64,000 nucleotides of DNA from Pseudomonas lurida. Lineage in GTDB: Bacteria > Pseudomonadota > Gammaproteobacteria > Pseudomonadales > Pseudomonadaceae. The notes under the pieces are model-generated. The model was not told the DNA's origin, ran no database searches, and saw nothing but the letters and a program-made list of their open reading frames with translations. Each line of letters opens with the position of its first letter. Within the stretch, counting starts at the first letter, position 1. The position numbers were made by a program, and so were the translations under genes. The stretch lies in NCBI RefSeq assembly GCF_013522705.1, contig NZ_JAAMRE010000005.1, forward strand, positions 62,001 to 126,000, given 5' to 3'. Positions 1-64,000 of the stretch are shown here, one piece after another.

Positions 1-13
1 GATCCAATAGAAC

Positions 14-37
14 GTGCCGACGCATTGGCATCGGCAC
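14..37. repeat. Small hairpin downstream of dodecin
   Basis: Seven-base arms GTGCCGA and TCGGCAC flank a 10-base loop. There is no T-run on either strand, so this may be a weak terminator for the leftward dodecin gene or have no function. Nothing else is visible in positions 1-95. Confidence 0.3.
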
Positions 38-95
38 CCGAACGTTGTAGCGCAGGTTATGGCAATCGGCCAGTCAGCAAGTTCAACTCACAGGA

Positions 96-311
96 TCAAC
101 TGCTGGCAATTCGGAATCCCACCTTCAGAGTGACCTGATAGTGGGCGACCTTGCCATCTTCGATATGACCGCGCGTTTCAGTCACTTCAAACCATTCCAG
201 GTGCTTGAGGCTTTTGCTGGCCTCGGCCAATGCGTTCTGGATCGCATCCTCGATAGTGGTGGTGGACGAACCTACCAGTTCAACTTTTTTGTAAGTGTGG
301 TGATCGGTCAT
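96..311 (-). CDS. Dodecin (flavin-binding dodecamer)
   Basis: This 71-residue protein has the whole-length pattern of dodecins: an early KKVELVGSS strand, a helix containing the [10 protein letters not shown] segment, and the strand pair [11 protein letters not shown] and YQVTLKVGF. Dodecins assemble into hollow dodecamers that store or buffer flavin in the cytosol; that role is known for the family and not shown here. The length is the usual one for the family. It is monocistronic, with a short hairpin behind it. The next gene, DUF883, is divergent. Confidence 0.9.
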
Positions 312-467
312 GGGGTTTCTCCTGAGGGATGTTTAAGAAGCCTAGCAGTCAATATCCGTACTGCTTCAGGCGACCGTTCCTACCTGAAAGTTCAGATTTA
401 CTGCACTTTCTGAAAACCCAGCAGTCGGTATCTACACACGCCACTCAATCACTTCAGGAGAATCCAC

Positions 468-766
468 ATGGCTAACACTTCTTTACGCAAAGCGTCGCTG
501 GAAAGCATGGAAGCCGAGATTTCGAGCCTGCTCAAGTCCCTTGAAAGCCTCAAGGACGATGCGTCGGATGAGTCGCGCAAAACCTTGAAGGCCCTGAAAA
601 GCAATGCCGAGAATGCGCTCAAGCACTCCCGTCATCTGATCACCGATGCCTATGAAGAAAGCAAAGTGAAATTGCGCGAAACCGGCGTGGCAACTCGCGA
701 TTACGCGCAAGAGCACCCTTGGACCACTGCCGGCGTTGCCGTTGGCGCGCTGGGTCTGCTGGCGGC

Positions 767-794
<28 letters not shown>
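468..794 (+). CDS. DUF883 family membrane-anchored protein (ElaB/YqjD-like)
   Basis: The 108-residue product has a long charged amphipathic helix region (about residues 5-80) rich in Lys, Glu, Asp and Ser. A single C-terminal membrane segment follows (about 85-104, [20 protein letters not shown]) and a basic tail. This is the layout of the ElaB/YqjD/DUF883 family, whose E. coli members tie ribosomes to the inner membrane in stationary phase. An AGGAG ribosome site lies just before the ATG. Its 3' end overlaps the convergent trpI by 28 bases, which may couple the two genes' transcript ends. Family placement is firm; function is by analogy. Confidence 0.85.
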
Positions 795-3024
<2,230 letters not shown>

Positions 3025-3834
3025 ATGAGCCGCCTGCAAACCCGCTTTGCGCAACTCAAGGAACAAAACCGCGCCGCCCTGGTGACCTTCGTCACTGCCG
3101 GCGACCCGGGTTATGACACCTCGCTGGCGATCCTCAAAGGGTTGCCCGGCGCCGGCGCCGATGTGATCGAACTGGGCATGCCCTTCACCGACCCGATGGC
3201 GGACGGGCCGGCCATTCAGCTGGCCAACATCCGCGCGCTGGAGGCCAAGCAGAACCTGGCGAAAACCCTGCAGATGGTGCGTGAGTTCCGCAAGGACAAC
3301 GACGAAACACCGTTGGTATTGATGGGCTATTTCAACCCGATCCACAAATACGGCGTGCCTGCGTTCATCGCCGATGCCAAGAACGCCGGGGTAGACGGCC
3401 TGATTGTGGTAGACATGCCACCTGAGCATAACCGCGAGCTGTGCGACCCGGCGCAGGCCGCAGGCATCGACTTCATCCGCCTGACCACACCGACCACCGA
3501 TGACGTACGCCTGCCGACCGTGCTCAACGGCAGCTCCGGTTTTGTGTATTACGTGTCGGTGGCCGGCGTGACCGGCGCCGGCGCCGCCACCCTGGAACAT
3601 GTCGAAGAAGCCGTGACACGCCTGCGCCGCCATACCGACCTGCCGATCAGCATCGGTTTCGGCATTCGCACACCGGAACAGGCCGCCGCCATCGCCCGGT
3701 TGGCGGACGGTGTGGTGGTGGGCTCGGCGTTGATCGATCACATCGCCACCGCCGGCAGCGACCGGCAGGCGATCGATGGTGTGCTCAGCCACTGCGCAGC
3801 GTTGTCGGAAGGTGTACGTAACGCTCGTAAGTAA
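3025..3834 (+). CDS. trpA: Tryptophan synthase alpha subunit
   Basis: TrpA cleaves indole-3-glycerol phosphate and channels indole to TrpB. The 269-residue TIM barrel keeps the two catalytic acids, E49 in VIELGMPF and D60 in DPMADGP, at the same numbers as the E. coli enzyme. The ATG follows the trpB stop with no gap, so translation is probably coupled. A hairpin follows it. Confidence 0.97.
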
Positions 3835-3868
3835 AGGCCTCAGGCTCCCGACTGATCTAGGCTAGGCT

Positions 3869-3894
3869 GAAGGTGGGCATTGCGCCCCACCTTC
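3869..3894 (+). terminator. Hairpin after trpA
   Basis: Nine-base arms GAAGGTGGG and CCCACCTTC enclose an 8-base loop 35 bases after trpA. There is no following T-run, so it is a possible but not textbook intrinsic terminator. Confidence 0.45.
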
Positions 3895-4009
3895 AACGCA
3901 CTTCGTGCCTATTGCTGTCTAACCACCTCTGCAAGCCCCGCCGTTCTTGCGCTGTCGGTCGTTAAGTTAGTTGCATCAGAAGTCATTATCGTCTCCCACG
4001 GAGCACATC

Positions 4010-5668
4010 ATGGCATTTGATCTCGTCCCGCCTTCAGACCCCCGTCATGCCGCCTTGCAGAAGGGTTTCAACCTGCGCTGGCCGCTGGGCAACGTCCAGG
4101 GCCAATCCTCGCCCAATGGCGCCAACCTTATCTACCTGTGCCACAACCCGCAGGACATCATCGACGCCGCCGCGCAAGCCTTGGCCATGCCCAATGGCCG
4201 CATCACGGTGCGAAGTGGCGGTCATTGTTATGAAGGGTTTGTCGCTAACGTGATGCCCGGAGTGCCGCACGAGAGCCTGTCGATCCTGGATATCGGGCAA
4301 ATGAACCAAGTCGCCTACGACCCGTCCGGACAGATAGGGTCAATGCTGGTGCCGGGCTCACCTCGTCGCTACAGCGTCCGCCTGGAACCCGGTTGCCAGA
4401 ACTGGGACACCACCGTCGCACTTTATAAGAGGGCAAATAAAACCCTGCCAAGCGGCTCCTGCTATTCGGTGGGGCTTGGCGGGCATATCTGCGGCGGCGG
4501 TTATGGGTTGCTGTCGCGCAAACACGGGCTGGTCTGCGACTGGCTGGACGGCGTTGACCTGTTGGTGGCCAACGTCGGTGGAACGGGCCTTGTGCCTGTG
4601 CATGTGTCCCGGGACAGCACCGATAGCGCTGAGCTGGACCTGTTCGCCGCTTGCTGCGGTGCCGGAGGTGGGCAGTTCGGCATTATTACCAGTTATTACT
4701 TCAAGGCCCTGCCACCGGCGCCCACGCAGGTGCTTTGGCTGGCATTGGAATGGGATTGGGCGCAACTGACCCGTCCGGCTTTGGAGCGCCTGCTGCGGGC
4801 CTATCAAAAATGGTTCGCGGACAATCAGGCAAACCCCAATACCTGGGGCCTGTCGACCAAGCTGGAGATGCGCCACCTCAATACCGGCAACGTGACGTTG
4901 GGTATTCACTATGTCGACAAGAACGGTCAACTCGATGACCGGGCGCCCTTCGACGACTTCGTGCTCAGCCTACTGACCGCCGTGGGCGTGAGCCCGAGGC
5001 AGTCGCTGGTGCCGTTCCACGTGGTGCATCAACCGCGCGATGGGCAAAGGGGGCGCCGCATTACTTCTCTGCAGGATGCCCGAAAAGCGGCGCGGCAACT
5101 GGACTGGCTGTACGCCACCCAATCGCTCAACGGCTCCGGTGACAATCAACGCGGTCGCTATAAATCGGCGTATCAGAAAGGCGAATTCACCCAGCGCGTG
5201 CTGGATGCGATCTGGGCCACGCTGAACTGGCCGGACCCTGAGCAGCAGTTGACCCAGAGCCTGATCCAGATCCAATCGTTCGGCGGGCGCATCAACGAGA
5301 TGGAAGGCCCGATCCTGGCGCAGACATCCGCCGCTCAGCGCTCCTCGTACCTCAAGTGGCAGCCGCAATGTTACTGGCACACGGCGGACGACGGGGCGGA
5401 CCAGGCCCACGCCGACTGGATCCGTGGGCTTTTCAACGCGGCATTCACCAACGGCGTGCCGGACGATCCGGAGTTCGAGGGCTGCTACATCAACTACCCG
5501 GATCTGGACATGACCTATCTCGGCGGCGATCCGGCGAATGGCAAGAACCCCTCGTGGTATGGGATCTTCTTCCCCAACACCATCATCGAGAGCCGCCTGC
5601 GCCGAACCAAGCAGCGATGGGACCCGTTGAATGTGTTCCGCAATGAAATGTCGGTGCCGCCCGCGTAA
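4010..5668 (+). CDS. FAD-linked oxidase of the berberine-bridge (BBE) type
   Basis: A 552-residue flavoenzyme with an N-terminal PCMH-type FAD domain and a C-terminal BBE tail near NVFRNEMSVPPA. Two residues match the bicovalent flavin attachment points of plant berberine-bridge enzymes: H72 in RSGGHCYEGF and C152 in GSCYSVGLGGH. A GGAG box six bases before the ATG at 4010 selects that start over one 13 codons upstream. No signal peptide is seen. Relatives oxidise sugars, alkaloids or other alcohols; the substrate here cannot be read. It stands alone between trpA and the dgo operon. Sugar oxidation beside galactonate genes is tempting but only inference. Confidence 0.8.
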   Translation: MAFDLVPPSDPRHAALQKGFNLRWPLGNVQGQSSPNGANLIYLCHNPQDIIDAAAQALAMPNGRITVRSGGHCYEGFVANVMPGVPHESLSILDIGQMNQVAYDPSGQIGSMLVPGSPRRYSVRLEPGCQNWDTTVALYKRANKTLPSGSCYSVGLGGHICGGGYGLLSRKHGLVCDWLDGVDLLVANVGGTGLVPVHVSRDSTDSAELDLFAACCGAGGGQFGIITSYYFKALPPAPTQVLWLALEWDWAQLTRPALERLLRAYQKWFADNQANPNTWGLSTKLEMRHLNTGNVTLGIHYVDKNGQLDDRAPFDDFVLSLLTAVGVSPRQSLVPFHVVHQPRDGQRGRRITSLQDARKAARQLDWLYATQSLNGSGDNQRGRYKSAYQKGEFTQRVLDAIWATLNWPDPEQQLTQSLIQIQSFGGRINEMEGPILAQTSAAQRSSYLKWQPQCYWHTADDGADQAHADWIRGLFNAAFTNGVPDDPEFEGCYINYPDLDMTYLGGDPANGKNPSWYGIFFPNTIIESRLRRTKQRWDPLNVFRNEMSVPPA

Positions 5669-5695
5669 CAACGGGCGAGTCTGACGACTGTGACT

Positions 5696-5722
5696 GTGGC
5701 GAGGGAGTTGCTCCCTCGCCAC
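5696..5722. repeat. REP-type palindrome
   Basis: Perfect 12-base arms (GTGGCGAGGGAG and CTCCCTCGCCAC) around TTG. This GTGGCGAGGGAG hairpin is the familiar REP unit of P. fluorescens genomes. It lies between two convergent genes and may also end transcripts. Confidence 0.85.
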
Positions 5723-5735
5723 TGCGATGACTGGC

Positions 5736-7046
5736 CTACAGCTCGATGCGCTCGACCTTTCCCACCAGCAGCACGTAGGACAACGCCCCCAACAACGCCA
5801 GCACTGCGATGTAAGTGATCGCCGGCGCAAACGAATCACCGCTGGCGAGGAAGCCGATAACGATTGGCGTGGTAATCGCCGCCAGGTTGCCGATGAAGTT
5901 GAACACCCCACCGGTCAGGCCCAGCAACCGCGCCGGGGCGAGGGTGGAGACCAGCGACCAGGTGATCGAAGCCAGCCCATTGCCGAAGAACGCCACAGCC
6001 AGGAAGGCGATGACCAGCGGGGTCGATTCGACGAAGTTGGCGCCGATGATCGCCGTGGAGATCAGCAGCCCGCTGATGATCGGCAACTTGCGCGCAAAGC
6101 CCACGCTTGCGCCGCGACGGATCAGCCAGTCGGAAAACAGCCCGGAACACAGTACTCCGACGAATGCCGCGAGAAACGGCAGCGACGCGAGCATGCCGGA
6201 CTTGATGAAGTCCATGCCGCGGTACTTCACCAGATACGTCGGGAACCAGGTCAGGAAGAACCACAGCGTGGAGTTCAGGCAGAACTGCCCCAGGTAAATC
6301 CCCCACAATTTGCGTTTGCTCAGGACAATCCCCAGGTCGACCCAGCTGAACGGCGCCTTGGTCTTGGCCGCTTGGGTGCTGAGGTCCACCAGCCCGCCGC
6401 CGTCGCGGATCAGGTCGATTTCGGCCTGGTTGATGCCTTTGAAATCACGTGGTTCGCGGTACACCGCGTACCAGATCGCCGCCCACAGGATGCCGACGCC
6501 ACCGGTGACCACAAACACCATGTGCCAGCCATAGTGGTGCTGCAGCCAGGCCAGCACCGGCGTCAGAAACGCCAGCCCGACGAATTGACCGGAGGTGTAG
6601 AAGCCGATCGCGGTGGCGCGTTCACGCTCGGGAAACCAGCTGGTGACCACGCGACTGTTGATCGGGTAGGCCGGCGCTTCCAGCGCACCGACCGCCATGC
6701 GCAGGACAAACAGGGCGATGAAGCTGGCGGCAAAGCCGAGCATGACGGTTGCAATGGACCACAGCAGCAGGGCCACGGTATAGAGGATGCGCGGCGGCAC
6801 CCGATCCACCAGCCAGCCGCCGGGGATCTGCATGGCGGCGTAGGTCCAGCCGAACGCCGAGAAAATCAGGCCGACATGCACCGGGTCAATGCCCAGGTCA
6901 CTGGTCAGGGCGGGGGCCGCAATCGACAGGTTGCTGCGGTCCAGGTAATTGATCACCACGGTGATAAACAGCAGCACCATGATGAAGTAGCGCTTTCGGC
7001 TGGGCGTGACTAAAGGAGCCTGCCCGGTCAAGGATTCAGGTTGCAT
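5736..7046 (-). CDS. dgoT: Galactonate/hexonate permease, MFS (DgoT-like)
   Basis: A 436-residue major-facilitator protein with about twelve hydrophobic segments. It has the anion:cation symporter hallmarks: an NYLDRSNLSIA stretch in helix 1 and GGWLVDRVPPR between helices 2 and 3. It is the last gene of a leftward galactonate cluster, behind dgoD. The expected role is proton-coupled uptake of D-galactonate across the inner membrane. A REP-like hairpin lies between dgoD and this gene, so its expression may be partly uncoupled. Related hexuronate transporters are similar, so the substrate rests on context. Confidence 0.88.
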   Translation of the reverse strand: MQPESLTGQAPLVTPSRKRYFIMVLLFITVVINYLDRSNLSIAAPALTSDLGIDPVHVGLIFSAFGWTYAAMQIPGGWLVDRVPPRILYTVALLLWSIATVMLGFAASFIALFVLRMAVGALEAPAYPINSRVVTSWFPERERATAIGFYTSGQFVGLAFLTPVLAWLQHHYGWHMVFVVTGGVGILWAAIWYAVYREPRDFKGINQAEIDLIRDGGGLVDLSTQAAKTKAPFSWVDLGIVLSKRKLWGIYLGQFCLNSTLWFFLTWFPTYLVKYRGMDFIKSGMLASLPFLAAFVGVLCSGLFSDWLIRRGASVGFARKLPIISGLLISTAIIGANFVESTPLVIAFLAVAFFGNGLASITWSLVSTLAPARLLGLTGGVFNFIGNLAAITTPIVIGFLASGDSFAPAITYIAVLALLGALSYVLLVGKVERIEL

Positions 7047-7106
7047 GGGGGAAGTCTCTTCTTATGTTTATTGAGGACAAGTCTTACTGAAGAAATCGAT
7101 TTGATA

Positions 7107-7136
7107 TGGGAGGGGCTTGCCCCCTCCCAGATTTTT
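7107..7136. repeat. REP-like hairpin between dgoD and dgoT
   Basis: TGGGAGGGG and CCCCTCCCA arms flank CTTGC, with a run of T after the right arm on the plus strand. In the minus direction, that of the operon, the T-run is absent. It is therefore more likely an mRNA stability or processing element than a terminator of dgoD. Confidence 0.7.
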
Positions 7137-7159
7137 TACCGGGTGTCTTCAGATGAGCA

Positions 7160-8308
7160 TCACCACTCGGCGAAACTGCCGTCGGCGTGGCGCCAGATCG
7201 GGTTGCGCCAGCGGTGGCCGATGGCAGCGCGTTCGATCACGTACTCTTCGTTGATCTCAATGCCCAGGCCCGGCCCGTTGGGGATCTTGACGAAGCCCTG
7301 GTCATAGTCGAACACGCCGGGGTCGCGCACGTAGTCGAGCAGGTCGTTGCTCTCGTTGTAATGGATGCCCAGGCTCTGCTCCTGGATAAACGCGTTGTAG
7401 CAAACCGCATCCAGCTGCAGGCACGCCGCCAGCGCGATCGGGCCCAGCGGGCAGTGCAGGGCCAGGGCCACGTCATAGGCTTCGGCCATGTTGGCGATCT
7501 TGCGCGTTTCGGTGATGCCGCCCGCGTGGGACGCGTCGGGCTGGATGATGTCGACATAGCCTTCGCTCAGCACACGCTTGAAGTCCCAACGCGAGAACAG
7601 GCGCTCGCCCAGGGCGATCGGGGTGCTGGTCAGCGGCGCCAGTTCCTTGAGCGCTTCGTAGTTTTCGCTGAGCACCGGCTCTTCGATGAACATCAGCTTG
7701 TACGGGTCCAGCTCCTTCATCAGCACCTTGGCCATTGGCTTGTGCACGCGGCCATGGAAGTCGACGCCAATGCCGACGTTGGGGCCGACCGCATCACGCA
7801 CGGCGGCGACGTTGGCCAGGGCCAGGTCGACCTTTTCAAAGCTGTCGAGGAATTGCAGTTCTTCGGTGCCGTTCATTTTTACCGCAGTGAAGCCGCGGGC
7901 CACGGCGTCTTTGGCGGCGCGGGCGGTGTCGGCGGGGCGGTCGCCGCCGATCCACGAGTACACGCGGATCTTGTCGCGCACCTGGCCTCCCAGCAAGTCG
8001 CTGACGGACACGCCGAGGGCCTTGCCCTTGATGTCCCACAGGGCCTGGTCGATACCGGCCAGCGCACTCATGTGCACCGCGCCGCCACGATAGAAGCCGC
8101 CGCGATAGAGCACAGTCCAGATATCTTCGATGTTGCGCGGGTCTTTGCCGATCAGGTAGTCGGACAATTCTTCGACGGCGGCGGCCACGGTATGGGCGCG
8201 GCCTTCGACCACGGGTTCACCCCAGCCGGTCACGCCCTGGTCGGTTTCGATTTTCAGGAAGCACCAGCGAGGCGGGACGATAAAGGTCGTCAGTTTGGTG
8301 ATTTTCAT
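7160..8308 (-). CDS. dgoD: D-galactonate dehydratase
   Basis: A 382-residue enolase-superfamily enzyme that dehydrates D-galactonate to 2-keto-3-deoxygalactonate. Visible motifs are the metal-ligand strands [17 protein letters not shown] and IALGERLFS and the late [10 protein letters not shown] segment carrying the catalytic His. The length is typical. It lies 47 bases after dgoA in the same direction. The product is the substrate of DgoK. Confidence 0.95.
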
Positions 8309-8355
8309 CTGTTATCTCTCTTGTAGATGCAGCGCCAGGGGCGCGGAACTTGAAC

Positions 8356-8976
8356 TCAGCTCAGGGCTTTCCAGGCGGCGACATAAGCCTGGGCGCGGCT
8401 CGCTACCTGATCCACGGTCATACCCGGTTTGAACAACCCGGAACCCAGCCCGAACCCTTTGGCGCCGGCGTCGGTGAACACCTGCATGTTGTCCGGGGTA
8501 ATACCGCCCACCGGCAGCAGCAACGTGCCCGCCGGCAATACCGCCAGCCACGCCTTGATCACCGCCGGGCTCATTTGCTCGGCCGGGAACAGCTTCAAGA
8601 CGTCGGCGCCTTCGCCCAGTGCGGCAAAGGCTTCGGTGGGCGTGGCCACGCCCGGCGACAGGTACAGGCCAGCCGCCTTGGCAGCGCGCAAGACCTTGGC
8701 ATCGCTGTGGGGCATGACGATCACCTGGCCACCGGCGGCCTTTACCTGCTCCACCTGCTCGGGCGTCAGCACGGTGCCGGCGCCGATCAGGCAATCGGCG
8801 GGCAGGCTGTCGCGCAGGGTGCGGATGCTGGTGTAGGGGTCCGGTGAATTGAGCGGAACTTCGATCACGCGAAAACCGGCGTCGTACAGCACCTGGCCGA
8901 CCGCCTGGGCTTCGTCCGGGCGCAGGCCGCGCAGAATTGCGATCAGACCGTTTTGTGCGAGTGCTTGCTTGAGCAT
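8356..8976 (-). CDS. dgoA: 2-dehydro-3-deoxy-6-phosphogalactonate aldolase
   Basis: A 206-residue class I aldolase of the KDPG family that splits 2-keto-3-deoxy-6-phosphogalactonate into pyruvate and glyceraldehyde 3-phosphate. The Schiff-base lysine is K128 in DVLKLFPAEQ, and E39 lies in RVIEVPL. The longer open frame upstream is discarded: the ATG at 8976 follows the dgoK stop by one base and gives the normal N-terminus (MLKQALAQNGL). It is the third step of the De Ley-Doudoroff pathway. Confidence 0.95.
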   Translation of the reverse strand: MLKQALAQNGLIAILRGLRPDEAQAVGQVLYDAGFRVIEVPLNSPDPYTSIRTLRDSLPADCLIGAGTVLTPEQVEQVKAAGGQVIVMPHSDAKVLRAAKAAGLYLSPGVATPTEAFAALGEGADVLKLFPAEQMSPAVIKAWLAVLPAGTLLLPVGGITPDNMQVFTDAGAKGFGLGSGLFKPGMTVDQVASRAQAYVAAWKALS

Positions 8977-8977
8977 G

Positions 8978-9943
8978 TCAGGCCTCCGATACAGGTTGAG
9001 TGAGCCCGGCTGCCACGGCCAGTTGCCACAGGCCGTGCTCGGTGGCTTCTTCGGCCAAGCTGACATGGGCAAAACCGCAGAGGGCGAGGGCGCGTTGGTA
9101 GCGCGCGCATAAAGCGCCGGCGCCGACCAGAATGATCGGGGTATGCCGGGCGCGGTCGGGCAGGCCGGCCAGCTCATGACCGATCATCAGGCCGGAGAGG
9201 TAGTCCGGTTGCTGATCGGCCGCAAGTTCGCCGGTCAGGCCCAGGGTGCGGGCGCTGAACAGGGTCGACAGCAGACCGCGCTGGCCGTCCTGGGAGCGCG
9301 CCACTTGCACACCGCGATCAAAGGCGTCGGCCTGGAAGCGTTCGGGTGTCTGCTGCGTGCGGCCGAGGAGGCTGTGCTTGCCGAGAATCGCGAACACCTC
9401 GCCGGTCATGAAGGTATCGAAGTGGGTGATGCAACCACCGACCACCTCGACCCACTTGGAGTGGCTGCCGGGCAGGCCGATCAACACTTCACCGCCGGTC
9501 GGCAGGCTGCGCAGCACGCCCAGCACCTGGGTTTCTTCGCCGCGCATCACGTTGGGCAAGCCGCCTTGCTCGATCACGCCGGGTACGATGTGAACCGTCA
9601 CGCCACGCAGGCTGCGTACGGCGTGCAGGGCTTTGCCCAGGCTGGCAACGTCCACCGGCGTATTACGATACGCCGCTTCACTCCAGCCCTGGGCGCTGCC
9701 AACCATGCCGCACGCAATCACCGGCAAGTGTGGCTCGGCGTCGAGCCAGTCACCACACGCCGTATCGAAGGCCAACTCAAACCCGTCGGCGCAGCGCACG
9801 CCGGCAATTTCCCGGGCTTCTGTGGGCAAATGCATGATGCCCGACGCCAGCGAGCGTTGTTCCAGCACCACGCCTGCGGGGCCGAGTTTGTAAGCACGAA
9901 GGGAGCTGGTTCCCCAATCGAGCGCGATCAATTGCGCCTGCAT
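8978..9943 (-). CDS. dgoK: 2-dehydro-3-deoxygalactonokinase
   Basis: A 321-residue sugar kinase of the DgoK family that phosphorylates 2-keto-3-deoxygalactonate with ATP. The N-terminus LIALDWGTSSLRAY is the first phosphate-binding loop of the ASKHA fold, and a GLPGSHSKWVEV segment follows in the middle. It is the promoter-proximal gene of dgoKADT. No regulator gene sits beside the operon, which is unusual because dgoR is often adjacent. Confidence 0.93.
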   Translation of the reverse strand: MQAQLIALDWGTSSLRAYKLGPAGVVLEQRSLASGIMHLPTEAREIAGVRCADGFELAFDTACGDWLDAEPHLPVIACGMVGSAQGWSEAAYRNTPVDVASLGKALHAVRSLRGVTVHIVPGVIEQGGLPNVMRGEETQVLGVLRSLPTGGEVLIGLPGSHSKWVEVVGGCITHFDTFMTGEVFAILGKHSLLGRTQQTPERFQADAFDRGVQVARSQDGQRGLLSTLFSARTLGLTGELAADQQPDYLSGLMIGHELAGLPDRARHTPIILVGAGALCARYQRALALCGFAHVSLAEEATEHGLWQLAVAAGLTQPVSEA

Positions 9944-9989
9944 CGCTTCACCTGAAAATGAGTGGGTGCTGAAAAAAGCAGATGGGCGA

Positions 9990-10018
9990 CTATAAACCTA
10001 TGCCGTGAAATATCTCAA
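9990..10018 (-). promoter_or_regulatory. Candidate promoter of the dgo operon
   Basis: On the minus strand TTGAGA (10018-10013) and TTATAG (9995-9990) are 17 bases apart, a good sigma-70 layout. They lie 47 bases before the dgoK start. Predicted by eye only. Confidence 0.55.
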
Positions 10019-10032
10019 TATATAAATATGAC

Positions 10033-10047
10033 TCCCATATAGTGGGA
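10033..10047. promoter_or_regulatory. Palindrome upstream of the dgo promoter
   Basis: TCCCA-TATAG-TGGGA is a perfect inverted repeat about 15 bases upstream of the candidate -35 box, where an activator would bind. The cognate regulator is not in this window. Confidence 0.5.
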
Positions 10048-10110
10048 AATTGACGAGCAAATTCCTACAAACTCTCGGGAATGTCAGCACTTGCATCCTT
10101 CAAGAAGAGG

Positions 10111-10437
10111 TTAGAAAACCGACAGATCCAACTCGCGCATCGCGCCCATCCAGATCGCGTAGTCGGTGTGGTCCTTCAAGTCATCGCCGGTATTGGGATG
10201 CAGGAACACCACCAGCCCATTTCGATGCAGCGCCAGCCACGGCAGCATCACGCCGATGTATTCGGCGTCAAAGGCCAGTTGGCAGCTCCAGTCGGGGTGA
10301 GGGCCAACGGGGCGTTCATGCACGCGGCCCATGCGCAGCGGGAAGAGCTTGGCCGCGTCCTCGCACAAGGCGCGCGCCTGCTCGAGCGTGTTGGCATCAA
10401 AGTAGATATGAGCGTGATAACCCTTGATTCGGTGCAT
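10111..10437 (-). CDS. DOPA 4,5-dioxygenase family protein
   Basis: A 108-residue protein starting MHRIKGYHAHIYFDANT. The HAHIYF motif and the later GPHPDWSCQLAF and NGLVVFLHPNTG segments mark the small DOPA 4,5-dioxygenase family (vicinal oxygen chelate type, His ligands). Bacterial members are mostly uncharacterised. The frame is open for 14 more codons, but the ATG at 10437 gives the family length. It follows the LysR gene by 31 bases on the same strand and may be co-transcribed with it. No link to choline sulfate is apparent. Confidence 0.8.
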   Translation of the reverse strand: MHRIKGYHAHIYFDANTLEQARALCEDAAKLFPLRMGRVHERPVGPHPDWSCQLAFDAEYIGVMLPWLALHRNGLVVFLHPNTGDDLKDHTDYAIWMGAMRELDLSVF

Positions 10438-10468
10438 GACCGGCTCCGATGACGACGTGCGCCAGATG

Positions 10469-11419
10469 CTAGACCGCAATCGAGGGCAGGGCCAGTCCGG
10501 TCAGCGATTGCGCGCTGCTGGCTTGCTCGGCCAGCAGCCAATCGACGAAGCGCTCCACCAGTTGCCCCCGGCGTTTGCGTTGCGGTTGCACCACGTAATA
10601 GCCAAAGCGCGAAATGACGGTGTCGCTGAACGGCCGGCACAGCCAGCTCTGTTCCAGCAGGTTATCCACCAAGTGACGCCAACCAATGGCCACGCCCTGG
10701 CCGGCGATCGCCGCCTGGATCAGCAGCGTGTAGTTGTCGAAGCGCAACTGACCTGGCGTGGGCGCGGCGCTGAGGCCCAGCTCGCGGAACACGCCGCTCC
10801 AGTCGAACCACTGGCTGTTGTTTTCCTGGCGCAGGTGCAGCAGGGGGCAGTCGGGCAGGTCCTGCACGCTTATTCGCGTAGCCTGAGCCTTGAGCCACTG
10901 CGGGCTGCACACCGGGAAGACTTCCTCGTTGAACAACCACAGGCTGTCACCCTGCTTGAAGCGGCCATCGCCGAACAGCACCGCCACGTCGATATCGCTG
11001 CGCAACGTGGCGTGGTTGCGTTCGCTGGTCACCAGGCTCACATCCACCTGCGGGTTGGCCTGGTGGAAGCGGTGCAGGCGCGGCATCAGCCAGTAGGCGG
11101 CGAAGGCGAAGTCAGTGGCCACTTGCAGCACTTCGTGCTGGCTATGCTGGGTGATAACACCCAAGCCTTGGTTGATCGCCTGCAAGCCGCCCTGAACGTG
11201 CTCGAACAACAGCGCGCCGGCGTCGGTCAGTTCGATGCCACGGTAGATGCGGTCGAACAGGCGGATCGCCAATTGTTCTTCCAGGCGCTTGATCTGCTGG
11301 CTGATCGCCGGCTGGGTGGTGCCCAATTCCATCGCCGCGGCGGTAAAACTGCGGTGGCGCGCAGCGGCTTCGAATGCGCGCAGCAAATCGAGAGACAAAT
11401 CACCCAACGCTTCATACAT
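10469..11419 (-). CDS. LysR-type regulator, probably of choline sulfate use
   Basis: A 316-residue LysR-type regulator. The DNA-binding domain runs from LDLLRAFEAAARHRSFTAAA to the TTQPAISQQIKRLEEQ recognition helix, with an effector domain after it. It diverges from betC across 103 bases. In many Pseudomonas a LysR protein in this position controls the choline-sulfatase operon, so that role is likely, by context only. Confidence 0.85.
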   Translation of the reverse strand: MYEALGDLSLDLLRAFEAAARHRSFTAAAMELGTTQPAISQQIKRLEEQLAIRLFDRIYRGIELTDAGALLFEHVQGGLQAINQGLGVITQHSQHEVLQVATDFAFAAYWLMPRLHRFHQANPQVDVSLVTSERNHATLRSDIDVAVLFGDGRFKQGDSLWLFNEEVFPVCSPQWLKAQATRISVQDLPDCPLLHLRQENNSQWFDWSGVFRELGLSAAPTPGQLRFDNYTLLIQAAIAGQGVAIGWRHLVDNLLEQSWLCRPFSDTVISRFGYYVVQPQRKRRGQLVERFVDWLLAEQASSAQSLTGLALPSIAV

Positions 11420-11522
11420 AAGCTGTGCTTATCCTAGACATTGCAATTCATGGGCTTTACCCCGTTTTACGTGGGCCGCATGCTCATTGGCATAAACACC
11501 GCCTATGGAATGCCGATAACCC

Positions 11523-13037
11523 ATGAAGCGCAAGAACATTCTTTTCATCATGGCCGACCAAATGGCCGCGCCGCTGCTGCCTTTCTACGGCGCCTCGCCG
11601 ATCAAGTTGCCCAACCTCAGCCGTCTCGCCGCCCAGGGTGTGGTGTTCGACGCCGCGTATTGCAACAGCCCGCTGTGCGCGCCCTCGCGTTTCACCCTGG
11701 TCAGCGGCCAGTTGCCGAGCAAGATCGGCGCCTACGACAACGCGGCCGATTTTCCCGCCGATGTACCGACCTATGCCCACTACCTACGCCGCCTCGGCTA
11801 CCGCACCGCGCTGTCGGGCAAGATGCACTTCTGCGGCCCCGACCAATTGCACGGCTACGAAGAACGCCTGACCAGCGACATCTACCCCGCCGACTATGGC
11901 TGGGCGGTGAACTGGGACGAGCCGCACGTACGCCCCAGCTGGTACCACAACATGTCCTCGGTGCTGCAGGCCGGCCCATGCGTGCGTACCAACCAGTTGG
12001 ATTTCGACGAAGAGGTGGTGTTCAAGGCCCAGCAGTACCTGTTCGACCATATCCGCGAAGACGGCAATCAGCCGTTCTGCCTCACCGTATCGATGACCCA
12101 CCCCCACGACCCGTACACGATTCCCAAGCCGTTCTGGGATTTGTACGACGACGCCGATATCCCATTGCCTGCTACACCGGCCCAAGGCGATCTCGACCCG
12201 CATTCCCAGCGTCTGCTCAAGGTCTATGACCTGTGGAACAAGCCGCTGCCTGTGGATAAGATCCGCGACGCCCGCCGCGCCTACTTCGGTGCGTGCAGTT
12301 ACATCGACAGCAATGTCGGCAAACTTCTGCAAACCCTGGCAGACACCGGTCTGGCCGACGACACCCTGATCGTGTTCTCCGGCGACCACGGCGACATGCT
12401 CGGCGAGCGCGGCCTCTGGTACAAAATGCACTGGTTCGAAATGGCCGCCCGCGTGCCGCTGCTGGTGTACGCGCCGGGGCAATTCGCGGCGGGCCGGGTC
12501 AGCGCCGCGGTGTCCACCGCCGACCTGTTGCCGACCCTGGTGGAACTGGCCGGTGGCGAACTGGACCCACGCCTGCCGCTGGACGGCCGCTCACTGGTTC
12601 CGCATCTGCAAGGGCAGGGCGGCCATGACGAAGTATTCGGCGAGTACATGGCCGAAGGCACCATCAGCCCGCTGATGATGATCCGCCGGGGTGCCTACAA
12701 ATTCATCTACAGCGAGGACGACCCTTGTCTGCTGTTCGATGTACACAACGACCCGCACGAGCGGGAAAACCTCAGTCAGTCACCGGAACACCGAACACTG
12801 TTCGAGGCGTTTTTGAGTGAAGCGCGGGCTAAATGGGACATCCCGGCGATCCACCAGCAGGTGCTCGCCAGCCAACGCCGTCGGCGCCTGGTGTTCGAGG
12901 CGCTGACCCACGGCAAGCTGAAGAGCTGGGACCACCAGCCACTGGTCGACGCCAGTCAGCAATACATGCGCAACCATATCGACCTCGACGACCTGGAGCG
13001 CAAGGCACGTTATCCACAACCCTGCCAAGACCAATAA
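11523..13037 (+). CDS. betC: Choline-sulfatase
   Basis: A 504-residue type I sulfatase that hydrolyses choline-O-sulfate to choline and sulfate. The formylglycine site is C52 in CNSPLCAPSR (C-x-P-S-R), and early metal ligands sit in ADQM (D12). The later FSGDHGDMLGE segment carries further metal ligands. The C-terminal half is the choline-sulfatase type. No signal peptide is visible, so it acts in the cytosol. It is first in a set with a choline-binding protein and a SulP transporter, which together release and handle choline and sulfate. Confidence 0.95.
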   Translation: MKRKNILFIMADQMAAPLLPFYGASPIKLPNLSRLAAQGVVFDAAYCNSPLCAPSRFTLVSGQLPSKIGAYDNAADFPADVPTYAHYLRRLGYRTALSGKMHFCGPDQLHGYEERLTSDIYPADYGWAVNWDEPHVRPSWYHNMSSVLQAGPCVRTNQLDFDEEVVFKAQQYLFDHIREDGNQPFCLTVSMTHPHDPYTIPKPFWDLYDDADIPLPATPAQGDLDPHSQRLLKVYDLWNKPLPVDKIRDARRAYFGACSYIDSNVGKLLQTLADTGLADDTLIVFSGDHGDMLGERGLWYKMHWFEMAARVPLLVYAPGQFAAGRVSAAVSTADLLPTLVELAGGELDPRLPLDGRSLVPHLQGQGGHDEVFGEYMAEGTISPLMMIRRGAYKFIYSEDDPCLLFDVHNDPHERENLSQSPEHRTLFEAFLSEARAKWDIPAIHQQVLASQRRRRLVFEALTHGKLKSWDHQPLVDASQQYMRNHIDLDDLERKARYPQPCQDQ

Positions 13038-13053
13038 CGACAGAGGGAAGGCC

Positions 13054-13968
13054 ATGCAAAAATTAACAGTAGTACTGGGCATCCTGGCGCTGAGCAGTGC
13101 CAACGTGTACGCAGACACCCGTTGCGAAACGGTGAAGATGGCCGACCCAGGCTGGAGCGACATCGCCGCGGCCAATGCCATCACCGGTTTTCTGCTGACG
13201 GGCATGGGCTACAAACCCAAGGTCGATACCTTGGCGGTGCCGATCACGTTCGGCGGGCTCAAGGACGGTCAGGTGGATGTGTTCATGGGCAACTGGATGC
13301 CCGCGCAGCAAGGCTTCTATGACAAGTTCGTGGCCAACGGCGACGTGGTGCAACTGGCGAAAAACCTCGACGGCACCGAGTTCACCCTCGCCGTGCCGGA
13401 TTATGTATGGGACGCCGGCGTGCATGATTTTGCCGACTTGAATAAATTCGCCGACAAGTTCGACAAGAAGATCTACGGCATCGGCTCCGGCGCACCGGCC
13501 AATATCTCGCTGCAGGAGATCATCAAGAAGAATGACTTCGACCTCGGCCAGTGGAAACTGATCGAGTCCAGCGAACAGGCGATGTTGGCAGAGGTGTCGC
13601 GGGCGGTGAAAAGACAGCGCTTCGTCACGTTCCTCGGCTGGACCCCGCACCCGATGAACGTGCAACTGAAAATGCACTACCTCAAGGGCGGCGAGAAGTA
13701 CTTCGGTGACACCGGCAGCGTCTACACCCTGACACGCAAAGGTTATGCACAGGCCTGCCCGAACGTAGGAAAACTGCTGACCAACTTGAGTTTTACCCAA
13801 GAGATGGAGAACAGCATTATGGCCGAGGTCGCCAACAACAAAGTCAGCAATGCCGATGCGGTGAAGGCGTGGATCAAGGCGAACCCGGCGGTGCTGGACA
13901 AGTGGCTCGACGGCGTAAAAACCCTGGACGGTCAGGAGGCGTTGCCGGCGGTAAAAGCCAAACTCTAA
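13054..13968 (+). CDS. Choline ABC transporter substrate-binding protein
   Basis: A 304-residue periplasmic binding protein. It has a signal peptide (about residues 1-21, cleavage near VYA-DT) and the glycine-betaine/choline OpuAC fold (PGWSDIAAANAITGFLL, FMGNWMPAQQ, FLGWTPHPMN). It starts 16 bases after betC. No permease or ATPase gene follows. In Pseudomonas several orphan binding proteins of this kind share one core CbcWV transporter, so it probably feeds that complex. Confidence 0.9.
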   Translation: MQKLTVVLGILALSSANVYADTRCETVKMADPGWSDIAAANAITGFLLTGMGYKPKVDTLAVPITFGGLKDGQVDVFMGNWMPAQQGFYDKFVANGDVVQLAKNLDGTEFTLAVPDYVWDAGVHDFADLNKFADKFDKKIYGIGSGAPANISLQEIIKKNDFDLGQWKLIESSEQAMLAEVSRAVKRQRFVTFLGWTPHPMNVQLKMHYLKGGEKYFGDTGSVYTLTRKGYAQACPNVGKLLTNLSFTQEMENSIMAEVANNKVSNADAVKAWIKANPAVLDKWLDGVKTLDGQEALPAVKAKL

Positions 13969-13978
13969 AGGCTGACAT

Positions 13979-14000
13979 TGTGGGAGGGTCCCCTCCCACA
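13979..14000. repeat. REP-type hairpin
   Basis: TGTGGGAGGG and CCCTCCCACA arms are separated by only two bases. It is another P. fluorescens-type REP unit, lying between the binding-protein and transporter genes. Confidence 0.75.
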
Positions 14001-14052
14001 CATTTCAGTGTGTACTGATACCCTGATTCAAACCTTTTCAACCGAGTTATAA

Positions 14053-15621
14053 ATGCCCCGGCTCAACCGCCACACACTCTTTCCCTTCCTCAGCTGGCTG
14101 ACGCAGCAGACCCGGGCCAGCGTCGGCCGCGATGCGATGGTCGGGCTCAGTGGCGCGGTGCTGGCATTGCCGCAGTCGATTGCCTACGCGCTGATCGCAG
14201 GCCTCCCACCGGAATACGGGCTGTACGCCGCGATCATCCCGGTACTGATCGCCTGCCTCTGGGGTTCGTCGTGGCACCTGATCTGCGGCCCGACCGCTGC
14301 GATTTCCATCGTGCTCTATGCCAGTGTCAGTCCTCTGGCCGTGCCGGGATCGCAGGACTACGTCACCCTGATCCTGTTGCTTACATTTATAGCCGGCGTT
14401 TTCCAGTGGCTGCTGGGCATGCTGCGCTTTGGCGCGCTGGTCAATTTCGTCTCCCACTCCGTAGTGCTGGGGTTCACTTTGGGCGCCGCTGTGGTGATCG
14501 CGCTGGGGCAACTGCCCAACTTGCTGGGGCTGGATTTACCCAGCCAGGCCACGGCGATCAACAGCCTGCTGGCGCTGATCGAGCACAGCGGCGACTGGGA
14601 CCACGCCTCCCTCGCCCTGGGCCTCGGCACATTGCTGACGGGGGCACTGCTCAAATACTGGAAACCGCGCTGGCCGACGCTGTTGATCGCCCTGGCCCTG
14701 AGCAGTGTGGTGGCCTGGTTGTGGCCGGCGATGTTCGCCCAGGTGGCGCGGGTCAGTTCATTCGTGGGCAAATTACCGCCGTTCAGCCCGTTGCCGATGG
14801 ACCTGGACACGATCCTGCGTCTGCTGCCGAGCGCCGTGGCCGTGGGCATGCTGGGGCTGGTGACGAGCCTGTCGATTGCGCGCTCGCTGTCAGCTCGCTC
14901 GCAACAGTTGCTCGATGCAAATCAGGAAGTTCGCGCGCAGGGCTTATCCAACATCATCGGCGGATTTTTCTCCGGGTACCTGTCAGCCGGTTCGTTTACC
15001 CGCTCCGGCCTCAGCTATGAAGCCGGCGCCTGCTCACCGCTGGCCGGGGTGTTTTCCGCGCTGTGGGTGGCGCTGTTCGCATTGTTTGGCGCGGCATTGA
15101 TCTCACATATCCCGATCCCCAGCATGGCCGCCAGCATCCTGCTGATCAGCTGGGGCCTGGTGGACCATCGCGGTATTCGCGCATTGTTCCGCGTCAGCCG
15201 CGCCGAATTTGCAGTGATGGGCCTGACCTGCGTCGCCACCTTGCTGCTGGAACTGCAAACGGCGATTTACGCCGGCGTGCTGGCCTCGCTGTTTTTCTAC
15301 CTCAAGCGCACCTCGCAGCCGCGGGTCCAGCATTGGCGGGAGGGTGACGAGGATGTGCTGCGCGTCGGCGGCTCGATCTTTTTCGGCGCCAGTCACTACC
15401 TGCAGGTGCGCCTGCAGCGGTTGCAGGGCCAGCGTGTGGTGATCGAGGCACAGCAGATCAACTTTATCGACTATTCCGGGGTGGAAATGCTGCACCAGGA
15501 AGCGCGGCGCCTGCGCAGGTTGGGGCGCAGCCTGACATTGCGTCGGGCCAGACCGCAGGTGGTCGAGGAACTGAAGAAGCTGGAGGGGGCGGATCACTGC
15601 CCCATCCAGTTCGAAGACTGA
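14053..15621 (+). CDS. SulP/SLC26 family anion transporter with STAS domain
   Basis: A 522-residue SulP protein. Ten or more hydrophobic segments occupy about residues 25-410, including the family signature LPQSIAYALIAGLPPEYGLY. A cytoplasmic STAS domain fills about 420-522 (VVIEAQQINFIDYSGVEMLHQE). The expected substrate is sulfate. Next to betC, which liberates sulfate, either sulfate export or choline-sulfate-linked uptake is possible; direction cannot be read from sequence. Confidence 0.9.
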   Translation: MPRLNRHTLFPFLSWLTQQTRASVGRDAMVGLSGAVLALPQSIAYALIAGLPPEYGLYAAIIPVLIACLWGSSWHLICGPTAAISIVLYASVSPLAVPGSQDYVTLILLLTFIAGVFQWLLGMLRFGALVNFVSHSVVLGFTLGAAVVIALGQLPNLLGLDLPSQATAINSLLALIEHSGDWDHASLALGLGTLLTGALLKYWKPRWPTLLIALALSSVVAWLWPAMFAQVARVSSFVGKLPPFSPLPMDLDTILRLLPSAVAVGMLGLVTSLSIARSLSARSQQLLDANQEVRAQGLSNIIGGFFSGYLSAGSFTRSGLSYEAGACSPLAGVFSALWVALFALFGAALISHIPIPSMAASILLISWGLVDHRGIRALFRVSRAEFAVMGLTCVATLLLELQTAIYAGVLASLFFYLKRTSQPRVQHWREGDEDVLRVGGSIFFGASHYLQVRLQRLQGQRVVIEAQQINFIDYSGVEMLHQEARRLRRLGRSLTLRRARPQVVEELKKLEGADHCPIQFED

Positions 15622-15629
15622 GGCGAATG

Positions 15630-16447
15630 TCAGGCCAACTGTCGACGCAATTCAGCCAACACCGGCGCCGATGCCGGGCGCACACCCCGCCACAGGAAGA
15701 ACGCTTCGGCGGCCTGCTCCACCAGCATGCCCAGGCCGTCCATCGAGACGGCGGCACCGTGCTGCGTGGCCCAGTGGCAGAAGGGGGTGGATTCCCTGGC
15801 GTACATCATGTCGTAGCAAAAGGTCCTGCCAGGTTCGATCAGGCTGCTCGCAATCGGCGGTAAATCGCCTGACAGGCTCGCGGAGGTGGCGTTGATGATC
15901 ACGTCCACCGGCTCACGCAGCCAGTCGAAACCACTGGCGGACACCGGGCCCAGGTCGTCGAATGACTCGGCGAGCAATTCGGCTTTTTCCACGGTGCGGT
16001 TAGCGATGATCAACGATGAAGGTCGCTCGGCCAGCAACGGCTCCAGCGCCCCGCGCACCGCGCCGCCGGCGCCCAGCAGCAGAATGCGTTTACCGTTGAG
16101 GCTCAACCCCGCGTTGACCGTCAGGTCGCGCACCAGGCCAGCGCCGTCGGTGTTGTCACCCAGCAGGGTGCCATCGGCGAGTTTGCTCAAGGTGTTCACC
16201 GCACCGGCGCGCTTGGCGCGCTCGGTGAGGGTGTCAGCCAGGCGATAGGCGTCTTCCTTGAATGGCACGGTGACGTTGGCGCCACGACCTTGGTGAAAAA
16301 ACTCACGGGCGCAGCCGGTAAAATCCTCCAGCGGCGCGAGCATCGTGCTGTAGTCCAGCAGTTCGCCGGTCTGCTCGGCAAACATGCGGTGAATCAGCGG
16401 CGATTTGCTGTGGCCGATGGGGTTGCCAAAGACGACATAGCGATCCA

Positions 16448-16448
<1 letters not shown>
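15630..16448 (-). CDS. aroE: Shikimate dehydrogenase
   Basis: A 272-residue NADPH enzyme of the aromatic pathway that reduces 3-dehydroshikimate. Substrate-site motifs are SKSPLIH near residue 14, NVTVPFK with catalytic K64, and the DNTDGAG loop with the catalytic Asp. [12 protein letters not shown] nucleotide loop follows. Its start overlaps the hemF stop by one base (TGATG), so the two are translationally coupled. Confidence 0.96.
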
Positions 16449-17404
<956 letters not shown>

Positions 17405-17556
17405 CTACGCGAGGCCATCAGGCGTCGGCGGCAAATGGGCGCACAGGATACCACCGCGCTTAATGAGCACTGCACTTAGGTGCGCGGCAGTTGACGAAGA
17501 TCAAGCTTAGGAGTCCGATAGGAGCCTTCGTGAAAACGACCCAAGGAGAAGTGCAG

Positions 17557-18534
17557 ATGGCCAAGCGTATCCAGTTCAGTGCCCATGGCGGCCCCGAGGT
17601 ACTTGAATATGTGGACTACACCCCGGCGGAACCCGGCCCACAACAGGTTCGCGTGCGTAATGAGGCGATTGGTCTGAACTTCATCGACACCTATTTCCGC
17701 AGCGGCCTCTACGCGCCACCCTCCCTGCCATCGGGGTTGGGCGCGGAAGGGGCCGGCGTGGTGGATGCGGTGGGCAGCGAAGTCACCCAGTTCAAAGTCG
17801 GCGACCGCGTGGCCTACGGCAGCGGCCCGCTGGGCGCCTATAGCCAACTTCACGTGCTGCCCGCCGCCAACCTGGTGCACCTGCCTGATGGCATCAGCTT
17901 CGAACAGGCTGCTGGCGCCATGCTCAAAGGCCTGACGGTGCAGTACCTGCTGCGCCAGACCTATGAGTTGAAGGGTGGCGAGACCATCCTGTTCCATGCC
18001 GCCGCCGGTGGCGTGGGCTCGCTGGCCTGCCAATGGGCCAAGGCCCTGGGCGTTAAGTTGATCGGTACTGTGAGTTCGCCTGAAAAAGCGGCGGTGGCCA
18101 AATCCCTCGGCGCGTGGGAAACCATCGACTACAGCAAAGAAGATGTCGCACAGCGCGTGCTGGAATTGACCGACGGCAAAAAAGTGCCGGTGGTGTATGA
18201 CGGCGTCGGCAAGGACACCTGGCTGACCTCACTGGACAGCGTGGCACCGCGTGGGCTGGTGGTGAGCTTCGGCAATGCGTCGGGCGCGGTGGATGGGGTC
18301 AACCTGGGGATTCTGGCGGCGAAAGGTTCGCTCTATGTAACCCGGCCGACCCTGGCGACCTATGCCAGCAACCCGCAAAATTTGCAGGCAATGGCCGACG
18401 ATCTGTTTGCGATGATCCACAGCGGCAAGGTACGCATTGATATCAACCAGCGGTATTCGCTGGCTGATGCGGCCAAGGCACAGGCAGAGCTGTCTGGGCG
18501 CAGAACCACTGGGTCGACCATCCTGTTGCCTTGA
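17557..18534 (+). CDS. qor: Quinone oxidoreductase (NADPH, zeta-crystallin type)
   Basis: A 325-residue zinc-free medium-chain dehydrogenase. The N-terminal GroES-like domain starts MAKRIQFSAHGGPEVLEYVD. A Rossmann domain follows, with AAAGGVGSLACQWAKALG as the nucleotide loop. AAGGAG before the ATG at 17557 supports this start over an upstream one. It reduces quinones by one electron in the E. coli homologue. It diverges from hemF. Confidence 0.93.
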   Translation: MAKRIQFSAHGGPEVLEYVDYTPAEPGPQQVRVRNEAIGLNFIDTYFRSGLYAPPSLPSGLGAEGAGVVDAVGSEVTQFKVGDRVAYGSGPLGAYSQLHVLPAANLVHLPDGISFEQAAGAMLKGLTVQYLLRQTYELKGGETILFHAAAGGVGSLACQWAKALGVKLIGTVSSPEKAAVAKSLGAWETIDYSKEDVAQRVLELTDGKKVPVVYDGVGKDTWLTSLDSVAPRGLVVSFGNASGAVDGVNLGILAAKGSLYVTRPTLATYASNPQNLQAMADDLFAMIHSGKVRIDINQRYSLADAAKAQAELSGRRTTGSTILLP

Positions 18535-18612
18535 CGCACGGCGTTGCCTGGGTTGGGCCTGCTTCGCGGGCCAGCATGGGCAAACGCCCTCGCCACAAGC
18601 CGGGTGCGGGGG

Positions 18613-19170
18613 TCAAGACGGGCGAACCACCTCGCCCGTTGCCAGGTCGCGAATCAGGCTGGGGTTCTTGCGCCCGCCCAGGGCGCCACCCAGCACCAGG
18701 TCCACCTGGCCACGGAAGTACTGCTCCACGCGAATCCGCGTACGCGCGGCCGGACGGCCCTGCGGGTTGGCGGATGTTGAGATCAGTGGCCCCACCAGCG
18801 CGCACAAATCCCGCACCAGCGGGTGATCACTGACCCGCAACGCCACCGTGTCATGCACGCCGGTGACCCATTCCGGCAACAGATCCTGATGTGGCACCAG
18901 CCAGGTATTAGGCCCCGGCCAAGTGCTGGCCATGCGCTCGATCCAGGTATCCGGGAAGTCTTCGAACAGAAAATCGAACTGGCGGATATTGTCCGCTACC
19001 AGGATCAGGCCTTTGTCCACCGAGCGATTCTTGATCGCCAGCAGCCGATCTACCGCCTCTTCATTCCAGGGATCGCAGCCCAGGCCCCAGACCGCCTCGG
19101 TTGGATAGGCAATCACCGCGCCTGCGCGAATTTCTCGTGCGGCTTCCAGCACACGCCACCTGTTGACCAT
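18613..19170 (-). CDS. tsaC: Threonylcarbamoyl-AMP synthase
   Basis: A 185-residue YrdC/Sua5-family protein making threonylcarbamoyl-AMP for the t6A37 tRNA modification. Typical motifs are [15 protein letters not shown] and [15 protein letters not shown] near the start and the [12 protein letters not shown] loop near the end. It follows dprA on the same strand, the usual order. Confidence 0.95.
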
Positions 19171-19240
19171 GGTTTTACTCTCCGACTAAAGCTCTGCGCA
19201 GTTTACCGATCTTCTTTGCAAAACCCAGCAGCACAAACGC

Positions 19241-20335
19241 TCAGCGGCGCGCGAACCAGCGCCCGTTTTCACAGATCACCTGGCCTTCAAGCTCCAACTC
19301 GGTCAGGGCCGCCAGCAACTGGGCCAAAGGGCGCCCGCTGGCAATCGCCAAGGCTTCGCTGGTGTGCGGCGCGGCGCGCAGCAGGGCCACCAGGGGATGG
19401 GCTACCGCAATCGGCGCCGGGCACGATAAGGCCTGCCAGCCGCGCAAGGCCTCAAGGATATGTTCGATGGTTTCCACCAGTACCGCGCCGTCACGGATCA
19501 ACTGGTGGCAGCCCTTGGCGCCAGGGTGATGAATGGACCCCGGGATCGCGTACACCTCACGACCCTGTTCGGCCGCCAGTTTCGCCGTGATCAGCGAGCC
19601 GCTGGCCATACTGGCCTCCACTACCAGCACGCCGAGGGACAGGCCGCTGATGATCCGATTGCGCCGTGGAAAGTTGGCGGCCTGGGGCGCGGCGTCCAGC
19701 GGGAATTCTGAAACCACCGCGCTGCCTTGGGCGATCATCGCCGCGGCAAGGCGACGATGGCGTTGTGGATAAAAATTTTCCAGGCCCGTGCCGAGTACGC
19801 CGATTGTCTGGCCGCCCACGTCGAGCGCGGCTTGATGCGCCGCGCCGTCGATACCCAACGCAAGGCCGCTGGTGATGACAAAACCGGCGCCTGCCAGGCT
19901 GCGCGCAAACGCAGCGGCGGTGTCCATCCCCGGGCGCGATGCACGTCGACTGCCAACCATCGCCAGTTGCGGTTTCTCCAGGATTGCAGGGTCGCCGGCG
20001 ATGAATAACAGCGGCGGCGCGTCATAGATCTGGGCGAGCAAGGCAGGGTAATCCGGCTGGTCCCACATCAGCAAATGCTGGTCCGGGCGCTCAAGCCAGG
20101 CCAGTGCCTGGCTGGCCCCATCGCGTATTTCATGACTGCGCCGGGCATCGGCGCTGATGGGCGGCAAGCCCAGGGATCGCCAGGCACCGGCGGGCGCGCT
20201 GATGGCTTTAGAGGCGCTGCCAAAGGCTTCTATCAGCAGGCGAAAACGCTTCGGGCCGACGTCAGGCAGCCTGTGCAGGCGCAGGCGAGCTTCCAGCTCT
20301 GACGGGGAAATGGCATAGCTGTTTATCGGATTCAT
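19241..20335 (-). CDS. dprA: DNA-processing protein DprA
   Basis: A 364-residue protein that loads RecA on incoming single-stranded DNA. An N-terminal SAM-like region precedes the Rossmann core (AMVGSRRASRPGMDTAAAFA, ITSGLALGIDGAAHQAAL, VYAIPGSIHHPGAKGCHQLI). A C-terminal winged-helix-like domain ends the protein. The length is standard. One DnaA-box-like 9-mer falls inside (19764-19772). Confidence 0.95.
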   Translation of the reverse strand: MNPINSYAISPSELEARLRLHRLPDVGPKRFRLLIEAFGSASKAISAPAGAWRSLGLPPISADARRSHEIRDGASQALAWLERPDQHLLMWDQPDYPALLAQIYDAPPLLFIAGDPAILEKPQLAMVGSRRASRPGMDTAAAFARSLAGAGFVITSGLALGIDGAAHQAALDVGGQTIGVLGTGLENFYPQRHRRLAAAMIAQGSAVVSEFPLDAAPQAANFPRRNRIISGLSLGVLVVEASMASGSLITAKLAAEQGREVYAIPGSIHHPGAKGCHQLIRDGAVLVETIEHILEALRGWQALSCPAPIAVAHPLVALLRAAPHTSEALAIASGRPLAQLLAALTELELEGQVICENGRWFARR

Positions 20336-20360
20336 TTGATCGTCCTTGACCGGAACAAGC

Positions 20361-20369
20361 TGTGGATAA
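20361..20369 (-). promoter_or_regulatory. Perfect DnaA box in the dprA leader
   Basis: TGTGGATAA is the complement of the consensus TTATCCACA. It lies 26 bases upstream of dprA. It is one of eight perfect copies seen in the window. Confidence 0.5.
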
Positions 20370-20398
20370 CTCTGTTGGTAACTTATTTAGCAACCTAC

Positions 20399-21175
20399 TT
20401 ATTGCGCAGCATGGACAGCCTCGAAACGGTCCATGACCGCCAACGACTGGGAGGCACTGAGTACCAAAGCGAAGCTGAGCTTTTCATAGGTGCTAAACAC
20501 CAGCAGCGTACCGGCGGGTGTGTCGGGAAGGGCTACGGACGAACCGCTGAATGGATCCCGGACGCGGGCACCGGCCTTGATCACCGTCAGCAACTGGCCT
20601 TCCACCAAGCCATCGCGGCGCCCTTTGTTCAGGGTCACGGCGTCGAGCACGCCGATTTGAGTGACACCTCGGGGGATATCAATGATGTGCCCTTCAACGG
20701 ACGCCGCAGACGCCGGTGTCACCAGGCGTGCCGGGTCGACAGCCGGCTGGAGTCGCAGCAAGCGATCACCGGGGCGTATCTCTTGTGTCACCCGTTGCAC
20801 CACAAGCGTGCTCAGATCGCTCGCGCTGACAAAGCGCGCGGTGCCGATATCGTCGGCGTTCACGCCTAGCAGCTCGCGCGTGCGCGGGTCGGTATAGGTC
20901 CTGCCGCGTCGCACAATGGCATAGCCGGGTTGGGCCGGATCCAGCACGCCGCGCGCATGCACGCGTTCACCATCAGCCCCTAGGACACGCCCGTTATCGG
21001 CGGCAATTACATAGGGCGCGGTGTCCAGGTCCTCGGGCGTATCCAGAATGCGGTTGTGCAATAAAAAACGCTGGATGGCCTGTTGTGTCGAAGGGTCGAG
21101 CGCCCGGCCTGGCGGCGGGATCAGCGCCATGGCAAACGGGGCCCACAGCAGCAAGACGAGTAGCGATTTCCTCAT
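20399..21175 (-). CDS. Envelope protein of the Pseudomonas LysM family, lacking LysM
   Basis: A 258-residue secreted protein: a signal peptide (about residues 1-17, [17 protein letters not shown]), then directly the C-terminal region of a Pseudomonas protein that normally carries a LysM peptidoglycan-binding domain after the signal. From memory the usual protein is about 340 residues. Here the segment that would hold YTVVKGDTLW-type LysM sequence is absent, and the signal joins straight to [15 protein letters not shown]. The rest ([34 protein letters not shown]) is well preserved. It lies between dprA and def as usual. Function unknown. Confidence 0.8.
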
Positions 21176-21310
21176 GGGGTCAATCTCCTTTATTATGTGC
21201 GTTCGCGTGAAATGCCTTGGCCATCGCGGCTTTCGAACGTTTCACACCGGCCGTGTGGGTCCATCCCACCGCCGATTTGCCTTTACCTCACATGTGCAGC
21301 AATTACGCTT

Positions 21311-21817
21311 ATGGCTATTTTGAACATCCTCGAATTCCCCGACTCGCGCCTGCGCACGATCGCCAAACCGGTGGCCGTAGTGGACGACAAGGTTCGTCAG
21401 TTGGTCGATGACATGTTTGAAACAATGTATGAAGCTCCTGGCATCGGGCTCGCCGCGACGCAGGTCAATGTGCATCAGCGTGTCGTGGTCATGGACCTGT
21501 CGGAAGATCGCAGCGAACCGCGGGTGTTCATCAACCCCGAATTCGAACCGCTGACCGATGAGATGGGGGAATACCAGGAAGGCTGCCTGTCGGTGCCTGA
21601 GTTCTACGAGAACGTCGAACGCCCGCTGCGTGTGAAGATCAAGGCGCTGGACCGTGATGGCCAACCGTATGAACTGATCGCCGACGGCCTGCTGGCGGTA
21701 TGCATCCAGCACGAATGCGATCACCTCAACGGCAAACTGTTTGTCGATTACCTGTCCACGCTCAAGCGTGACCGGATCAAGAAGAAGCTGGAAAAAAAGC
21801 ATCGCCAGCAAGCTTGA
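21311..21817 (+). CDS. def: Peptide deformylase
   Basis: A 168-residue metalloenzyme removing the formyl group from new proteins. All three motifs are present: GIGLAATQ (45-52), EGCLSVP with ligand C92, and QHECDHLNG with H134, E135 and H138. The ATG at 21311 gives the standard N-terminus ([11 protein letters not shown]). It is followed by fmt, which adds the formyl group to initiator tRNA. Confidence 0.97.
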
Positions 21818-21886
21818 TGCCCTTCTTCCAAAGGCTTGCTGCGGCAAGCCTTTTTCTTTTGTGACTGTTTTTAACCGAGAACGCCC

Positions 21887-22840
21887 ATGACCGAGCCACT
21901 GCGCATTGTTTTTGCCGGTACACCTGAATTTGCCGCCGAACACCTCAAGGCGCTGCTTGCCAGCCCTTATGACATCGTCGCGGTGTACACCCAGCCGGAC
22001 CGCCCGGCAGGGCGTGGGCAAAAACTGATGCCGAGCCCGGTCAAACAGCTGGCGCTGGAGCACAACATTCCCGTGCTGCAGCCGCCGACCCTGCGCAACG
22101 CCGAGGCCCAGGCCGAACTGGCGGCGTTGCGACCGGACCTGATGGTGGTAGTGGCGTACGGCCTGATCCTGCCTCAGGCAGTACTGGATATACCGCGCCT
22201 GGGTTGCATCAACAGCCACGCCTCGTTATTGCCGCGTTGGCGCGGCGCGGCGCCGATCCAGCGCGCCGTGGAAGCCGGAGACAGCGAAAGCGGCGTGACC
22301 GTGATGCGCATGGAAGCGGGCCTGGACACCGGTCCGATGCTACTGAAAGTCAGCACCCCGATCACCGCCGAGGACACCGGCGGCAGCCTGCACGAACGCC
22401 TCGCCGAGCTGGGCCCCCCGGCTGTGATCCAGGCCATCACCGGCCTCGCCGCCGGTACGCTGCACGGCGAAGTGCAAGACGACAGCCTGGCCACTTACGC
22501 ACACAAATTGAACAAAGACGAAGCACGCCTTGACTGGGGCCGTCCGGCCGTGGAGCTGGAGCGCCTGGTACGTGCCTTCAACCCTTGGCCGATCTGCCAC
22601 AGCAGCCTCAATGGCGAAGCTTTGAAAGTGCTGGCCGCCACTTTGGCCGACGGCAAAGGTGCCCACGGTGAAATCATCGCCGCCAGCAAGGAGGGTCTGC
22701 TGGTGGCCTGCGGCGAACAGGCGCTGTGCCTGACCCGTCTGCAATTGCCCGGCGGAAAAGCGCTGAATTTCAGTGATTTGTTCAACAGCCGGCGTGAGAA
22801 ATTTTCCCTGGGTAGCGTGCTCGGGACGGTCACCCAATGA
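21887..22840 (+). CDS. fmt: Methionyl-tRNA formyltransferase
   Basis: A 317-residue enzyme using 10-formyl-THF to formylate Met-tRNA. The N-terminal Rossmann half carries [15 protein letters not shown] and the catalytic stretch [20 protein letters not shown]; a C-terminal OB-like domain follows. Its last four bases overlap the rsmB start (ATGA), so the two are coupled. Confidence 0.97.
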
Positions 22841-24147
22841 ACCCGCGTCTGGCCGCCGCCAAAGCCCTCGCCGCCGTTCTTAATGGCAAGGCATCGCTGA
22901 ACAGTTCGCTGCCCACGCAGTTGGATAAGGTCGAGGATCGCGATCGCGGTTTCACCCAGGACCTGGCCTTCGGCACCGCGCGCTGGCAACCACGGTTGTC
23001 GGCGCTGGCCGCCAAACTGCTGCAGAAACCCTTCAAGGCGGCGGACGCGGATGTCGAGGCGCTGCTGCTGGTGGGTCTCTATCAACTGCTTTACACCCGC
23101 GTGCCGGCACATGCCGCCATCGGTGAGACCGTCGGCTGCGCCGACAAGCTGAAAAAACCCTGGGCCAAGGCCTTGCTCAACGCTGTGCTGCGCCGCGCCC
23201 AGCGCGAAAGCGAAGGGCTGCTGGCCGAGTTGGAGCATGACCCCGTGGTTCGCACTGCTCACCCGCGCTGGCTGCAGAAATCGCTGAAAGCTTTTTGGCC
23301 ACAGGAGTGGGAAGCCATTTGCGCGGCCAACAATGCGCACCCGCCGATGATCCTGCGGGTCAACCGTCGCCATCACCGCCGTGACGCATATCTGCAATTG
23401 CTGACCGACGCCGGGATAAACGCCGCGCCGTGCGTGTACAGCACCGACGGCATCGTGCTTGAGGCGGCTACCGATGTGCGCAGCCTGCCAGGCTTTGCCG
23501 AAGGCTGGATCAGCGTGCAGGACGAAGCTGCGCAATTGGCCGCCGACCTGCTCGACCTGGCACCCGGCCAACGCGTGCTGGACGCCTGCTGCGCGCCGGG
23601 CGGTAAGACGTGTCACATCCTGGAAGTGGAAAAAGACCTGGCCCACGTGGTCGCCGTCGATCTGGAGGCCAAGCGTCTGGTACGCGTGCGGGAAAACCTT
23701 GCACGCCTGGGCCTGAGCGCAGAACTGATTGCCGCCGACGGCCGCGACACAGCCGCATGGTGGGACGGGCAGCCGTTCCAGCGCATCCTGCTCGACGCAC
23801 CGTGCTCCGCCACCGGTGTAATCCGCCGCCACCCGGACATCAAGCTCACCCGCCAAGCCGACGACATCGTCGCGCTGGCCGCACTGCAAGGCGAGCTGCT
23901 CGACGCACTGTGGCCGACCCTGGAAGTCGGCGGCATCCTGCTCTACGCCACATGCTCCACCTTGCCCACCGAAAACACCGAGGTCATCGAAGCCTTCCTC
24001 GCCCGCACCAGCGGCGCGCGGGAACTGGACCTCGCCACCGCGGCCGGTATCAAGCAGCCCCATGGCCGACAACTGCTCGCGCAGGAAGGCGGGCACGATG
24101 GCTTCTACTACGCCAAACTGATCAAGATCGCCGCCGCGCGCGGCTGA
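22837..24147 (+). CDS. rsmB: 16S rRNA m5C967 methyltransferase RsmB
   Basis: A 436-residue protein with an N-terminal NusB-like RNA-binding domain and a C-terminal SAM methyltransferase domain. Motifs include [15 protein letters not shown] for SAM, and [19 protein letters not shown] and [11 protein letters not shown], which carry the two catalytic cysteines. It is in the def-fmt-rsmB-trkA block. Confidence 0.96.
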
Positions 24148-24167
24148 CGGTTTAAGGGAGTGACCGG

Positions 24168-25541
24168 ATGAAAATCATCATCCTTGGGGCAGGGCAGGTT
24201 GGCGGTACGTTGGCCGAACATCTGGCCAGCGAAGCCAATGACATCACCGTGGTCGACACCGACGCCGAGCGCCTGCGCAACCTGGGTGACCGCCTGGACA
24301 TCCGCACCGTACAAGGACGCGCGTCGTTTCCCACGGTGCTGCGTCAAGCGGGCGCCGACGATGCGGACATGCTCGTCGCCGTAACCAACAGCGACGAAAC
24401 CAACATGGTCGCCTGCCAGGTCGCTCACACGTTGTTTCACACGCCGACCAAAATCGCCCGGGTGCGCGAAGCGGCCTACCTGACCCGTGCCGGGTTGTTC
24501 GACAACGACGCGATTCCGGTGGATGTGCTGATCAGCCCGGAACAAGTGGTGACTCACTACATCAAGCGCCTGATCGAAATTCCCGGCGCCCTGCAGGTGA
24601 TCGACTTCGCCGGCGGCAAGGCCCAGTTGGTGGCGGTAAAGGCCTACTACGGTGGGCCGCTGGTGGGTCAGCAACTGCGCCAACTGCGCGAACACATGCC
24701 CAATGTGGAAACCCGTGTCGCAGCCATTTTCCGCCGTGACCGGCCGATCCTGCCCCAGGGCGACACCGTGATCGAAGCCGATGACGAAGTATTCTTCATC
24801 GCCGCCAAAGCGAATATTCGCGCAGTCATGAGCGAAATGCGTCGGCTGGACGAGACCTACAAGCGCATCGTCATTGCTGGTGGCGGGCAAATCGGCGAGC
24901 GGCTGGCGGAGGCCATCGAAAGCCGCTACCAGGTCAAGATTATCGAGATGAGCCCGTCGCGCTGTCGGCATCTGTCCGACACCCTGGACAGCACGGTCGT
25001 GCTGCAAGGCAGTGCCTCGGACCGCGACCTGCTGATGGAAGAGAACATTGCCGACGCGGATATCTTCCTGGCGCTGACCAACGATGACGAAGCCAACATC
25101 ATGTCCTCACTGCTGGCCAAGCGGCTGGGGGCAAAAAAAGTCATGACCATCATCAACAATCCGGCCTATGTGGACCTGATCCAGGGCGGCGATATCGACA
25201 TCGCCATCAGCCCGCAACTGGCGACCATCGGCACCTTGCTGGCCCACGTGCGCCGTGGCGATATCGTCAGCGTGCACTCCCTGCGCCGGGGCGCGGCGGA
25301 GGCCATCGAGGCGATTGCCCATGGCGACTCAAAGTCCAGCAAGGTCATCGGCAAGGCCATCCGCGACATCGGCCTGCCGCCGGGCACCACCATCGGCGCA
25401 ATCATTCGCGATGAAGAGGTGCTGATCGCCCATGACGATACGTTGATTGCTGCCGGGGACCACGTCATCCTTTTCCTTGTGGATAAGAAACATATCCGCG
25501 ATGTTGAAAAGCTGTTCCACGTGGGTTTGAGCTTTTTCTGA
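24168..25541 (+). CDS. trkA: Trk potassium uptake regulator TrkA
   Basis: A 457-residue peripheral membrane protein that binds NAD(H) and gates the TrkH/TrkG potassium channel. It has two tandem RCK units, starting [16 protein letters not shown] near residue 2 and [16 protein letters not shown] near residue 230, each with a TrkA-C domain after it. It is the last gene of the fmt block. Its final codons contain a degenerate parS-like sequence. Confidence 0.96.
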
Positions 25542-25556
25542 TCAAGGAGTGAACCG

Positions 25557-25868
25557 ATGCTGGAGTCTCTGGAAAAGATGCTCGCAAAGGGCGTGGACAA
25601 CTCGCTGCTGCGCTTTGGCTTGGGCAAGGGTTATCTGGATTTGAAGGACAATGCGAAGGCGGCGGAGCATCTGCACAAATGCGTCGAGTTCGACCCGAAA
25701 TATTCGGCGGCGTGGAAGTTGTTGGGCAAGGCGCAGTTGGGGCAGGGTGATAACGCCGCAGCGCGACAGGCGTGGGAGAAGGGTATCGAAGCGGCCCAGG
25801 CCCATGGCGACAAGCAGGCCGAGAAAGAGATGGCGGTGTTCCTGAAGAAACTCGAGCGACAAACCTGA
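25557..25868 (+). CDS. Small tetratricopeptide-repeat protein
   Basis: A 103-residue protein built of TPR-like helices (LRFGLGKGYLDLKDNAKAAE, YSAAWKLLGKAQLGQGDNAAARQAWEKGI). TPRs bind partner proteins; the partner is unknown. It starts 15 bases after trkA with its own AAGGAG site and is probably co-transcribed. This gene is known to sit between trkA and htrB in several Pseudomonas. Confidence 0.85.
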   Translation: MLESLEKMLAKGVDNSLLRFGLGKGYLDLKDNAKAAEHLHKCVEFDPKYSAAWKLLGKAQLGQGDNAAARQAWEKGIEAAQAHGDKQAEKEMAVFLKKLERQT

Positions 25869-25878
25869 GCAGATCGAA

Positions 25879-25925
25879 AATGTGGGAGGGGCGGTGCGAC
25901 GATTCGACTTACCCCTTCCCACATT
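25879..25925. repeat. Paired REP (REPIN-like) between convergent genes
   Basis: AATGTGGGAGGGG and CCCCTTCCCACATT form long near-perfect arms around a 20-base spacer. It lies between the convergent TPR and lpxL genes and may end both transcripts. Confidence 0.75.
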
Positions 25926-25957
25926 GGGTTTGGCGTTGTTTTTCGATCAGCAGTGGG

Positions 25958-26845
25958 TCAGTACCACCGCGCTTCACCCGGCGGGCGTTTCTTGAAGCGC
26001 TTCATGCTCCACATGTACTGGCTCGGGTAGGCGCCGACATAGCGCTCCACTACCTTGCTCATCGCTGCGCAGGACGTGGCGGTGTCGGTGCTGTACATGT
26101 CTTCCGGCGCCGCTTCCAGAATCACCTTATAGCCCGAACCGTCAGGCAGGCGCAGGGCGTGCAGGAACACCCCCACAGCCTTGTGGCCGGCGAGCATGTT
26201 GGGCACGAATTTGCTGGTGAGCGCCTGAGTGGCGAAGAACGGTACAAAGATCCCCGCGGATTCCGCCGGCTCCGGGTCGGCGGGAATACCCACCTGGCCA
26301 CCTTTGCGCACTTCCTTGATCACGCTCAGGATGCCTTCCTTGGTCGACGCAGCTACGCGGTTGCCCAGTTGCACGCGCTGCTTGCGCAGTAATTCGTCCA
26401 CCGCTTTGAGTTTGGGCGGGCGGTAGAAAATGATCGGTTTGCACTGGCTGCAATAGAAGTGGTTCAACACTTCCCAGTTGCCCAGGTGGCTGGTGATGCC
26501 CACCACGCCTTTGCCCGAAGCCAGCGCCTCGTGCAGGACTTCCAGGCCTTCGACTTCACGCACCAGGTCAATGGAGCGTTGGGCCGGCCAGATCCACGCG
26601 CAGGCGCTTTCGGTCAGGGACTTGCCGATGTCCATCAGGCTGCGGCCGACCAGGCGCTCACGCTCGGCGGGGTCCATGTCCGGGAAACACTTGGAAAGGT
26701 TGATCCGCACCGTGTCGCGTGAGCGGTTGGGGGTTTTCCACATGATCCAGCCGATGGCCGTGCCGACCGCCTGGACAGCGCGCCAGGGCAGCAGGGCAAA
26801 CAACCGGAGAGCGCCTACCAGCAAGGCGCCTTTAAACTTTTCCAC
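25958..26845 (-). CDS. lpxL: Lipid A late acyltransferase (LpxL/HtrB type)
   Basis: A 295-residue inner-membrane acyltransferase adding a secondary lauroyl-type chain to lipid A. One N-terminal membrane segment is followed by the HX4E active site in TSHLGNWEVLNHF and a GGQVGIPADPEPAESAGIFV stretch. It sits beside tag as in other Pseudomonas. The exact chain and position specificity cannot be read. Confidence 0.9.
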   Translation of the reverse strand: MEKFKGALLVGALRLFALLPWRAVQAVGTAIGWIMWKTPNRSRDTVRINLSKCFPDMDPAERERLVGRSLMDIGKSLTESACAWIWPAQRSIDLVREVEGLEVLHEALASGKGVVGITSHLGNWEVLNHFYCSQCKPIIFYRPPKLKAVDELLRKQRVQLGNRVAASTKEGILSVIKEVRKGGQVGIPADPEPAESAGIFVPFFATQALTSKFVPNMLAGHKAVGVFLHALRLPDGSGYKVILEAAPEDMYSTDTATSCAAMSKVVERYVGAYPSQYMWSMKRFKKRPPGEARWY

Positions 26846-26885
26846 AGGTCACTCCTGATCGTGTGTGGTGCGCAAAGCGCGCATT

Positions 26886-27443
26886 CTAACCGGCGTTGGC
26901 CAACTGCGCGTAACGGTCGCAGTCCTGAGTGTGATCCATCACCATGCCTGAAGCCTGCATGAACGCGTAACAAATGGTCGGACCAACAAAGGTGAAACCG
27001 GCTTTTTTCAAGGCTTTGCTCATCGCCTCGGCCTCGGGGGTGATCGCCGGAACTTCACTGCGGTCCTTGAAGTGATTGATCCTGGGCACGCCGCCGACGA
27101 ATGACCACAACCACCCCACCGGATCTTCGAGCGCCAGCCAGGCCGCGGCGTTGCGCCGGGTGGCGTTGAGCTTCAGACGGTTGCGCACGATACCGGGGTC
27201 GAGCATCAGCGCGTCGATCTCGGCGTCGCTCAGGCGCGCCAGACGCTGGGCATCGAAGCCGAACAGCACCTTTCGATAATGCTCGCGTTTGCGTAAAACG
27301 GTGATCCAGGACAGGCCCGCCTGGAACCCTTCGAGCAATAACAACTCGAACAAACCCTGCGCATCGCGCAGCGGCGTTCCCCACTCCTGATCGTGATAAG
27401 CCATGTACAGCGGATCTTCAGAACACCAAAAGCAGCGTGGCAT
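26886..27443 (-). CDS. tag: DNA-3-methyladenine glycosylase I
   Basis: A 185-residue base-excision enzyme releasing 3-methyladenine. The N-terminal zinc-site segment CFWCSEDPLYMAYHDQEWG and the FQAGLSWITVLRKRE helix are diagnostic. A much longer open frame runs back through glyQ; the ATG at 27443 is the real start by family length. It diverges from glyQ across about 80 bases. Confidence 0.96.
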   Translation of the reverse strand: MPRCFWCSEDPLYMAYHDQEWGTPLRDAQGLFELLLLEGFQAGLSWITVLRKREHYRKVLFGFDAQRLARLSDAEIDALMLDPGIVRNRLKLNATRRNAAAWLALEDPVGWLWSFVGGVPRINHFKDRSEVPAITPEAEAMSKALKKAGFTFVGPTICYAFMQASGMVMDHTQDCDRYAQLANAG

Positions 27444-27524
27444 AAGGCTCCAGGGGATGGTGGCGCGGCCGAATCGGGTATACTCCCGCTCTTTAAATCG
27501 CAGCCCAAGTAACAGGTGAATTTC

Positions 27525-28478
27525 GTGAGCCAGCCTACGCCAGCCGTGCGTACCTTCCAAGACTTGATCCTCGCCCTCCAGCAATACTGGGCCGAGCAAG
27601 GTTGTGTGGTACTTCAGCCCTACGATATGGAAGTAGGCGCCGGCACTTTCCACACCGCTACCTTCCTGCGGGCCATCGGCCCGGAAACCTGGAACGCCGC
27701 TTATGTGCAGCCCAGTCGTCGCCCGACTGACGGCCGCTACGGCGAAAACCCGAACCGTCTGCAGCACTACTACCAGTTCCAGGTGGTATTGAAGCCCAAC
27801 CCGGATAACTTCCAGGAACTCTATCTGGGCTCGCTGAAACACGTCGGCCTCGACCCCTTGGTACACGACATCCGTTTCGTCGAAGACAACTGGGAATCGC
27901 CGACCCTGGGCGCCTGGGGCCTGGGCTGGGAGGTCTGGCTCAATGGTATGGAAGTGACGCAATTCACTTACTTCCAACAAGCGGGCGGCATCGAGTGCTA
28001 CCCGGTAACCGGCGAAATCACCTACGGCCTTGAGCGCCTGGCCATGTACCTGCAGGGCGTGGATTCGGTCTACGACCTGGTATGGGCTGATGGCCCGTTC
28101 GGCAAAGTGACCTATGGCGACGTGTTCCACCAGAACGAAGTGGAGCAGTCGACCTATAACTTTGAACACGCCAACGTCGACAAGCTGTTCGATCTGTTCG
28201 ATTTCTATGAAAGCGAAGCCAAGCGCCTGATCGAACTCGATCAGCCGCTGCCGTTGCCGAGCTACGAAATGGTGTTGAAGGCGTCCCATACCTTCAACCT
28301 GCTGGACGCCCGCCGTGCCATCTCGGTGACCGCGCGCCAGCAATACATCCTGCGTGTACGCACCCTGGCGCGTTCCGTCGCTCAAGCCTACCTGCTGGCA
28401 CGCGCCAAGCTCGGCTTCCCGATGGCTACCGAGGATTTGCGTGATGAAGTGTTGGCTAAGTTGGAGGCTGCACAATGA
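27525..28478 (+). CDS. glyQ: Glycyl-tRNA synthetase alpha subunit
   Basis: A 317-residue catalytic subunit of the alpha2beta2 bacterial GlyRS. The first residues ([20 protein letters not shown]) and the [13 protein letters not shown] and [15 protein letters not shown] stretches are typical. The chosen GTG at 27525 has AGGTGA five bases upstream and matches the usual N-terminus; a GTG three codons earlier is less likely. The last four bases overlap the glyS start. Confidence 0.97.
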
Positions 28479-30529
28479 GTGCTCAAGATTTCCTGGTTGA
28501 ACTGGGCACCGAAGAGCTGCCACCCAAGGCGCTCAATACGCTGGCCGACGCCTTCCTGGCCGGTATCGAAAAAGGCCTGCAGACCGCCGGCCTGAAGTTT
28601 GAAGCGAAAAAAGTCTACGCCGCACCGCGTCGCCTGGCGGTACTGCTGACCGCGCTGGAAACCCAGCAGCCGGACCGCAGCATCAACCTCGATGGCCCGC
28701 CACGCCAGGCCGCCTTCGACGCCGAAGGCAACCCGACCCAGGCCGCCCTGGGCTTCGCCAAGAAGTGCGGCGTGGAGCTGAGCGATGTCGACCAGAGCGG
28801 TCCGAAACTGCGCTTCAGCCAGGTCATTACCGGCAAGCCGACCGCCAGCCTGCTGCCAACCATCGTCGAAGATTCCCTTAACGACCTGCCGATCCCCAAG
28901 CGCATGCGTTGGGGTGCGCGCAAGGAAGAGTTCGTGCGTCCGACCCAGTGGCTGGTGATGCTGCTGGGTGACCAGGTCATCGACTGCACTATTCTCGCCC
29001 AGAAGGCCGGTCGCGATTCCCGTGGCCACCGCTTCCACCACCCGCAAAGCGTGCGTATTACTTCGCCGGCCAACTACCTCAACGACCTGCGTGGCGCCTA
29101 CGTATTGGCCGATGCCAACGAGCGTCGTGAGCTGATCAGCAAGCGCACCGAAGAGCTGGCCCGCCTGCAGGAAGGCACTGCCATCGTGCCGCCAAGCCTG
29201 CTCGACGAAGTGACCGCGCTGGTGGAGTGGCCGGTGCCGTTGGTGTGTTCGTTCGAGGAGCGTTTCCTCGATGTGCCGCAGGAAGCCCTGATCACGACCA
29301 TGCAGGACAACCAGAAGTACTTCTGCCTGCTGGATGCGGACGGCAAGTTGCTGCCGCGCTTTATCACCGTGGCCAACATCGAGAGCAAGGACCCGCAGCA
29401 GATCATCGCCGGTAACGAGAAAGTCGTTCGCCCGCGCCTGACCGACGCCGAGTTCTTCTTCAAGCAGGACAAGAAGCAGAAGCTGGAAGACTTCAACCTG
29501 CGCCTGCAGAACGTGGTGTTCCAGGAGAAACTCGGCAGCGTCTACGACAAAGCCGTACGTGTTTCCAAGCTGGCGGCCTACATTGCACCACGCATTGGTG
29601 GTGACGCAGCCTGGGCCGCGCGTGCCGGCTTGCTGTCCAAGTGCGACCTGGCCACCGAGATGGTCGGCGAATTCCCCGAGATGCAAGGCGTTGCCGGCTA
29701 CTACTACGCCCTCAACGATGGCGAGCCGAACGATGTGGCCCTGGCGCTGAACGAGCAGTACATGCCGCGCGGTGCCGGTGCCGAGTTGCCGTCCACCCTC
29801 ACGGGTGCGGCCGTGGCGATCGCCGACAAGCTGGACACCCTGGTCGGCATCTTCGGCATCGGCATGCTGCCCACCGGTAGCAAAGACCCGTACGCCCTGC
29901 GCCGTGCGGCCCTGGGGGTGCTGCGCATCCTGATCGACAAGAAGCTCGACCTCGACCTGACCCAGGCCGTGGTCTTCGCGGTCGGCCAATTCGGTGCCAA
30001 GGTCAAGCAGGCCGGCCTGGCCGAGCAAGTGCTGGAGTTCGTGTTCGACCGCCTGCGTGCGCGCTACGAGGACGAAGGCGTGGATGTTTCCGTCTACCTG
30101 TCGGTTCGTGCCCTGCAACCGGGTTCGGCATTGGACTTCGATCAGCGCGTACAAGCCGTGCAGGCGTTCCGCAAGTTGCCTGAGGCCGATGCGTTGGCTG
30201 CCGTGAACAAGCGCGTGTCGAACCTGCTGGGCAAGGCCGAAGGCATGAGCAACGTTGATGTCGATCCGGGCCTGTTTGCCGATGCCAAGGAGTTCTCGCT
30301 GAACTCGGCCATCGTCAAGGCAGAGAACGCCGTGAAACCGCTGATCGCCGAGCGCAACTACGCCGAAGCGCTGGCGCGCCTGGCGACCTTGCGTGAGCCG
30401 GTGGATGCGTTCTTCGAAGCGGTGATGATCAATGCCGAAGACGCAGGTGTGCGAAAAAACCGCTACGCCATGCTGGCGCGCCTGCGTGGTCTGTTCGTCA
30501 ATATCGCCGACATTTCGACCCTGAGCTGA
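28475..30529 (+). CDS. glyS: Glycyl-tRNA synthetase beta subunit
   Basis: A 684-residue tRNA-binding subunit of GlyRS. It has the conserved N-terminus [14 protein letters not shown], a central HD-like region and a C-terminal anticodon-binding domain. ATGA overlap with glyQ couples synthesis of the two subunits in equal amounts. gmhB follows two bases later. Confidence 0.97.
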
Positions 30530-30531
30530 CC

Positions 30532-31068
30532 ATGCTGAAGCTGCTGATTCTCGATCGGGACGGTGTAATCAACTACGACTCCGACGCCTACATCAAATCG
30601 GTCGAGGAATGGATTCCACTGCCAGGCTCGATCGAGGCCATCGCGCAGTTGAGCAAAGCCGGCTGGACAGTGGCCATCGCCACCAACCAGTCCGGCATTG
30701 CCCGTGGCTACTATGACCTCGCCACCCTGGACGCCATGCATGCGCGCTTGCGCGCGTTGGTGGCTGAGCAGGGCGGCGAGGTGGGCTTGGTTGTGTACTG
30801 CCCCCACGGGCCGGACGAGGGCTGCGATTGCCGCAAACCCAAGCCGGGCATGTTGAAAATCATTGCAGAACATTACAACGTGCCGTTGGCTGGGATATGG
30901 TTCGTCGGGGACAGCCTCGGTGACTTGGAGGCGGCCAAGGCCGTCGACTCTCAGCCAGTTTTGGTAAAGACCGGGAAAGGCGAAAAGACCCAGGCGAAAA
31001 ACCTGCCGGTAGGCACATTGATTTTTGACGATCTGGCGGCAGTTGCCGCAGAACTTATCAACAACTAG
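30532..31068 (+). CDS. gmhB: D-glycero-beta-D-manno-heptose 1,7-bisphosphate 7-phosphatase
   Basis: A 178-residue HAD phosphatase of LPS heptose synthesis. Motif I is LILDRDGVINYDSD (nucleophile DxD), motif II ATNQSG. The zinc loop is CPHGPDEGCDCRKPKPG, and motif IV is FVGDSLGDLEAA. It continues the glyQS transcript, an arrangement shared with other Pseudomonas. Confidence 0.95.
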   Translation: MLKLLILDRDGVINYDSDAYIKSVEEWIPLPGSIEAIAQLSKAGWTVAIATNQSGIARGYYDLATLDAMHARLRALVAEQGGEVGLVVYCPHGPDEGCDCRKPKPGMLKIIAEHYNVPLAGIWFVGDSLGDLEAAKAVDSQPVLVKTGKGEKTQAKNLPVGTLIFDDLAAVAAELINN

Positions 31069-31151
31069 CCGCCCTCGACTTCCTGACCAAGGATTGTTCG
31101 GGAGTGCGCTGTTCAACAGGCGGGCCGTGTCCCGCAACGGTAAATGCCGCC

Positions 31152-31922
31152 ATGTCGATCTTGCAGGCCATCAGAACCTTTTTCTTTTACCTGCTGCTGG
31201 GCACCAGTTCGTTTCTCTGGTGCACCCTGAGCTTTTTTATTGCGCCGTTCCTGCCGTTCAAGGCGCGCTATCGCTTTATCAACGTTTACTGGTGCCGCTG
31301 TGCGTTGTGGTTGGCCAAGGTATTCCTGAATATTCGCTTCGAGGTCAAGGGCGCGGAAAACGTCCCTGAGCAGCCCTGCGTGATTCTGTCGAACCACCAG
31401 AGCACATGGGAGACGTTCTTTCTCTCGGCTTACTTCTCGCCCTTGAGCCAGGTGCTCAAGCGCGAGTTGCTGTACGTGCCATTTTTCGGCTGGGCGATGG
31501 CCATGTTGCGTCCCATCGCCATTGACCGTGACAACCCCAAGGCCGCGCTCAAGCATGTGGCCAAGAAGGGCGACGAGCTGCTCAAAGACGGCGTGTGGGT
31601 GCTGATCTTCCCGGAGGGCACTCGCGTACCCTACGGCACCGTGGGCAAGTTCTCGCGAGGTGGGACTGCTTTGGCGGTCAACGCCAATCTGCCGGTACTG
31701 CCGATTGCGCATAACGCCGGCAAGTTCTGGCCGAAAACCGGCTGGGCCAAACGCGAAGGCACGATTACCGTGGTCATTGGCGAACCGATGTATGCCGAAG
31801 GCGAAGGCCCTCGCGCCATTGCGGCACTGAATGATCGCGCCGCGGCCTGGAACGAAGCGCAGCAACGCGCCATGGGTTCACTGCCACCGGAGCCGATCGT
31901 TGTGGATACACCCGTCGTATGA
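31152..31922 (+). CDS. plsC: 1-acyl-sn-glycerol-3-phosphate acyltransferase
   Basis: A 256-residue membrane acyltransferase making phosphatidic acid. An N-terminal membrane helix (FFFYLLLGTSSFLWCTLSFF) precedes the NHQSTWE active site and the IFPEGTRVPYG substrate motif. The ATG at 31152 is preferred over an upstream one because it opens on the membrane helix. It is the last gene before a clear terminator. Confidence 0.93.
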   Translation: MSILQAIRTFFFYLLLGTSSFLWCTLSFFIAPFLPFKARYRFINVYWCRCALWLAKVFLNIRFEVKGAENVPEQPCVILSNHQSTWETFFLSAYFSPLSQVLKRELLYVPFFGWAMAMLRPIAIDRDNPKAALKHVAKKGDELLKDGVWVLIFPEGTRVPYGTVGKFSRGGTALAVNANLPVLPIAHNAGKFWPKTGWAKREGTITVVIGEPMYAEGEGPRAIAALNDRAAAWNEAQQRAMGSLPPEPIVVDTPVV

Positions 31923-31927
31923 TGTTC

Positions 31928-31936
31928 TGTGGATAA
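31928..31936 (-). promoter_or_regulatory. Perfect DnaA box after plsC
   Basis: TGTGGATAA, the complement of TTATCCACA, lies in non-coding DNA six bases after the plsC stop. The following AT-rich stretch (about 31,960-32,050) has no gene. Confidence 0.5.
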
Positions 31937-32051
31937 CCTGTGCACGGTTTGTTGGCGAATGGCTTCTTTTTTACGTTAAAGAGCTGATTTTATTAGATAT
32001 TTAAAAAAGGGATAAAATCCCGAAAAAGGTGCATAAGTTTTTCCAGCTATA

Positions 32052-32080
32052 AAAAAACCGGTCTTGATGACCGGTTTTTT
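32052..32080 (+). terminator. Intrinsic terminator after plsC
   Basis: ACCGGTC and GACCGGT arms with a 5-base loop are flanked by A-runs and a T-run on both strands. It can therefore terminate plsC and the convergent sensor kinase. Confidence 0.9.
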
Positions 32081-32102
32081 GTGTTCGCCCCAAATGCCTC
32101 GC

Positions 32103-34382
32103 TTACTCCTCCAGCAAGGGCAACCGAAGGTTGAATACGGTGCCTTTACCCAATGTGCTTTCACAACTGATAACGCCCCTGTGACGCTCCACCACCGCCT
32201 TGACCATCGTCAGGCCCAGCCCCAGTCCTTCGCTGCCTTGGGCTGAATCAAAGCGCCGGTACTGGCTGAACAGTTCGGGCAAATCGTCTGGCGCTATGCC
32301 AGGGCCCTGATCGCTGATGCGGCATCCAAGCCAGCCGTCAACAGCGGCATGACTCAACCTGACGGTGGTACCGGAAGGTGAGTACTTGACCGCATTCTCA
32401 AGCACATTGAATAACGCTCGAGTGAGCAGCGACTGATCGGCCAACACCATGCCTTCATCCGCCTCATCCAGGTCGTGGACCAAGTGGATGCCTTTGAGCT
32501 GAGCAATTACTGCCACTTGGTCGAAGGCATCCATCACCAACATGGCAAACAGCGTCGGCTGGAAGTGATAGCCATCGGCCTCGGCTTTGGCCAACTGCAC
32601 GAATGACTCGGTGAGGCTCAACGCGCGTCGTACCTGCTGTTCGATCTGGGCAAATATCGGCGACTCGCTGCTGTGCACATCCAGCAATGCAAGGATCGCT
32701 GAGTGTGGGGCGCGCAAGTCGTGGGAAAGAAAGCGCAACATGGTTTCCCGATGCTGCTGGGCGTCACGCTCCTTACTCAGATCGGTAAGGCTTAATAGCC
32801 AGCCCAGGGCAAAATCGCCTTCGGCCGGTAGCAGGGGCGCAAGCTCCATGCGCAGGCTGCGCTGGTGGATATCGCGGAACTCGACCAGTTCCAGTTGCGC
32901 GAGGGCAGGGCGGACGCCATCGTGCAGCGGTGGATAACCCAGGTCGGCCAGTTGCTCCAGGAGATTTTCAGCGACCAGGTCATTGCCGAACACATTCCGG
33001 GCGATACGATTGGCCAGCAGAATATTGCCTTGCGGATCGGTGATCAGCGTCGCCACCGGCAGGCACTCCAGGCCATCGGCCATAAAGCGCCGGGTATCTC
33101 GTGTGCGGCTGACCGCTTGCTCCAGCGCGAAGATGCGCGACTGCAACACGTCGCCTCGGCTGGCAGGCGCACGGCGGCGTTCAGGCAGGACCTTGGGCTC
33201 GTCGTCCAGGCGCGCCAACTCCCAGCCGAAATAGGCGAGAATTACACTCAGTCGGCGCCAATTCCAGATCAGGTAGCTGAGCAACAAACCGATCAGGCAA
33301 GCGGCCGGCGACCACCAGTGCCCCATGCGTAACAACGTCCAGGCGCCGACCAACGCGATGAACATGCAGCCCAGCGTCATCCAGAGCGCATAGCGTGGCC
33401 GGTAGAGCAGCAACGCCAACAACAGCGCCACCAGTGAGGTCGCTATCAACGCCGCAAGCCATCCTGGAACATCTTCAATACTGCGACCTTGTAATAATCC
33501 ATTGAGTACGTTGGCCTGAATGTCCAGCCCTGCGGTAGTACCAGCCGTGGAAAAGAGGGGTGTAACAAAACGATCCCCCATTGCAGACGCGTTTGCCCCC
33601 ACCAGAATCAAACGGTCACGCAGTTGTGCCGGTGGCACCTCACCGTGCAATACGCTGACATAGGACACGCTGGGGAAGTGGCTATGAACAGGGATGGAGG
33701 GGATGCGGATCGCATGATCTCGGTGCCAGCGTTGCGGTGTCGATACCAGCGGCCCGCCGGGCATTTGTCGTGGTTCAACGGCCATTTGGTAAGCCAGCCA
33801 GGCAAGCTGCGGGACCATCACATCAGCTGGTCCTTCACGCAGATACACGCTGCGCACCACGCCGTCGCTGTCGGCTTCAACATTGATATGACCCAAGCCC
33901 CTGGCACATTTGAGTAATGGCAGCCTGTGCGCTTCGGCCTGGCCGTCGCCTGTGGAGTCGTCCTGCACCAAAGGCAGCACCACGTTGCCGGCGTTGCATA
34001 GCGCATCCGCCAGACGCTTATCGCCAGCGGGTTCTTCGGGCTCACTGAAGATCACGTCGAACAGAATCCCGGCCGGCTGCGCAGCGCTGAGGCGATCAAT
34101 CAGATCAGCATGCAGGGTACGAGGCCAAGGCCATTGCCCGAGTTTCTTGAGGCTGGGCTCGTCGATGGTCACCAGCAAAATACGCGGATCTACCGGCAAC
34201 GGCGTCAAGCGCAGCAGGCTGTCATACAGCGGGTTACTCAAGGCCAGCCCAGGACTCACCGACAGGTAGGCAGTTATAGGCAGCAGCAGCAAACCGATCC
34301 ACAGCCATTCACGCACCAACCCGCGGAACAAGCGCTGGGCATGGGTCGGTTGCCGCTTCTCGGCCTTACCCCAGAGCATCAT
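32103..34382 (-). CDS. CHASE2-domain sensor histidine kinase
   Basis: A 759-residue membrane kinase. One N-terminal membrane helix precedes a large periplasmic CHASE2 domain (PRILLVTIDEPSLKKLGQWP, ILVGANASAMGDRF). Three closely spaced membrane helices follow (about residues 310-375), then a PAS-like region. The kinase core has H-box FLSHDLRAPHSA, N-box NVLENAVKYS and G-box DQGPGIAPDD. It diverges from the response regulator gene at 34,800, so the two form a two-component pair. The signal is unknown. Confidence 0.92.
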   Translation of the reverse strand: MMLWGKAEKRQPTHAQRLFRGLVREWLWIGLLLLPITAYLSVSPGLALSNPLYDSLLRLTPLPVDPRILLVTIDEPSLKKLGQWPWPRTLHADLIDRLSAAQPAGILFDVIFSEPEEPAGDKRLADALCNAGNVVLPLVQDDSTGDGQAEAHRLPLLKCARGLGHINVEADSDGVVRSVYLREGPADVMVPQLAWLAYQMAVEPRQMPGGPLVSTPQRWHRDHAIRIPSIPVHSHFPSVSYVSVLHGEVPPAQLRDRLILVGANASAMGDRFVTPLFSTAGTTAGLDIQANVLNGLLQGRSIEDVPGWLAALIATSLVALLLALLLYRPRYALWMTLGCMFIALVGAWTLLRMGHWWSPAACLIGLLLSYLIWNWRRLSVILAYFGWELARLDDEPKVLPERRRAPASRGDVLQSRIFALEQAVSRTRDTRRFMADGLECLPVATLITDPQGNILLANRIARNVFGNDLVAENLLEQLADLGYPPLHDGVRPALAQLELVEFRDIHQRSLRMELAPLLPAEGDFALGWLLSLTDLSKERDAQQHRETMLRFLSHDLRAPHSAILALLDVHSSESPIFAQIEQQVRRALSLTESFVQLAKAEADGYHFQPTLFAMLVMDAFDQVAVIAQLKGIHLVHDLDEADEGMVLADQSLLTRALFNVLENAVKYSPSGTTVRLSHAAVDGWLGCRISDQGPGIAPDDLPELFSQYRRFDSAQGSEGLGLGLTMVKAVVERHRGVISCESTLGKGTVFNLRLPLLEE

Positions 34383-34799
34383 AGGTCACCGCGCCGGTGT
34401 TGGAGGAGGGTACTAAACATTGTCGTGGTTTCACTTCTGCTCGCGGGAAGCCCATTCTCGCCCAATCGGAAAAGTTTTCCTGCACGATGTTCATTGAGGC
34501 TCCGCCGTGGCGACTTGAAAGCGGTGAGGTGAGGGCGGCTCCGCTATGTGCACCGAGGAGTCTACGACGGCACATGTGTCGGCTGAGCCTTTTCCTTGCT
34601 ATCGAGAGTCGGTATCTTTCCTGCCTGGGTAGAAACGTTTTCCAATGAGTTAAGCACTCTTGGAAATGAGCCTACCGAGAGATCCAGGGGGGCGTTGGTT
34701 CTGAGCACAATTCTTCAGATTCAACGACCGGCATCTGCGCAGTACGTGCCTTGATGAGGACGACGGCTGCCGTACTCTTCAAGACGAAAGGACCCACCC
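34383..34799. promoter_or_regulatory. Divergent region between kinase and regulator genes
   Basis: The 417 non-coding bases hold a perfect palindrome GGAAAA-G-TTTTCC at 34468-34480. A related partial copy (AGAAACGTTTTCCA) lies near 34,630. They are candidate binding sites for the divergent response regulator. No supported gene is seen here. Confidence 0.4.
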
Positions 34800-35522
34800 A
34801 TGCGTGTCGCAATACTGGATGACGAACCCGCGGAATTACGCCGGGTGGAACAGACACTGCGACAAATCCCAGGTACTGCGGAACAGCCTTGGGCCCTGCA
34901 TTGTTTCGAGCGTGGGGAAGACCTGCTGCGTCAACTGCGACGGGAAACCTTCGATCTGTTGATCCTGGACTGGCAACTGCCGGACATCACTGGTATCGCA
35001 TTGCTGCGCTGGACGCGCGAACACATGGAATCGCCGCCTGCTGTGATCATGCTGACCAGCCGCGATGCCGAAAGCGATATCGTCACCGCGTTGAACAGCG
35101 GCGCTGACGACTATCTCAGCAAACCCTTTCGCCCTAATGAACTGAAAGCCCGCGTCAACGCAGTGCTCCGCCGTCACGGCCTGCAGAAATCCGCCACACA
35201 GGAAGTACAGAGTTTCAACGATCTGACCTTCGACGATGCAGAACTGACGGTTACACGCGCAGGTAAGCCGATCAACCTCACCGAACGAGAGTACCGCCTG
35301 GCCAGCTGTCTGTTCGCCAACCTGGCGAGGCCGTTGTCCCGCGAATACCTGTACGAACGCTTCTGGACCCATGAAGAAATGGTCTCATCCCGCCCGCTGG
35401 ATACCCATATCTACCGGTTAAGAAACAAGCTCGGTCTGACGGCGGATCGGGGTTGGCAACTGCTGACCATCTACGGTTATGGCTATCGTTTGGAGAGTGT
35501 GCCGGCCCCTTCCTCCAGCTAG
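34800..35522 (+). CDS. OmpR/PhoB-type response regulator
   Basis: A 240-residue regulator. The receiver domain has acidic pocket DDEP near residue 7, phospho-acceptor D57 in LLILDWQLPD and the SKPF lysine motif. A winged-helix output domain follows (LTEREYRLASCLF, DTHIYRLRNKLG). It is partner of the divergent CHASE2 kinase. Targets are unknown. Confidence 0.93.
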   Translation: MRVAILDDEPAELRRVEQTLRQIPGTAEQPWALHCFERGEDLLRQLRRETFDLLILDWQLPDITGIALLRWTREHMESPPAVIMLTSRDAESDIVTALNSGADDYLSKPFRPNELKARVNAVLRRHGLQKSATQEVQSFNDLTFDDAELTVTRAGKPINLTEREYRLASCLFANLARPLSREYLYERFWTHEEMVSSRPLDTHIYRLRNKLGLTADRGWQLLTIYGYGYRLESVPAPSSS

Positions 35523-35530
35523 GAATGACG

Positions 35531-35593
35531 ATGTTCCACGTGGAGCAATTGAAAAACCAGATTCAGCTGGTGAAAAAAAAAGGCCAACGCTAA
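35531..35593 (+). other. 20-codon frame spanning a parS-like site and terminator
   Basis: An ATG frame of 20 codons (MFHVEQLKNQIQ, ending KKGQR) runs from the parS-like site into the terminator hairpin. No ribosome site is evident. It is recorded because it is open, not because it is likely to be a gene. Confidence 0.15.
35533..35546. promoter_or_regulatory. parS-like site, one mismatch
   Basis: GTTCCACGTGGAGC differs by one base from the Pseudomonas ParB-binding palindrome GTTCCACGTGGAAC. It lies in the 3' region of the response regulator, just outside the transposon's left end. With the two perfect sites in recF it forms an origin-proximal cluster. Confidence 0.65.
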
Positions 35594-35610
35594 GAAGCGC
35601 TGGCCTTTTT
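35573..35610. terminator. Bidirectional terminator left of the transposon
   Basis: GGCCAACGCT and AGCGCTGGCC arms (one mismatch) are flanked by nine A and five T. Without the transposon this hairpin would lie between the convergent regulator and gyrB genes, so it is probably gyrB's original terminator, now displaced by 22.5 kb. Confidence 0.88.
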
Positions 35611-35628
35611 ACTTCGACGAGGGGTAAA

Positions 35629-35633
35629 CCGGA
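35629..35633. repeat. Target-site duplication, left copy
   Basis: CCGGA directly precedes the left transposon end and is repeated exactly at 58172-58176. Five bases is the duplication size made by Tn7-family transposition. Confidence 0.92.
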
Positions 35634-35639
35634 TGTAGG

Positions 35640-35658
35640 TTCACAAAATAGTCGCTTC
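35640..35658 (+). repeat. Candidate TnsB site, left end 1
   Basis: This 19-base sequence begins TTCACAAAATAG. It matches a second copy at 35748-35766 at 16 of 19 positions in the same orientation. It starts six bases inside the left end, where the outermost TnsB site of Tn7-like ends lies. Confidence 0.7.
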
Positions 35659-35747
35659 AAGACCTCCAGCAAACGCTGGTAGACAATCATTTATCTAGTG
35701 AGTCCGCTGGCCGGAATTCACTGAATAAATGAGAAAAGCACACATGT

Positions 35748-35766
35748 TTCACACAATAGTTGGTTC
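35748..35766 (+). repeat. Candidate TnsB site, left end 2
   Basis: Second direct copy (begins TTCACACAATAG), 108 bases from the first. Spaced direct sites are typical of Tn7-like left ends. Confidence 0.65.
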
Positions 35767-35907
35767 CACGGCGAACAGGGCGCGGCAAGTGATGCTGCGA
35801 GAGGCGCCTGGCGCCTGCTAGGCTGTTCTGTCAATCAGAGTTGTGCGCAATGGCTGGGCCAACCTCCAAATCCCAGTGGCTACCGTCGCTCCATTCCCTC
35901 CCTTTTT

Positions 35908-35932
35908 CTTTCTGTAGGTAACCTACAGAAAG
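35908..35932. promoter_or_regulatory. 25-bp operator palindrome, upstream copy
   Basis: Perfect 12-base arms (CTTTCTGTAGGT and ACCTACAGAAAG) around one A. The core TAGGTAACCTA recurs 60 bases downstream. The pair brackets a sigma-70 promoter. Confidence 0.8.
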
Positions 35933-35935
35933 TTA

Positions 35936-35964
35936 TTGCGGTTTGTGCAGAGGCCGGTTATAAA
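35936..35964 (+). promoter_or_regulatory. Sigma-70 promoter of the small HTH gene
   Basis: TTGCGG (35936-35941) and TATAAA (35959-35964) are separated by 17 bases. Operator copies sit just upstream of the -35 box and just after the expected start point. Confidence 0.75.
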
Positions 35965-35974
35965 TGCCTCTCCT

Positions 35975-35985
35975 TAGGTAACCTA
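35975..35985. promoter_or_regulatory. Operator palindrome, downstream copy
   Basis: TAGGTAACCTA, the 11-base core of the longer palindrome at 35908, lies about 10 bases after the -10 box, where bound protein would block transcription. Confidence 0.75.
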
Positions 35986-36009
35986 CCTACACACAGAGAG
36001 TGCAGCGAG

Positions 36010-36354
36010 ATGAACACCCACTACGATCCAAAAGCAGTTGGCGATGCCATCGATAACATCACCTCAGGTTTAGAGCGCGTGATGACCGGATTTGCCAACC
36101 TGAAAACGCTCTTGGCGCCTGTCCCCGATGCTTCCGATATCCCTGAGCTCGATCCTCGCGATCCTGCCAATAAGTTCGAGAGCGGCAAGCTGACCGATCG
36201 GGGCATTGAGGTGTGCTACCGGCTTTTTGATGCTGGAAAAAGTCGGTATGCCGTTGGTGCGGAAATGGAGATCAGCTTCGGCGCAGCAACCCATCGCTTT
36301 GAAGCGTGGAAGAAGGCAGGTGGCCTCGATCGCGAGAAGCTTCCACTGAACTGA
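36010..36354 (+). CDS. Small putative HTH protein, likely autoregulated
   Basis: A 114-residue protein I cannot name. The C-terminal half (LTDRGIEVCYRLFDAGKSRY, then VGAEMEISFGAATHRFEAWKK) looks like a helix-turn-helix: a ruler helix, a GKSRYAVGAEM turn and a recognition helix. The N-terminal half (DAIDNITSGLERVMTGFANL) is a plausible dimerising helix. It is the first cargo gene inside the transposon's left end and lies directly behind a promoter bracketed by two identical palindromes, so self-repression is likely. Whether it also controls cargo or transposition genes is open. Confidence 0.65.
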   Translation: MNTHYDPKAVGDAIDNITSGLERVMTGFANLKTLLAPVPDASDIPELDPRDPANKFESGKLTDRGIEVCYRLFDAGKSRYAVGAEMEISFGAATHRFEAWKKAGGLDREKLPLN

Positions 36355-36364
36355 GTAATGACGA

Positions 36365-36403
36365 AATGACCAGCGCTGCCTCCCAGGGCCAACTGGTCAT
36401 TGT
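36365..36403 (+). terminator. Hairpin after the small HTH gene
   Basis: AATGACCAG and CTGGTCATT arms around a 19-base loop, followed by a weak T-rich stretch (TGTTT). It is a possible terminator. Confidence 0.45.
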
Positions 36404-36580
36404 TTCCAGAGAGGTTAGATGCGATGCCAGTCCAGAGGACTCACCTGCCTTCAAGGAGCGCTGTTGAGCGAGTTCACACAATAAAGGCCCTTCAGTAAAA
36501 GCCTTCGGACGCCATCCTATTTTCTAAAAACGCGAATCTCGCCGAAAAAGTACTGGGTAGGAGGGCAGAGTTCATGGAGC

Positions 36581-36778
36581 TCAGTCACCCCGCCCCACTT
36601 CCGGCACGACCTCCGCTCCTACAGCAGGCGCGTCACGCCAAAGCACGATTTCAGGTGATTCAGGTAAATCGAAATCACATTGCTTCAGCAGATCAACCAA
36701 CTTGTATCGCTTGTGAACCGAAGACCTAGTGGAGGTTACCTGCCCTGAGTGCTGATCGTGATTTTGGTCCCGAGCCAT
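36581..36778 (-). CDS. Orphan MazE-like antitoxin tail protein
   Basis: A 65-residue protein with TAGGAG seven bases before its ATG. Its second half, RYKLVDLLKQCD then LWRDAPAVGAEVVPE, has the pattern of the toxin-binding tail of MazE-type antitoxins (R/K-Y-x-L-x-x-L-L-x-Q-C-D, W-x-x-A-P-A-V-G-x-E). The AbrB-like DNA-binding domain that normally precedes this tail is absent and replaced by a polar stretch of about 25 residues. No toxin gene is beside it. It could be a decoy antitoxin or a remnant. Recognition is from memory of the family. Confidence 0.55.
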   Translation of the reverse strand: MARDQNHDQHSGQVTSTRSSVHKRYKLVDLLKQCDFDLPESPEIVLWRDAPAVGAEVVPEVGRGD

Positions 36779-36917
36779 TCGCTACTCCTATCGCTGAGCG
36801 GTGAGCGTATCACTGGTTCAGGTAGCTTCCTGCTCCGCTCATCGCATTCTGATGGGCTAGCCGCAAGCGGTAAGCGTCATACGACTGATCGCGACTAGGA
36901 GCCGAGGAATTCAATCA

Positions 36918-37524
36918 TTAGTAGGGAAAGGGGGAATATTCATTTTCCCACGGTCGTCGAGAGAGGGGATTGTTAGAAGCCGTTGGGGAGAACAGCATAG
37001 ACACACGATACCGGCACGCCCGACTCACCACGCATGGCCTTAGACGCCGTTCATGATTGACTGCCCTCGGCCTCAGAGCTACTAGCCCCACTTGGACATC
37101 AGTAGTGATTAAGCCTCTGTGAGAGGGTGAGTTCTTAAGGTGTAAGTTACAGGTGAGCGAGTCAGCATGGCGGTCTGTCGGTTGTGTTCCTTGGATGCGC
37201 GGGTCTGGCTGCCCTTTGGCTGGTCTTTGCTGATACGATGCGCTCTCAGTCTCAGGCAAAACATAACTGAGCAAATTTTGTAGCTTGGCTTTATCGCCAG
37301 GCACAAAAAACCCCGTCCCGCGAGGGACAGGGTCTGGCGTTGTTGTAGGGGGAATACTTGGCGGTAAGAGCCCTGCAACGACTAAACCGATGCCTTAGGC
37401 AGAGGTCGTGAGCGAAGTGTGGGCTATTGGGTATAGTTATACAATACCGTAATAGCTGTTGGCAGATGGCTGGCACTCGTTCTCGACTCTCTTGCTTTGG
37501 CGTTCTTTTAAAGGAATCAGCCAT
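36918..37524 (-). pseudogene. Frameshifted copy of a recurrent Pseudomonas ORF
   Basis: On the minus strand one frame reads MADSFKRTPKQESRERVPAI to AHDLCL. It then continues only after a one-base shift near 37,395 as GIGLVVAGLLPPSIPPTTTP, then VPRGTGFFVPGDKAKLQ and a tail stopping at 36918. I recall the VPRGTGFFVPGDKA segment as common in predicted proteins of Pseudomonas accessory DNA; that is memory, not a search. The segment encoding it is also a terminator hairpin, so the conserved unit may be an RNA rather than a protein. Confidence 0.4.
37303..37330 (-). terminator. Intrinsic terminator on the minus strand
   Basis: Arms CCCTGTCCC and GGGACGGGG (reading the minus strand, one G-T pair) with a TCGC tetraloop are followed by six T. 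What it terminates is unclear; the region upstream of it (to about 37,560) has no sound gene. Confidence 0.75.
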
Positions 37525-38136
37525 GAGAGAGACCAAAAATCGCCGTGTTCGGCGTCGCACACCACAGCACCTCAGGACAGTCCACGTAAGCGCCTATAGC
37601 CGCAATCGCTACGGGCACCGGGAGAGTGTATGTGAGCACTATCGTAGCCCCCCCCTGGACTCAGCTGATATTTGAGTTCTAGGTGGTAGAGGGGTAGGAA
37701 ACTACCCCTTCCCCGGTTTGTCAGCTTGAAGTTCGTTGAGTTGAGTGTTGCGTGAGTCCGGGCATCGCTGGGGTTTCGCACAATATTCATGTGCGCTCGA
37801 TCATCGGCTGCGTCCTTAAGCCCACGCGACTGTTTTGCTCCCACTATGGCGGCGGCGAACAGATGAGCTACGTCTTGTATCGATTTCAACAGCCGCTTAT
37901 CAAGCGGGCCTCCCTTGAGCGGCCGGAGTAGCGCCTCTTTAAAAATCCTTGGTTACCCTCGGATCGACGTTTGAGAACATGTAATCCCTTCAAAGTTGTC
38001 GAACAGCCGTCTTCCTCTCGCTCGTCACACGGATTGAACTCTCGTCAGCGCGACTTCGTCCTCTGCTCTGAGGGGCTCAGTGCAATCCTGCCGCGTAGTC
38101 CCATCACGCGTTTTCACACAGAAAGCGAGGGACGAT
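37525..38136. other. Non-coding or degenerate stretch
   Basis: I see no supported gene here. A minus-strand open frame at 37572-37889 starts plausibly (MKSIQDVAHLFAAAIVGAKQ) but its second half has low-complexity features of a shadow frame. The last 150 bases should hold the promoter of the stress operon; no clear sigma-factor motif could be fixed. Confidence 0.5.
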
Positions 38137-38787
38137 ATGAATACTTCAGATAGTAGGGAAGGTTCTCAAACAGACGCACCAGCAGACGGGAAGCCCGAGC
38201 CAGATTTACAACACCTGAAGGAGGATGTTACTGAGGTGCTCGGTGGTGCCCGACAATAGGCTGATGCGCAATTCGGCCAATACCGCGATACGGCTGCCGA
38301 TCAGATAGAGGCGCTGGCACAAGGAGCGAAAAGCTTCGTTTCCGAGCTGGAAGATAAGGACGCGCTGGGCATGTCCGATTATCTAACCGACATAGCTGAG
38401 TCCATGAATGGATTGGCGGGAAATCTTCGAGGGAAAAGTGCAGAGGAATTGCTTCACGACGCAGCCGACCTGGCTCGAAGCAATCCCGGTTTGTTCATCG
38501 CCGGCAGCATCGCCTTAGGCTTCGGCCTTTCGCGATTTCTAAAGGCAGGCAGTTCTGCCGCAGCGACAGTCACCGCGAGTCACGATCCGGCCGCGAGCAC
38601 CTCGACACCGCCCGCCGGAGGGTTTGGTGCACACCGACCTTACGAGACGTCCCCTCCATCGCCGTCCGATCCGCAACCTGGTTTGGCTACCGGCATCACA
38701 CCGACTTCGCCGAGTGAATCCGACCATCCCACGGATTTTACCGGAGCAACAACGTCGGCTTCGCCAAGTACGAAAGGAGCACTGTGA
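38137..38787 (+). pseudogene. Stress-operon first gene split by an amber codon
   Basis: An ATG at 38137 opens a frame that reads 40 codons (MNTSDSREGSQTDAPADGKP to VLGGARQ), hits TAG at 38257-38259, and then stays open in the same frame to 38787. The whole would be 216 residues. The part after the stop has charged helices, one membrane segment (LFIAGSIALGFGLSRFL) and a Pro/Ser/Thr-rich tail. An internal ATG at 38371 could yield a 138-residue product. The stop is a single-base change from Lys AAG or Gln CAG. It heads an operon with a holin-like and a DUF3618 protein, coupled by a TGATG overlap. Confidence 0.75.
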
Positions 38788-39215
38788 TGAACAGAGACGA
38801 TTCAGAACTGCCGGCGTCAAGACCGCTGGTCCAACCTGAAGACGCGTCGGTGGTTGGCCTGTTGCGACAATTATCTCGAGAAGTCCCCGCGTTGTTCACC
38901 AAGGAATTGGCGCTTGCCAAAGTAGAGCTTCAGTCCAGCCTCAACACGCTGAAGGCCGGCATCGCTGCGGTGGCGGGTGGAGCGATTGTGTTCTTGGCGG
39001 GCTTCATCATCCTGTTGATGTCGGCAGTCTACGGCTTGAGCCTGTTCATGGCACCGTGGCTAGCTGCTCTCATAGTCGGTGTTGTCGTGATGATCATTGG
39101 CTTCGCCATGCTGCAATCAGGAAAAAAACAATTCGAACCGTCCCACCTCAAGCCAGACCGTACCCTGGACGCTTTGAATAAAGATCAGGAAGCACTGCGG
39201 AGGAAAGTCTCATGA
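38787..39215 (+). CDS. Phage-holin-superfamily membrane protein (PF07332-like)
   Basis: A 142-residue protein with two long hydrophobic helices (about residues 58-83 and 90-112) between charged ends. An N-terminal helix reads LLRQLSREVPALFTKELALA. This matches the phage_holin_3_6 family found in chromosomal stress loci, where it is not a phage lysis gene. AGGAG precedes the ATG at 38787. Both ends overlap neighbours, so it is translated together with them. Confidence 0.82.
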   Translation: MNRDDSELPASRPLVQPEDASVVGLLRQLSREVPALFTKELALAKVELQSSLNTLKAGIAAVAGGAIVFLAGFIILLMSAVYGLSLFMAPWLAALIVGVVVMIIGFAMLQSGKKQFEPSHLKPDRTLDALNKDQEALRRKVS

Positions 39216-40033
39216 ACAGTGAAATGGATATCGAATCCGAAAAAAGCCCTGAGCAGATCGAGCGGGAAATCGATGCGCAACGTGCCAGCATCGGCAATAT
39301 AGTCGACAAGCTCGAAAGCAAGTTCACCCCAGGCCAGATGATTGATCAGGCGTGGGGCATGATGCAGAACAATGGCTCAATGTTCTTGAGTAACTTCGGC
39401 ACAAGCGTGCGAAACAACCCAGTACCCGCAGTGCTGACCTCGGTGGGTTTGCTATGGCTGATGATGAGCCAAAACCGGCCGCCAGTGCCGCAGCCAACCT
39501 ACCGAACGGGGCCGGATCAGGACAGGACAGGGGAATGGGCGGACGGCTTGGCAGAAGGCATCGGCAACGCCAAGGATCATCTGCATCAGACCGCCGATTC
39601 GCTAAAAGAGGGTTACCATTCGCTTAAGGGTAAGGCTGGCCATTTGAGCGACAACGTTGGCGAAGCGACCGATAATCTAAGTCACGCCATGCATGACGTC
39701 ACCGACCGGCTCACGCGCAATACTCAGGTTCTCGGGCAACAGTTCAATCAATTGCTGCGGGAGCAGCCATTGGTGGTGGCTGCTGCGGGTATCGCCTTGG
39801 GCGCAATTATCGGTGCCGCCTTGCCGACCACTACGACCGAACAACGTTACATGGGTAGAACCAGTGCGGGCTTGGTCGATAAAGTGAAGAAACAGGCCCA
39901 AGAGGGGTACGAAGCGGTTCGCGATACTGTGACAAAAACCACCGGTCACGTAGATGCTCGTGGCCCGAGTTCGACTCCCAATACCGCGACTAACACATCA
40001 GCGGATCTCTCAAGTGGTTTAGGTACGTCATAA
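39212..40033 (+). CDS. DUF3618 domain protein
   Basis: A 273-residue protein. The DUF3618 signature lies near the N-terminus (SPEQIEREIDAQRASIGNIV, then DKLESKFTPGQMID). A short membrane segment sits near residues 70-90 (VPAVLTSVGLLWLMM). A long amphipathic helix region (about 105-180) and a second membrane segment (LVVAAAGIALGAIIGAAL) follow. It starts inside the holin-like gene's stop (ATGA). DUF3618 proteins occur with holin-like partners in envelope-stress islands; their function is unknown. Confidence 0.85.
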   Translation: MNSEMDIESEKSPEQIEREIDAQRASIGNIVDKLESKFTPGQMIDQAWGMMQNNGSMFLSNFGTSVRNNPVPAVLTSVGLLWLMMSQNRPPVPQPTYRTGPDQDRTGEWADGLAEGIGNAKDHLHQTADSLKEGYHSLKGKAGHLSDNVGEATDNLSHAMHDVTDRLTRNTQVLGQQFNQLLREQPLVVAAAGIALGAIIGAALPTTTTEQRYMGRTSAGLVDKVKKQAQEGYEAVRDTVTKTTGHVDARGPSSTPNTATNTSADLSSGLGTS

Positions 40034-40049
40034 GCGGCGCTTCACCCGG

Positions 40050-40075
40050 GGAGGTCAGCAACTGGCCTCCTTTTT
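40050..40075 (+). terminator. Terminator after the DUF3618 gene
   Basis: GGAGGTCA and TGGCCTCC arms (one G-T pair) around GCAAC, followed by five T. The 470 bases from here to 40,549 hold no supported gene. Confidence 0.88.
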
Positions 40076-40549
40076 ATTCAAATGCGAGCAGGGAAATATC
40101 CTCTCCTAAGTCGCAAAGCATTCGGCAACGCCGGCGCGCCATTGACCTGCTGTTTTCCTTGACCAGGGAATCTTTGCGCATGAAGGCGAGAATCCTCCCC
40201 GTACCTGTTGCTCGGCGCCTGCACAGACCTAGTGTCCCGTCGTCGGCTCCAAAACTCTGGTATGTCATCGCCCACGGCTTTCTTTTGTTTGATCTAAAAT
40301 CCTTGATAGCGGATGACTTCACCTACGGCCTATGTAAGTCGCTTTAGCCCATCGGAGGTGGCGTCTTACCAAGACCACCCAAATTTTGAAAAAAATGTGA
40401 ACCAGTCAAATGTTCAGGCCTTGAAAGCGATTTTTTTGTCGCCAGAAATGTATCGTCTTGAACGTAGTGGTCTGAAGAGGATCCTATCTTCGCCACAGTT
40501 AAAACATTCGCGTGTCTTGCTCTCGGGAGACTACACAGGAGGACTTAAG

Positions 40550-40810
40550 ATGATTTCAACCCTGGAGCTACGCCGGATCATAGAGGAGAGTTTTCGACCA
40601 CTGGAGTGCCAATGCACTTTGATGCCTGGAAATTCGCTTCAGGTACGTGTGACTGATCCAGCGACTGGTAGTGTGGACCTGCTTGTCACTGGCATCTCGA
40701 CGCATACATTGGTCAGCCCGCGAGCCATCTCAGAGTTGATTGCTGAGCTTCGGTACGACCTCGACACAAACAAGCAAAAAAGCCTGGTAGGTATTTCTGC
40801 CGCCTGGTGA
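40550..40810 (+). CDS. DUF1652 family protein
   Basis: An 86-residue protein starting MISTLELRRIIEESFRPLEC. This N-terminus and the PGNSLQVRVTDPATGSVDLLVTGI strand region fit the small Pseudomonas DUF1652 family. The open frame extends 79 codons upstream, but a strong AGGAGG before the ATG at 40550 and family length favour the short form. Function unknown. Confidence 0.8.
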   Translation: MISTLELRRIIEESFRPLECQCTLMPGNSLQVRVTDPATGSVDLLVTGISTHTLVSPRAISELIAELRYDLDTNKQKSLVGISAAW

Positions 40811-40862
40811 GGCTCAGATAGTGCTGAGGGCTTGAGCCATTTTGAAGCCCTCAACACGCCCT

Positions 40863-41309
40863 CTAGGACATCCGCGCACCAGTTGGCTGTGCCGCAGGCT
40901 CTTCGACATCCATCCCTGCGACGGTCCCTGTGTCCGTACCGTGCAATTGCACCTCCTCGTTATCCCCCATCTTGCTGTAACGCTTGCGTAACTCGCGCAG
41001 CTCCTTGGTATCCAGATGATCCAATGAAAGGAAGGCGTTTTGCGCGTCGTTTGTTGCCCGGATCAGCTCATCGAGTTTGAGGTGCAAGATGTCGTTGTCC
41101 CTGTTCTGTGTGTTCTGAATGAGGAACACCATCAGGAAGGTGATGATTGTGGTCGACGTATTGATGATCAGTTGCCAGGTGTCGTTGTAGTGAAAGTACG
41201 GTCCGGTTAACGCCCAAGCGACAATCAGCAAAATAGCTGTCAGGAAGGTTTTCGAGCTGCCGGCCCAGTTAGAGAGTGCTTGGCAAAACTTTGCGAATTT
41301 CATGACCAT
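40863..41309 (-). CDS. Low-affinity iron permease family protein
   Basis: A 148-residue membrane protein. It has two hydrophobic helices (TFLTAILLIVAWALTG and LIINTSTTIITFLMVFLIQN) and the diagnostic NTQNRDNDILHLKLDELIRA segment of the Iron_permease family (PF04120). Bacterial members are not proven iron transporters. It may start two codons later (ATG at 41303). It sits with Mn catalase and a ZIP transporter, giving the island a metal and oxidative-stress theme. Confidence 0.88.
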   Translation of the reverse strand: MVMKFAKFCQALSNWAGSSKTFLTAILLIVAWALTGPYFHYNDTWQLIINTSTTIITFLMVFLIQNTQNRDNDILHLKLDELIRATNDAQNAFLSLDHLDTKELRELRKRYSKMGDNEEVQLHGTDTGTVAGMDVEEPAAQPTGARMS

Positions 41310-41639
41310 GAGTCCTAGTGGTAGATGACAGTTCGACCACGTACGCTCTCTGAAATTCTATGTTACATCTCCCAGCAGGGCTTCGATTTTTGCTCCCCGA
41401 AGACGTCCCGATCACTGATAGCAGTTGAGCCAACGAGCAGCGCAAAAGTTTGCGATGTCCGCACTCGGCGCCGACGACTGGCGGCAATTTTTTCCAAAAA
41501 TCCAATACAGAGCCGTTTGTCGCGGTGACTGAAAACAAATTGCAATTACTGCATCAGCTTACGCTTCAGATGTCTGTGGGCTCGCACCCGATCTTTCTCG
41601 GATGAGTATCGAGCCTCGCCTGACCTGAGGAGATTTGTC
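41310..41639. promoter_or_regulatory. Divergent region before the catalase gene
   Basis: These 330 non-coding bases separate the iron-permease gene from katN-like catalase. A GAGGAG ribosome site precedes the catalase ATG. No clear operator was found by eye. Confidence 0.4.
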
Positions 41640-42524
41640 ATGTTTCTACATAACAAGCGACTTCAATATACCGTGCGTGTCGCCGAGCCAAATCCGGGCT
41701 TGGCCAATCTGTTACTGGAGCAATTCGGCGGAGCACAAGGGGAGCTTGCAGCAGCATCGCGTTACTTTACCCAAGCGCTAGCCGAGGATGATCCTGGTCG
41801 AAAAGATCTGCTGATGGACATTGCGACCGAGGAGCTGAGCCACCTGGAAATTGTCGGCTCCATCATCGTCATGTTGAACAAGGGTGCCAAAGGCCGAATG
41901 GCCGAGGGCGTCGAAGAAGAGGGTGAGTTGTATCGGGCCATCAATGGCGCCGGTAACGACTCTCACATCACCAGTCTGCTGTACGGGGCAGGAGCACCGC
42001 TGATCAACTCGGCGGGCGTGCCATGGTCGGCAGCCTATGTCGATACGATCGGAGAGCCCACAGCTGATTTCCGCTCAAACATTGCCGCTGAGGCCCGCGC
42101 AAAAATCGTCTACGAGCGGCTGATGAATGTTACAGACGATCCTGGCGTTAAAGAGGCGCTCGGGTTTCTCATGACCCGTGAAATCGCCCACCAACTTTCC
42201 TTCGAAAAGGCACTGCACGCGATCCAGCCAAACTTCCCGCAAGGCAAGCTTCCCGGCATGCCGGAGTTCACCAACGTGTACTTCAATATGTCCCACGGGG
42301 AAGGCAGCACCCGTGGTCCGTGGAACCAGGGAGACGACTGGGAGTTCGTGGAAAACCCTGAGCCAGCGGTAGATGGCGGTGACGGTACCGCCAGTGTCCA
42401 GCTCAGCGCTGAGGAAGATGCGCTGCTGCTGGATATGAAGGCTCGAACCATGTCCGACCCGGACAGTAACCCTATCACTGGCGCCGATCTAGGTGCGGGT
42501 GTTCAAGGCCAACCAGAAGCTTGA
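41640..42524 (+). CDS. Manganese (non-haem) catalase
   Basis: A 294-residue di-manganese catalase that breaks down hydrogen peroxide in the cytosol. Metal ligands are visible as E35 in GGAQGELAAASRYF and E65-x-x-H68 in ATEELSHLE. A second pair lies in IAAEARAKIVYERL and REIAHQLSFEKAL. Length and C-terminal tail are those of the KatN/YdbD-type enzymes common in Pseudomonas stress islands. Confidence 0.95.
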   Translation: MFLHNKRLQYTVRVAEPNPGLANLLLEQFGGAQGELAAASRYFTQALAEDDPGRKDLLMDIATEELSHLEIVGSIIVMLNKGAKGRMAEGVEEEGELYRAINGAGNDSHITSLLYGAGAPLINSAGVPWSAAYVDTIGEPTADFRSNIAAEARAKIVYERLMNVTDDPGVKEALGFLMTREIAHQLSFEKALHAIQPNFPQGKLPGMPEFTNVYFNMSHGEGSTRGPWNQGDDWEFVENPEPAVDGGDGTASVQLSAEEDALLLDMKARTMSDPDSNPITGADLGAGVQGQPEA

Positions 42525-42528
42525 TCAG

Positions 42529-42559
42529 AACCGCACGTCGCAACAGCGTGCGGTTTTTT
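42529..42559 (+). terminator. Terminator after Mn catalase
   Basis: AACCGCACG and CGTGCGGTT arms, a 9-base loop, then TTTTTA. Confidence 0.9.
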
Positions 42560-42584
42560 ATCCATGCAATCAGAGGTACACAAC

Positions 42585-42746
42585 ATGAATTCGAATCCCG
42601 GCGTTTTAAACAATGACCTAGCGCAGTCCTTGTCCGATCGATTCAACGCTACCGCCACATCCTTTAACCGGACCGCTACGCGAATCGCTAAAACCTTGCG
42701 TCAGTCGACAGTCAGTTCTAATGGGAAGCGTTCAACCGGACGGTAG
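42585..42746 (+). CDS. Small hypothetical protein
   Basis: A 53-residue basic, Ser/Thr/Asn-rich protein (MNSNPGVLNNDLAQSLSDRF, later RIAKTLRQSTVSSNGK). An AGAGG site precedes the ATG at 42585; an earlier in-frame ATG is less likely. It ends eight bases before the ZIP gene, so it may be its translational leader. I do not recognise it. Confidence 0.5.
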   Translation: MNSNPGVLNNDLAQSLSDRFNATATSFNRTATRIAKTLRQSTVSSNGKRSTGR

Positions 42747-42754
42747 GAGGCGAC

Positions 42755-43684
42755 ATGTCTTTCTCCTCATCGTCCGCGAGAACTCCATTGCGCACTTGGT
42801 GGGGCATGGCGTCCAGTGGGGGTTGGCCAGGAGTCATATTCTGGGGGACGCTCTTGCTCGTAACGGGTCTGCTGTTGATCAGCGGTTACTCCGCGATGGT
42901 AGGAGCTGAAAAGGAAAATCTGCGCCTGGCCGCACTGGGTGGCCTGTCAGGATTTGGGGCGACCGCTTTGGGTGCTTTGGTGGCCATCGTCCTTCGCGAT
43001 ATCGCCTCGCGCACCCAAGACATCATGCTGGGATTCGCCGCCGGCATGATGCTGGCGGCCAGTTCCTTCTCACTGATCCTGCCGGGTATCGAGGCCGCTC
43101 AGGCGCTGTGTGGCAACCAGCTACTGGCCGCTTGTGTCGTTGTGTTTGGATTGGCCTTAGGCGTTGCGCTGATGGTTGGCCTAGATCGGTTTGTGCCACA
43201 CGAACACCAAGAAAGCGGCAGGCGCGGACCGGACTCTAAACGCATCAATCGCGTCTGGCTGTTCGTATTGGCCATCACCCTGCACAACCTGCCAGAGGGA
43301 ATGGCAATCGGCGTCAGCTTCGCCAATGGCGACATGAAAGTGGGCCTGCCGCTGACAACTGCCATTGCCATCCAAGACATTCCGGAAGGGCTCGCCGTTG
43401 CACTGGCTTTACGTGTCACCGGCGTCTCTGCTTGGCGGGCGGCGTTGATCGCCATCGGTTCCGGTTTGATGGAGCCCTTGGGCGCAGTGGTAGGACTGGG
43501 TGTATCGAGCGGCTTCGCCCTTGGCTATCCAATAGCCTTGGGCCTAGCAGCCGGCGCGATGATCTTCGTGGTGTCGCACGAGGTCATTCCTGAAACACAC
43601 CGCAACGGCCACGAGACGCCAGCGACCTTAGGGCTGATGCTTGGATTCGGGGTGATGATGTTCCTCGACACTGCGTTGGGATAG
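42755..43684 (+). CDS. ZIP-family divalent metal transporter
   Basis: A 309-residue membrane protein with about eight hydrophobic segments. It carries the ZIP metal-site motifs HNLPEGMAIGVSF in helix 4 and QDIPEGLAVALAL in helix 5. It also has a His/Glu-rich cytoplasmic loop (RFVPHEHQESGRR). Members move Zn, Mn or Fe into the cytosol; beside a Mn catalase, manganese is a reasonable guess but not shown. Confidence 0.92.
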   Translation: MSFSSSSARTPLRTWWGMASSGGWPGVIFWGTLLLVTGLLLISGYSAMVGAEKENLRLAALGGLSGFGATALGALVAIVLRDIASRTQDIMLGFAAGMMLAASSFSLILPGIEAAQALCGNQLLAACVVVFGLALGVALMVGLDRFVPHEHQESGRRGPDSKRINRVWLFVLAITLHNLPEGMAIGVSFANGDMKVGLPLTTAIAIQDIPEGLAVALALRVTGVSAWRAALIAIGSGLMEPLGAVVGLGVSSGFALGYPIALGLAAGAMIFVVSHEVIPETHRNGHETPATLGLMLGFGVMMFLDTALG

Positions 43685-43832
43685 CGGCATGAACACTTCA
43701 TCCGCGAATCGAAAAAATCTTGGAACGCCTCTTAAAAATATTGAGTCAGTTTTCATGATCGCCACGATGGCGGGCGAGTAAACCAAGCGCCACGCCTCGG
43801 GTAAACATCCAACGACCAGAAGGAAGTTAGAA

Positions 43833-44330
43833 ATGGCTAGAAAAACTGTTGAAGACTTGTTCATCCATGAACTCTCCGATGTTTACAGCGCCGAGAAGCA
43901 GATTACCAAAGCGTTGCCGCGCTTGGCGCGGGCCGCGACCAACCCACTGCTCGCCGAAGCCTTCACCTCGCACCTTGAAGAGACCCAAGGCCAAATCGAA
44001 CGCATCGATCAGCTAGTCGAACTCACTGGCCTGAAGCTCAAACGCATGAAGTGTGTTGCGATGGAGGGCTTAGTCGAAGAGTCCAAAGAGTTGCTCGACG
44101 AAATAGATAAAGGCGCGGTGCTGGATGCGGCGCTGATCGGTGCGGCGCAGAAGGTCGAACATTACGAAATCGCCAGTTACGGCACGCTGATCGCGATGGC
44201 TAAGCACCTGAAACTCGACGATGCGGCTGCACTGTTGCAAGCCACCCTCGCTGAGGAGAAAGGCGCCGACGAGAAGCTGTCGAAGATTGCCGAGCAAGGT
44301 GGTAACCAGGCGGCGACCCTCGAAAAATAG
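43833..44330 (+). CDS. YciF/YciE-like ferritin-fold protein (DUF892)
   Basis: A 165-residue four-helix protein: the N-terminal TVEDLFIHELSDVYSAEKQI, FTSHLEETQGQIERIDQL, and VEHYEIASYGTLIAMAKHL carry the carboxylate and His residues expected for a ferritin-like di-iron fold. The family is induced by stress in enterics, and its enzymatic role is unsettled. A terminator follows. Confidence 0.92.
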   Translation: MARKTVEDLFIHELSDVYSAEKQITKALPRLARAATNPLLAEAFTSHLEETQGQIERIDQLVELTGLKLKRMKCVAMEGLVEESKELLDEIDKGAVLDAALIGAAQKVEHYEIASYGTLIAMAKHLKLDDAAALLQATLAEEKGADEKLSKIAEQGGNQAATLEK

Positions 44331-44354
44331 AGACCTTTGAACTAGGTCGAATGC

Positions 44355-44389
44355 ACGCCACGGCGCATACGGTAGCCGTGGCGTTTTTA
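44355..44389 (+). terminator. Terminator after the YciF-like gene
   Basis: ACGCCACGGC and GCCGTGGCGT perfect arms with a 10-base loop, then TTTTA. Confidence 0.92.
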
Positions 44390-44467
44390 GACTAAGCCGA
44401 TTGTCGTGTTGTATGAACCTTACCCATTGCCTGTTCGCCCAACGTATACGAATGACGGAGGTGCATC

Positions 44468-44689
44468 ATGCAAACCGAATATCTTTGGATCGCCTGCGCA
44501 GGGATTCTTCTCCTGTTGGATCTGTGGGCACTGAACAGTGTCATCAGGAGCGATAAGCCTTCCGGAACCAAAGCAGGTTGGACAGCGTTGATCTTTCTGG
44601 CGCCCCTGATCGGGGTCGTAATCTGGGGTGTCGCAGGGCCGCGAGGCATCACCAAAGGGCCATCTTCGCCGGAACATAGCAAAGGATGA
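44468..44689 (+). CDS. PLDc_N-domain small membrane protein
   Basis: A 73-residue protein with two membrane helices (WIACAGILLLLDLWAL and WTALIFLAPLIGVVIWGVAG). It carries the WxxxIFLAPLIGxxIWxxxGPR pattern of the cardiolipin-synthase N-terminal domain, without the phospholipase part. Such free domains are common, and their role is unknown. It ends 10 bases before the next gene. Confidence 0.82.
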   Translation: MQTEYLWIACAGILLLLDLWALNSVIRSDKPSGTKAGWTALIFLAPLIGVVIWGVAGPRGITKGPSSPEHSKG

Positions 44690-44699
44690 ACTCACAGGG

Positions 44700-45260
44700 A
44701 TGGACACACCTGAGGTTAACGCTTTGCCAAGAATCCTGACTTCACAAACCAGCGAAGCCGAGCTAACCGCACACAACGCCCAGATGTTCGGGTCGCCCAA
44801 GGAGCGGCTGGAGTTTTATCGTCGTGAGATTCATTACGAAACGTCGATCTTGGCCAATCGGACTGATGCGTACTTGGCAGCGCAATCCTTTTTGGTGATC
44901 GCATTCGCGTCCTGTATGGGAAACCTCAACCCCGAGTGGGGCAAGCTGTTCACGCTGATCGTGCCTGCTTTTCTTGCACTGCTGGGATTACTCAGCACGC
45001 TTAACGCTTGGCCCGGCATTCGGGCAGCCTACGACATCATTGATCATTGGTACTACAAGCAGAGTGAGCTCTTGAGGAGCGAACCGGTGATGGGCATGGC
45101 CTATGATGAGTCTCCGCTGTTCTGCGAGCGAGAATCTACCCACAAGGGCTATCGCAAGGCACTGTTATTTTCTGTGCGCACACCTTGGATCTTCGCAACG
45201 TTTTGGATCGTGCTCGGATTCTGGTCAGTGCTCATCCAGCTCACAAAACCGTTCGGTTAG
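44700..45260 (+). CDS. Hypothetical membrane protein
   Basis: A 186-residue protein. A charged N-terminal half (FGSPKERLEFYRREIHYETS) precedes two membrane helices (about residues 60-100, AAQSFLVIAFASC and LFTLIVPAFLALLGLLSTL). A third lies near the end (TPWIFATFWIVLGFWSVLIQ). This resembles small predicted SLATT-like or channel-type membrane proteins, but I cannot assign a family. It probably shares a transcript with the PLDc_N gene. Confidence 0.65.
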   Translation: MDTPEVNALPRILTSQTSEAELTAHNAQMFGSPKERLEFYRREIHYETSILANRTDAYLAAQSFLVIAFASCMGNLNPEWGKLFTLIVPAFLALLGLLSTLNAWPGIRAAYDIIDHWYYKQSELLRSEPVMGMAYDESPLFCERESTHKGYRKALLFSVRTPWIFATFWIVLGFWSVLIQLTKPFG

Positions 45261-45283
45261 CTAACCACTCACCGTGTGATTGT

Positions 45284-45532
45284 TCAGGGTAAAGGGGAGT
45301 TTATAAGTTGCCCGCGAATGCGCAGCAGATCCTGCTGCGCTTCGGTACGGTTAGCATCGGCCAGCGCTTTAGCTTCAGTAAAATGCTCCCAGGAAACGGC
45401 ACTCGTCGAATCGCCCTCAAGAAGACTGTAGGCATATGCCTCCAGCCGATCCGCTTCGAAAAAGAAAGCAGCATTACGAGCGAGTTCATCATCGCCCTGC
45501 GAAACCACAGGCGGCGTCGTATCCTGATTCAT
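45284..45532 (-). CDS. Small hypothetical protein
   Basis: An 82-residue acidic, Ala-rich protein (MNQDTTPPVVSQGDDELARN, later EHFTEAKALADANRTEAQQD), largely helical. Its ATG overlaps the stop of the upstream gene by four bases, so both form one operon. GGAGG lies 12 bases upstream. Not recognised. Confidence 0.6.
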   Translation of the reverse strand: MNQDTTPPVVSQGDDELARNAAFFFEADRLEAYAYSLLEGDSTSAVSWEHFTEAKALADANRTEAQQDLLRIRGQLINSPLP

Positions 45533-45786
45533 GTTGTAACGGCCTCCGTCCAATCAACTTTGGTGGTTTCCCGCCATCTCACATCTGTCACGCCGAACCT
45601 TTCAGCCATAGGCTTGCTGAACACCTTGAGCGGTGCCTTCCCGGGTTTGGGAATAGGCGCCAAGTCCGCATCGCAACATGCCCAATGCCAGGCATCGGCG
45701 TTCCGCATTTTTGGCGAACGAATAACGAACGATTTCGGCTTCCCATGAAGCCGGTATTCAATGACGTACAGATCAGTGCGATTCAT
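45529..45786 (-). CDS. Small conserved Pseudomonas protein (DUF6555-like)
   Basis: An 85-residue protein starting MNRTDLYVIEYRLHGKPKSF, with RNADAWHWACCDADL and PMAERFGVTDVRWRE. I associate this pattern with the Pseudomonas DUF6555 group from memory. AGGAGGG precedes the ATG at 45786. The IS3 element ends only 30 bases upstream of the start, so the native promoter has probably been separated from this gene pair. Confidence 0.6.
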   Translation of the reverse strand: MNRTDLYVIEYRLHGKPKSFVIRSPKMRNADAWHWACCDADLAPIPKPGKAPLKVFSKPMAERFGVTDVRWRETTKVDWTEAVTT

Positions 45787-45823
45787 GAAACCCTCCTTTT
45801 GTTCATATGCAAAGGTGTAGTGG

Positions 45824-47007
<1,184 letters not shown>

Positions 47008-47083
47008 TCTCGCCTAAATGGGTGTCCGGTTTCATTAGACCACTACAAGTTTCTATAGTTCACTGTCTCGAACTTCCCCAAAA

Positions 47084-47245
47084 ATGGGGGGCGGCGAACA
47101 AAACTTGGATGACAACATGGCTGAATTGGAAGCCTTTTTTCATGATGAAATTCGTGTTAAAGAGGGAGAAGCTCGCCTGAGACAAGCGATGGAGTATAGT
47201 CAAGAATTACTGAAGGAGATGGCATCAAAGATGGGGGCAAAGTGA
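47084..47245 (+). CDS. Short hypothetical frame beside the IS
   Basis: A 53-codon frame (MGGGEQNLDDNMAELEAFFH, later VKEGEARLRQAMEYSQELLK), acidic and helical. The frame is open back to the IS boundary at 47,047, so it may be the surviving 3' end of a gene cut by the IS rather than a whole gene. No clear ribosome site is seen. Confidence 0.35.
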   Translation: MGGGEQNLDDNMAELEAFFHDEIRVKEGEARLRQAMEYSQELLKEMASKMGAK

Positions 47246-47290
47246 TTTGCTTCTGTTTTTGACAAGGGTGTTAACCTATTTTTTACGCTG

Positions 47291-47299
47291 TTATCCACA
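47291..47299 (+). promoter_or_regulatory. Perfect DnaA box inside the transposon
   Basis: TTATCCACA in non-coding DNA between the short frame and the hsp20 terminator. The 258 bases at 47,246-47,503 contain no supported gene. Confidence 0.4.
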
Positions 47300-47460
47300 G
47301 TGATTAACGGAGAATCAATTTAGGTTACAGCCCTCAATGCAACTGCGGCCTTGAGCCACCTAGGGCCGCATTTTGATCACCCTGCTTCGGATCATGCTCG
47401 GATCGATGTGGCAAAGCTCGCTCGATGGTAAAACCTTCGATTTACATTCAGCCAATAACG

Positions 47461-47488
47461 ATAAAGGCGCTCCGAGGAGCGCCTTTAT
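47461..47488. terminator. Bidirectional terminator of hsp20
   Basis: Perfect 13-base arms (ATAAAGGCGCTCC and GGAGCGCCTTTAT) around two bases. Confidence 0.88.
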
Positions 47489-47503
47489 TGTTGGTGAGGC
47501 TAT

Positions 47504-47962
47504 TTACTGTACGCTGACTGGCCTCGAATTCGCTTGAACAGACTCACCGATCGCGATGCGCTTAGGCTTCGCCTCTTCCGGTACAACCCTAAGCAAATCG
47601 ATACTCAGCAACCCGTTAGAAAGCTTTGCTCCCTGCACTTCGATATGGTCCATCAAGCGAAACGACAGACGGAAAGCACGCTGAGCAATACCTTGATGGA
47701 GATAGGTGACTTCAGCGTTATTTTCTCGCTTATCGCCGGCGACCATTAGAACGCCTTTTTCCACCTGGATTTCCAGATCTTCCTCCGCCAAACCGGCGAC
47801 TGCGATGACAATTCGGTACTGGTCATCACCATGCTTTTCTACGTTATGGGGGGGATATGACGTACCGGCCTCACTACGAAGCGCCGACTCGAAAAGGTCG
47901 TTGAAACGATCAAAGCCAACCGAGTGACGGAACAGAGGTGCCAACGAAAGGGTAGTTGCCAT
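47504..47962 (-). CDS. Small heat-shock protein, Hsp20/IbpA type
   Basis: A 152-residue alpha-crystallin-domain chaperone: N-terminal LFRHSVGFDRFNDLFESAL, the crystallin core PPHNVEKHGDDQYRIVIAVA to LSNGLLSIDLLRVVPEEAKP, and a C-terminal tail with PKRIAI as the I-x-I-type anchor. AGGAG precedes the ATG at 47962, preferred over an upstream start. It holds unfolding proteins for refolding. It is cargo that fits the stress theme of the island. Confidence 0.93.
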   Translation of the reverse strand: MATTLSLAPLFRHSVGFDRFNDLFESALRSEAGTSYPPHNVEKHGDDQYRIVIAVAGLAEEDLEIQVEKGVLMVAGDKRENNAEVTYLHQGIAQRAFRLSFRLMDHIEVQGAKLSNGLLSIDLLRVVPEEAKPKRIAIGESVQANSRPVSVQ

Positions 47963-48151
47963 GGCTAAATCTCCTGAGTTTTCTCCAAGTGATTTGAGTC
48001 GCGACCCGCTTTCGGCATCGCGCAAAACCCTAGGTAGGTTCCGGAGATAAAATTTCAAGACCCACTTAAAACAAATTTTTTGCCCGCGATTGTGTACCTG
48101 CCGGTCAACAGATTGCCCACAAAGACGGTGACTTGAGCAGTAACAAGTAAG

Positions 48152-48164
48152 ATGATGGCATCAT
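48152..48164. promoter_or_regulatory. Palindrome before the Beta-protein gene
   Basis: ATGATG-G-CATCAT is a perfect 13-base palindrome ending at a TAGAAT -10-like box (48164-48169), 30 bases before the start codon. It is a candidate operator. Confidence 0.5.
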
Positions 48165-48193
48165 AGAATCAAAAACAATCCTAAGGAGAGGAA

Positions 48194-49222
48194 ATGCCGT
48201 TTCAACACCCCGAGTATCCGCCCTACATTCCGGTCATCAAATGGCAAAAGGCTGAGCAAAAGGCATTGGCAGCCATCGATGAACAGCTCGTTGATCACGT
48301 CTGGCCATGCATTGAAGTCAGAGGCGTCACGCATCATCAGTTATTGATGTCCGAGGTGTATCACTATTGGAAAGGTACAGCGCTCGTCGACTATGCGGAT
48401 CCGAGCGGCCGATTGGGTGGCCGTCGAATGGAGGTGTTTGAGTCATTTCTTTCGGTCGCCGGGGCCAAGAATTACCCCATCATTCCGGTGTTGGACTCTC
48501 GCGACGCTGTCGAAATCGGCGACAGGATGAAACAGCTCCTGATGACCTTTGACTCGGTCGTTGTCCGCCTGCGAATCGACGGCGTTTACCTCTCCACCGA
48601 CCACTTCAAACAGGCCCAGGACGCATGCAGGATCCTGAGCGGACTGAACATTTCGCCACGGTTGATGATCGACATGGGTGAATGCCCTGCGCAATGGACC
48701 GCTCCTGATTTGAAGTCCTTTTCCGCAGTGCTGCGAGACATGAAAGGTTGCGGCTACAGCACGGTGCACCTGACGTCAGGAGCTTACCCAGCGAGCCTCA
48801 CAGATGTGTCGGCAATGGCTACTTACGATCGGGACGACTGGCGGCTCTGGGGAGAGCTGAAGACGATCGCTTCAGATTTACAGGTGGGGTATTCCGACTA
48901 CGGGATACTCTCGCCCAAATGGACGGAAGAAGTCCTCAAGAAAATCGCCAAAAAAGTCGCACTGCGGTATACCCGCGATGATAGCTGGCTCATCCTGAAA
49001 GCCGCCGGCAAGACCAAACAGGACTCGATCGACCTTTCGGTCATTTTGATCACGACCTACGCCAGTGACTTCAAGGGCGCGACTTATTCTCTGGGGGATC
49101 GATTGATGGCCACCCGGGCGGATTCAAAGGTACCCGATCGAGAGAAGAAAGGTGGAGCGTCCTCTCACCTAACCGAAGCATGGATCCATCACATTGCTTA
49201 CGTCGTCAAAGACCAATACTAA
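48194..49222 (+). CDS. Phage T4 Beta-protein family protein
   Basis: A 342-residue protein. The opening YIPVIKWQKAEQKAL, the internal YPIIPVLDSRD and VVVRLRIDGV strands and the SPRLMIDMGEC stretch fit the Beta_protein family (PF14350), named after a T4 protein. The fold looks like an alpha/beta barrel. It has no known activity, but bacterial copies are often found in defence-rich islands beside sce7726-type genes, as here. AGGAG precedes the ATG. Its 3' end overlaps the convergent neighbour by 17 bases. Confidence 0.8.
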   Translation: MPFQHPEYPPYIPVIKWQKAEQKALAAIDEQLVDHVWPCIEVRGVTHHQLLMSEVYHYWKGTALVDYADPSGRLGGRRMEVFESFLSVAGAKNYPIIPVLDSRDAVEIGDRMKQLLMTFDSVVVRLRIDGVYLSTDHFKQAQDACRILSGLNISPRLMIDMGECPAQWTAPDLKSFSAVLRDMKGCGYSTVHLTSGAYPASLTDVSAMATYDRDDWRLWGELKTIASDLQVGYSDYGILSPKWTEEVLKKIAKKVALRYTRDDSWLILKAAGKTKQDSIDLSVILITTYASDFKGATYSLGDRLMATRADSKVPDREKKGGASSHLTEAWIHHIAYVVKDQY

Positions 49223-49796
49223 AGAGATCTTGAGGCACTTCTTCTGACGAAGCCTCACCTCTTTTGAGCAGGTAACTACGCACCGTCTGGCGCAACTCGT
49301 CGAGTGTAAGCACTTGCGCAACCCGATCTTGCAGCATGTACAGACTTCTACCCCGCCAGCCTCTCACAGCGCCACGGCTCTCCAGAACGCTAAGGCATTC
49401 CTCTCGTTTGAGAAGAGTCGCGAGGACTTCAGGTTCCTGACCTTTGTTAGGTTTGGCACGTCGTACTTGCTTGAACCCAGCATGCTCATGCTCGGGAACC
49501 AATAGGATTCCCCACCATTGCGGCAGCATGGGCATCGCTTTCTTGAGGTGTCGCTCGGTAGTTACCAGGGTGACGTGATCAAATACTCTCGCGTATCGGG
49601 ACCCTTGTCCCAGCAAACGCTTGAGCGAATCCCCCTCGCTCTTGATCTCGTAGCAATGCATGTCGTAAGCATCCACGACGTCGGCTCGGATCTCTCCGCC
49701 ACTGAGCTGCAACTCCTCAAGGAGCATGCCCGACATACTGCCGCGTACACAGTCCAGGTGGTGCGCCAATGCTCGTTTGATTTCTGCCTCACGCAT
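49206..49796 (-). CDS. sce7726-family putative nuclease
   Basis: A 196-residue protein. The segment GGEIRADVVDAYDMHCYEIK has an Asp (D39) followed by E50-I51-K52, the layout of a PD-(D/E)xK nuclease core. Upstream is the helix AEIKRALAHHLD. This matches the sce7726 family. The ATG at 49796 (MREAEIKR) is preferred over one 14 codons upstream. It is divergent from the HTH gene at 49,914 and convergent with the Beta-protein gene. Nuclease activity is inferred. Confidence 0.78.
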   Translation of the reverse strand: MREAEIKRALAHHLDCVRGSMSGMLLEELQLSGGEIRADVVDAYDMHCYEIKSEGDSLKRLLGQGSRYARVFDHVTLVTTERHLKKAMPMLPQWWGILLVPEHEHAGFKQVRRAKPNKGQEPEVLATLLKREECLSVLESRGAVRGWRGRSLYMLQDRVAQVLTLDELRQTVRSYLLKRGEASSEEVPQDLFSIGL

Positions 49797-49888
49797 TATC
49801 GTTGCCTTGAAATGAAAAAATACTGCGGACAGCCGCAAAGTCTAACCCATCAGGGCGCAAACGCCTCGTGACACGTAGGGTTTGGATC

Positions 49889-49925
49889 TATGCAAATATG
49901 CTAACATTCTATCATGAATTGCATA
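49889..49925. promoter_or_regulatory. Inverted repeat over the HTH gene start
   Basis: TATGCAA (49889-49895) and TTGCATA (49919-49925) face each other across the start codon, in the gap shared with the divergent sce7726 gene. The HTH protein may bind here and control both directions. Confidence 0.5.
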
Positions 49926-50243
49926 AAACCACCCCAGCTGCTTCAGCATGAACTTCGCCAGTTCTTCGAGCGAGGTAAAATCACGTCCAGCAGCGCAATA
50001 GCAAGGATGACCGGCATCTCCCAGTCTCAGATCTATCGCAATCTTTACGGTCGACCAAAGCGAGTAACCAGCACCCTCAAAGCTTTATGCGATTATGCAA
50101 ATATCTCCATCTTTGCTGAAAAGGCAGATCCGCGTAATTCTCCCATTTTAATGGACGCTCTTGGCCTGGTATGGGATGGCACAGACCAGCACGCAAAGCG
50201 GCTGGCTGAATTGCTATTTGCTCATCGCAAGGCGTGCCTGTAA
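49914..50243 (+). CDS. HTH regulator of the ImmA/PIN operon
   Basis: A 109-residue protein with a lambda-repressor-like helix-turn-helix (ITSSSAIARMTGISQSQIYR, then NLYGRPKRVTSTLKALCDYA). A short C-terminal helical region follows. It is the first of three genes in one direction and the likely repressor of the module and of the divergent sce7726 gene. Such HTH proteins paired with ImmA/IrrE peptidases are often cleaved by them to release transcription. Confidence 0.72.
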   Translation: MNCIKPPQLLQHELRQFFERGKITSSSAIARMTGISQSQIYRNLYGRPKRVTSTLKALCDYANISIFAEKADPRNSPILMDALGLVWDGTDQHAKRLAELLFAHRKACL

Positions 50244-50280
50244 AAATGATTGACGACGCAGCAGTACACAGGAGGGGTCC

Positions 50281-51318
50281 ATGGATGAGGCTTCGACACC
50301 CGTAACAGTCAAATCGGCATTCAGTAGCCTCAAGGCCGCGGGATATCCACGCTCATACATTGAGAAGCTTCTCCCTGACTGGTGGGACAATAGTCTGTTC
50401 AAAACCAGCGCCGGCGTACTTCAATTCGCCCTGATTCTCAAACAACGACTGGGCCTCGAAACAACCTTTGGCCAAGAAGGCCAACTACTCATCCAGACCC
50501 ATCCGCGTAGCGCCAGGTACAAGCGACGTGCGGACACCAAGGAGTCGGAGCTGAGTATTGCGGCAGGACTTGGCCTGGCAATTACCAAGTTGGCCCTGTT
50601 CTGTGCCAATACGCCGTATACGCCGCCGCCTTCCGATCCCAAGCTATTGCGAGAGAAGATTCTGGTGATGAGTGGCAACACTCATGTCGACTTCGAAGGG
50701 TTGTTGAAGCTTTGTTGGACTCACGGAATACCCGTGCTCTATTTGAAGGATCTGCCAAGGGCCAGCAAGCGCATGACCGGCATGGCCATTAGCATCGACG
50801 GCCGACCAGCCATTATCTTGGGCTTCAACAACACCCAGCATGCACGGCAGTTGTTCGTTCTTGCGCATGAGCTGGGCCATGTTCTGTGCAACCACCTCGG
50901 CGAAGGCGGCGTTTTGATCGACGAGGATCTCGCCGAGGTCACAGACACACTTGTCGAGACCAACAACCAGCGCAAGGATGCCGAGGAACGGGAGGCCGAT
51001 ACATTTGCATTGGCGCTCATCCGAAACGGTTACACAGCCCCATTGGCCTCAATGGGTCGTCTCAGCTCCGCCACGGCCATTGCGGCTAAAGCGGCTGTGC
51101 TTGGACGAGAGTTGGGGATCGATCCCGGCCATCTGATTCTCTCATATGCCAAGCAACACAATGATTGGGCCCGTGCAAACCAAGCACTCGAATACAGCCC
51201 ACCCCAGCCGAGCGCAATTGAAGTGGTCGGTCGGTACTTTCGCAAGGGCGTATCGCTCGGGACGCTAAGCTCCGAGAATCAGGAATACCTTTTGTCGATC
51301 CAAGGATTTGGTGAGTAA
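50281..51318 (+). CDS. ImmA/IrrE-family metallopeptidase
   Basis: A 345-residue protein. An N-terminal region of about 90 residues contains a helical segment (GYPRSYIEKLLPDWWDN). The zinc peptidase domain has HELGH at 196-200 and a downstream ligand Glu in EEREADTFALALI (near 237). The family cleaves repressors in response to DNA damage or phage signals. The stop at 51316-51318 is followed in the same frame, two codons later, by the PIN-like gene. The upstream gene is the likely cleavage target. Confidence 0.9.
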   Translation: MDEASTPVTVKSAFSSLKAAGYPRSYIEKLLPDWWDNSLFKTSAGVLQFALILKQRLGLETTFGQEGQLLIQTHPRSARYKRRADTKESELSIAAGLGLAITKLALFCANTPYTPPPSDPKLLREKILVMSGNTHVDFEGLLKLCWTHGIPVLYLKDLPRASKRMTGMAISIDGRPAIILGFNNTQHARQLFVLAHELGHVLCNHLGEGGVLIDEDLAEVTDTLVETNNQRKDAEEREADTFALALIRNGYTAPLASMGRLSSATAIAAKAAVLGRELGIDPGHLILSYAKQHNDWARANQALEYSPPQPSAIEVVGRYFRKGVSLGTLSSENQEYLLSIQGFGE

Positions 51319-51324
51319 AAAGCT

Positions 51325-51969
51325 TTGTATCTTCTAGATAGCGATGCCGCTCGCAAACTTTGCCAGTATCAACTCATTCATGAGCTAACACTTGCTCTGA
51401 ATTGCGCCCTCACGGACTTTGCAGTGCTGCCCCAGCTGGCCTTTCAGCTGCGCCTGCATGATCACCAGGCTGCATTGAAAAAACTCGGTTCTATTGAATC
51501 GGTGGCCTTAGCAGCAGAACTGATCACCAATGCCAGCATCGTTGAAGTCCGGGTAGAACACTCGAATTACGTTCTGAACTTCGAGCGCCCAGACATCGAA
51601 TCCGGCGAGGCAGTCTTGTTCGCCGCTCTGCTCCAAAATGCCCAGGACAGAATGATAAGTGGCGACAAGAGAGCCTTCGTTGCGCTTTCCAAGCTAGATG
51701 ATCAAGAAGTCACCCATGGAATGTGGATTCGCTTACTCTGCCTCGAAGAAGCCGTCCTGCTGATTCTGCGAAGCGATAGCTTCGAACAGGTATGTGCAAA
51801 AGTTCGAGCCCGTTGCGATGTCGACAAAGCACTGAGTATTGCATTTGGCATTTCACAACCGGCCGCTCAAAACTCCGTGTTTGAGGCACTCTCGAGCTAC
51901 CTTCGAGACCTACACCGAGATACCGGCGGTAATTGGCGGGATCTCGGCGAAAAAAAGGCCAGTCCCTAG
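51325..51969 (+). CDS. PIN-like putative RNase
   Basis: A 214-residue protein. YLLDSDAARKLC puts acidic residues D5 and D7 at the end of the first strand, IESGEAVLFAALLQ gives E95, and DRMISGDKRAFVAL gives D114. That is the acidic triad and GDKRA motif of PIN-domain nucleases. The proposed TTG start has GGTGAG nine bases upstream. The frame is the same as the ImmA/IrrE gene and open from its stop, so a former or recoded fusion is possible. It is the likely toxic effector of the three-gene module. Confidence 0.68.
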   Translation: MYLLDSDAARKLCQYQLIHELTLALNCALTDFAVLPQLAFQLRLHDHQAALKKLGSIESVALAAELITNASIVEVRVEHSNYVLNFERPDIESGEAVLFAALLQNAQDRMISGDKRAFVALSKLDDQEVTHGMWIRLLCLEEAVLLILRSDSFEQVCAKVRARCDVDKALSIAFGISQPAAQNSVFEALSSYLRDLHRDTGGNWRDLGEKKASP

Positions 51970-52038
51970 AGGCGAGCTCAACATGATCTGAGTGGCAGTA
52001 TCAGCCACCACTTTACGGCTAATAGCCTCATACAAGTA

Positions 52039-53850
52039 TTAGACAGCCTCAAAGCGATTTCTAAATTCCGTCTTCAAGAACTCGTACAACTCTTCATCGC
52101 GCCTCCAGAGATAGTGCCGGCACACACTATTTTCTTCATGCGGCCCGGCAACAGGCTGAAATCCATTCTCGATTAGCCGTGAAGAAATTCGTTGTGGTGA
52201 TTTAAGAAATTGGTGAGCAATTTCCCTATTGAACACATACTGTTGTTGAAAATCCTTCAGCGTGGACGGCGCGATTTTACGTTGATTGTTCTCAACCACA
52301 TGTGGGAGCAAGCCATTATTTATTAACCCGTACACCACCTGGTCTTTGACGTTCAACACACTAGCAGCGTCCTGAGCACTAAGATTAGTTGTCGTTTGAT
52401 GCGCCGTTAACCAGCGCTGTTTCCAACAGTAAAAATCATCACTCAGTAATTTATAGTCTGCAAATGACAGTCCGGTGTCGCATCGATACAATTCAACTTC
52501 ACATTTTGTCAAAGCACCCACGAAATCCAAAAACTGATTCTCGTCTTTCAGATAATAAGTAAACAATTTTCGAAGCGACAGATATTCATCAGTACCATGC
52601 ACCGCATCTGACGTAGAAAATTTCTGGATAAAACTTTCAGAATCTACAATCCAAGGGGTAGGATTACTGTTTTTTGAGTTATAGCCAACTAGGTACCCCC
52701 CAATAATAAGCGATCGGGCTCTCCGCTCACTTATCCCTAACCGTCGCGCCGCCTCCTTCAAACTTGCTGAGTTGTTTAATTTTTCAACAAAAGCCTTTGC
52801 TTCCTGGAGATCCACAACAGTGGAAATTTTGCCACAGTCATGCTGAATCGAATTAGATGAAACGAGCCCCTTTTCCACGAAAAGTTTCAGCTTCGAAGGA
52901 GGCAAACCGACGGAGTAGGCAACTGTTTTAATAGGCTTCCACCGATGAGACTGAATAGTTTCACGTGAAAACAGAGTTGATGTAGCGGTGAGCGGTCCTC
53001 GCCAGTTTGAAAGTAAATAGTTTTCGAAGTCGTCACGCAGAAAATCATAAACATTGTCTTTCAATTTACGAAAGGTAATATGGTAAATCTTTTCATAACA
53101 CACTTTAGGATGCCACTTATCCGCATCTCCAATATTGTTACACCTATCCAAATATTCATAAAAAGCGCAAGGCCACCCGAAAGCGATCTGGCCTGCACTA
53201 TGGCTAATTTTTGAAAGTTCCGATGCCAAAAATATGAAGCGGCAGTGCTTCCCATAAAGATTTAACGACACGAACCCGATATTTAGAAATAACTCATGTA
53301 AATTCCGAATAGGGAGATTGCACAGAATTGAATCATTCAGCGGCAGTTTAGAAAACGCGCGATTTTCCAGTAACTTTGAAAACCAAACATCTGAAGTTGA
53401 AGCTGGTGTAGTGGAATTATTTTTACGAATATCCTGATGACACAAACTACAGCGGAACGTCGTGAAAGCGCCAAAACATAGTCTCATCCCGCAGTGGTGA
53501 CAGGTATCGATCAGCAGCACTGAATGTTCAACGCAAAAACAGTAAAGCTTAAGCCCCCATGCATATTTCCAATATCCATGCTCGCCTAAACATTTTGGAC
53601 AATGTTTTGGGCAGTATATTGACATTGGATCAAAGCTCGCTCGGGAACTGCTTAATGATTTAACAGCGGTCACCCAAACCAACGGTGCGTTATTTTGCTT
53701 GTAAAAAGACCTCACCGCTTCATCGGTTAACTTTCTGCATTGTTTTATTAAGAACGTATGAGAATAGCCATTTGCAGTGGCCAGACGTCCTAGAAACCCG
53801 ACAAGGCTCTCATCGTGAAAAGGGGTTACTTTAACTGGCAGACTTAACAT
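52039..53850 (-). CDS. TniQ/TnsD-type target selector
   Basis: A 603-residue protein. The N-terminal TniQ domain opens with PFHDESLVGFLGRLATANGY. A zinc-binding block follows (C84, C87, C104, C106-x2-H109, C117, C120, C134, C137). A long C-terminal region has several predicted HTH-like helices (SLKEAARRLGISERRARSLI). TnsD proteins of this size bind a fixed chromosomal site; here that site is presumably the gyrB 3' end. The gene is visibly AT-richer than its neighbours. It is the last of the tns genes, 42 bases after TnsC. Confidence 0.85.
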   Translation of the reverse strand: MLSLPVKVTPFHDESLVGFLGRLATANGYSHTFLIKQCRKLTDEAVRSFYKQNNAPLVWVTAVKSLSSSRASFDPMSIYCPKHCPKCLGEHGYWKYAWGLKLYCFCVEHSVLLIDTCHHCGMRLCFGAFTTFRCSLCHQDIRKNNSTTPASTSDVWFSKLLENRAFSKLPLNDSILCNLPIRNLHELFLNIGFVSLNLYGKHCRFIFLASELSKISHSAGQIAFGWPCAFYEYLDRCNNIGDADKWHPKVCYEKIYHITFRKLKDNVYDFLRDDFENYLLSNWRGPLTATSTLFSRETIQSHRWKPIKTVAYSVGLPPSKLKLFVEKGLVSSNSIQHDCGKISTVVDLQEAKAFVEKLNNSASLKEAARRLGISERRARSLIIGGYLVGYNSKNSNPTPWIVDSESFIQKFSTSDAVHGTDEYLSLRKLFTYYLKDENQFLDFVGALTKCEVELYRCDTGLSFADYKLLSDDFYCWKQRWLTAHQTTTNLSAQDAASVLNVKDQVVYGLINNGLLPHVVENNQRKIAPSTLKDFQQQYVFNREIAHQFLKSPQRISSRLIENGFQPVAGPHEENSVCRHYLWRRDEELYEFLKTEFRNRFEAV

Positions 53851-53892
53851 ATTTTCCTCGTCGGGCTCAGATGGAGAAAACTCCCCTTTGAA

Positions 53893-54819
53893 TCACACAA
53901 TTACTTCGTAAGGCTCGCCCACGCCGATTAGAGGCCGAAAATCGAACTCGGCATTGAACGGACTGCGGTTTCGAGGAGCTGATTGCCAGACTTCGTCCCT
54001 GAATGCTGCGTCCAAGGCCGCGAGGTTTACCCCTTCAAATTGGCCGCTTTTCACCAAGCGAACAGCTCTCTCGAGCACTTTGACCAGATAGTCCAATATT
54101 CCAAAAGAAGCGAAGTAGAGGCGCTGTATCATTTCCTCGGTCACCAGATTTACCGATTCGACGGACAGCATTTTTTGCATGGCTTTTATAACGCCAGCAA
54201 ATTCTGGCCAAAATTCTTCGTCGGGCCTGAAGGGCACAAGTGTGTATGACGCAGAAAACCTCCTACGAAATTGGTCATTTGCACTTTTCAAGCCTTCCAG
54301 GCGAGTCATACCGATCAACACGACTGAAACCTTTGAGGTATTCAGCAGGCTTTTTATCCAATCACCCGCTTCATATGCGTCGCTGCGCTTGTAGTCGACC
54401 AAGTGCTGTGCCTCGTCCAAAATAACGAGCTCAACTCTTAAATTTTCCAGCAAAGTTACCACCCGCGAGAATTTTGCCTCAGCGGACTCGCTGTTCATGT
54501 TCGCATACGGATCTTTCAATGCTCTGAGCAATGCAGCACCGAGATTTTTCTTCGTGGGTGCAGATGGCATGTCCAGATACAGAATGGGTAAGCGCTCCAT
54601 TTCAATTGCACGTTCAGTGTTAACTGCATTGACGTACTTTTTCACTAGAGCACTTTTCCCAACACCGCTGGGACCCATAATGAGAAAACCCTGATTGGTC
54701 CCAGTTCTACGATTCTCCGTGTGAATATCCACTAACCTTGAAAGCGCTGCTTTTGCAATTGAGGTATTGATGAAGATCTTTCGCAGCGAAGTATCATCAA
54801 CCGCACCCGAAGCGTTCAT
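53893..54819 (-). CDS. TnsC/TniB-type AAA+ regulator
   Basis: A 308-residue ATPase: Walker A GPSGVGKS (49-56), Walker B VILDEAQH (D135, E136), and a sensor stretch VSVVLIGMTR. It joins target selector and transposase and enforces immunity. At 308 residues it is much shorter than Tn7 TnsC (about 555) and nearer to TniB of the Tn5053 group, although TnsA is also present. The ATG overlaps the tnsB stop. Confidence 0.9.
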   Translation of the reverse strand: MNASGAVDDTSLRKIFINTSIAKAALSRLVDIHTENRRTGTNQGFLIMGPSGVGKSALVKKYVNAVNTERAIEMERLPILYLDMPSAPTKKNLGAALLRALKDPYANMNSESAEAKFSRVVTLLENLRVELVILDEAQHLVDYKRSDAYEAGDWIKSLLNTSKVSVVLIGMTRLEGLKSANDQFRRRFSASYTLVPFRPDEEFWPEFAGVIKAMQKMLSVESVNLVTEEMIQRLYFASFGILDYLVKVLERAVRLVKSGQFEGVNLAALDAAFRDEVWQSAPRNRSPFNAEFDFRPLIGVGEPYEVIV

Positions 54820-56780
54820 CTTCCCCCCCTATCGAACCAAGACTGAGCATTAGACGTGTCCACGGATAGGTCAGGGATCTCAAAAGACTTTGCAGCCATT
54901 GTCATGGCGACATTTTCCAGCAACGTGGCAGGTTCGATGAGGGCCACAGGCGCACCGCCTCGATCACGCGTCAGCGCAGCTTTGCGACGCCGATCATTTA
55001 CCCGTTTGGTCTCTTTCGCTCGCTGGATGTCCTGCTGTATTTCACGCGAAGCGCGGAGGATGGCATCAACATCCGGATTCAAGGCTCCTGATATGCGCAG
55101 TTGCTTTTTAGCTTCGTTGTATAAGTCTCGGCTTACACCTACCAGGCGCTTGTCCTTGCAAGGCACCTGGAAAAAATATCTGCGCTGGTCGTCATACACC
55201 CAGACGTGACCTAGATCGTCCCGGTAACGTGCGTCTACCGTAAAATCGTTAGGACGCTGTAACTTCAAATCGGCTAGCAAATCAGAATGGTAATACTGGC
55301 CGTCTACCTCGATGCCGTAGTGGTGAATCTTAGGCTTTTTGCGGCAGGCAAGGATGGCTTCCAGCGCATCTAGATCGACGGGCATCTGAATTACAGATTT
55401 ACCTTCTGCCATGCGCCATACCTGATCAGGTGTCCTACCACGCAGACCCCGGTGCGGAGTCTGATGGTAGATATCCACAATCCATTTTGTGAGTAGCGCA
55501 TTTAGGTCGTCGAATGTAAGGCACGCGTTTTCCAGGGAGTCGTATTCGCCCTTTTCGGCAATATTCGAAAATGTGGTGCCGGGAAGTTGATGAACGAAAC
55601 CACGGGCAGTAGTACCAAAAAATCGTTCTACGGCACCCTTCATTTGCGGACCACGCGACCTCGGGTACAGAACCTCGATGCCCAGATCACAGAAAGCAAG
55701 CAACAACATTCCAGCGTGAAACTCCGCCGCATTGTCAGGAACCAACTGACGAGGTAAACCTCGTGCCGGCCAGCTGTTGACCACATGCGGGTAGCTCTCA
55801 AGCAACGAAGCCTTGGGGCATATCGCTTTCTCAATCACTCGCAGCACGCTTTCAGTATTGGGAGCGGCAAAGTGCAGGAGATGCGCCATCACCATGCGCG
55901 AGTATCGATCCAGAACTATGGTCAAATAAGGTCGGCCGATCACTAAACCGGTGTCCGGATCAATGAGCATGACATCAAGAAGTGTGTGATCGATTTCCCA
56001 GCGATGACAGATGCCATCGACTTGAAGCTGGCCAATGGCACGGCGGTGTTTCTGATTGGCGGTATGTTTTCCCAATCTTGCGGTGTCAACTAGGTATGGG
56101 TCTAATCCCTCTATAAATCGATAAACTGTCATCCGCGACGGGCAGGCTAAATGTTCAGCCTTTAACCTGCGCTGATTATATTCCTTGAGGCGACCTTGGA
56201 ATTCAGAAAATACTTTTGTCACCGGGTTTCTTTGATCGGTTAAGTAATGCTCATTAATTACATTGAGCAGTATTTCCTCGAGATCGCCATGTATCAACTT
56301 GTGGCGGCCCTTTTGTTCATGCTGGGGAACTAGAGCCGTTACGGACCTCCACTTGTATCTACCCAGCCAGCGCTTGACTGTCGCGATCGACGGAGCCTTC
56401 GCACTCGTTTTAACATCCTCCCAAACAGAATTAATAACCTCCTTAAGTTCTTCTTTTCTAGGAAGTTTTCCCGGATAACCTAGCAAAGCCTCTACGTATG
56501 GTCGCCTTCTCAATGCTTCTTCCGCATGTTCGGGAAGAAAGGTGGATAGATCTCGGGGTGCATTTTTTTGTTGAGGGGTGTAACCAAGCTTGGGTTGATC
56601 AGGGATCACGCATATGGAACGTTGCGCATACCCCGTATAAAATTCTTTCTCCCTCATCAGAACGGGCTCGCCCAGCTCATCAGTGAAATGCAGTCGTCGA
56701 TCAACGAGGTGCGAGCGGAATACGAGGTACCGTTCATTCATCGTTACAGCCAAGCCGGGATTAAGCGAAAAAATCTGCAT
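54816..56780 (-). CDS. tnsB: TnsB DDE transposase
   Basis: A 654-residue retroviral-integrase-fold transposase. The acidic triad is D264 in RWEIDHTLL, D349 in LVPDNAAEF and E385 in KGAVERFFGT. N-terminal DNA-binding domains and a C-terminal Mu-type domain flank it. GAGGGAGGG upstream of the ATG at 56780 supports that start over one 22 codons earlier. It cuts the 3' ends and joins them to the target. It overlaps the tnsA 3' end by 20 bases. Confidence 0.92.
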   Translation of the reverse strand: MQIFSLNPGLAVTMNERYLVFRSHLVDRRLHFTDELGEPVLMREKEFYTGYAQRSICVIPDQPKLGYTPQQKNAPRDLSTFLPEHAEEALRRRPYVEALLGYPGKLPRKEELKEVINSVWEDVKTSAKAPSIATVKRWLGRYKWRSVTALVPQHEQKGRHKLIHGDLEEILLNVINEHYLTDQRNPVTKVFSEFQGRLKEYNQRRLKAEHLACPSRMTVYRFIEGLDPYLVDTARLGKHTANQKHRRAIGQLQVDGICHRWEIDHTLLDVMLIDPDTGLVIGRPYLTIVLDRYSRMVMAHLLHFAAPNTESVLRVIEKAICPKASLLESYPHVVNSWPARGLPRQLVPDNAAEFHAGMLLLAFCDLGIEVLYPRSRGPQMKGAVERFFGTTARGFVHQLPGTTFSNIAEKGEYDSLENACLTFDDLNALLTKWIVDIYHQTPHRGLRGRTPDQVWRMAEGKSVIQMPVDLDALEAILACRKKPKIHHYGIEVDGQYYHSDLLADLKLQRPNDFTVDARYRDDLGHVWVYDDQRRYFFQVPCKDKRLVGVSRDLYNEAKKQLRISGALNPDVDAILRASREIQQDIQRAKETKRVNDRRRKAALTRDRGGAPVALIEPATLLENVAMTMAAKSFEIPDLSVDTSNAQSWFDRGGR

Positions 56781-57399
56781 GACGATGCCCTCCCTCAAGG
56801 TAGATGGGCGATTGGGAGCTGAGACTTTTTTCGAGATCCACGCCAATCAGTCCAAGCCCTAACAGTCTCCATGCTTGGGCATCACCCACCACTAAACACA
56901 GATCTGCGATGGTTTGGGGCTTCTCGGCCTTTATTCGGGACAGAAGATCTTGCCAAGGAGGTGTGCCCACAAATGTTCCGCGACGGTGGTAAAGAATCTC
57001 CAATACCGACTTGCTACGCGGCTCAGCCCAGATCACTTCATCGGTAACCACTTCGAAGCGGCGGCCACCGGCGGCGAAATGCGCTTTGGCTGCACTCAAG
57101 CGAGCGGCAGTGGCGTGATTTTTCCAGTGTTGAGCAGGTTTGATTTCGACCAGGATTCTTGAGCCGTCGAACAGCTCCACCTCAACATCAGGCACGTATT
57201 GCGCTGGCTGAATTCCTATTACGAAGGACTCACGGACGGGCTGGACTCTATAGCGGCGTACTGCCGGAGACAGCTCCAGCAGCCTAAAAAATCCACTTTC
57301 CAGGATGGATTCAAAGGGTACGGATTGCCCATTCTTAAGGGATGGAAAATACCCTCTGAAATGCCAGGATCTTCGGGTCACAACCTTTCGAACTGCCAT
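56761..57399 (-). CDS. tnsA: TnsA endonuclease
   Basis: A 212-residue restriction-endonuclease-fold protein cutting the 5' ends of the transposon. The catalytic pattern is intact: E in PFESILESG (residues 29-36), D71 in YVPDVEVELF and E85-x-K87 in LVEIKPAQHW. With TnsA active the element moves by cut and paste rather than cointegrate formation. It is the gene nearest the right end and first in the tnsABC-tniQ operon. Confidence 0.9.
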   Translation of the reverse strand: MAVRKVVTRRSWHFRGYFPSLKNGQSVPFESILESGFFRLLELSPAVRRYRVQPVRESFVIGIQPAQYVPDVEVELFDGSRILVEIKPAQHWKNHATAARLSAAKAHFAAGGRRFEVVTDEVIWAEPRSKSVLEILYHRRGTFVGTPPWQDLLSRIKAEKPQTIADLCLVVGDAQAWRLLGLGLIGVDLEKSLSSQSPIYLEGGHRHADFFA

Positions 57400-57532
57400 G
57401 TCACTTTCCTCGAAGCGAACGGTTTTCGGAGCGTCACGTACTGGTGAGCTCTACGGGAACGTGTGAGGATTTCTAAAGGGAACACTTCCCCCTCGAGAGA
57501 TCTCGCTACGGTCGAAATGCTGGGAGGGGATT

Positions 57533-57618
57533 GACAGAGCAACAAAAAAAGAAGAAATTGCGCGTGTTGTGTCTAAGCAATCACGAGCTGGTACTGTTTT
57601 TTCTTTTGTTGCTCTGTC
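57533..57618. repeat. Long inverted repeat upstream of tnsA
   Basis: GACAGAGCAACAAAA (57533-57547) and TTTTGTTGCTCTGTC (57604-57618) are perfect 15-base arms around a 56-base centre. The arms extend imperfectly through GGGA and TCCC on the outside. It lies in the leader of the tns operon and could form a structured RNA or bind a regulator. Confidence 0.7.
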
Positions 57619-57731
57619 TTCCCTCAGCAGAGGTATTTACATTTGGTTTACTCCTTTTGTAGTTGAAAAGCGAAAAAGTACTGGTGTAAGCAGGCTAAGA
57701 TTTTGCTCGAACAAAATCGTTTAACTGCTTG

Positions 57732-57772
57732 AATAAAGCGAGCTTCCGGAAACGGGGCTCGCTTTATTTTTA
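57732..57772 (+). terminator. Strong intrinsic terminator in the right-end region
   Basis: AATAAAGCGAGC and GCTCGCTTTATT perfect 12-base arms, a 13-base loop, then TTTTAA on the plus strand. No gene precedes it in that direction within 300 bases, so it may end an unannotated small RNA, or shield tns from outside transcription. Confidence 0.8.
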
Positions 57773-58080
57773 ACCGCCCGATTTTAATCCAGTCGTTTAA
57801 GCGGCGCAAACTTTCCGCGCCAAATTTACATTTAAAACCTTCCTCACTAGAACACACTAACTTACGCGATTTGATTAACAACTAAGATCAATAGTATTAG
57901 TTGTACGTGTAAGGATTTAAATAACAAGGTTATCAGTGTAGTTTCGCACCGATCTATTAGAAACCGTTCCTCACCAGAGAACTCCGGCTTCTCGCATGCC
58001 ACAATCCAGTACTGGATTCAAAACTGATAAGCGTGACCGAATTGAGGAGACATCCGCGACAAGGATTGCTCCAGCGCACC
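57773..58080. other. AT-rich right-end spacer
   Basis: I see no supported gene in this stretch. It probably holds inner TnsB sites and the tns leader. A minus-strand frame (57648-57881) has no ribosome site and spans the terminator, so it is not accepted. Confidence 0.4.
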
Positions 58081-58116
58081 AAAAAAAAGGCCAACCCGCG
58101 AGGGTTGGCCTTTTCC
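58081..58116 (-). terminator. Transposon-borne terminator behind gyrB
   Basis: GGCCAACCC and GGGTTGGCC arms with a GCGA loop, and eight A on the plus strand giving a U-tract for leftward transcripts. It lies 55 bases inside the transposon's right end and so now terminates gyrB, while gyrB's original terminator is at the far left. Confidence 0.92.
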
Positions 58117-58120
58117 TAGA

Positions 58121-58164
58121 GCAGCGAAAGCAGCATATTGGGAAATACAGCAGCTTTTCTGGGA
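58121..58164 (-). repeat. Candidate TnsB sites at the right end
   Basis: On the minus strand two related segments occur in tandem: one beginning CCCAGAAAAGCTGCTG (58163 inward) and one beginning CCCAATATGCTGCTTTC (58143 inward). They share a CCCA-n-GCTGCT pattern and resemble the left-end sites. Closely packed sites are typical of Tn7-like right ends. Confidence 0.6.
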
Positions 58165-58171
58165 TCCTACA

Positions 58172-58176
58172 CCGGA
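58172..58176. repeat. Target-site duplication, right copy
   Basis: CCGGA lies between the right end of the transposon and the gyrB stop codon and is identical to the left copy at 35629-35633. Confidence 0.92.
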
Positions 58177-58177
58177 A

Positions 58178-61703
<3,526 letters not shown>

Positions 61704-61723
61704 CTAGCTTCTGCTGGGCATGG

Positions 61724-62827
61724 TTACAGGCGCATCGGCATGACAACGTAAGCCGAGTCGTCGTTGTCGGATTCCTGTACCAGCGCGCTGCTGTTGGAGT
61801 CCGAAAGGATCAAGCGAACTTGTTCGGTGGTCATTACGCCCAGGACATCGAGCAGGTAGCTGACGTTAAAACCGATTTCCAGCGAGCCACCGTTGTAGTC
61901 AACGCCCACTTCTTCTTCCGCTTCTTCCTGCTCCGGGTTATTGGCCTGGATTTTCAGCTGACCATTGGCCAGTTGCAGGCGGATACCACGGTACTTTTCG
62001 TTGGAGAGAATAGCCGTACGACTGAATGCTTCACGCAGTGCCTGACGATCGCCCACCACCAACTTGTCACCACCTTTGGGCAGCACGCGCTCGTAGTCCG
62101 GGAACTTGCCGTCAACCAGCTTGGAGGTAAAGGTGAATTCGCCGGTGGTGGCACGAATGTGGTGCTGGCCCAGCACGATGCTGACGTTGCCGTCCGGCTC
62201 GGTGAGCAAACGCGCCAGCTCGAGAATACCTTTGCGGGGCACGATAACCTGGTGACGATCAGGCTGGCCGATGTCGGCGCGCATCGAGCACATCGCCAGG
62301 CGATGACCGTCGGTTGCGACGGCGCGGATAACGCCTTCGGAGACTTCAAGCAGCATGCCGTTGAGGTAGTAACGCACGTCCTGCTGAGCCATGGCGAAGC
62401 TGGTACGCTCGATCAAACGGCGCAGCTTGCTTTGCTCCAGGCTGCAGGTCAGCGAGCCCGGGCCTTCTTCAACAGTCGGGAAATCATTGGCTGGCAGCGT
62501 GGACAGGGTAAAGCGGCTACGACCGGCCTTGACCACCAGCTTCTGCTCATCGACCTTGATGTCGATCAGCGCGTCGTTCGGCAGGCTTTTGCAGATGTCC
62601 ATCAGCTTGCGCGCCGGAACGGTGATTTCACCGGGTTCAGCAGGTTCTTCTAGCTGCACACGGCCCACCAGCTCGACTTCAAGGTCAGTACCGGTCAGGG
62701 ACAATTGCTGGCCTTCGACCACCAGCAATACGTTAGAGAGCACCGGCAAGGTCTGGCGGCGCTCGACGACGCCTGTGACCAGTTGCAGGGGTTTCAACAG
62801 GGCTTCGCGTTGAATGGTGAAATGCAT
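61724..62827 (-). CDS. dnaN: DNA polymerase III beta sliding clamp
   Basis: A 367-residue protein forming the ring clamp that tethers replicative polymerase to DNA. It has three repeated clamp domains, starts MHFTIQREALLKPLQLVTGV and ends with the conserved hydrophobic-cleft strand YVVMPMRL. It is 20 bases upstream of recF and probably co-transcribed with dnaA. Confidence 0.98.
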   Translation of the reverse strand: MHFTIQREALLKPLQLVTGVVERRQTLPVLSNVLLVVEGQQLSLTGTDLEVELVGRVQLEEPAEPGEITVPARKLMDICKSLPNDALIDIKVDEQKLVVKAGRSRFTLSTLPANDFPTVEEGPGSLTCSLEQSKLRRLIERTSFAMAQQDVRYYLNGMLLEVSEGVIRAVATDGHRLAMCSMRADIGQPDRHQVIVPRKGILELARLLTEPDGNVSIVLGQHHIRATTGEFTFTSKLVDGKFPDYERVLPKGGDKLVVGDRQALREAFSRTAILSNEKYRGIRLQLANGQLKIQANNPEQEEAEEEVGVDYNGGSLEIGFNVSYLLDVLGVMTTEQVRLILSDSNSSALVQESDNDDSAYVVMPMRL

Positions 62828-62865
62828 GGTCTAGTCCCTTGCCTTAATAAGCTGCGCTGGTGTCA

Positions 62866-64000
62866 TCACGTAGTCAGTGTACGCAGCAGGTTCTTGTAGT
62901 CCTCGCGAATATCCGCGTCGGATTCCTTAAGTTCATTGATCTTGCGGCATGCGTGCAAAACCGTGGTGTGGTCGCGACCGCCAAATACATCCCCGATTTC
63001 CGGCAGACTGTGGTTGGTCAATTCCTTGGAAAGGGCCATTGCCACCTGGCGCGGACGCGCCACAGAGCGCGAGCGGCGCTTGGACAACAGATCGGATATC
63101 TTGATCTTGTAGTACTCGGCCACCGTGCGCTGGATGTTATCCACACTCACCAGTTTGTCCTGCAGGGCCAACAGGTCCTTCAAGGATTCGCGAATCAACT
63201 CGATGGTAATGTCGCGCCCCATGAAGTGCGAGTGGGCGATCACCCGCTTGAGCGCGCCTTCGAGTTCACGCACGTTGGAGCGAATGCGTTGAGCGATAAA
63301 GAACGCAGCGTCGTGAGGAAGATCCACCTTGGCCTGGTCGGCCTTTTTCATCAGGATCGCCACGCGGGTTTCCAGCTCCGGCGGCTCCACCGCAACGGTG
63401 AGCCCCCAGCCGAAGCGCGACTTCAAGCGTTCTTCCAGACCTTCGATTTCCTTCGGGTAACGGTCACTGGTCAGAATGACCTGCTGGCCACCTTCGAGCA
63501 GGGCGTTGAAGGTATGGAAAAACTCCTCCTGCGAACGTTCTTTGCGTGCGAAAAATTGGATGTCATCGATCAGCAAGGCGTCAACGGAGCGATAGAAACG
63601 CTTGAACTCGTTGATCGCGTTGAGCTGCAAGGCCTTGACCATGTCGGCCACGAAGCGCTCCGAGTGCAGGTATACAACCTTGGCATTCGGGTTCTTCTTT
63701 AATAGATGATTGCCCACTGCATGCATCAAGTGGGTCTTACCCAAGCCAACGCCACCATAAAGGAAGAGTGGGTTGTAGCCATGCTTGGGGTTATCGGCGA
63801 CCTGCCAGGCAGCGGCTCGCGCCAACTGGTTGGATTTACCCTCAACGAAATTTTCGAAGGTGAACGTTCGGTTCAGGTAGCTGGTGTGCTTGAGTGCGCC
63901 TTCGACCTGCACGGTACGCTGTTCGGCGCGAACCGGAGCCTGCTGGGAACTGGCGCCCGCCATCGGGTCGAAGCTATCACGCGAAGGCTCTTCTTGCTCT
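62866..64000 (-). CDS. dnaA: Replication initiator DnaA (partial, N-terminus off window)
   Basis: About 378 C-terminal residues are present and the frame is still open at the window edge. The first Met in the window (63963, in DPMAGASS) is internal. The AAA+ domain has Walker [10 protein letters not shown] and Walker [10 protein letters not shown]. The C-terminal DnaA-box binding helix is [15 protein letters not shown]. It initiates replication at oriC, which should lie just beyond the right edge. A perfect DnaA box (63137-63145) falls inside it. Confidence 0.97.

Follow-up and report, generated by a model that had tools for sequence, protein, structure and literature searches.

Plasmids and phages encode small HTH regulators that repress their own genes, KorA and the Cro-like proteins among them, and type II antitoxins likewise repress their own operon. 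For Tn7-like elements, PMC9938897 describes CvkR, a MerR-type repressor of type V-K CRISPR-associated Tn7-like transposons that represses cas12k and tnsB directly. The gene described here lies just inside the left end of a Tn7-like transposon in Pseudomonas lurida, within a stretch of 64,000 nucleotides that was analysed as a whole (the window, to whose numbering all coordinates refer unless another locus is named). It encodes a 114-aa protein that is most likely a small dimeric transcriptional autorepressor acting at its own two-operator promoter, which is the best explanation of the locus as a whole.

Both systems have a small DNA-binding repressor from a Tn7-like element and a conserved palindromic motif, with binding predicted in our case; they differ in that no comparable site is present at the tns genes here. 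Identity with CvkR or another MerR protein was rejected, as there is no MerR match in Pfam or NCBIfam and the predicted HTH is C-terminal, whereas the MerR wHTH is N-terminal. The protein shares with KorA and Cro-like regulators its short length, a dyad operator over its own promoter and carriage on a mobile element, but it has no match in Pfam, PHROGs or NCBIfam and no second target promoter in the genome. The likeness to type II antitoxins lies in autoregulation through a promoter dyad, and the difference in the lack of a recurring adjacent partner. The family is unnamed and new; its regulatory logic is ordinary, of the textbook kind.

A Tn7-like transposon beside gyrB

The transposon occupies positions 35634-58171 (22,538 bp, no strand assigned), has the termini TGTAGG...CCTACA and is inserted beside the gyrB stop codon. 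A 5-bp target duplication, CCGGA, is present on both sides of the termini, and a genome of the same species (G194) contains the empty site: its locus L021 matches 34060-35633 and then 58168-59676, and reads ...AAACCGGAATTAG... across the junction. An earlier note on this DNA had placed the small gene at the left end of the transposon, and the uninterrupted site in L021 together with CCGGA on either side of the element shows that this placement is right.

The right part of the element encodes TniQ (52039-53850), a TniB/TnsC ATPase, TnsB and TnsA, all on the minus strand. Pfam matches in this tns region are Tn7_TnsA-like_N (4.3e-8), Mu-transpos_C (1.3e-5), TniB (1.6e-29) and TniQ (6.6e-10). With genes for TnsA, TnsB, TnsC and TniQ (TnsD), TGT...ACA termini and a 5-bp duplication, the element is a member of the Tn7-like group. 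Tn7 itself inserts downstream of glmS, whereas the element described here adjoins the stop codon of gyrB.

The left flank in the window comprises glyS, gmhB, plsC, a sensor kinase and a response regulator (34800-35522), and the right flank gyrB, recF, dnaN and dnaA, with the element between the response regulator and gyrB. Most of these gene names are our presumptive assignments, and we take the order to be that of the Pseudomonas chromosome. Only a few bases separate the insertion point from the stop codon of gyrB. Other Pseudomonas also carry left ends of this type, several of them adjoining the response regulator or gyrB, and these recurrences suggest a gyrB attachment site for this element type. 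A search of open-licence papers gave no passage on gyrB-targeted Tn7-like elements, and the passages considered from PMC8649781, PMC8473136, PMC10293859 and PMC12452197 do not name gyrB as a site.

The cargo at 38371-51966 is of a stress type, with holin-like and DUF3618 proteins, a Mn catalase, DUF892, HSP20, a Beta protein and an IrrE-like peptidase. An IS3-type transposase ORF is located at 45824-46666 within the element, and a similar fragment adjoins the small gene in a related locus, L045. Exact TTCACANAATA repeats, which presumably resemble TnsB-binding sites, occur at 35640, 35748 and 36473, with the small gene between the second and the third. The 14-mer CGAAAAAGTACTGG is identical at 36543-36556 and 57671-57684, near both element ends and in the same orientation, and a 15-bp inverted repeat (GACAGAGCAACAAAA / TTTTGTTGCTCTGTC, starts 71 bp apart) spans 57533-57618 upstream of tnsA.

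The small gene and its protein

The ORF is found at 36010-36354 on the plus strand, 376 bp inside the left end. A search of one genome per species, in which the closest named relatives of the protein were from Pseudomonas, yielded 32 confirmed loci, of which 12 are short genes standing alone, one is a stub (L066) and 19 encode longer proteins. The three closest short genes are those of P. rhodesiae (L044, 95% identical), Pseudomonas sp. AKS31 (L045, 85%) and P. parasichuanensis (L046, 70%); an earlier search of 194 relatives had matched the small gene in four. The ORF is under purifying selection (dN/dS 0.086/1.58 against L045, where dS is near saturation, and 0.019/0.15 against L044). Given these three relatives and the comparison with L045, we take the ORF to be a real gene, and its sequence behaves as one.

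No family for the protein was found in Pfam, PHROGs or NCBIfam, nor any relative among PDB sequences; the single Pfam match, Myb_DNA-bind_8, falls below its cut-off. An AlphaFold2 model (13 sequences, pLDDT 85) has helices at residues 7-35, 63-74, 79-86 and 90-102, and the predicted fold is a long helix with a C-terminal three-helix HTH (63-102). Among solved structures Foldseek matched none at E <= 0.001, and its best rows, all weak, are mostly HTH domains of unlike families; VIA-align reached Z 6.0 with a wide range of dissimilar HTH proteins, its best rows again being mostly HTH domains. Membership in the LuxR/NarL-, Lrp- or paired-type HTH families was considered in the light of these Foldseek and VIA-align results and the sub-threshold Pfam score. 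Matches limited to a generic HTH among PDB folds are not evidence of a new fold. The gene had been described as small and HTH-like, a description that holds for a real ORF with a predicted three-helix HTH.

Palindrome, promoter and two operators

A perfect 25-bp palindrome, CTTTCTGTAGGTAACCTACAGAAAG (35908-35932, no strand assigned), with 12-bp arms around a 1-bp centre, encloses operator 1. It is the longest perfect palindrome with a loop of 0-1 in the window, where the next best has 9-bp arms, and the best 9-bp-arm dyad in the 150-bp upstream region was equalled by one of 200 dinucleotide shuffles. The -35 hexamer TTGCGG (35936-35941, plus strand) reads TTGCAC in L045, and the -10 hexamer TATAAA (35959-35964, plus strand) has the same letters in L044 and L045; the two are spaced by 17 bp. 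Measured against shuffles, the promoter score is not above chance (13 of 100 for the window, 12 of 100 for L044 and 34 of 100 for L045), and the putative promoter is convincing through its conservation, not its bare score. Both the perfect palindrome, here the best in the window, and the 17-spaced pair of hexamers are as the earlier note had reported them.

Comparison of relatives gives a conserved operator of 15 nucleotides, about TGTAGGTARSYTACA. Operator 1, TGTAGGTAACCTACA (35913-35927, plus strand), is immediately upstream of the -35 hexamer, and a related site is present in L044, L045 and L046. Operator 2, TGTAGGTAGGTTACC (35977-35991, minus strand; GGTAACCTACCTACA on the plus strand), is just 3' of the inferred transcription start. 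The earlier note had seen here a second TAGGTAACCTA core. A related second site is indeed present, but TAGGTAACCTA overlaps it off the conserved register and was rejected as its definition: conservation in L045 and L044 and equal centre spacing identify the minus-strand 15-mer at 35977-35991 as the conserved unit. A search of the 5.73-Mb draft genome (98 contigs), which had been proposed as a check, located TAGGTAACCTA exactly at 35915 and 35975 and nowhere else. The operator centres are 64 bp apart in all three loci measured (the window, L044 and L045).

Conservation of the operators

The sites are TGTAGGTAGCCTACA and TGTAGGTAGGTTACC in L044, TGTAGGTAGGTTACA and TGTAGGTAGGTAACT in L045, and TGTAGATAGGTTACA in L046, upstream of whose gene a clear second operator is absent. 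Aligned over 17 bp, operator 2 is identical at 17 of 17 positions in L044 and 15 of 17 in L045, and operator 1 at 14 of 17 in L045. Against the same locus the -10 hexamer is identical at 6/6 positions and the spacer at just 5/17; by alignment, the operators are conserved while the promoter spacer has diverged. The DNA of L045 was also recovered in part as L016 (genome G306). The gene there is inverted within its related element and lies some 1.5 kb from the left terminus, but it keeps both operators at the 64-bp spacing; the dyad therefore goes with the gene, not with the element end. Short C-terminal stubs of the small gene are present in L012 (4176-4250, genome G099) and L066 (2950-3057, P. 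fragi). Since the stub in G099 stands behind the response regulator, this genome probably had the small gene formerly and has largely deleted it since.

Beyond Pseudomonas, a symmetrised matrix built from six Pseudomonas sites was used to scan 130 bp upstream of 14 genes. The sites of L044, L045 and L046 are among those used for training, and the other 11 genes, mostly alphaproteobacterial, were held out (L047-L055, L003 and L004). A site at the equivalent promoter position, -82 to -104 from the start, was found in five of the 11. Background tiles from the same contig equalled these scores in 0 of 305 cases for L047, L048 and L051, 0 of 253 for L049 and 2 of 305 for L050; the corresponding counts among 300 dinucleotide shuffles were 0 for L047 and L048, 1 for L049, 5 for L050 and 22 for L051, a control that is middling for L050 and weak for L051. 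The remaining six (L052, L053, L054, L055, L003 and L004) gave no match to the matrix, and there the operator has changed or the gene is regulated otherwise. According to the earlier note, a palindrome lacking upstream of homologues would refute the proposal; sites are present at all three other full-length Pseudomonas genes and at the five held-out relatives.

The TGTAG half-site, a pentamer picked after the sequences had been seen, occurs 10 times in six of the 11 non-Pseudomonas promoters where 2.7 are expected (0 of 500 shuffles), and the pentamer GTAGG shows no enrichment beyond Pseudomonas (5 against an expected 3.9, with 163 of 500 shuffles). L003, on an R. phaseoli plasmid, has its own perfect 9-bp-arm dyad of different sequence 5' of the gene, CATCCTTAA-N5-TTAAGGATG, and CCTTAAN5TTAAGG occurs at <=1 mismatch once in this 81.9-kb plasmid. 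Of 15 upstream regions compared, those of the window, L044 and L003 are the only ones with a 9-bp-arm dyad beyond chance at the 5% level. To judge from these comparisons, some members of the family share the layout, and the sequence within it drifts. No phage record matched the protein at E 0.01; viral contigs contained one relative, L101, with a different N-terminus, and the matrix finds no operator in its positions 4600-5000 (best 3.1).

Longer relatives with the same C-terminal HTH

In 19 of the 32 loci the HTH is the last part of a longer protein, and over the C-terminal stretch these proteins share 42-53% identity with that of the window. The long relatives (L056-L065, L067-L075, L005 and L006) are mostly alphaproteobacterial and carry RNxxxH in their N-terminal half. 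This motif, which is known from HEPN ribonucleases, is present in all 20 long proteins examined (18 of the 19, plus those of the plasmid loci L005 and L006). Of six long proteins scanned against Pfam, two gave a HepT-like score, below the cut-off, and Foldseek gave no confirmation of a HEPN fold. That the long relatives are HEPN-like by motif is a lead, not a result. They share the C-terminal HTH with the short proteins but differ in length, about 239-371 aa by chosen starts, and in their upstream regions: none of the 20 has a convincing operator (best scores <=5.8), and thus the operator goes with the short genes.

Target range and alternative explanations

The 14-mer TGTAGGTARSYTAC, which operator 2 matches without mismatch, was found at <=1 mismatch in the genome only at the two operators; at <=2 mismatches there were 70 matches, those of the operators included, compared with 143 for a reversed control. 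When the element was scanned with the matrix, the operators scored 23.6 and 15.7 and all non-overlapping sites at most 10.6. Neither a regulon nor a tns operator was seen in the genome mismatch search and the element matrix scan, and with no further operator copies in genome or element the protein does not have the profile of a KorA-like regulator of several promoters. An all-against-all blastp of ORFs found no conserved adjacent partner gene in 14 loci, and a type II toxin-antitoxin module was rejected on this ground. The ORF groups shared among these loci consist of frames that overlap the gene itself out of register, of host genes in the flanks, or of genes whose distance from it varies; one group, which we take to be restriction-modification-like, is present in three of the 14 at unlike distances.

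The position of the gene had earlier been read as a hint that it controls the element. Such a protein would bind the TGTAGGT terminus or a tns promoter in addition to the operators and so tune transposition. Both termini do begin with TGTAGG, the letters of the operator half-site, the gene does sit close inside the left end between the TnsB-site-like repeats, and in G306 it is again near the left terminus of a related element. However, no other site in the element approaches the operators in score, and some genomes with a related TnsB and the same left terminus lack the gene. The terminus TGTAGGTTCACA is also found in L022 (G258), L023 (G105), L025 (G216), L026 (G118) and L027 (G058), and with one change in L028 (G006); a search of these six genomes did not yield the small gene. 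TnsB had a match in 12 of 15 genomes, with at least 47% identity in six (G000, G004, G006, G118, G216 and G306; single stops were read through in G004, G118 and G216). Five of the same 15 have the small gene: it is whole in G000, G004, G025 and G306, whereas G099 has a stub. Among the six with a related TnsB it thus occurs in G000, G004 and G306 and is missing from G006, G118 and G216. The gene and TnsB are on different contigs in G004, and their linkage there is therefore not established. Without a comparable tns site, and with half of the related-TnsB genomes lacking the gene, the hint is not upheld, and we regard control of the transposon as very improbable.

Two further readings concern the promoter itself. 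The protein might activate its own promoter, or form a two-state switch, rather than simply repress; operator 1 is just upstream of a weak -35 box, TTGCGG, and its centre, about -51 from the inferred start, is at a position that activators also use. A dimer on operator 2, at about +6 to +20, would nevertheless block the polymerase, and this site is conserved as well as operator 1, which makes activation unlikely. Palindromes in intergenic DNA such as this can mark terminators or element ends, so the dyad might instead terminate the upstream gene, belong to the transposon end, or have arisen by chance. This is barely credible, given that no T-run follows the palindrome on either strand and that the inverted gene of L045 retains both operators, equally spaced, at about 1.5 kb from the terminus. 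The most likely reading is autorepression by a member of an unnamed HTH family, whose gene is carried as cargo close to one end of a Tn7-like element.

Proposed function and significance

Because the promoter is bracketed by matching sites, a layout also present at some relatives, the protein most likely switches itself off; conserved operators on the gene's own promoter are found in Pseudomonas and in five of the 11 held-out relatives. In the mechanism that we propose, dimerisation would be through the predicted helix 7-35, and the TGTAG half-sites of the 15-bp dyad would be recognised by the C-terminal three-helix HTH (63-102). One dimer would bind operator 1, adjoining the -35 box on its upstream side, and a second would bind operator 2 and block RNA polymerase. 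The 64-bp centre spacing corresponds to about six helical turns and would place both dimers on one face of the DNA, so that cooperative binding or a small loop may be possible. The gene would thereby hold its own level low and constant. The strong repressor-operator pair of unknown family put forward in the earlier note is thus a likely pair and its family is indeed nameless, with DNA binding and repression as predictions. The protein is most likely cargo, retained for a function or for targets absent from this genome.

A wider reading is that the short genes are a family of solitary single-target autorepressors that mobile elements have spread through the Gamma- and Alphaproteobacteria, with a DNA-reading module in common with the longer HEPN-like proteins, and that a resident copy silences the operator-bearing genes of an incoming element. 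We consider this decidedly unlikely; if true, it would amount to immunity-like cross-talk between mobile elements. For the family itself, a group of proteins without a name gains a testable function, with an operator that is partly common to Pseudomonas and Alphaproteobacteria, and the compact two-operator promoter could serve as a tool. For the transposon, the analysis tells nearness to its end apart from control of the element.
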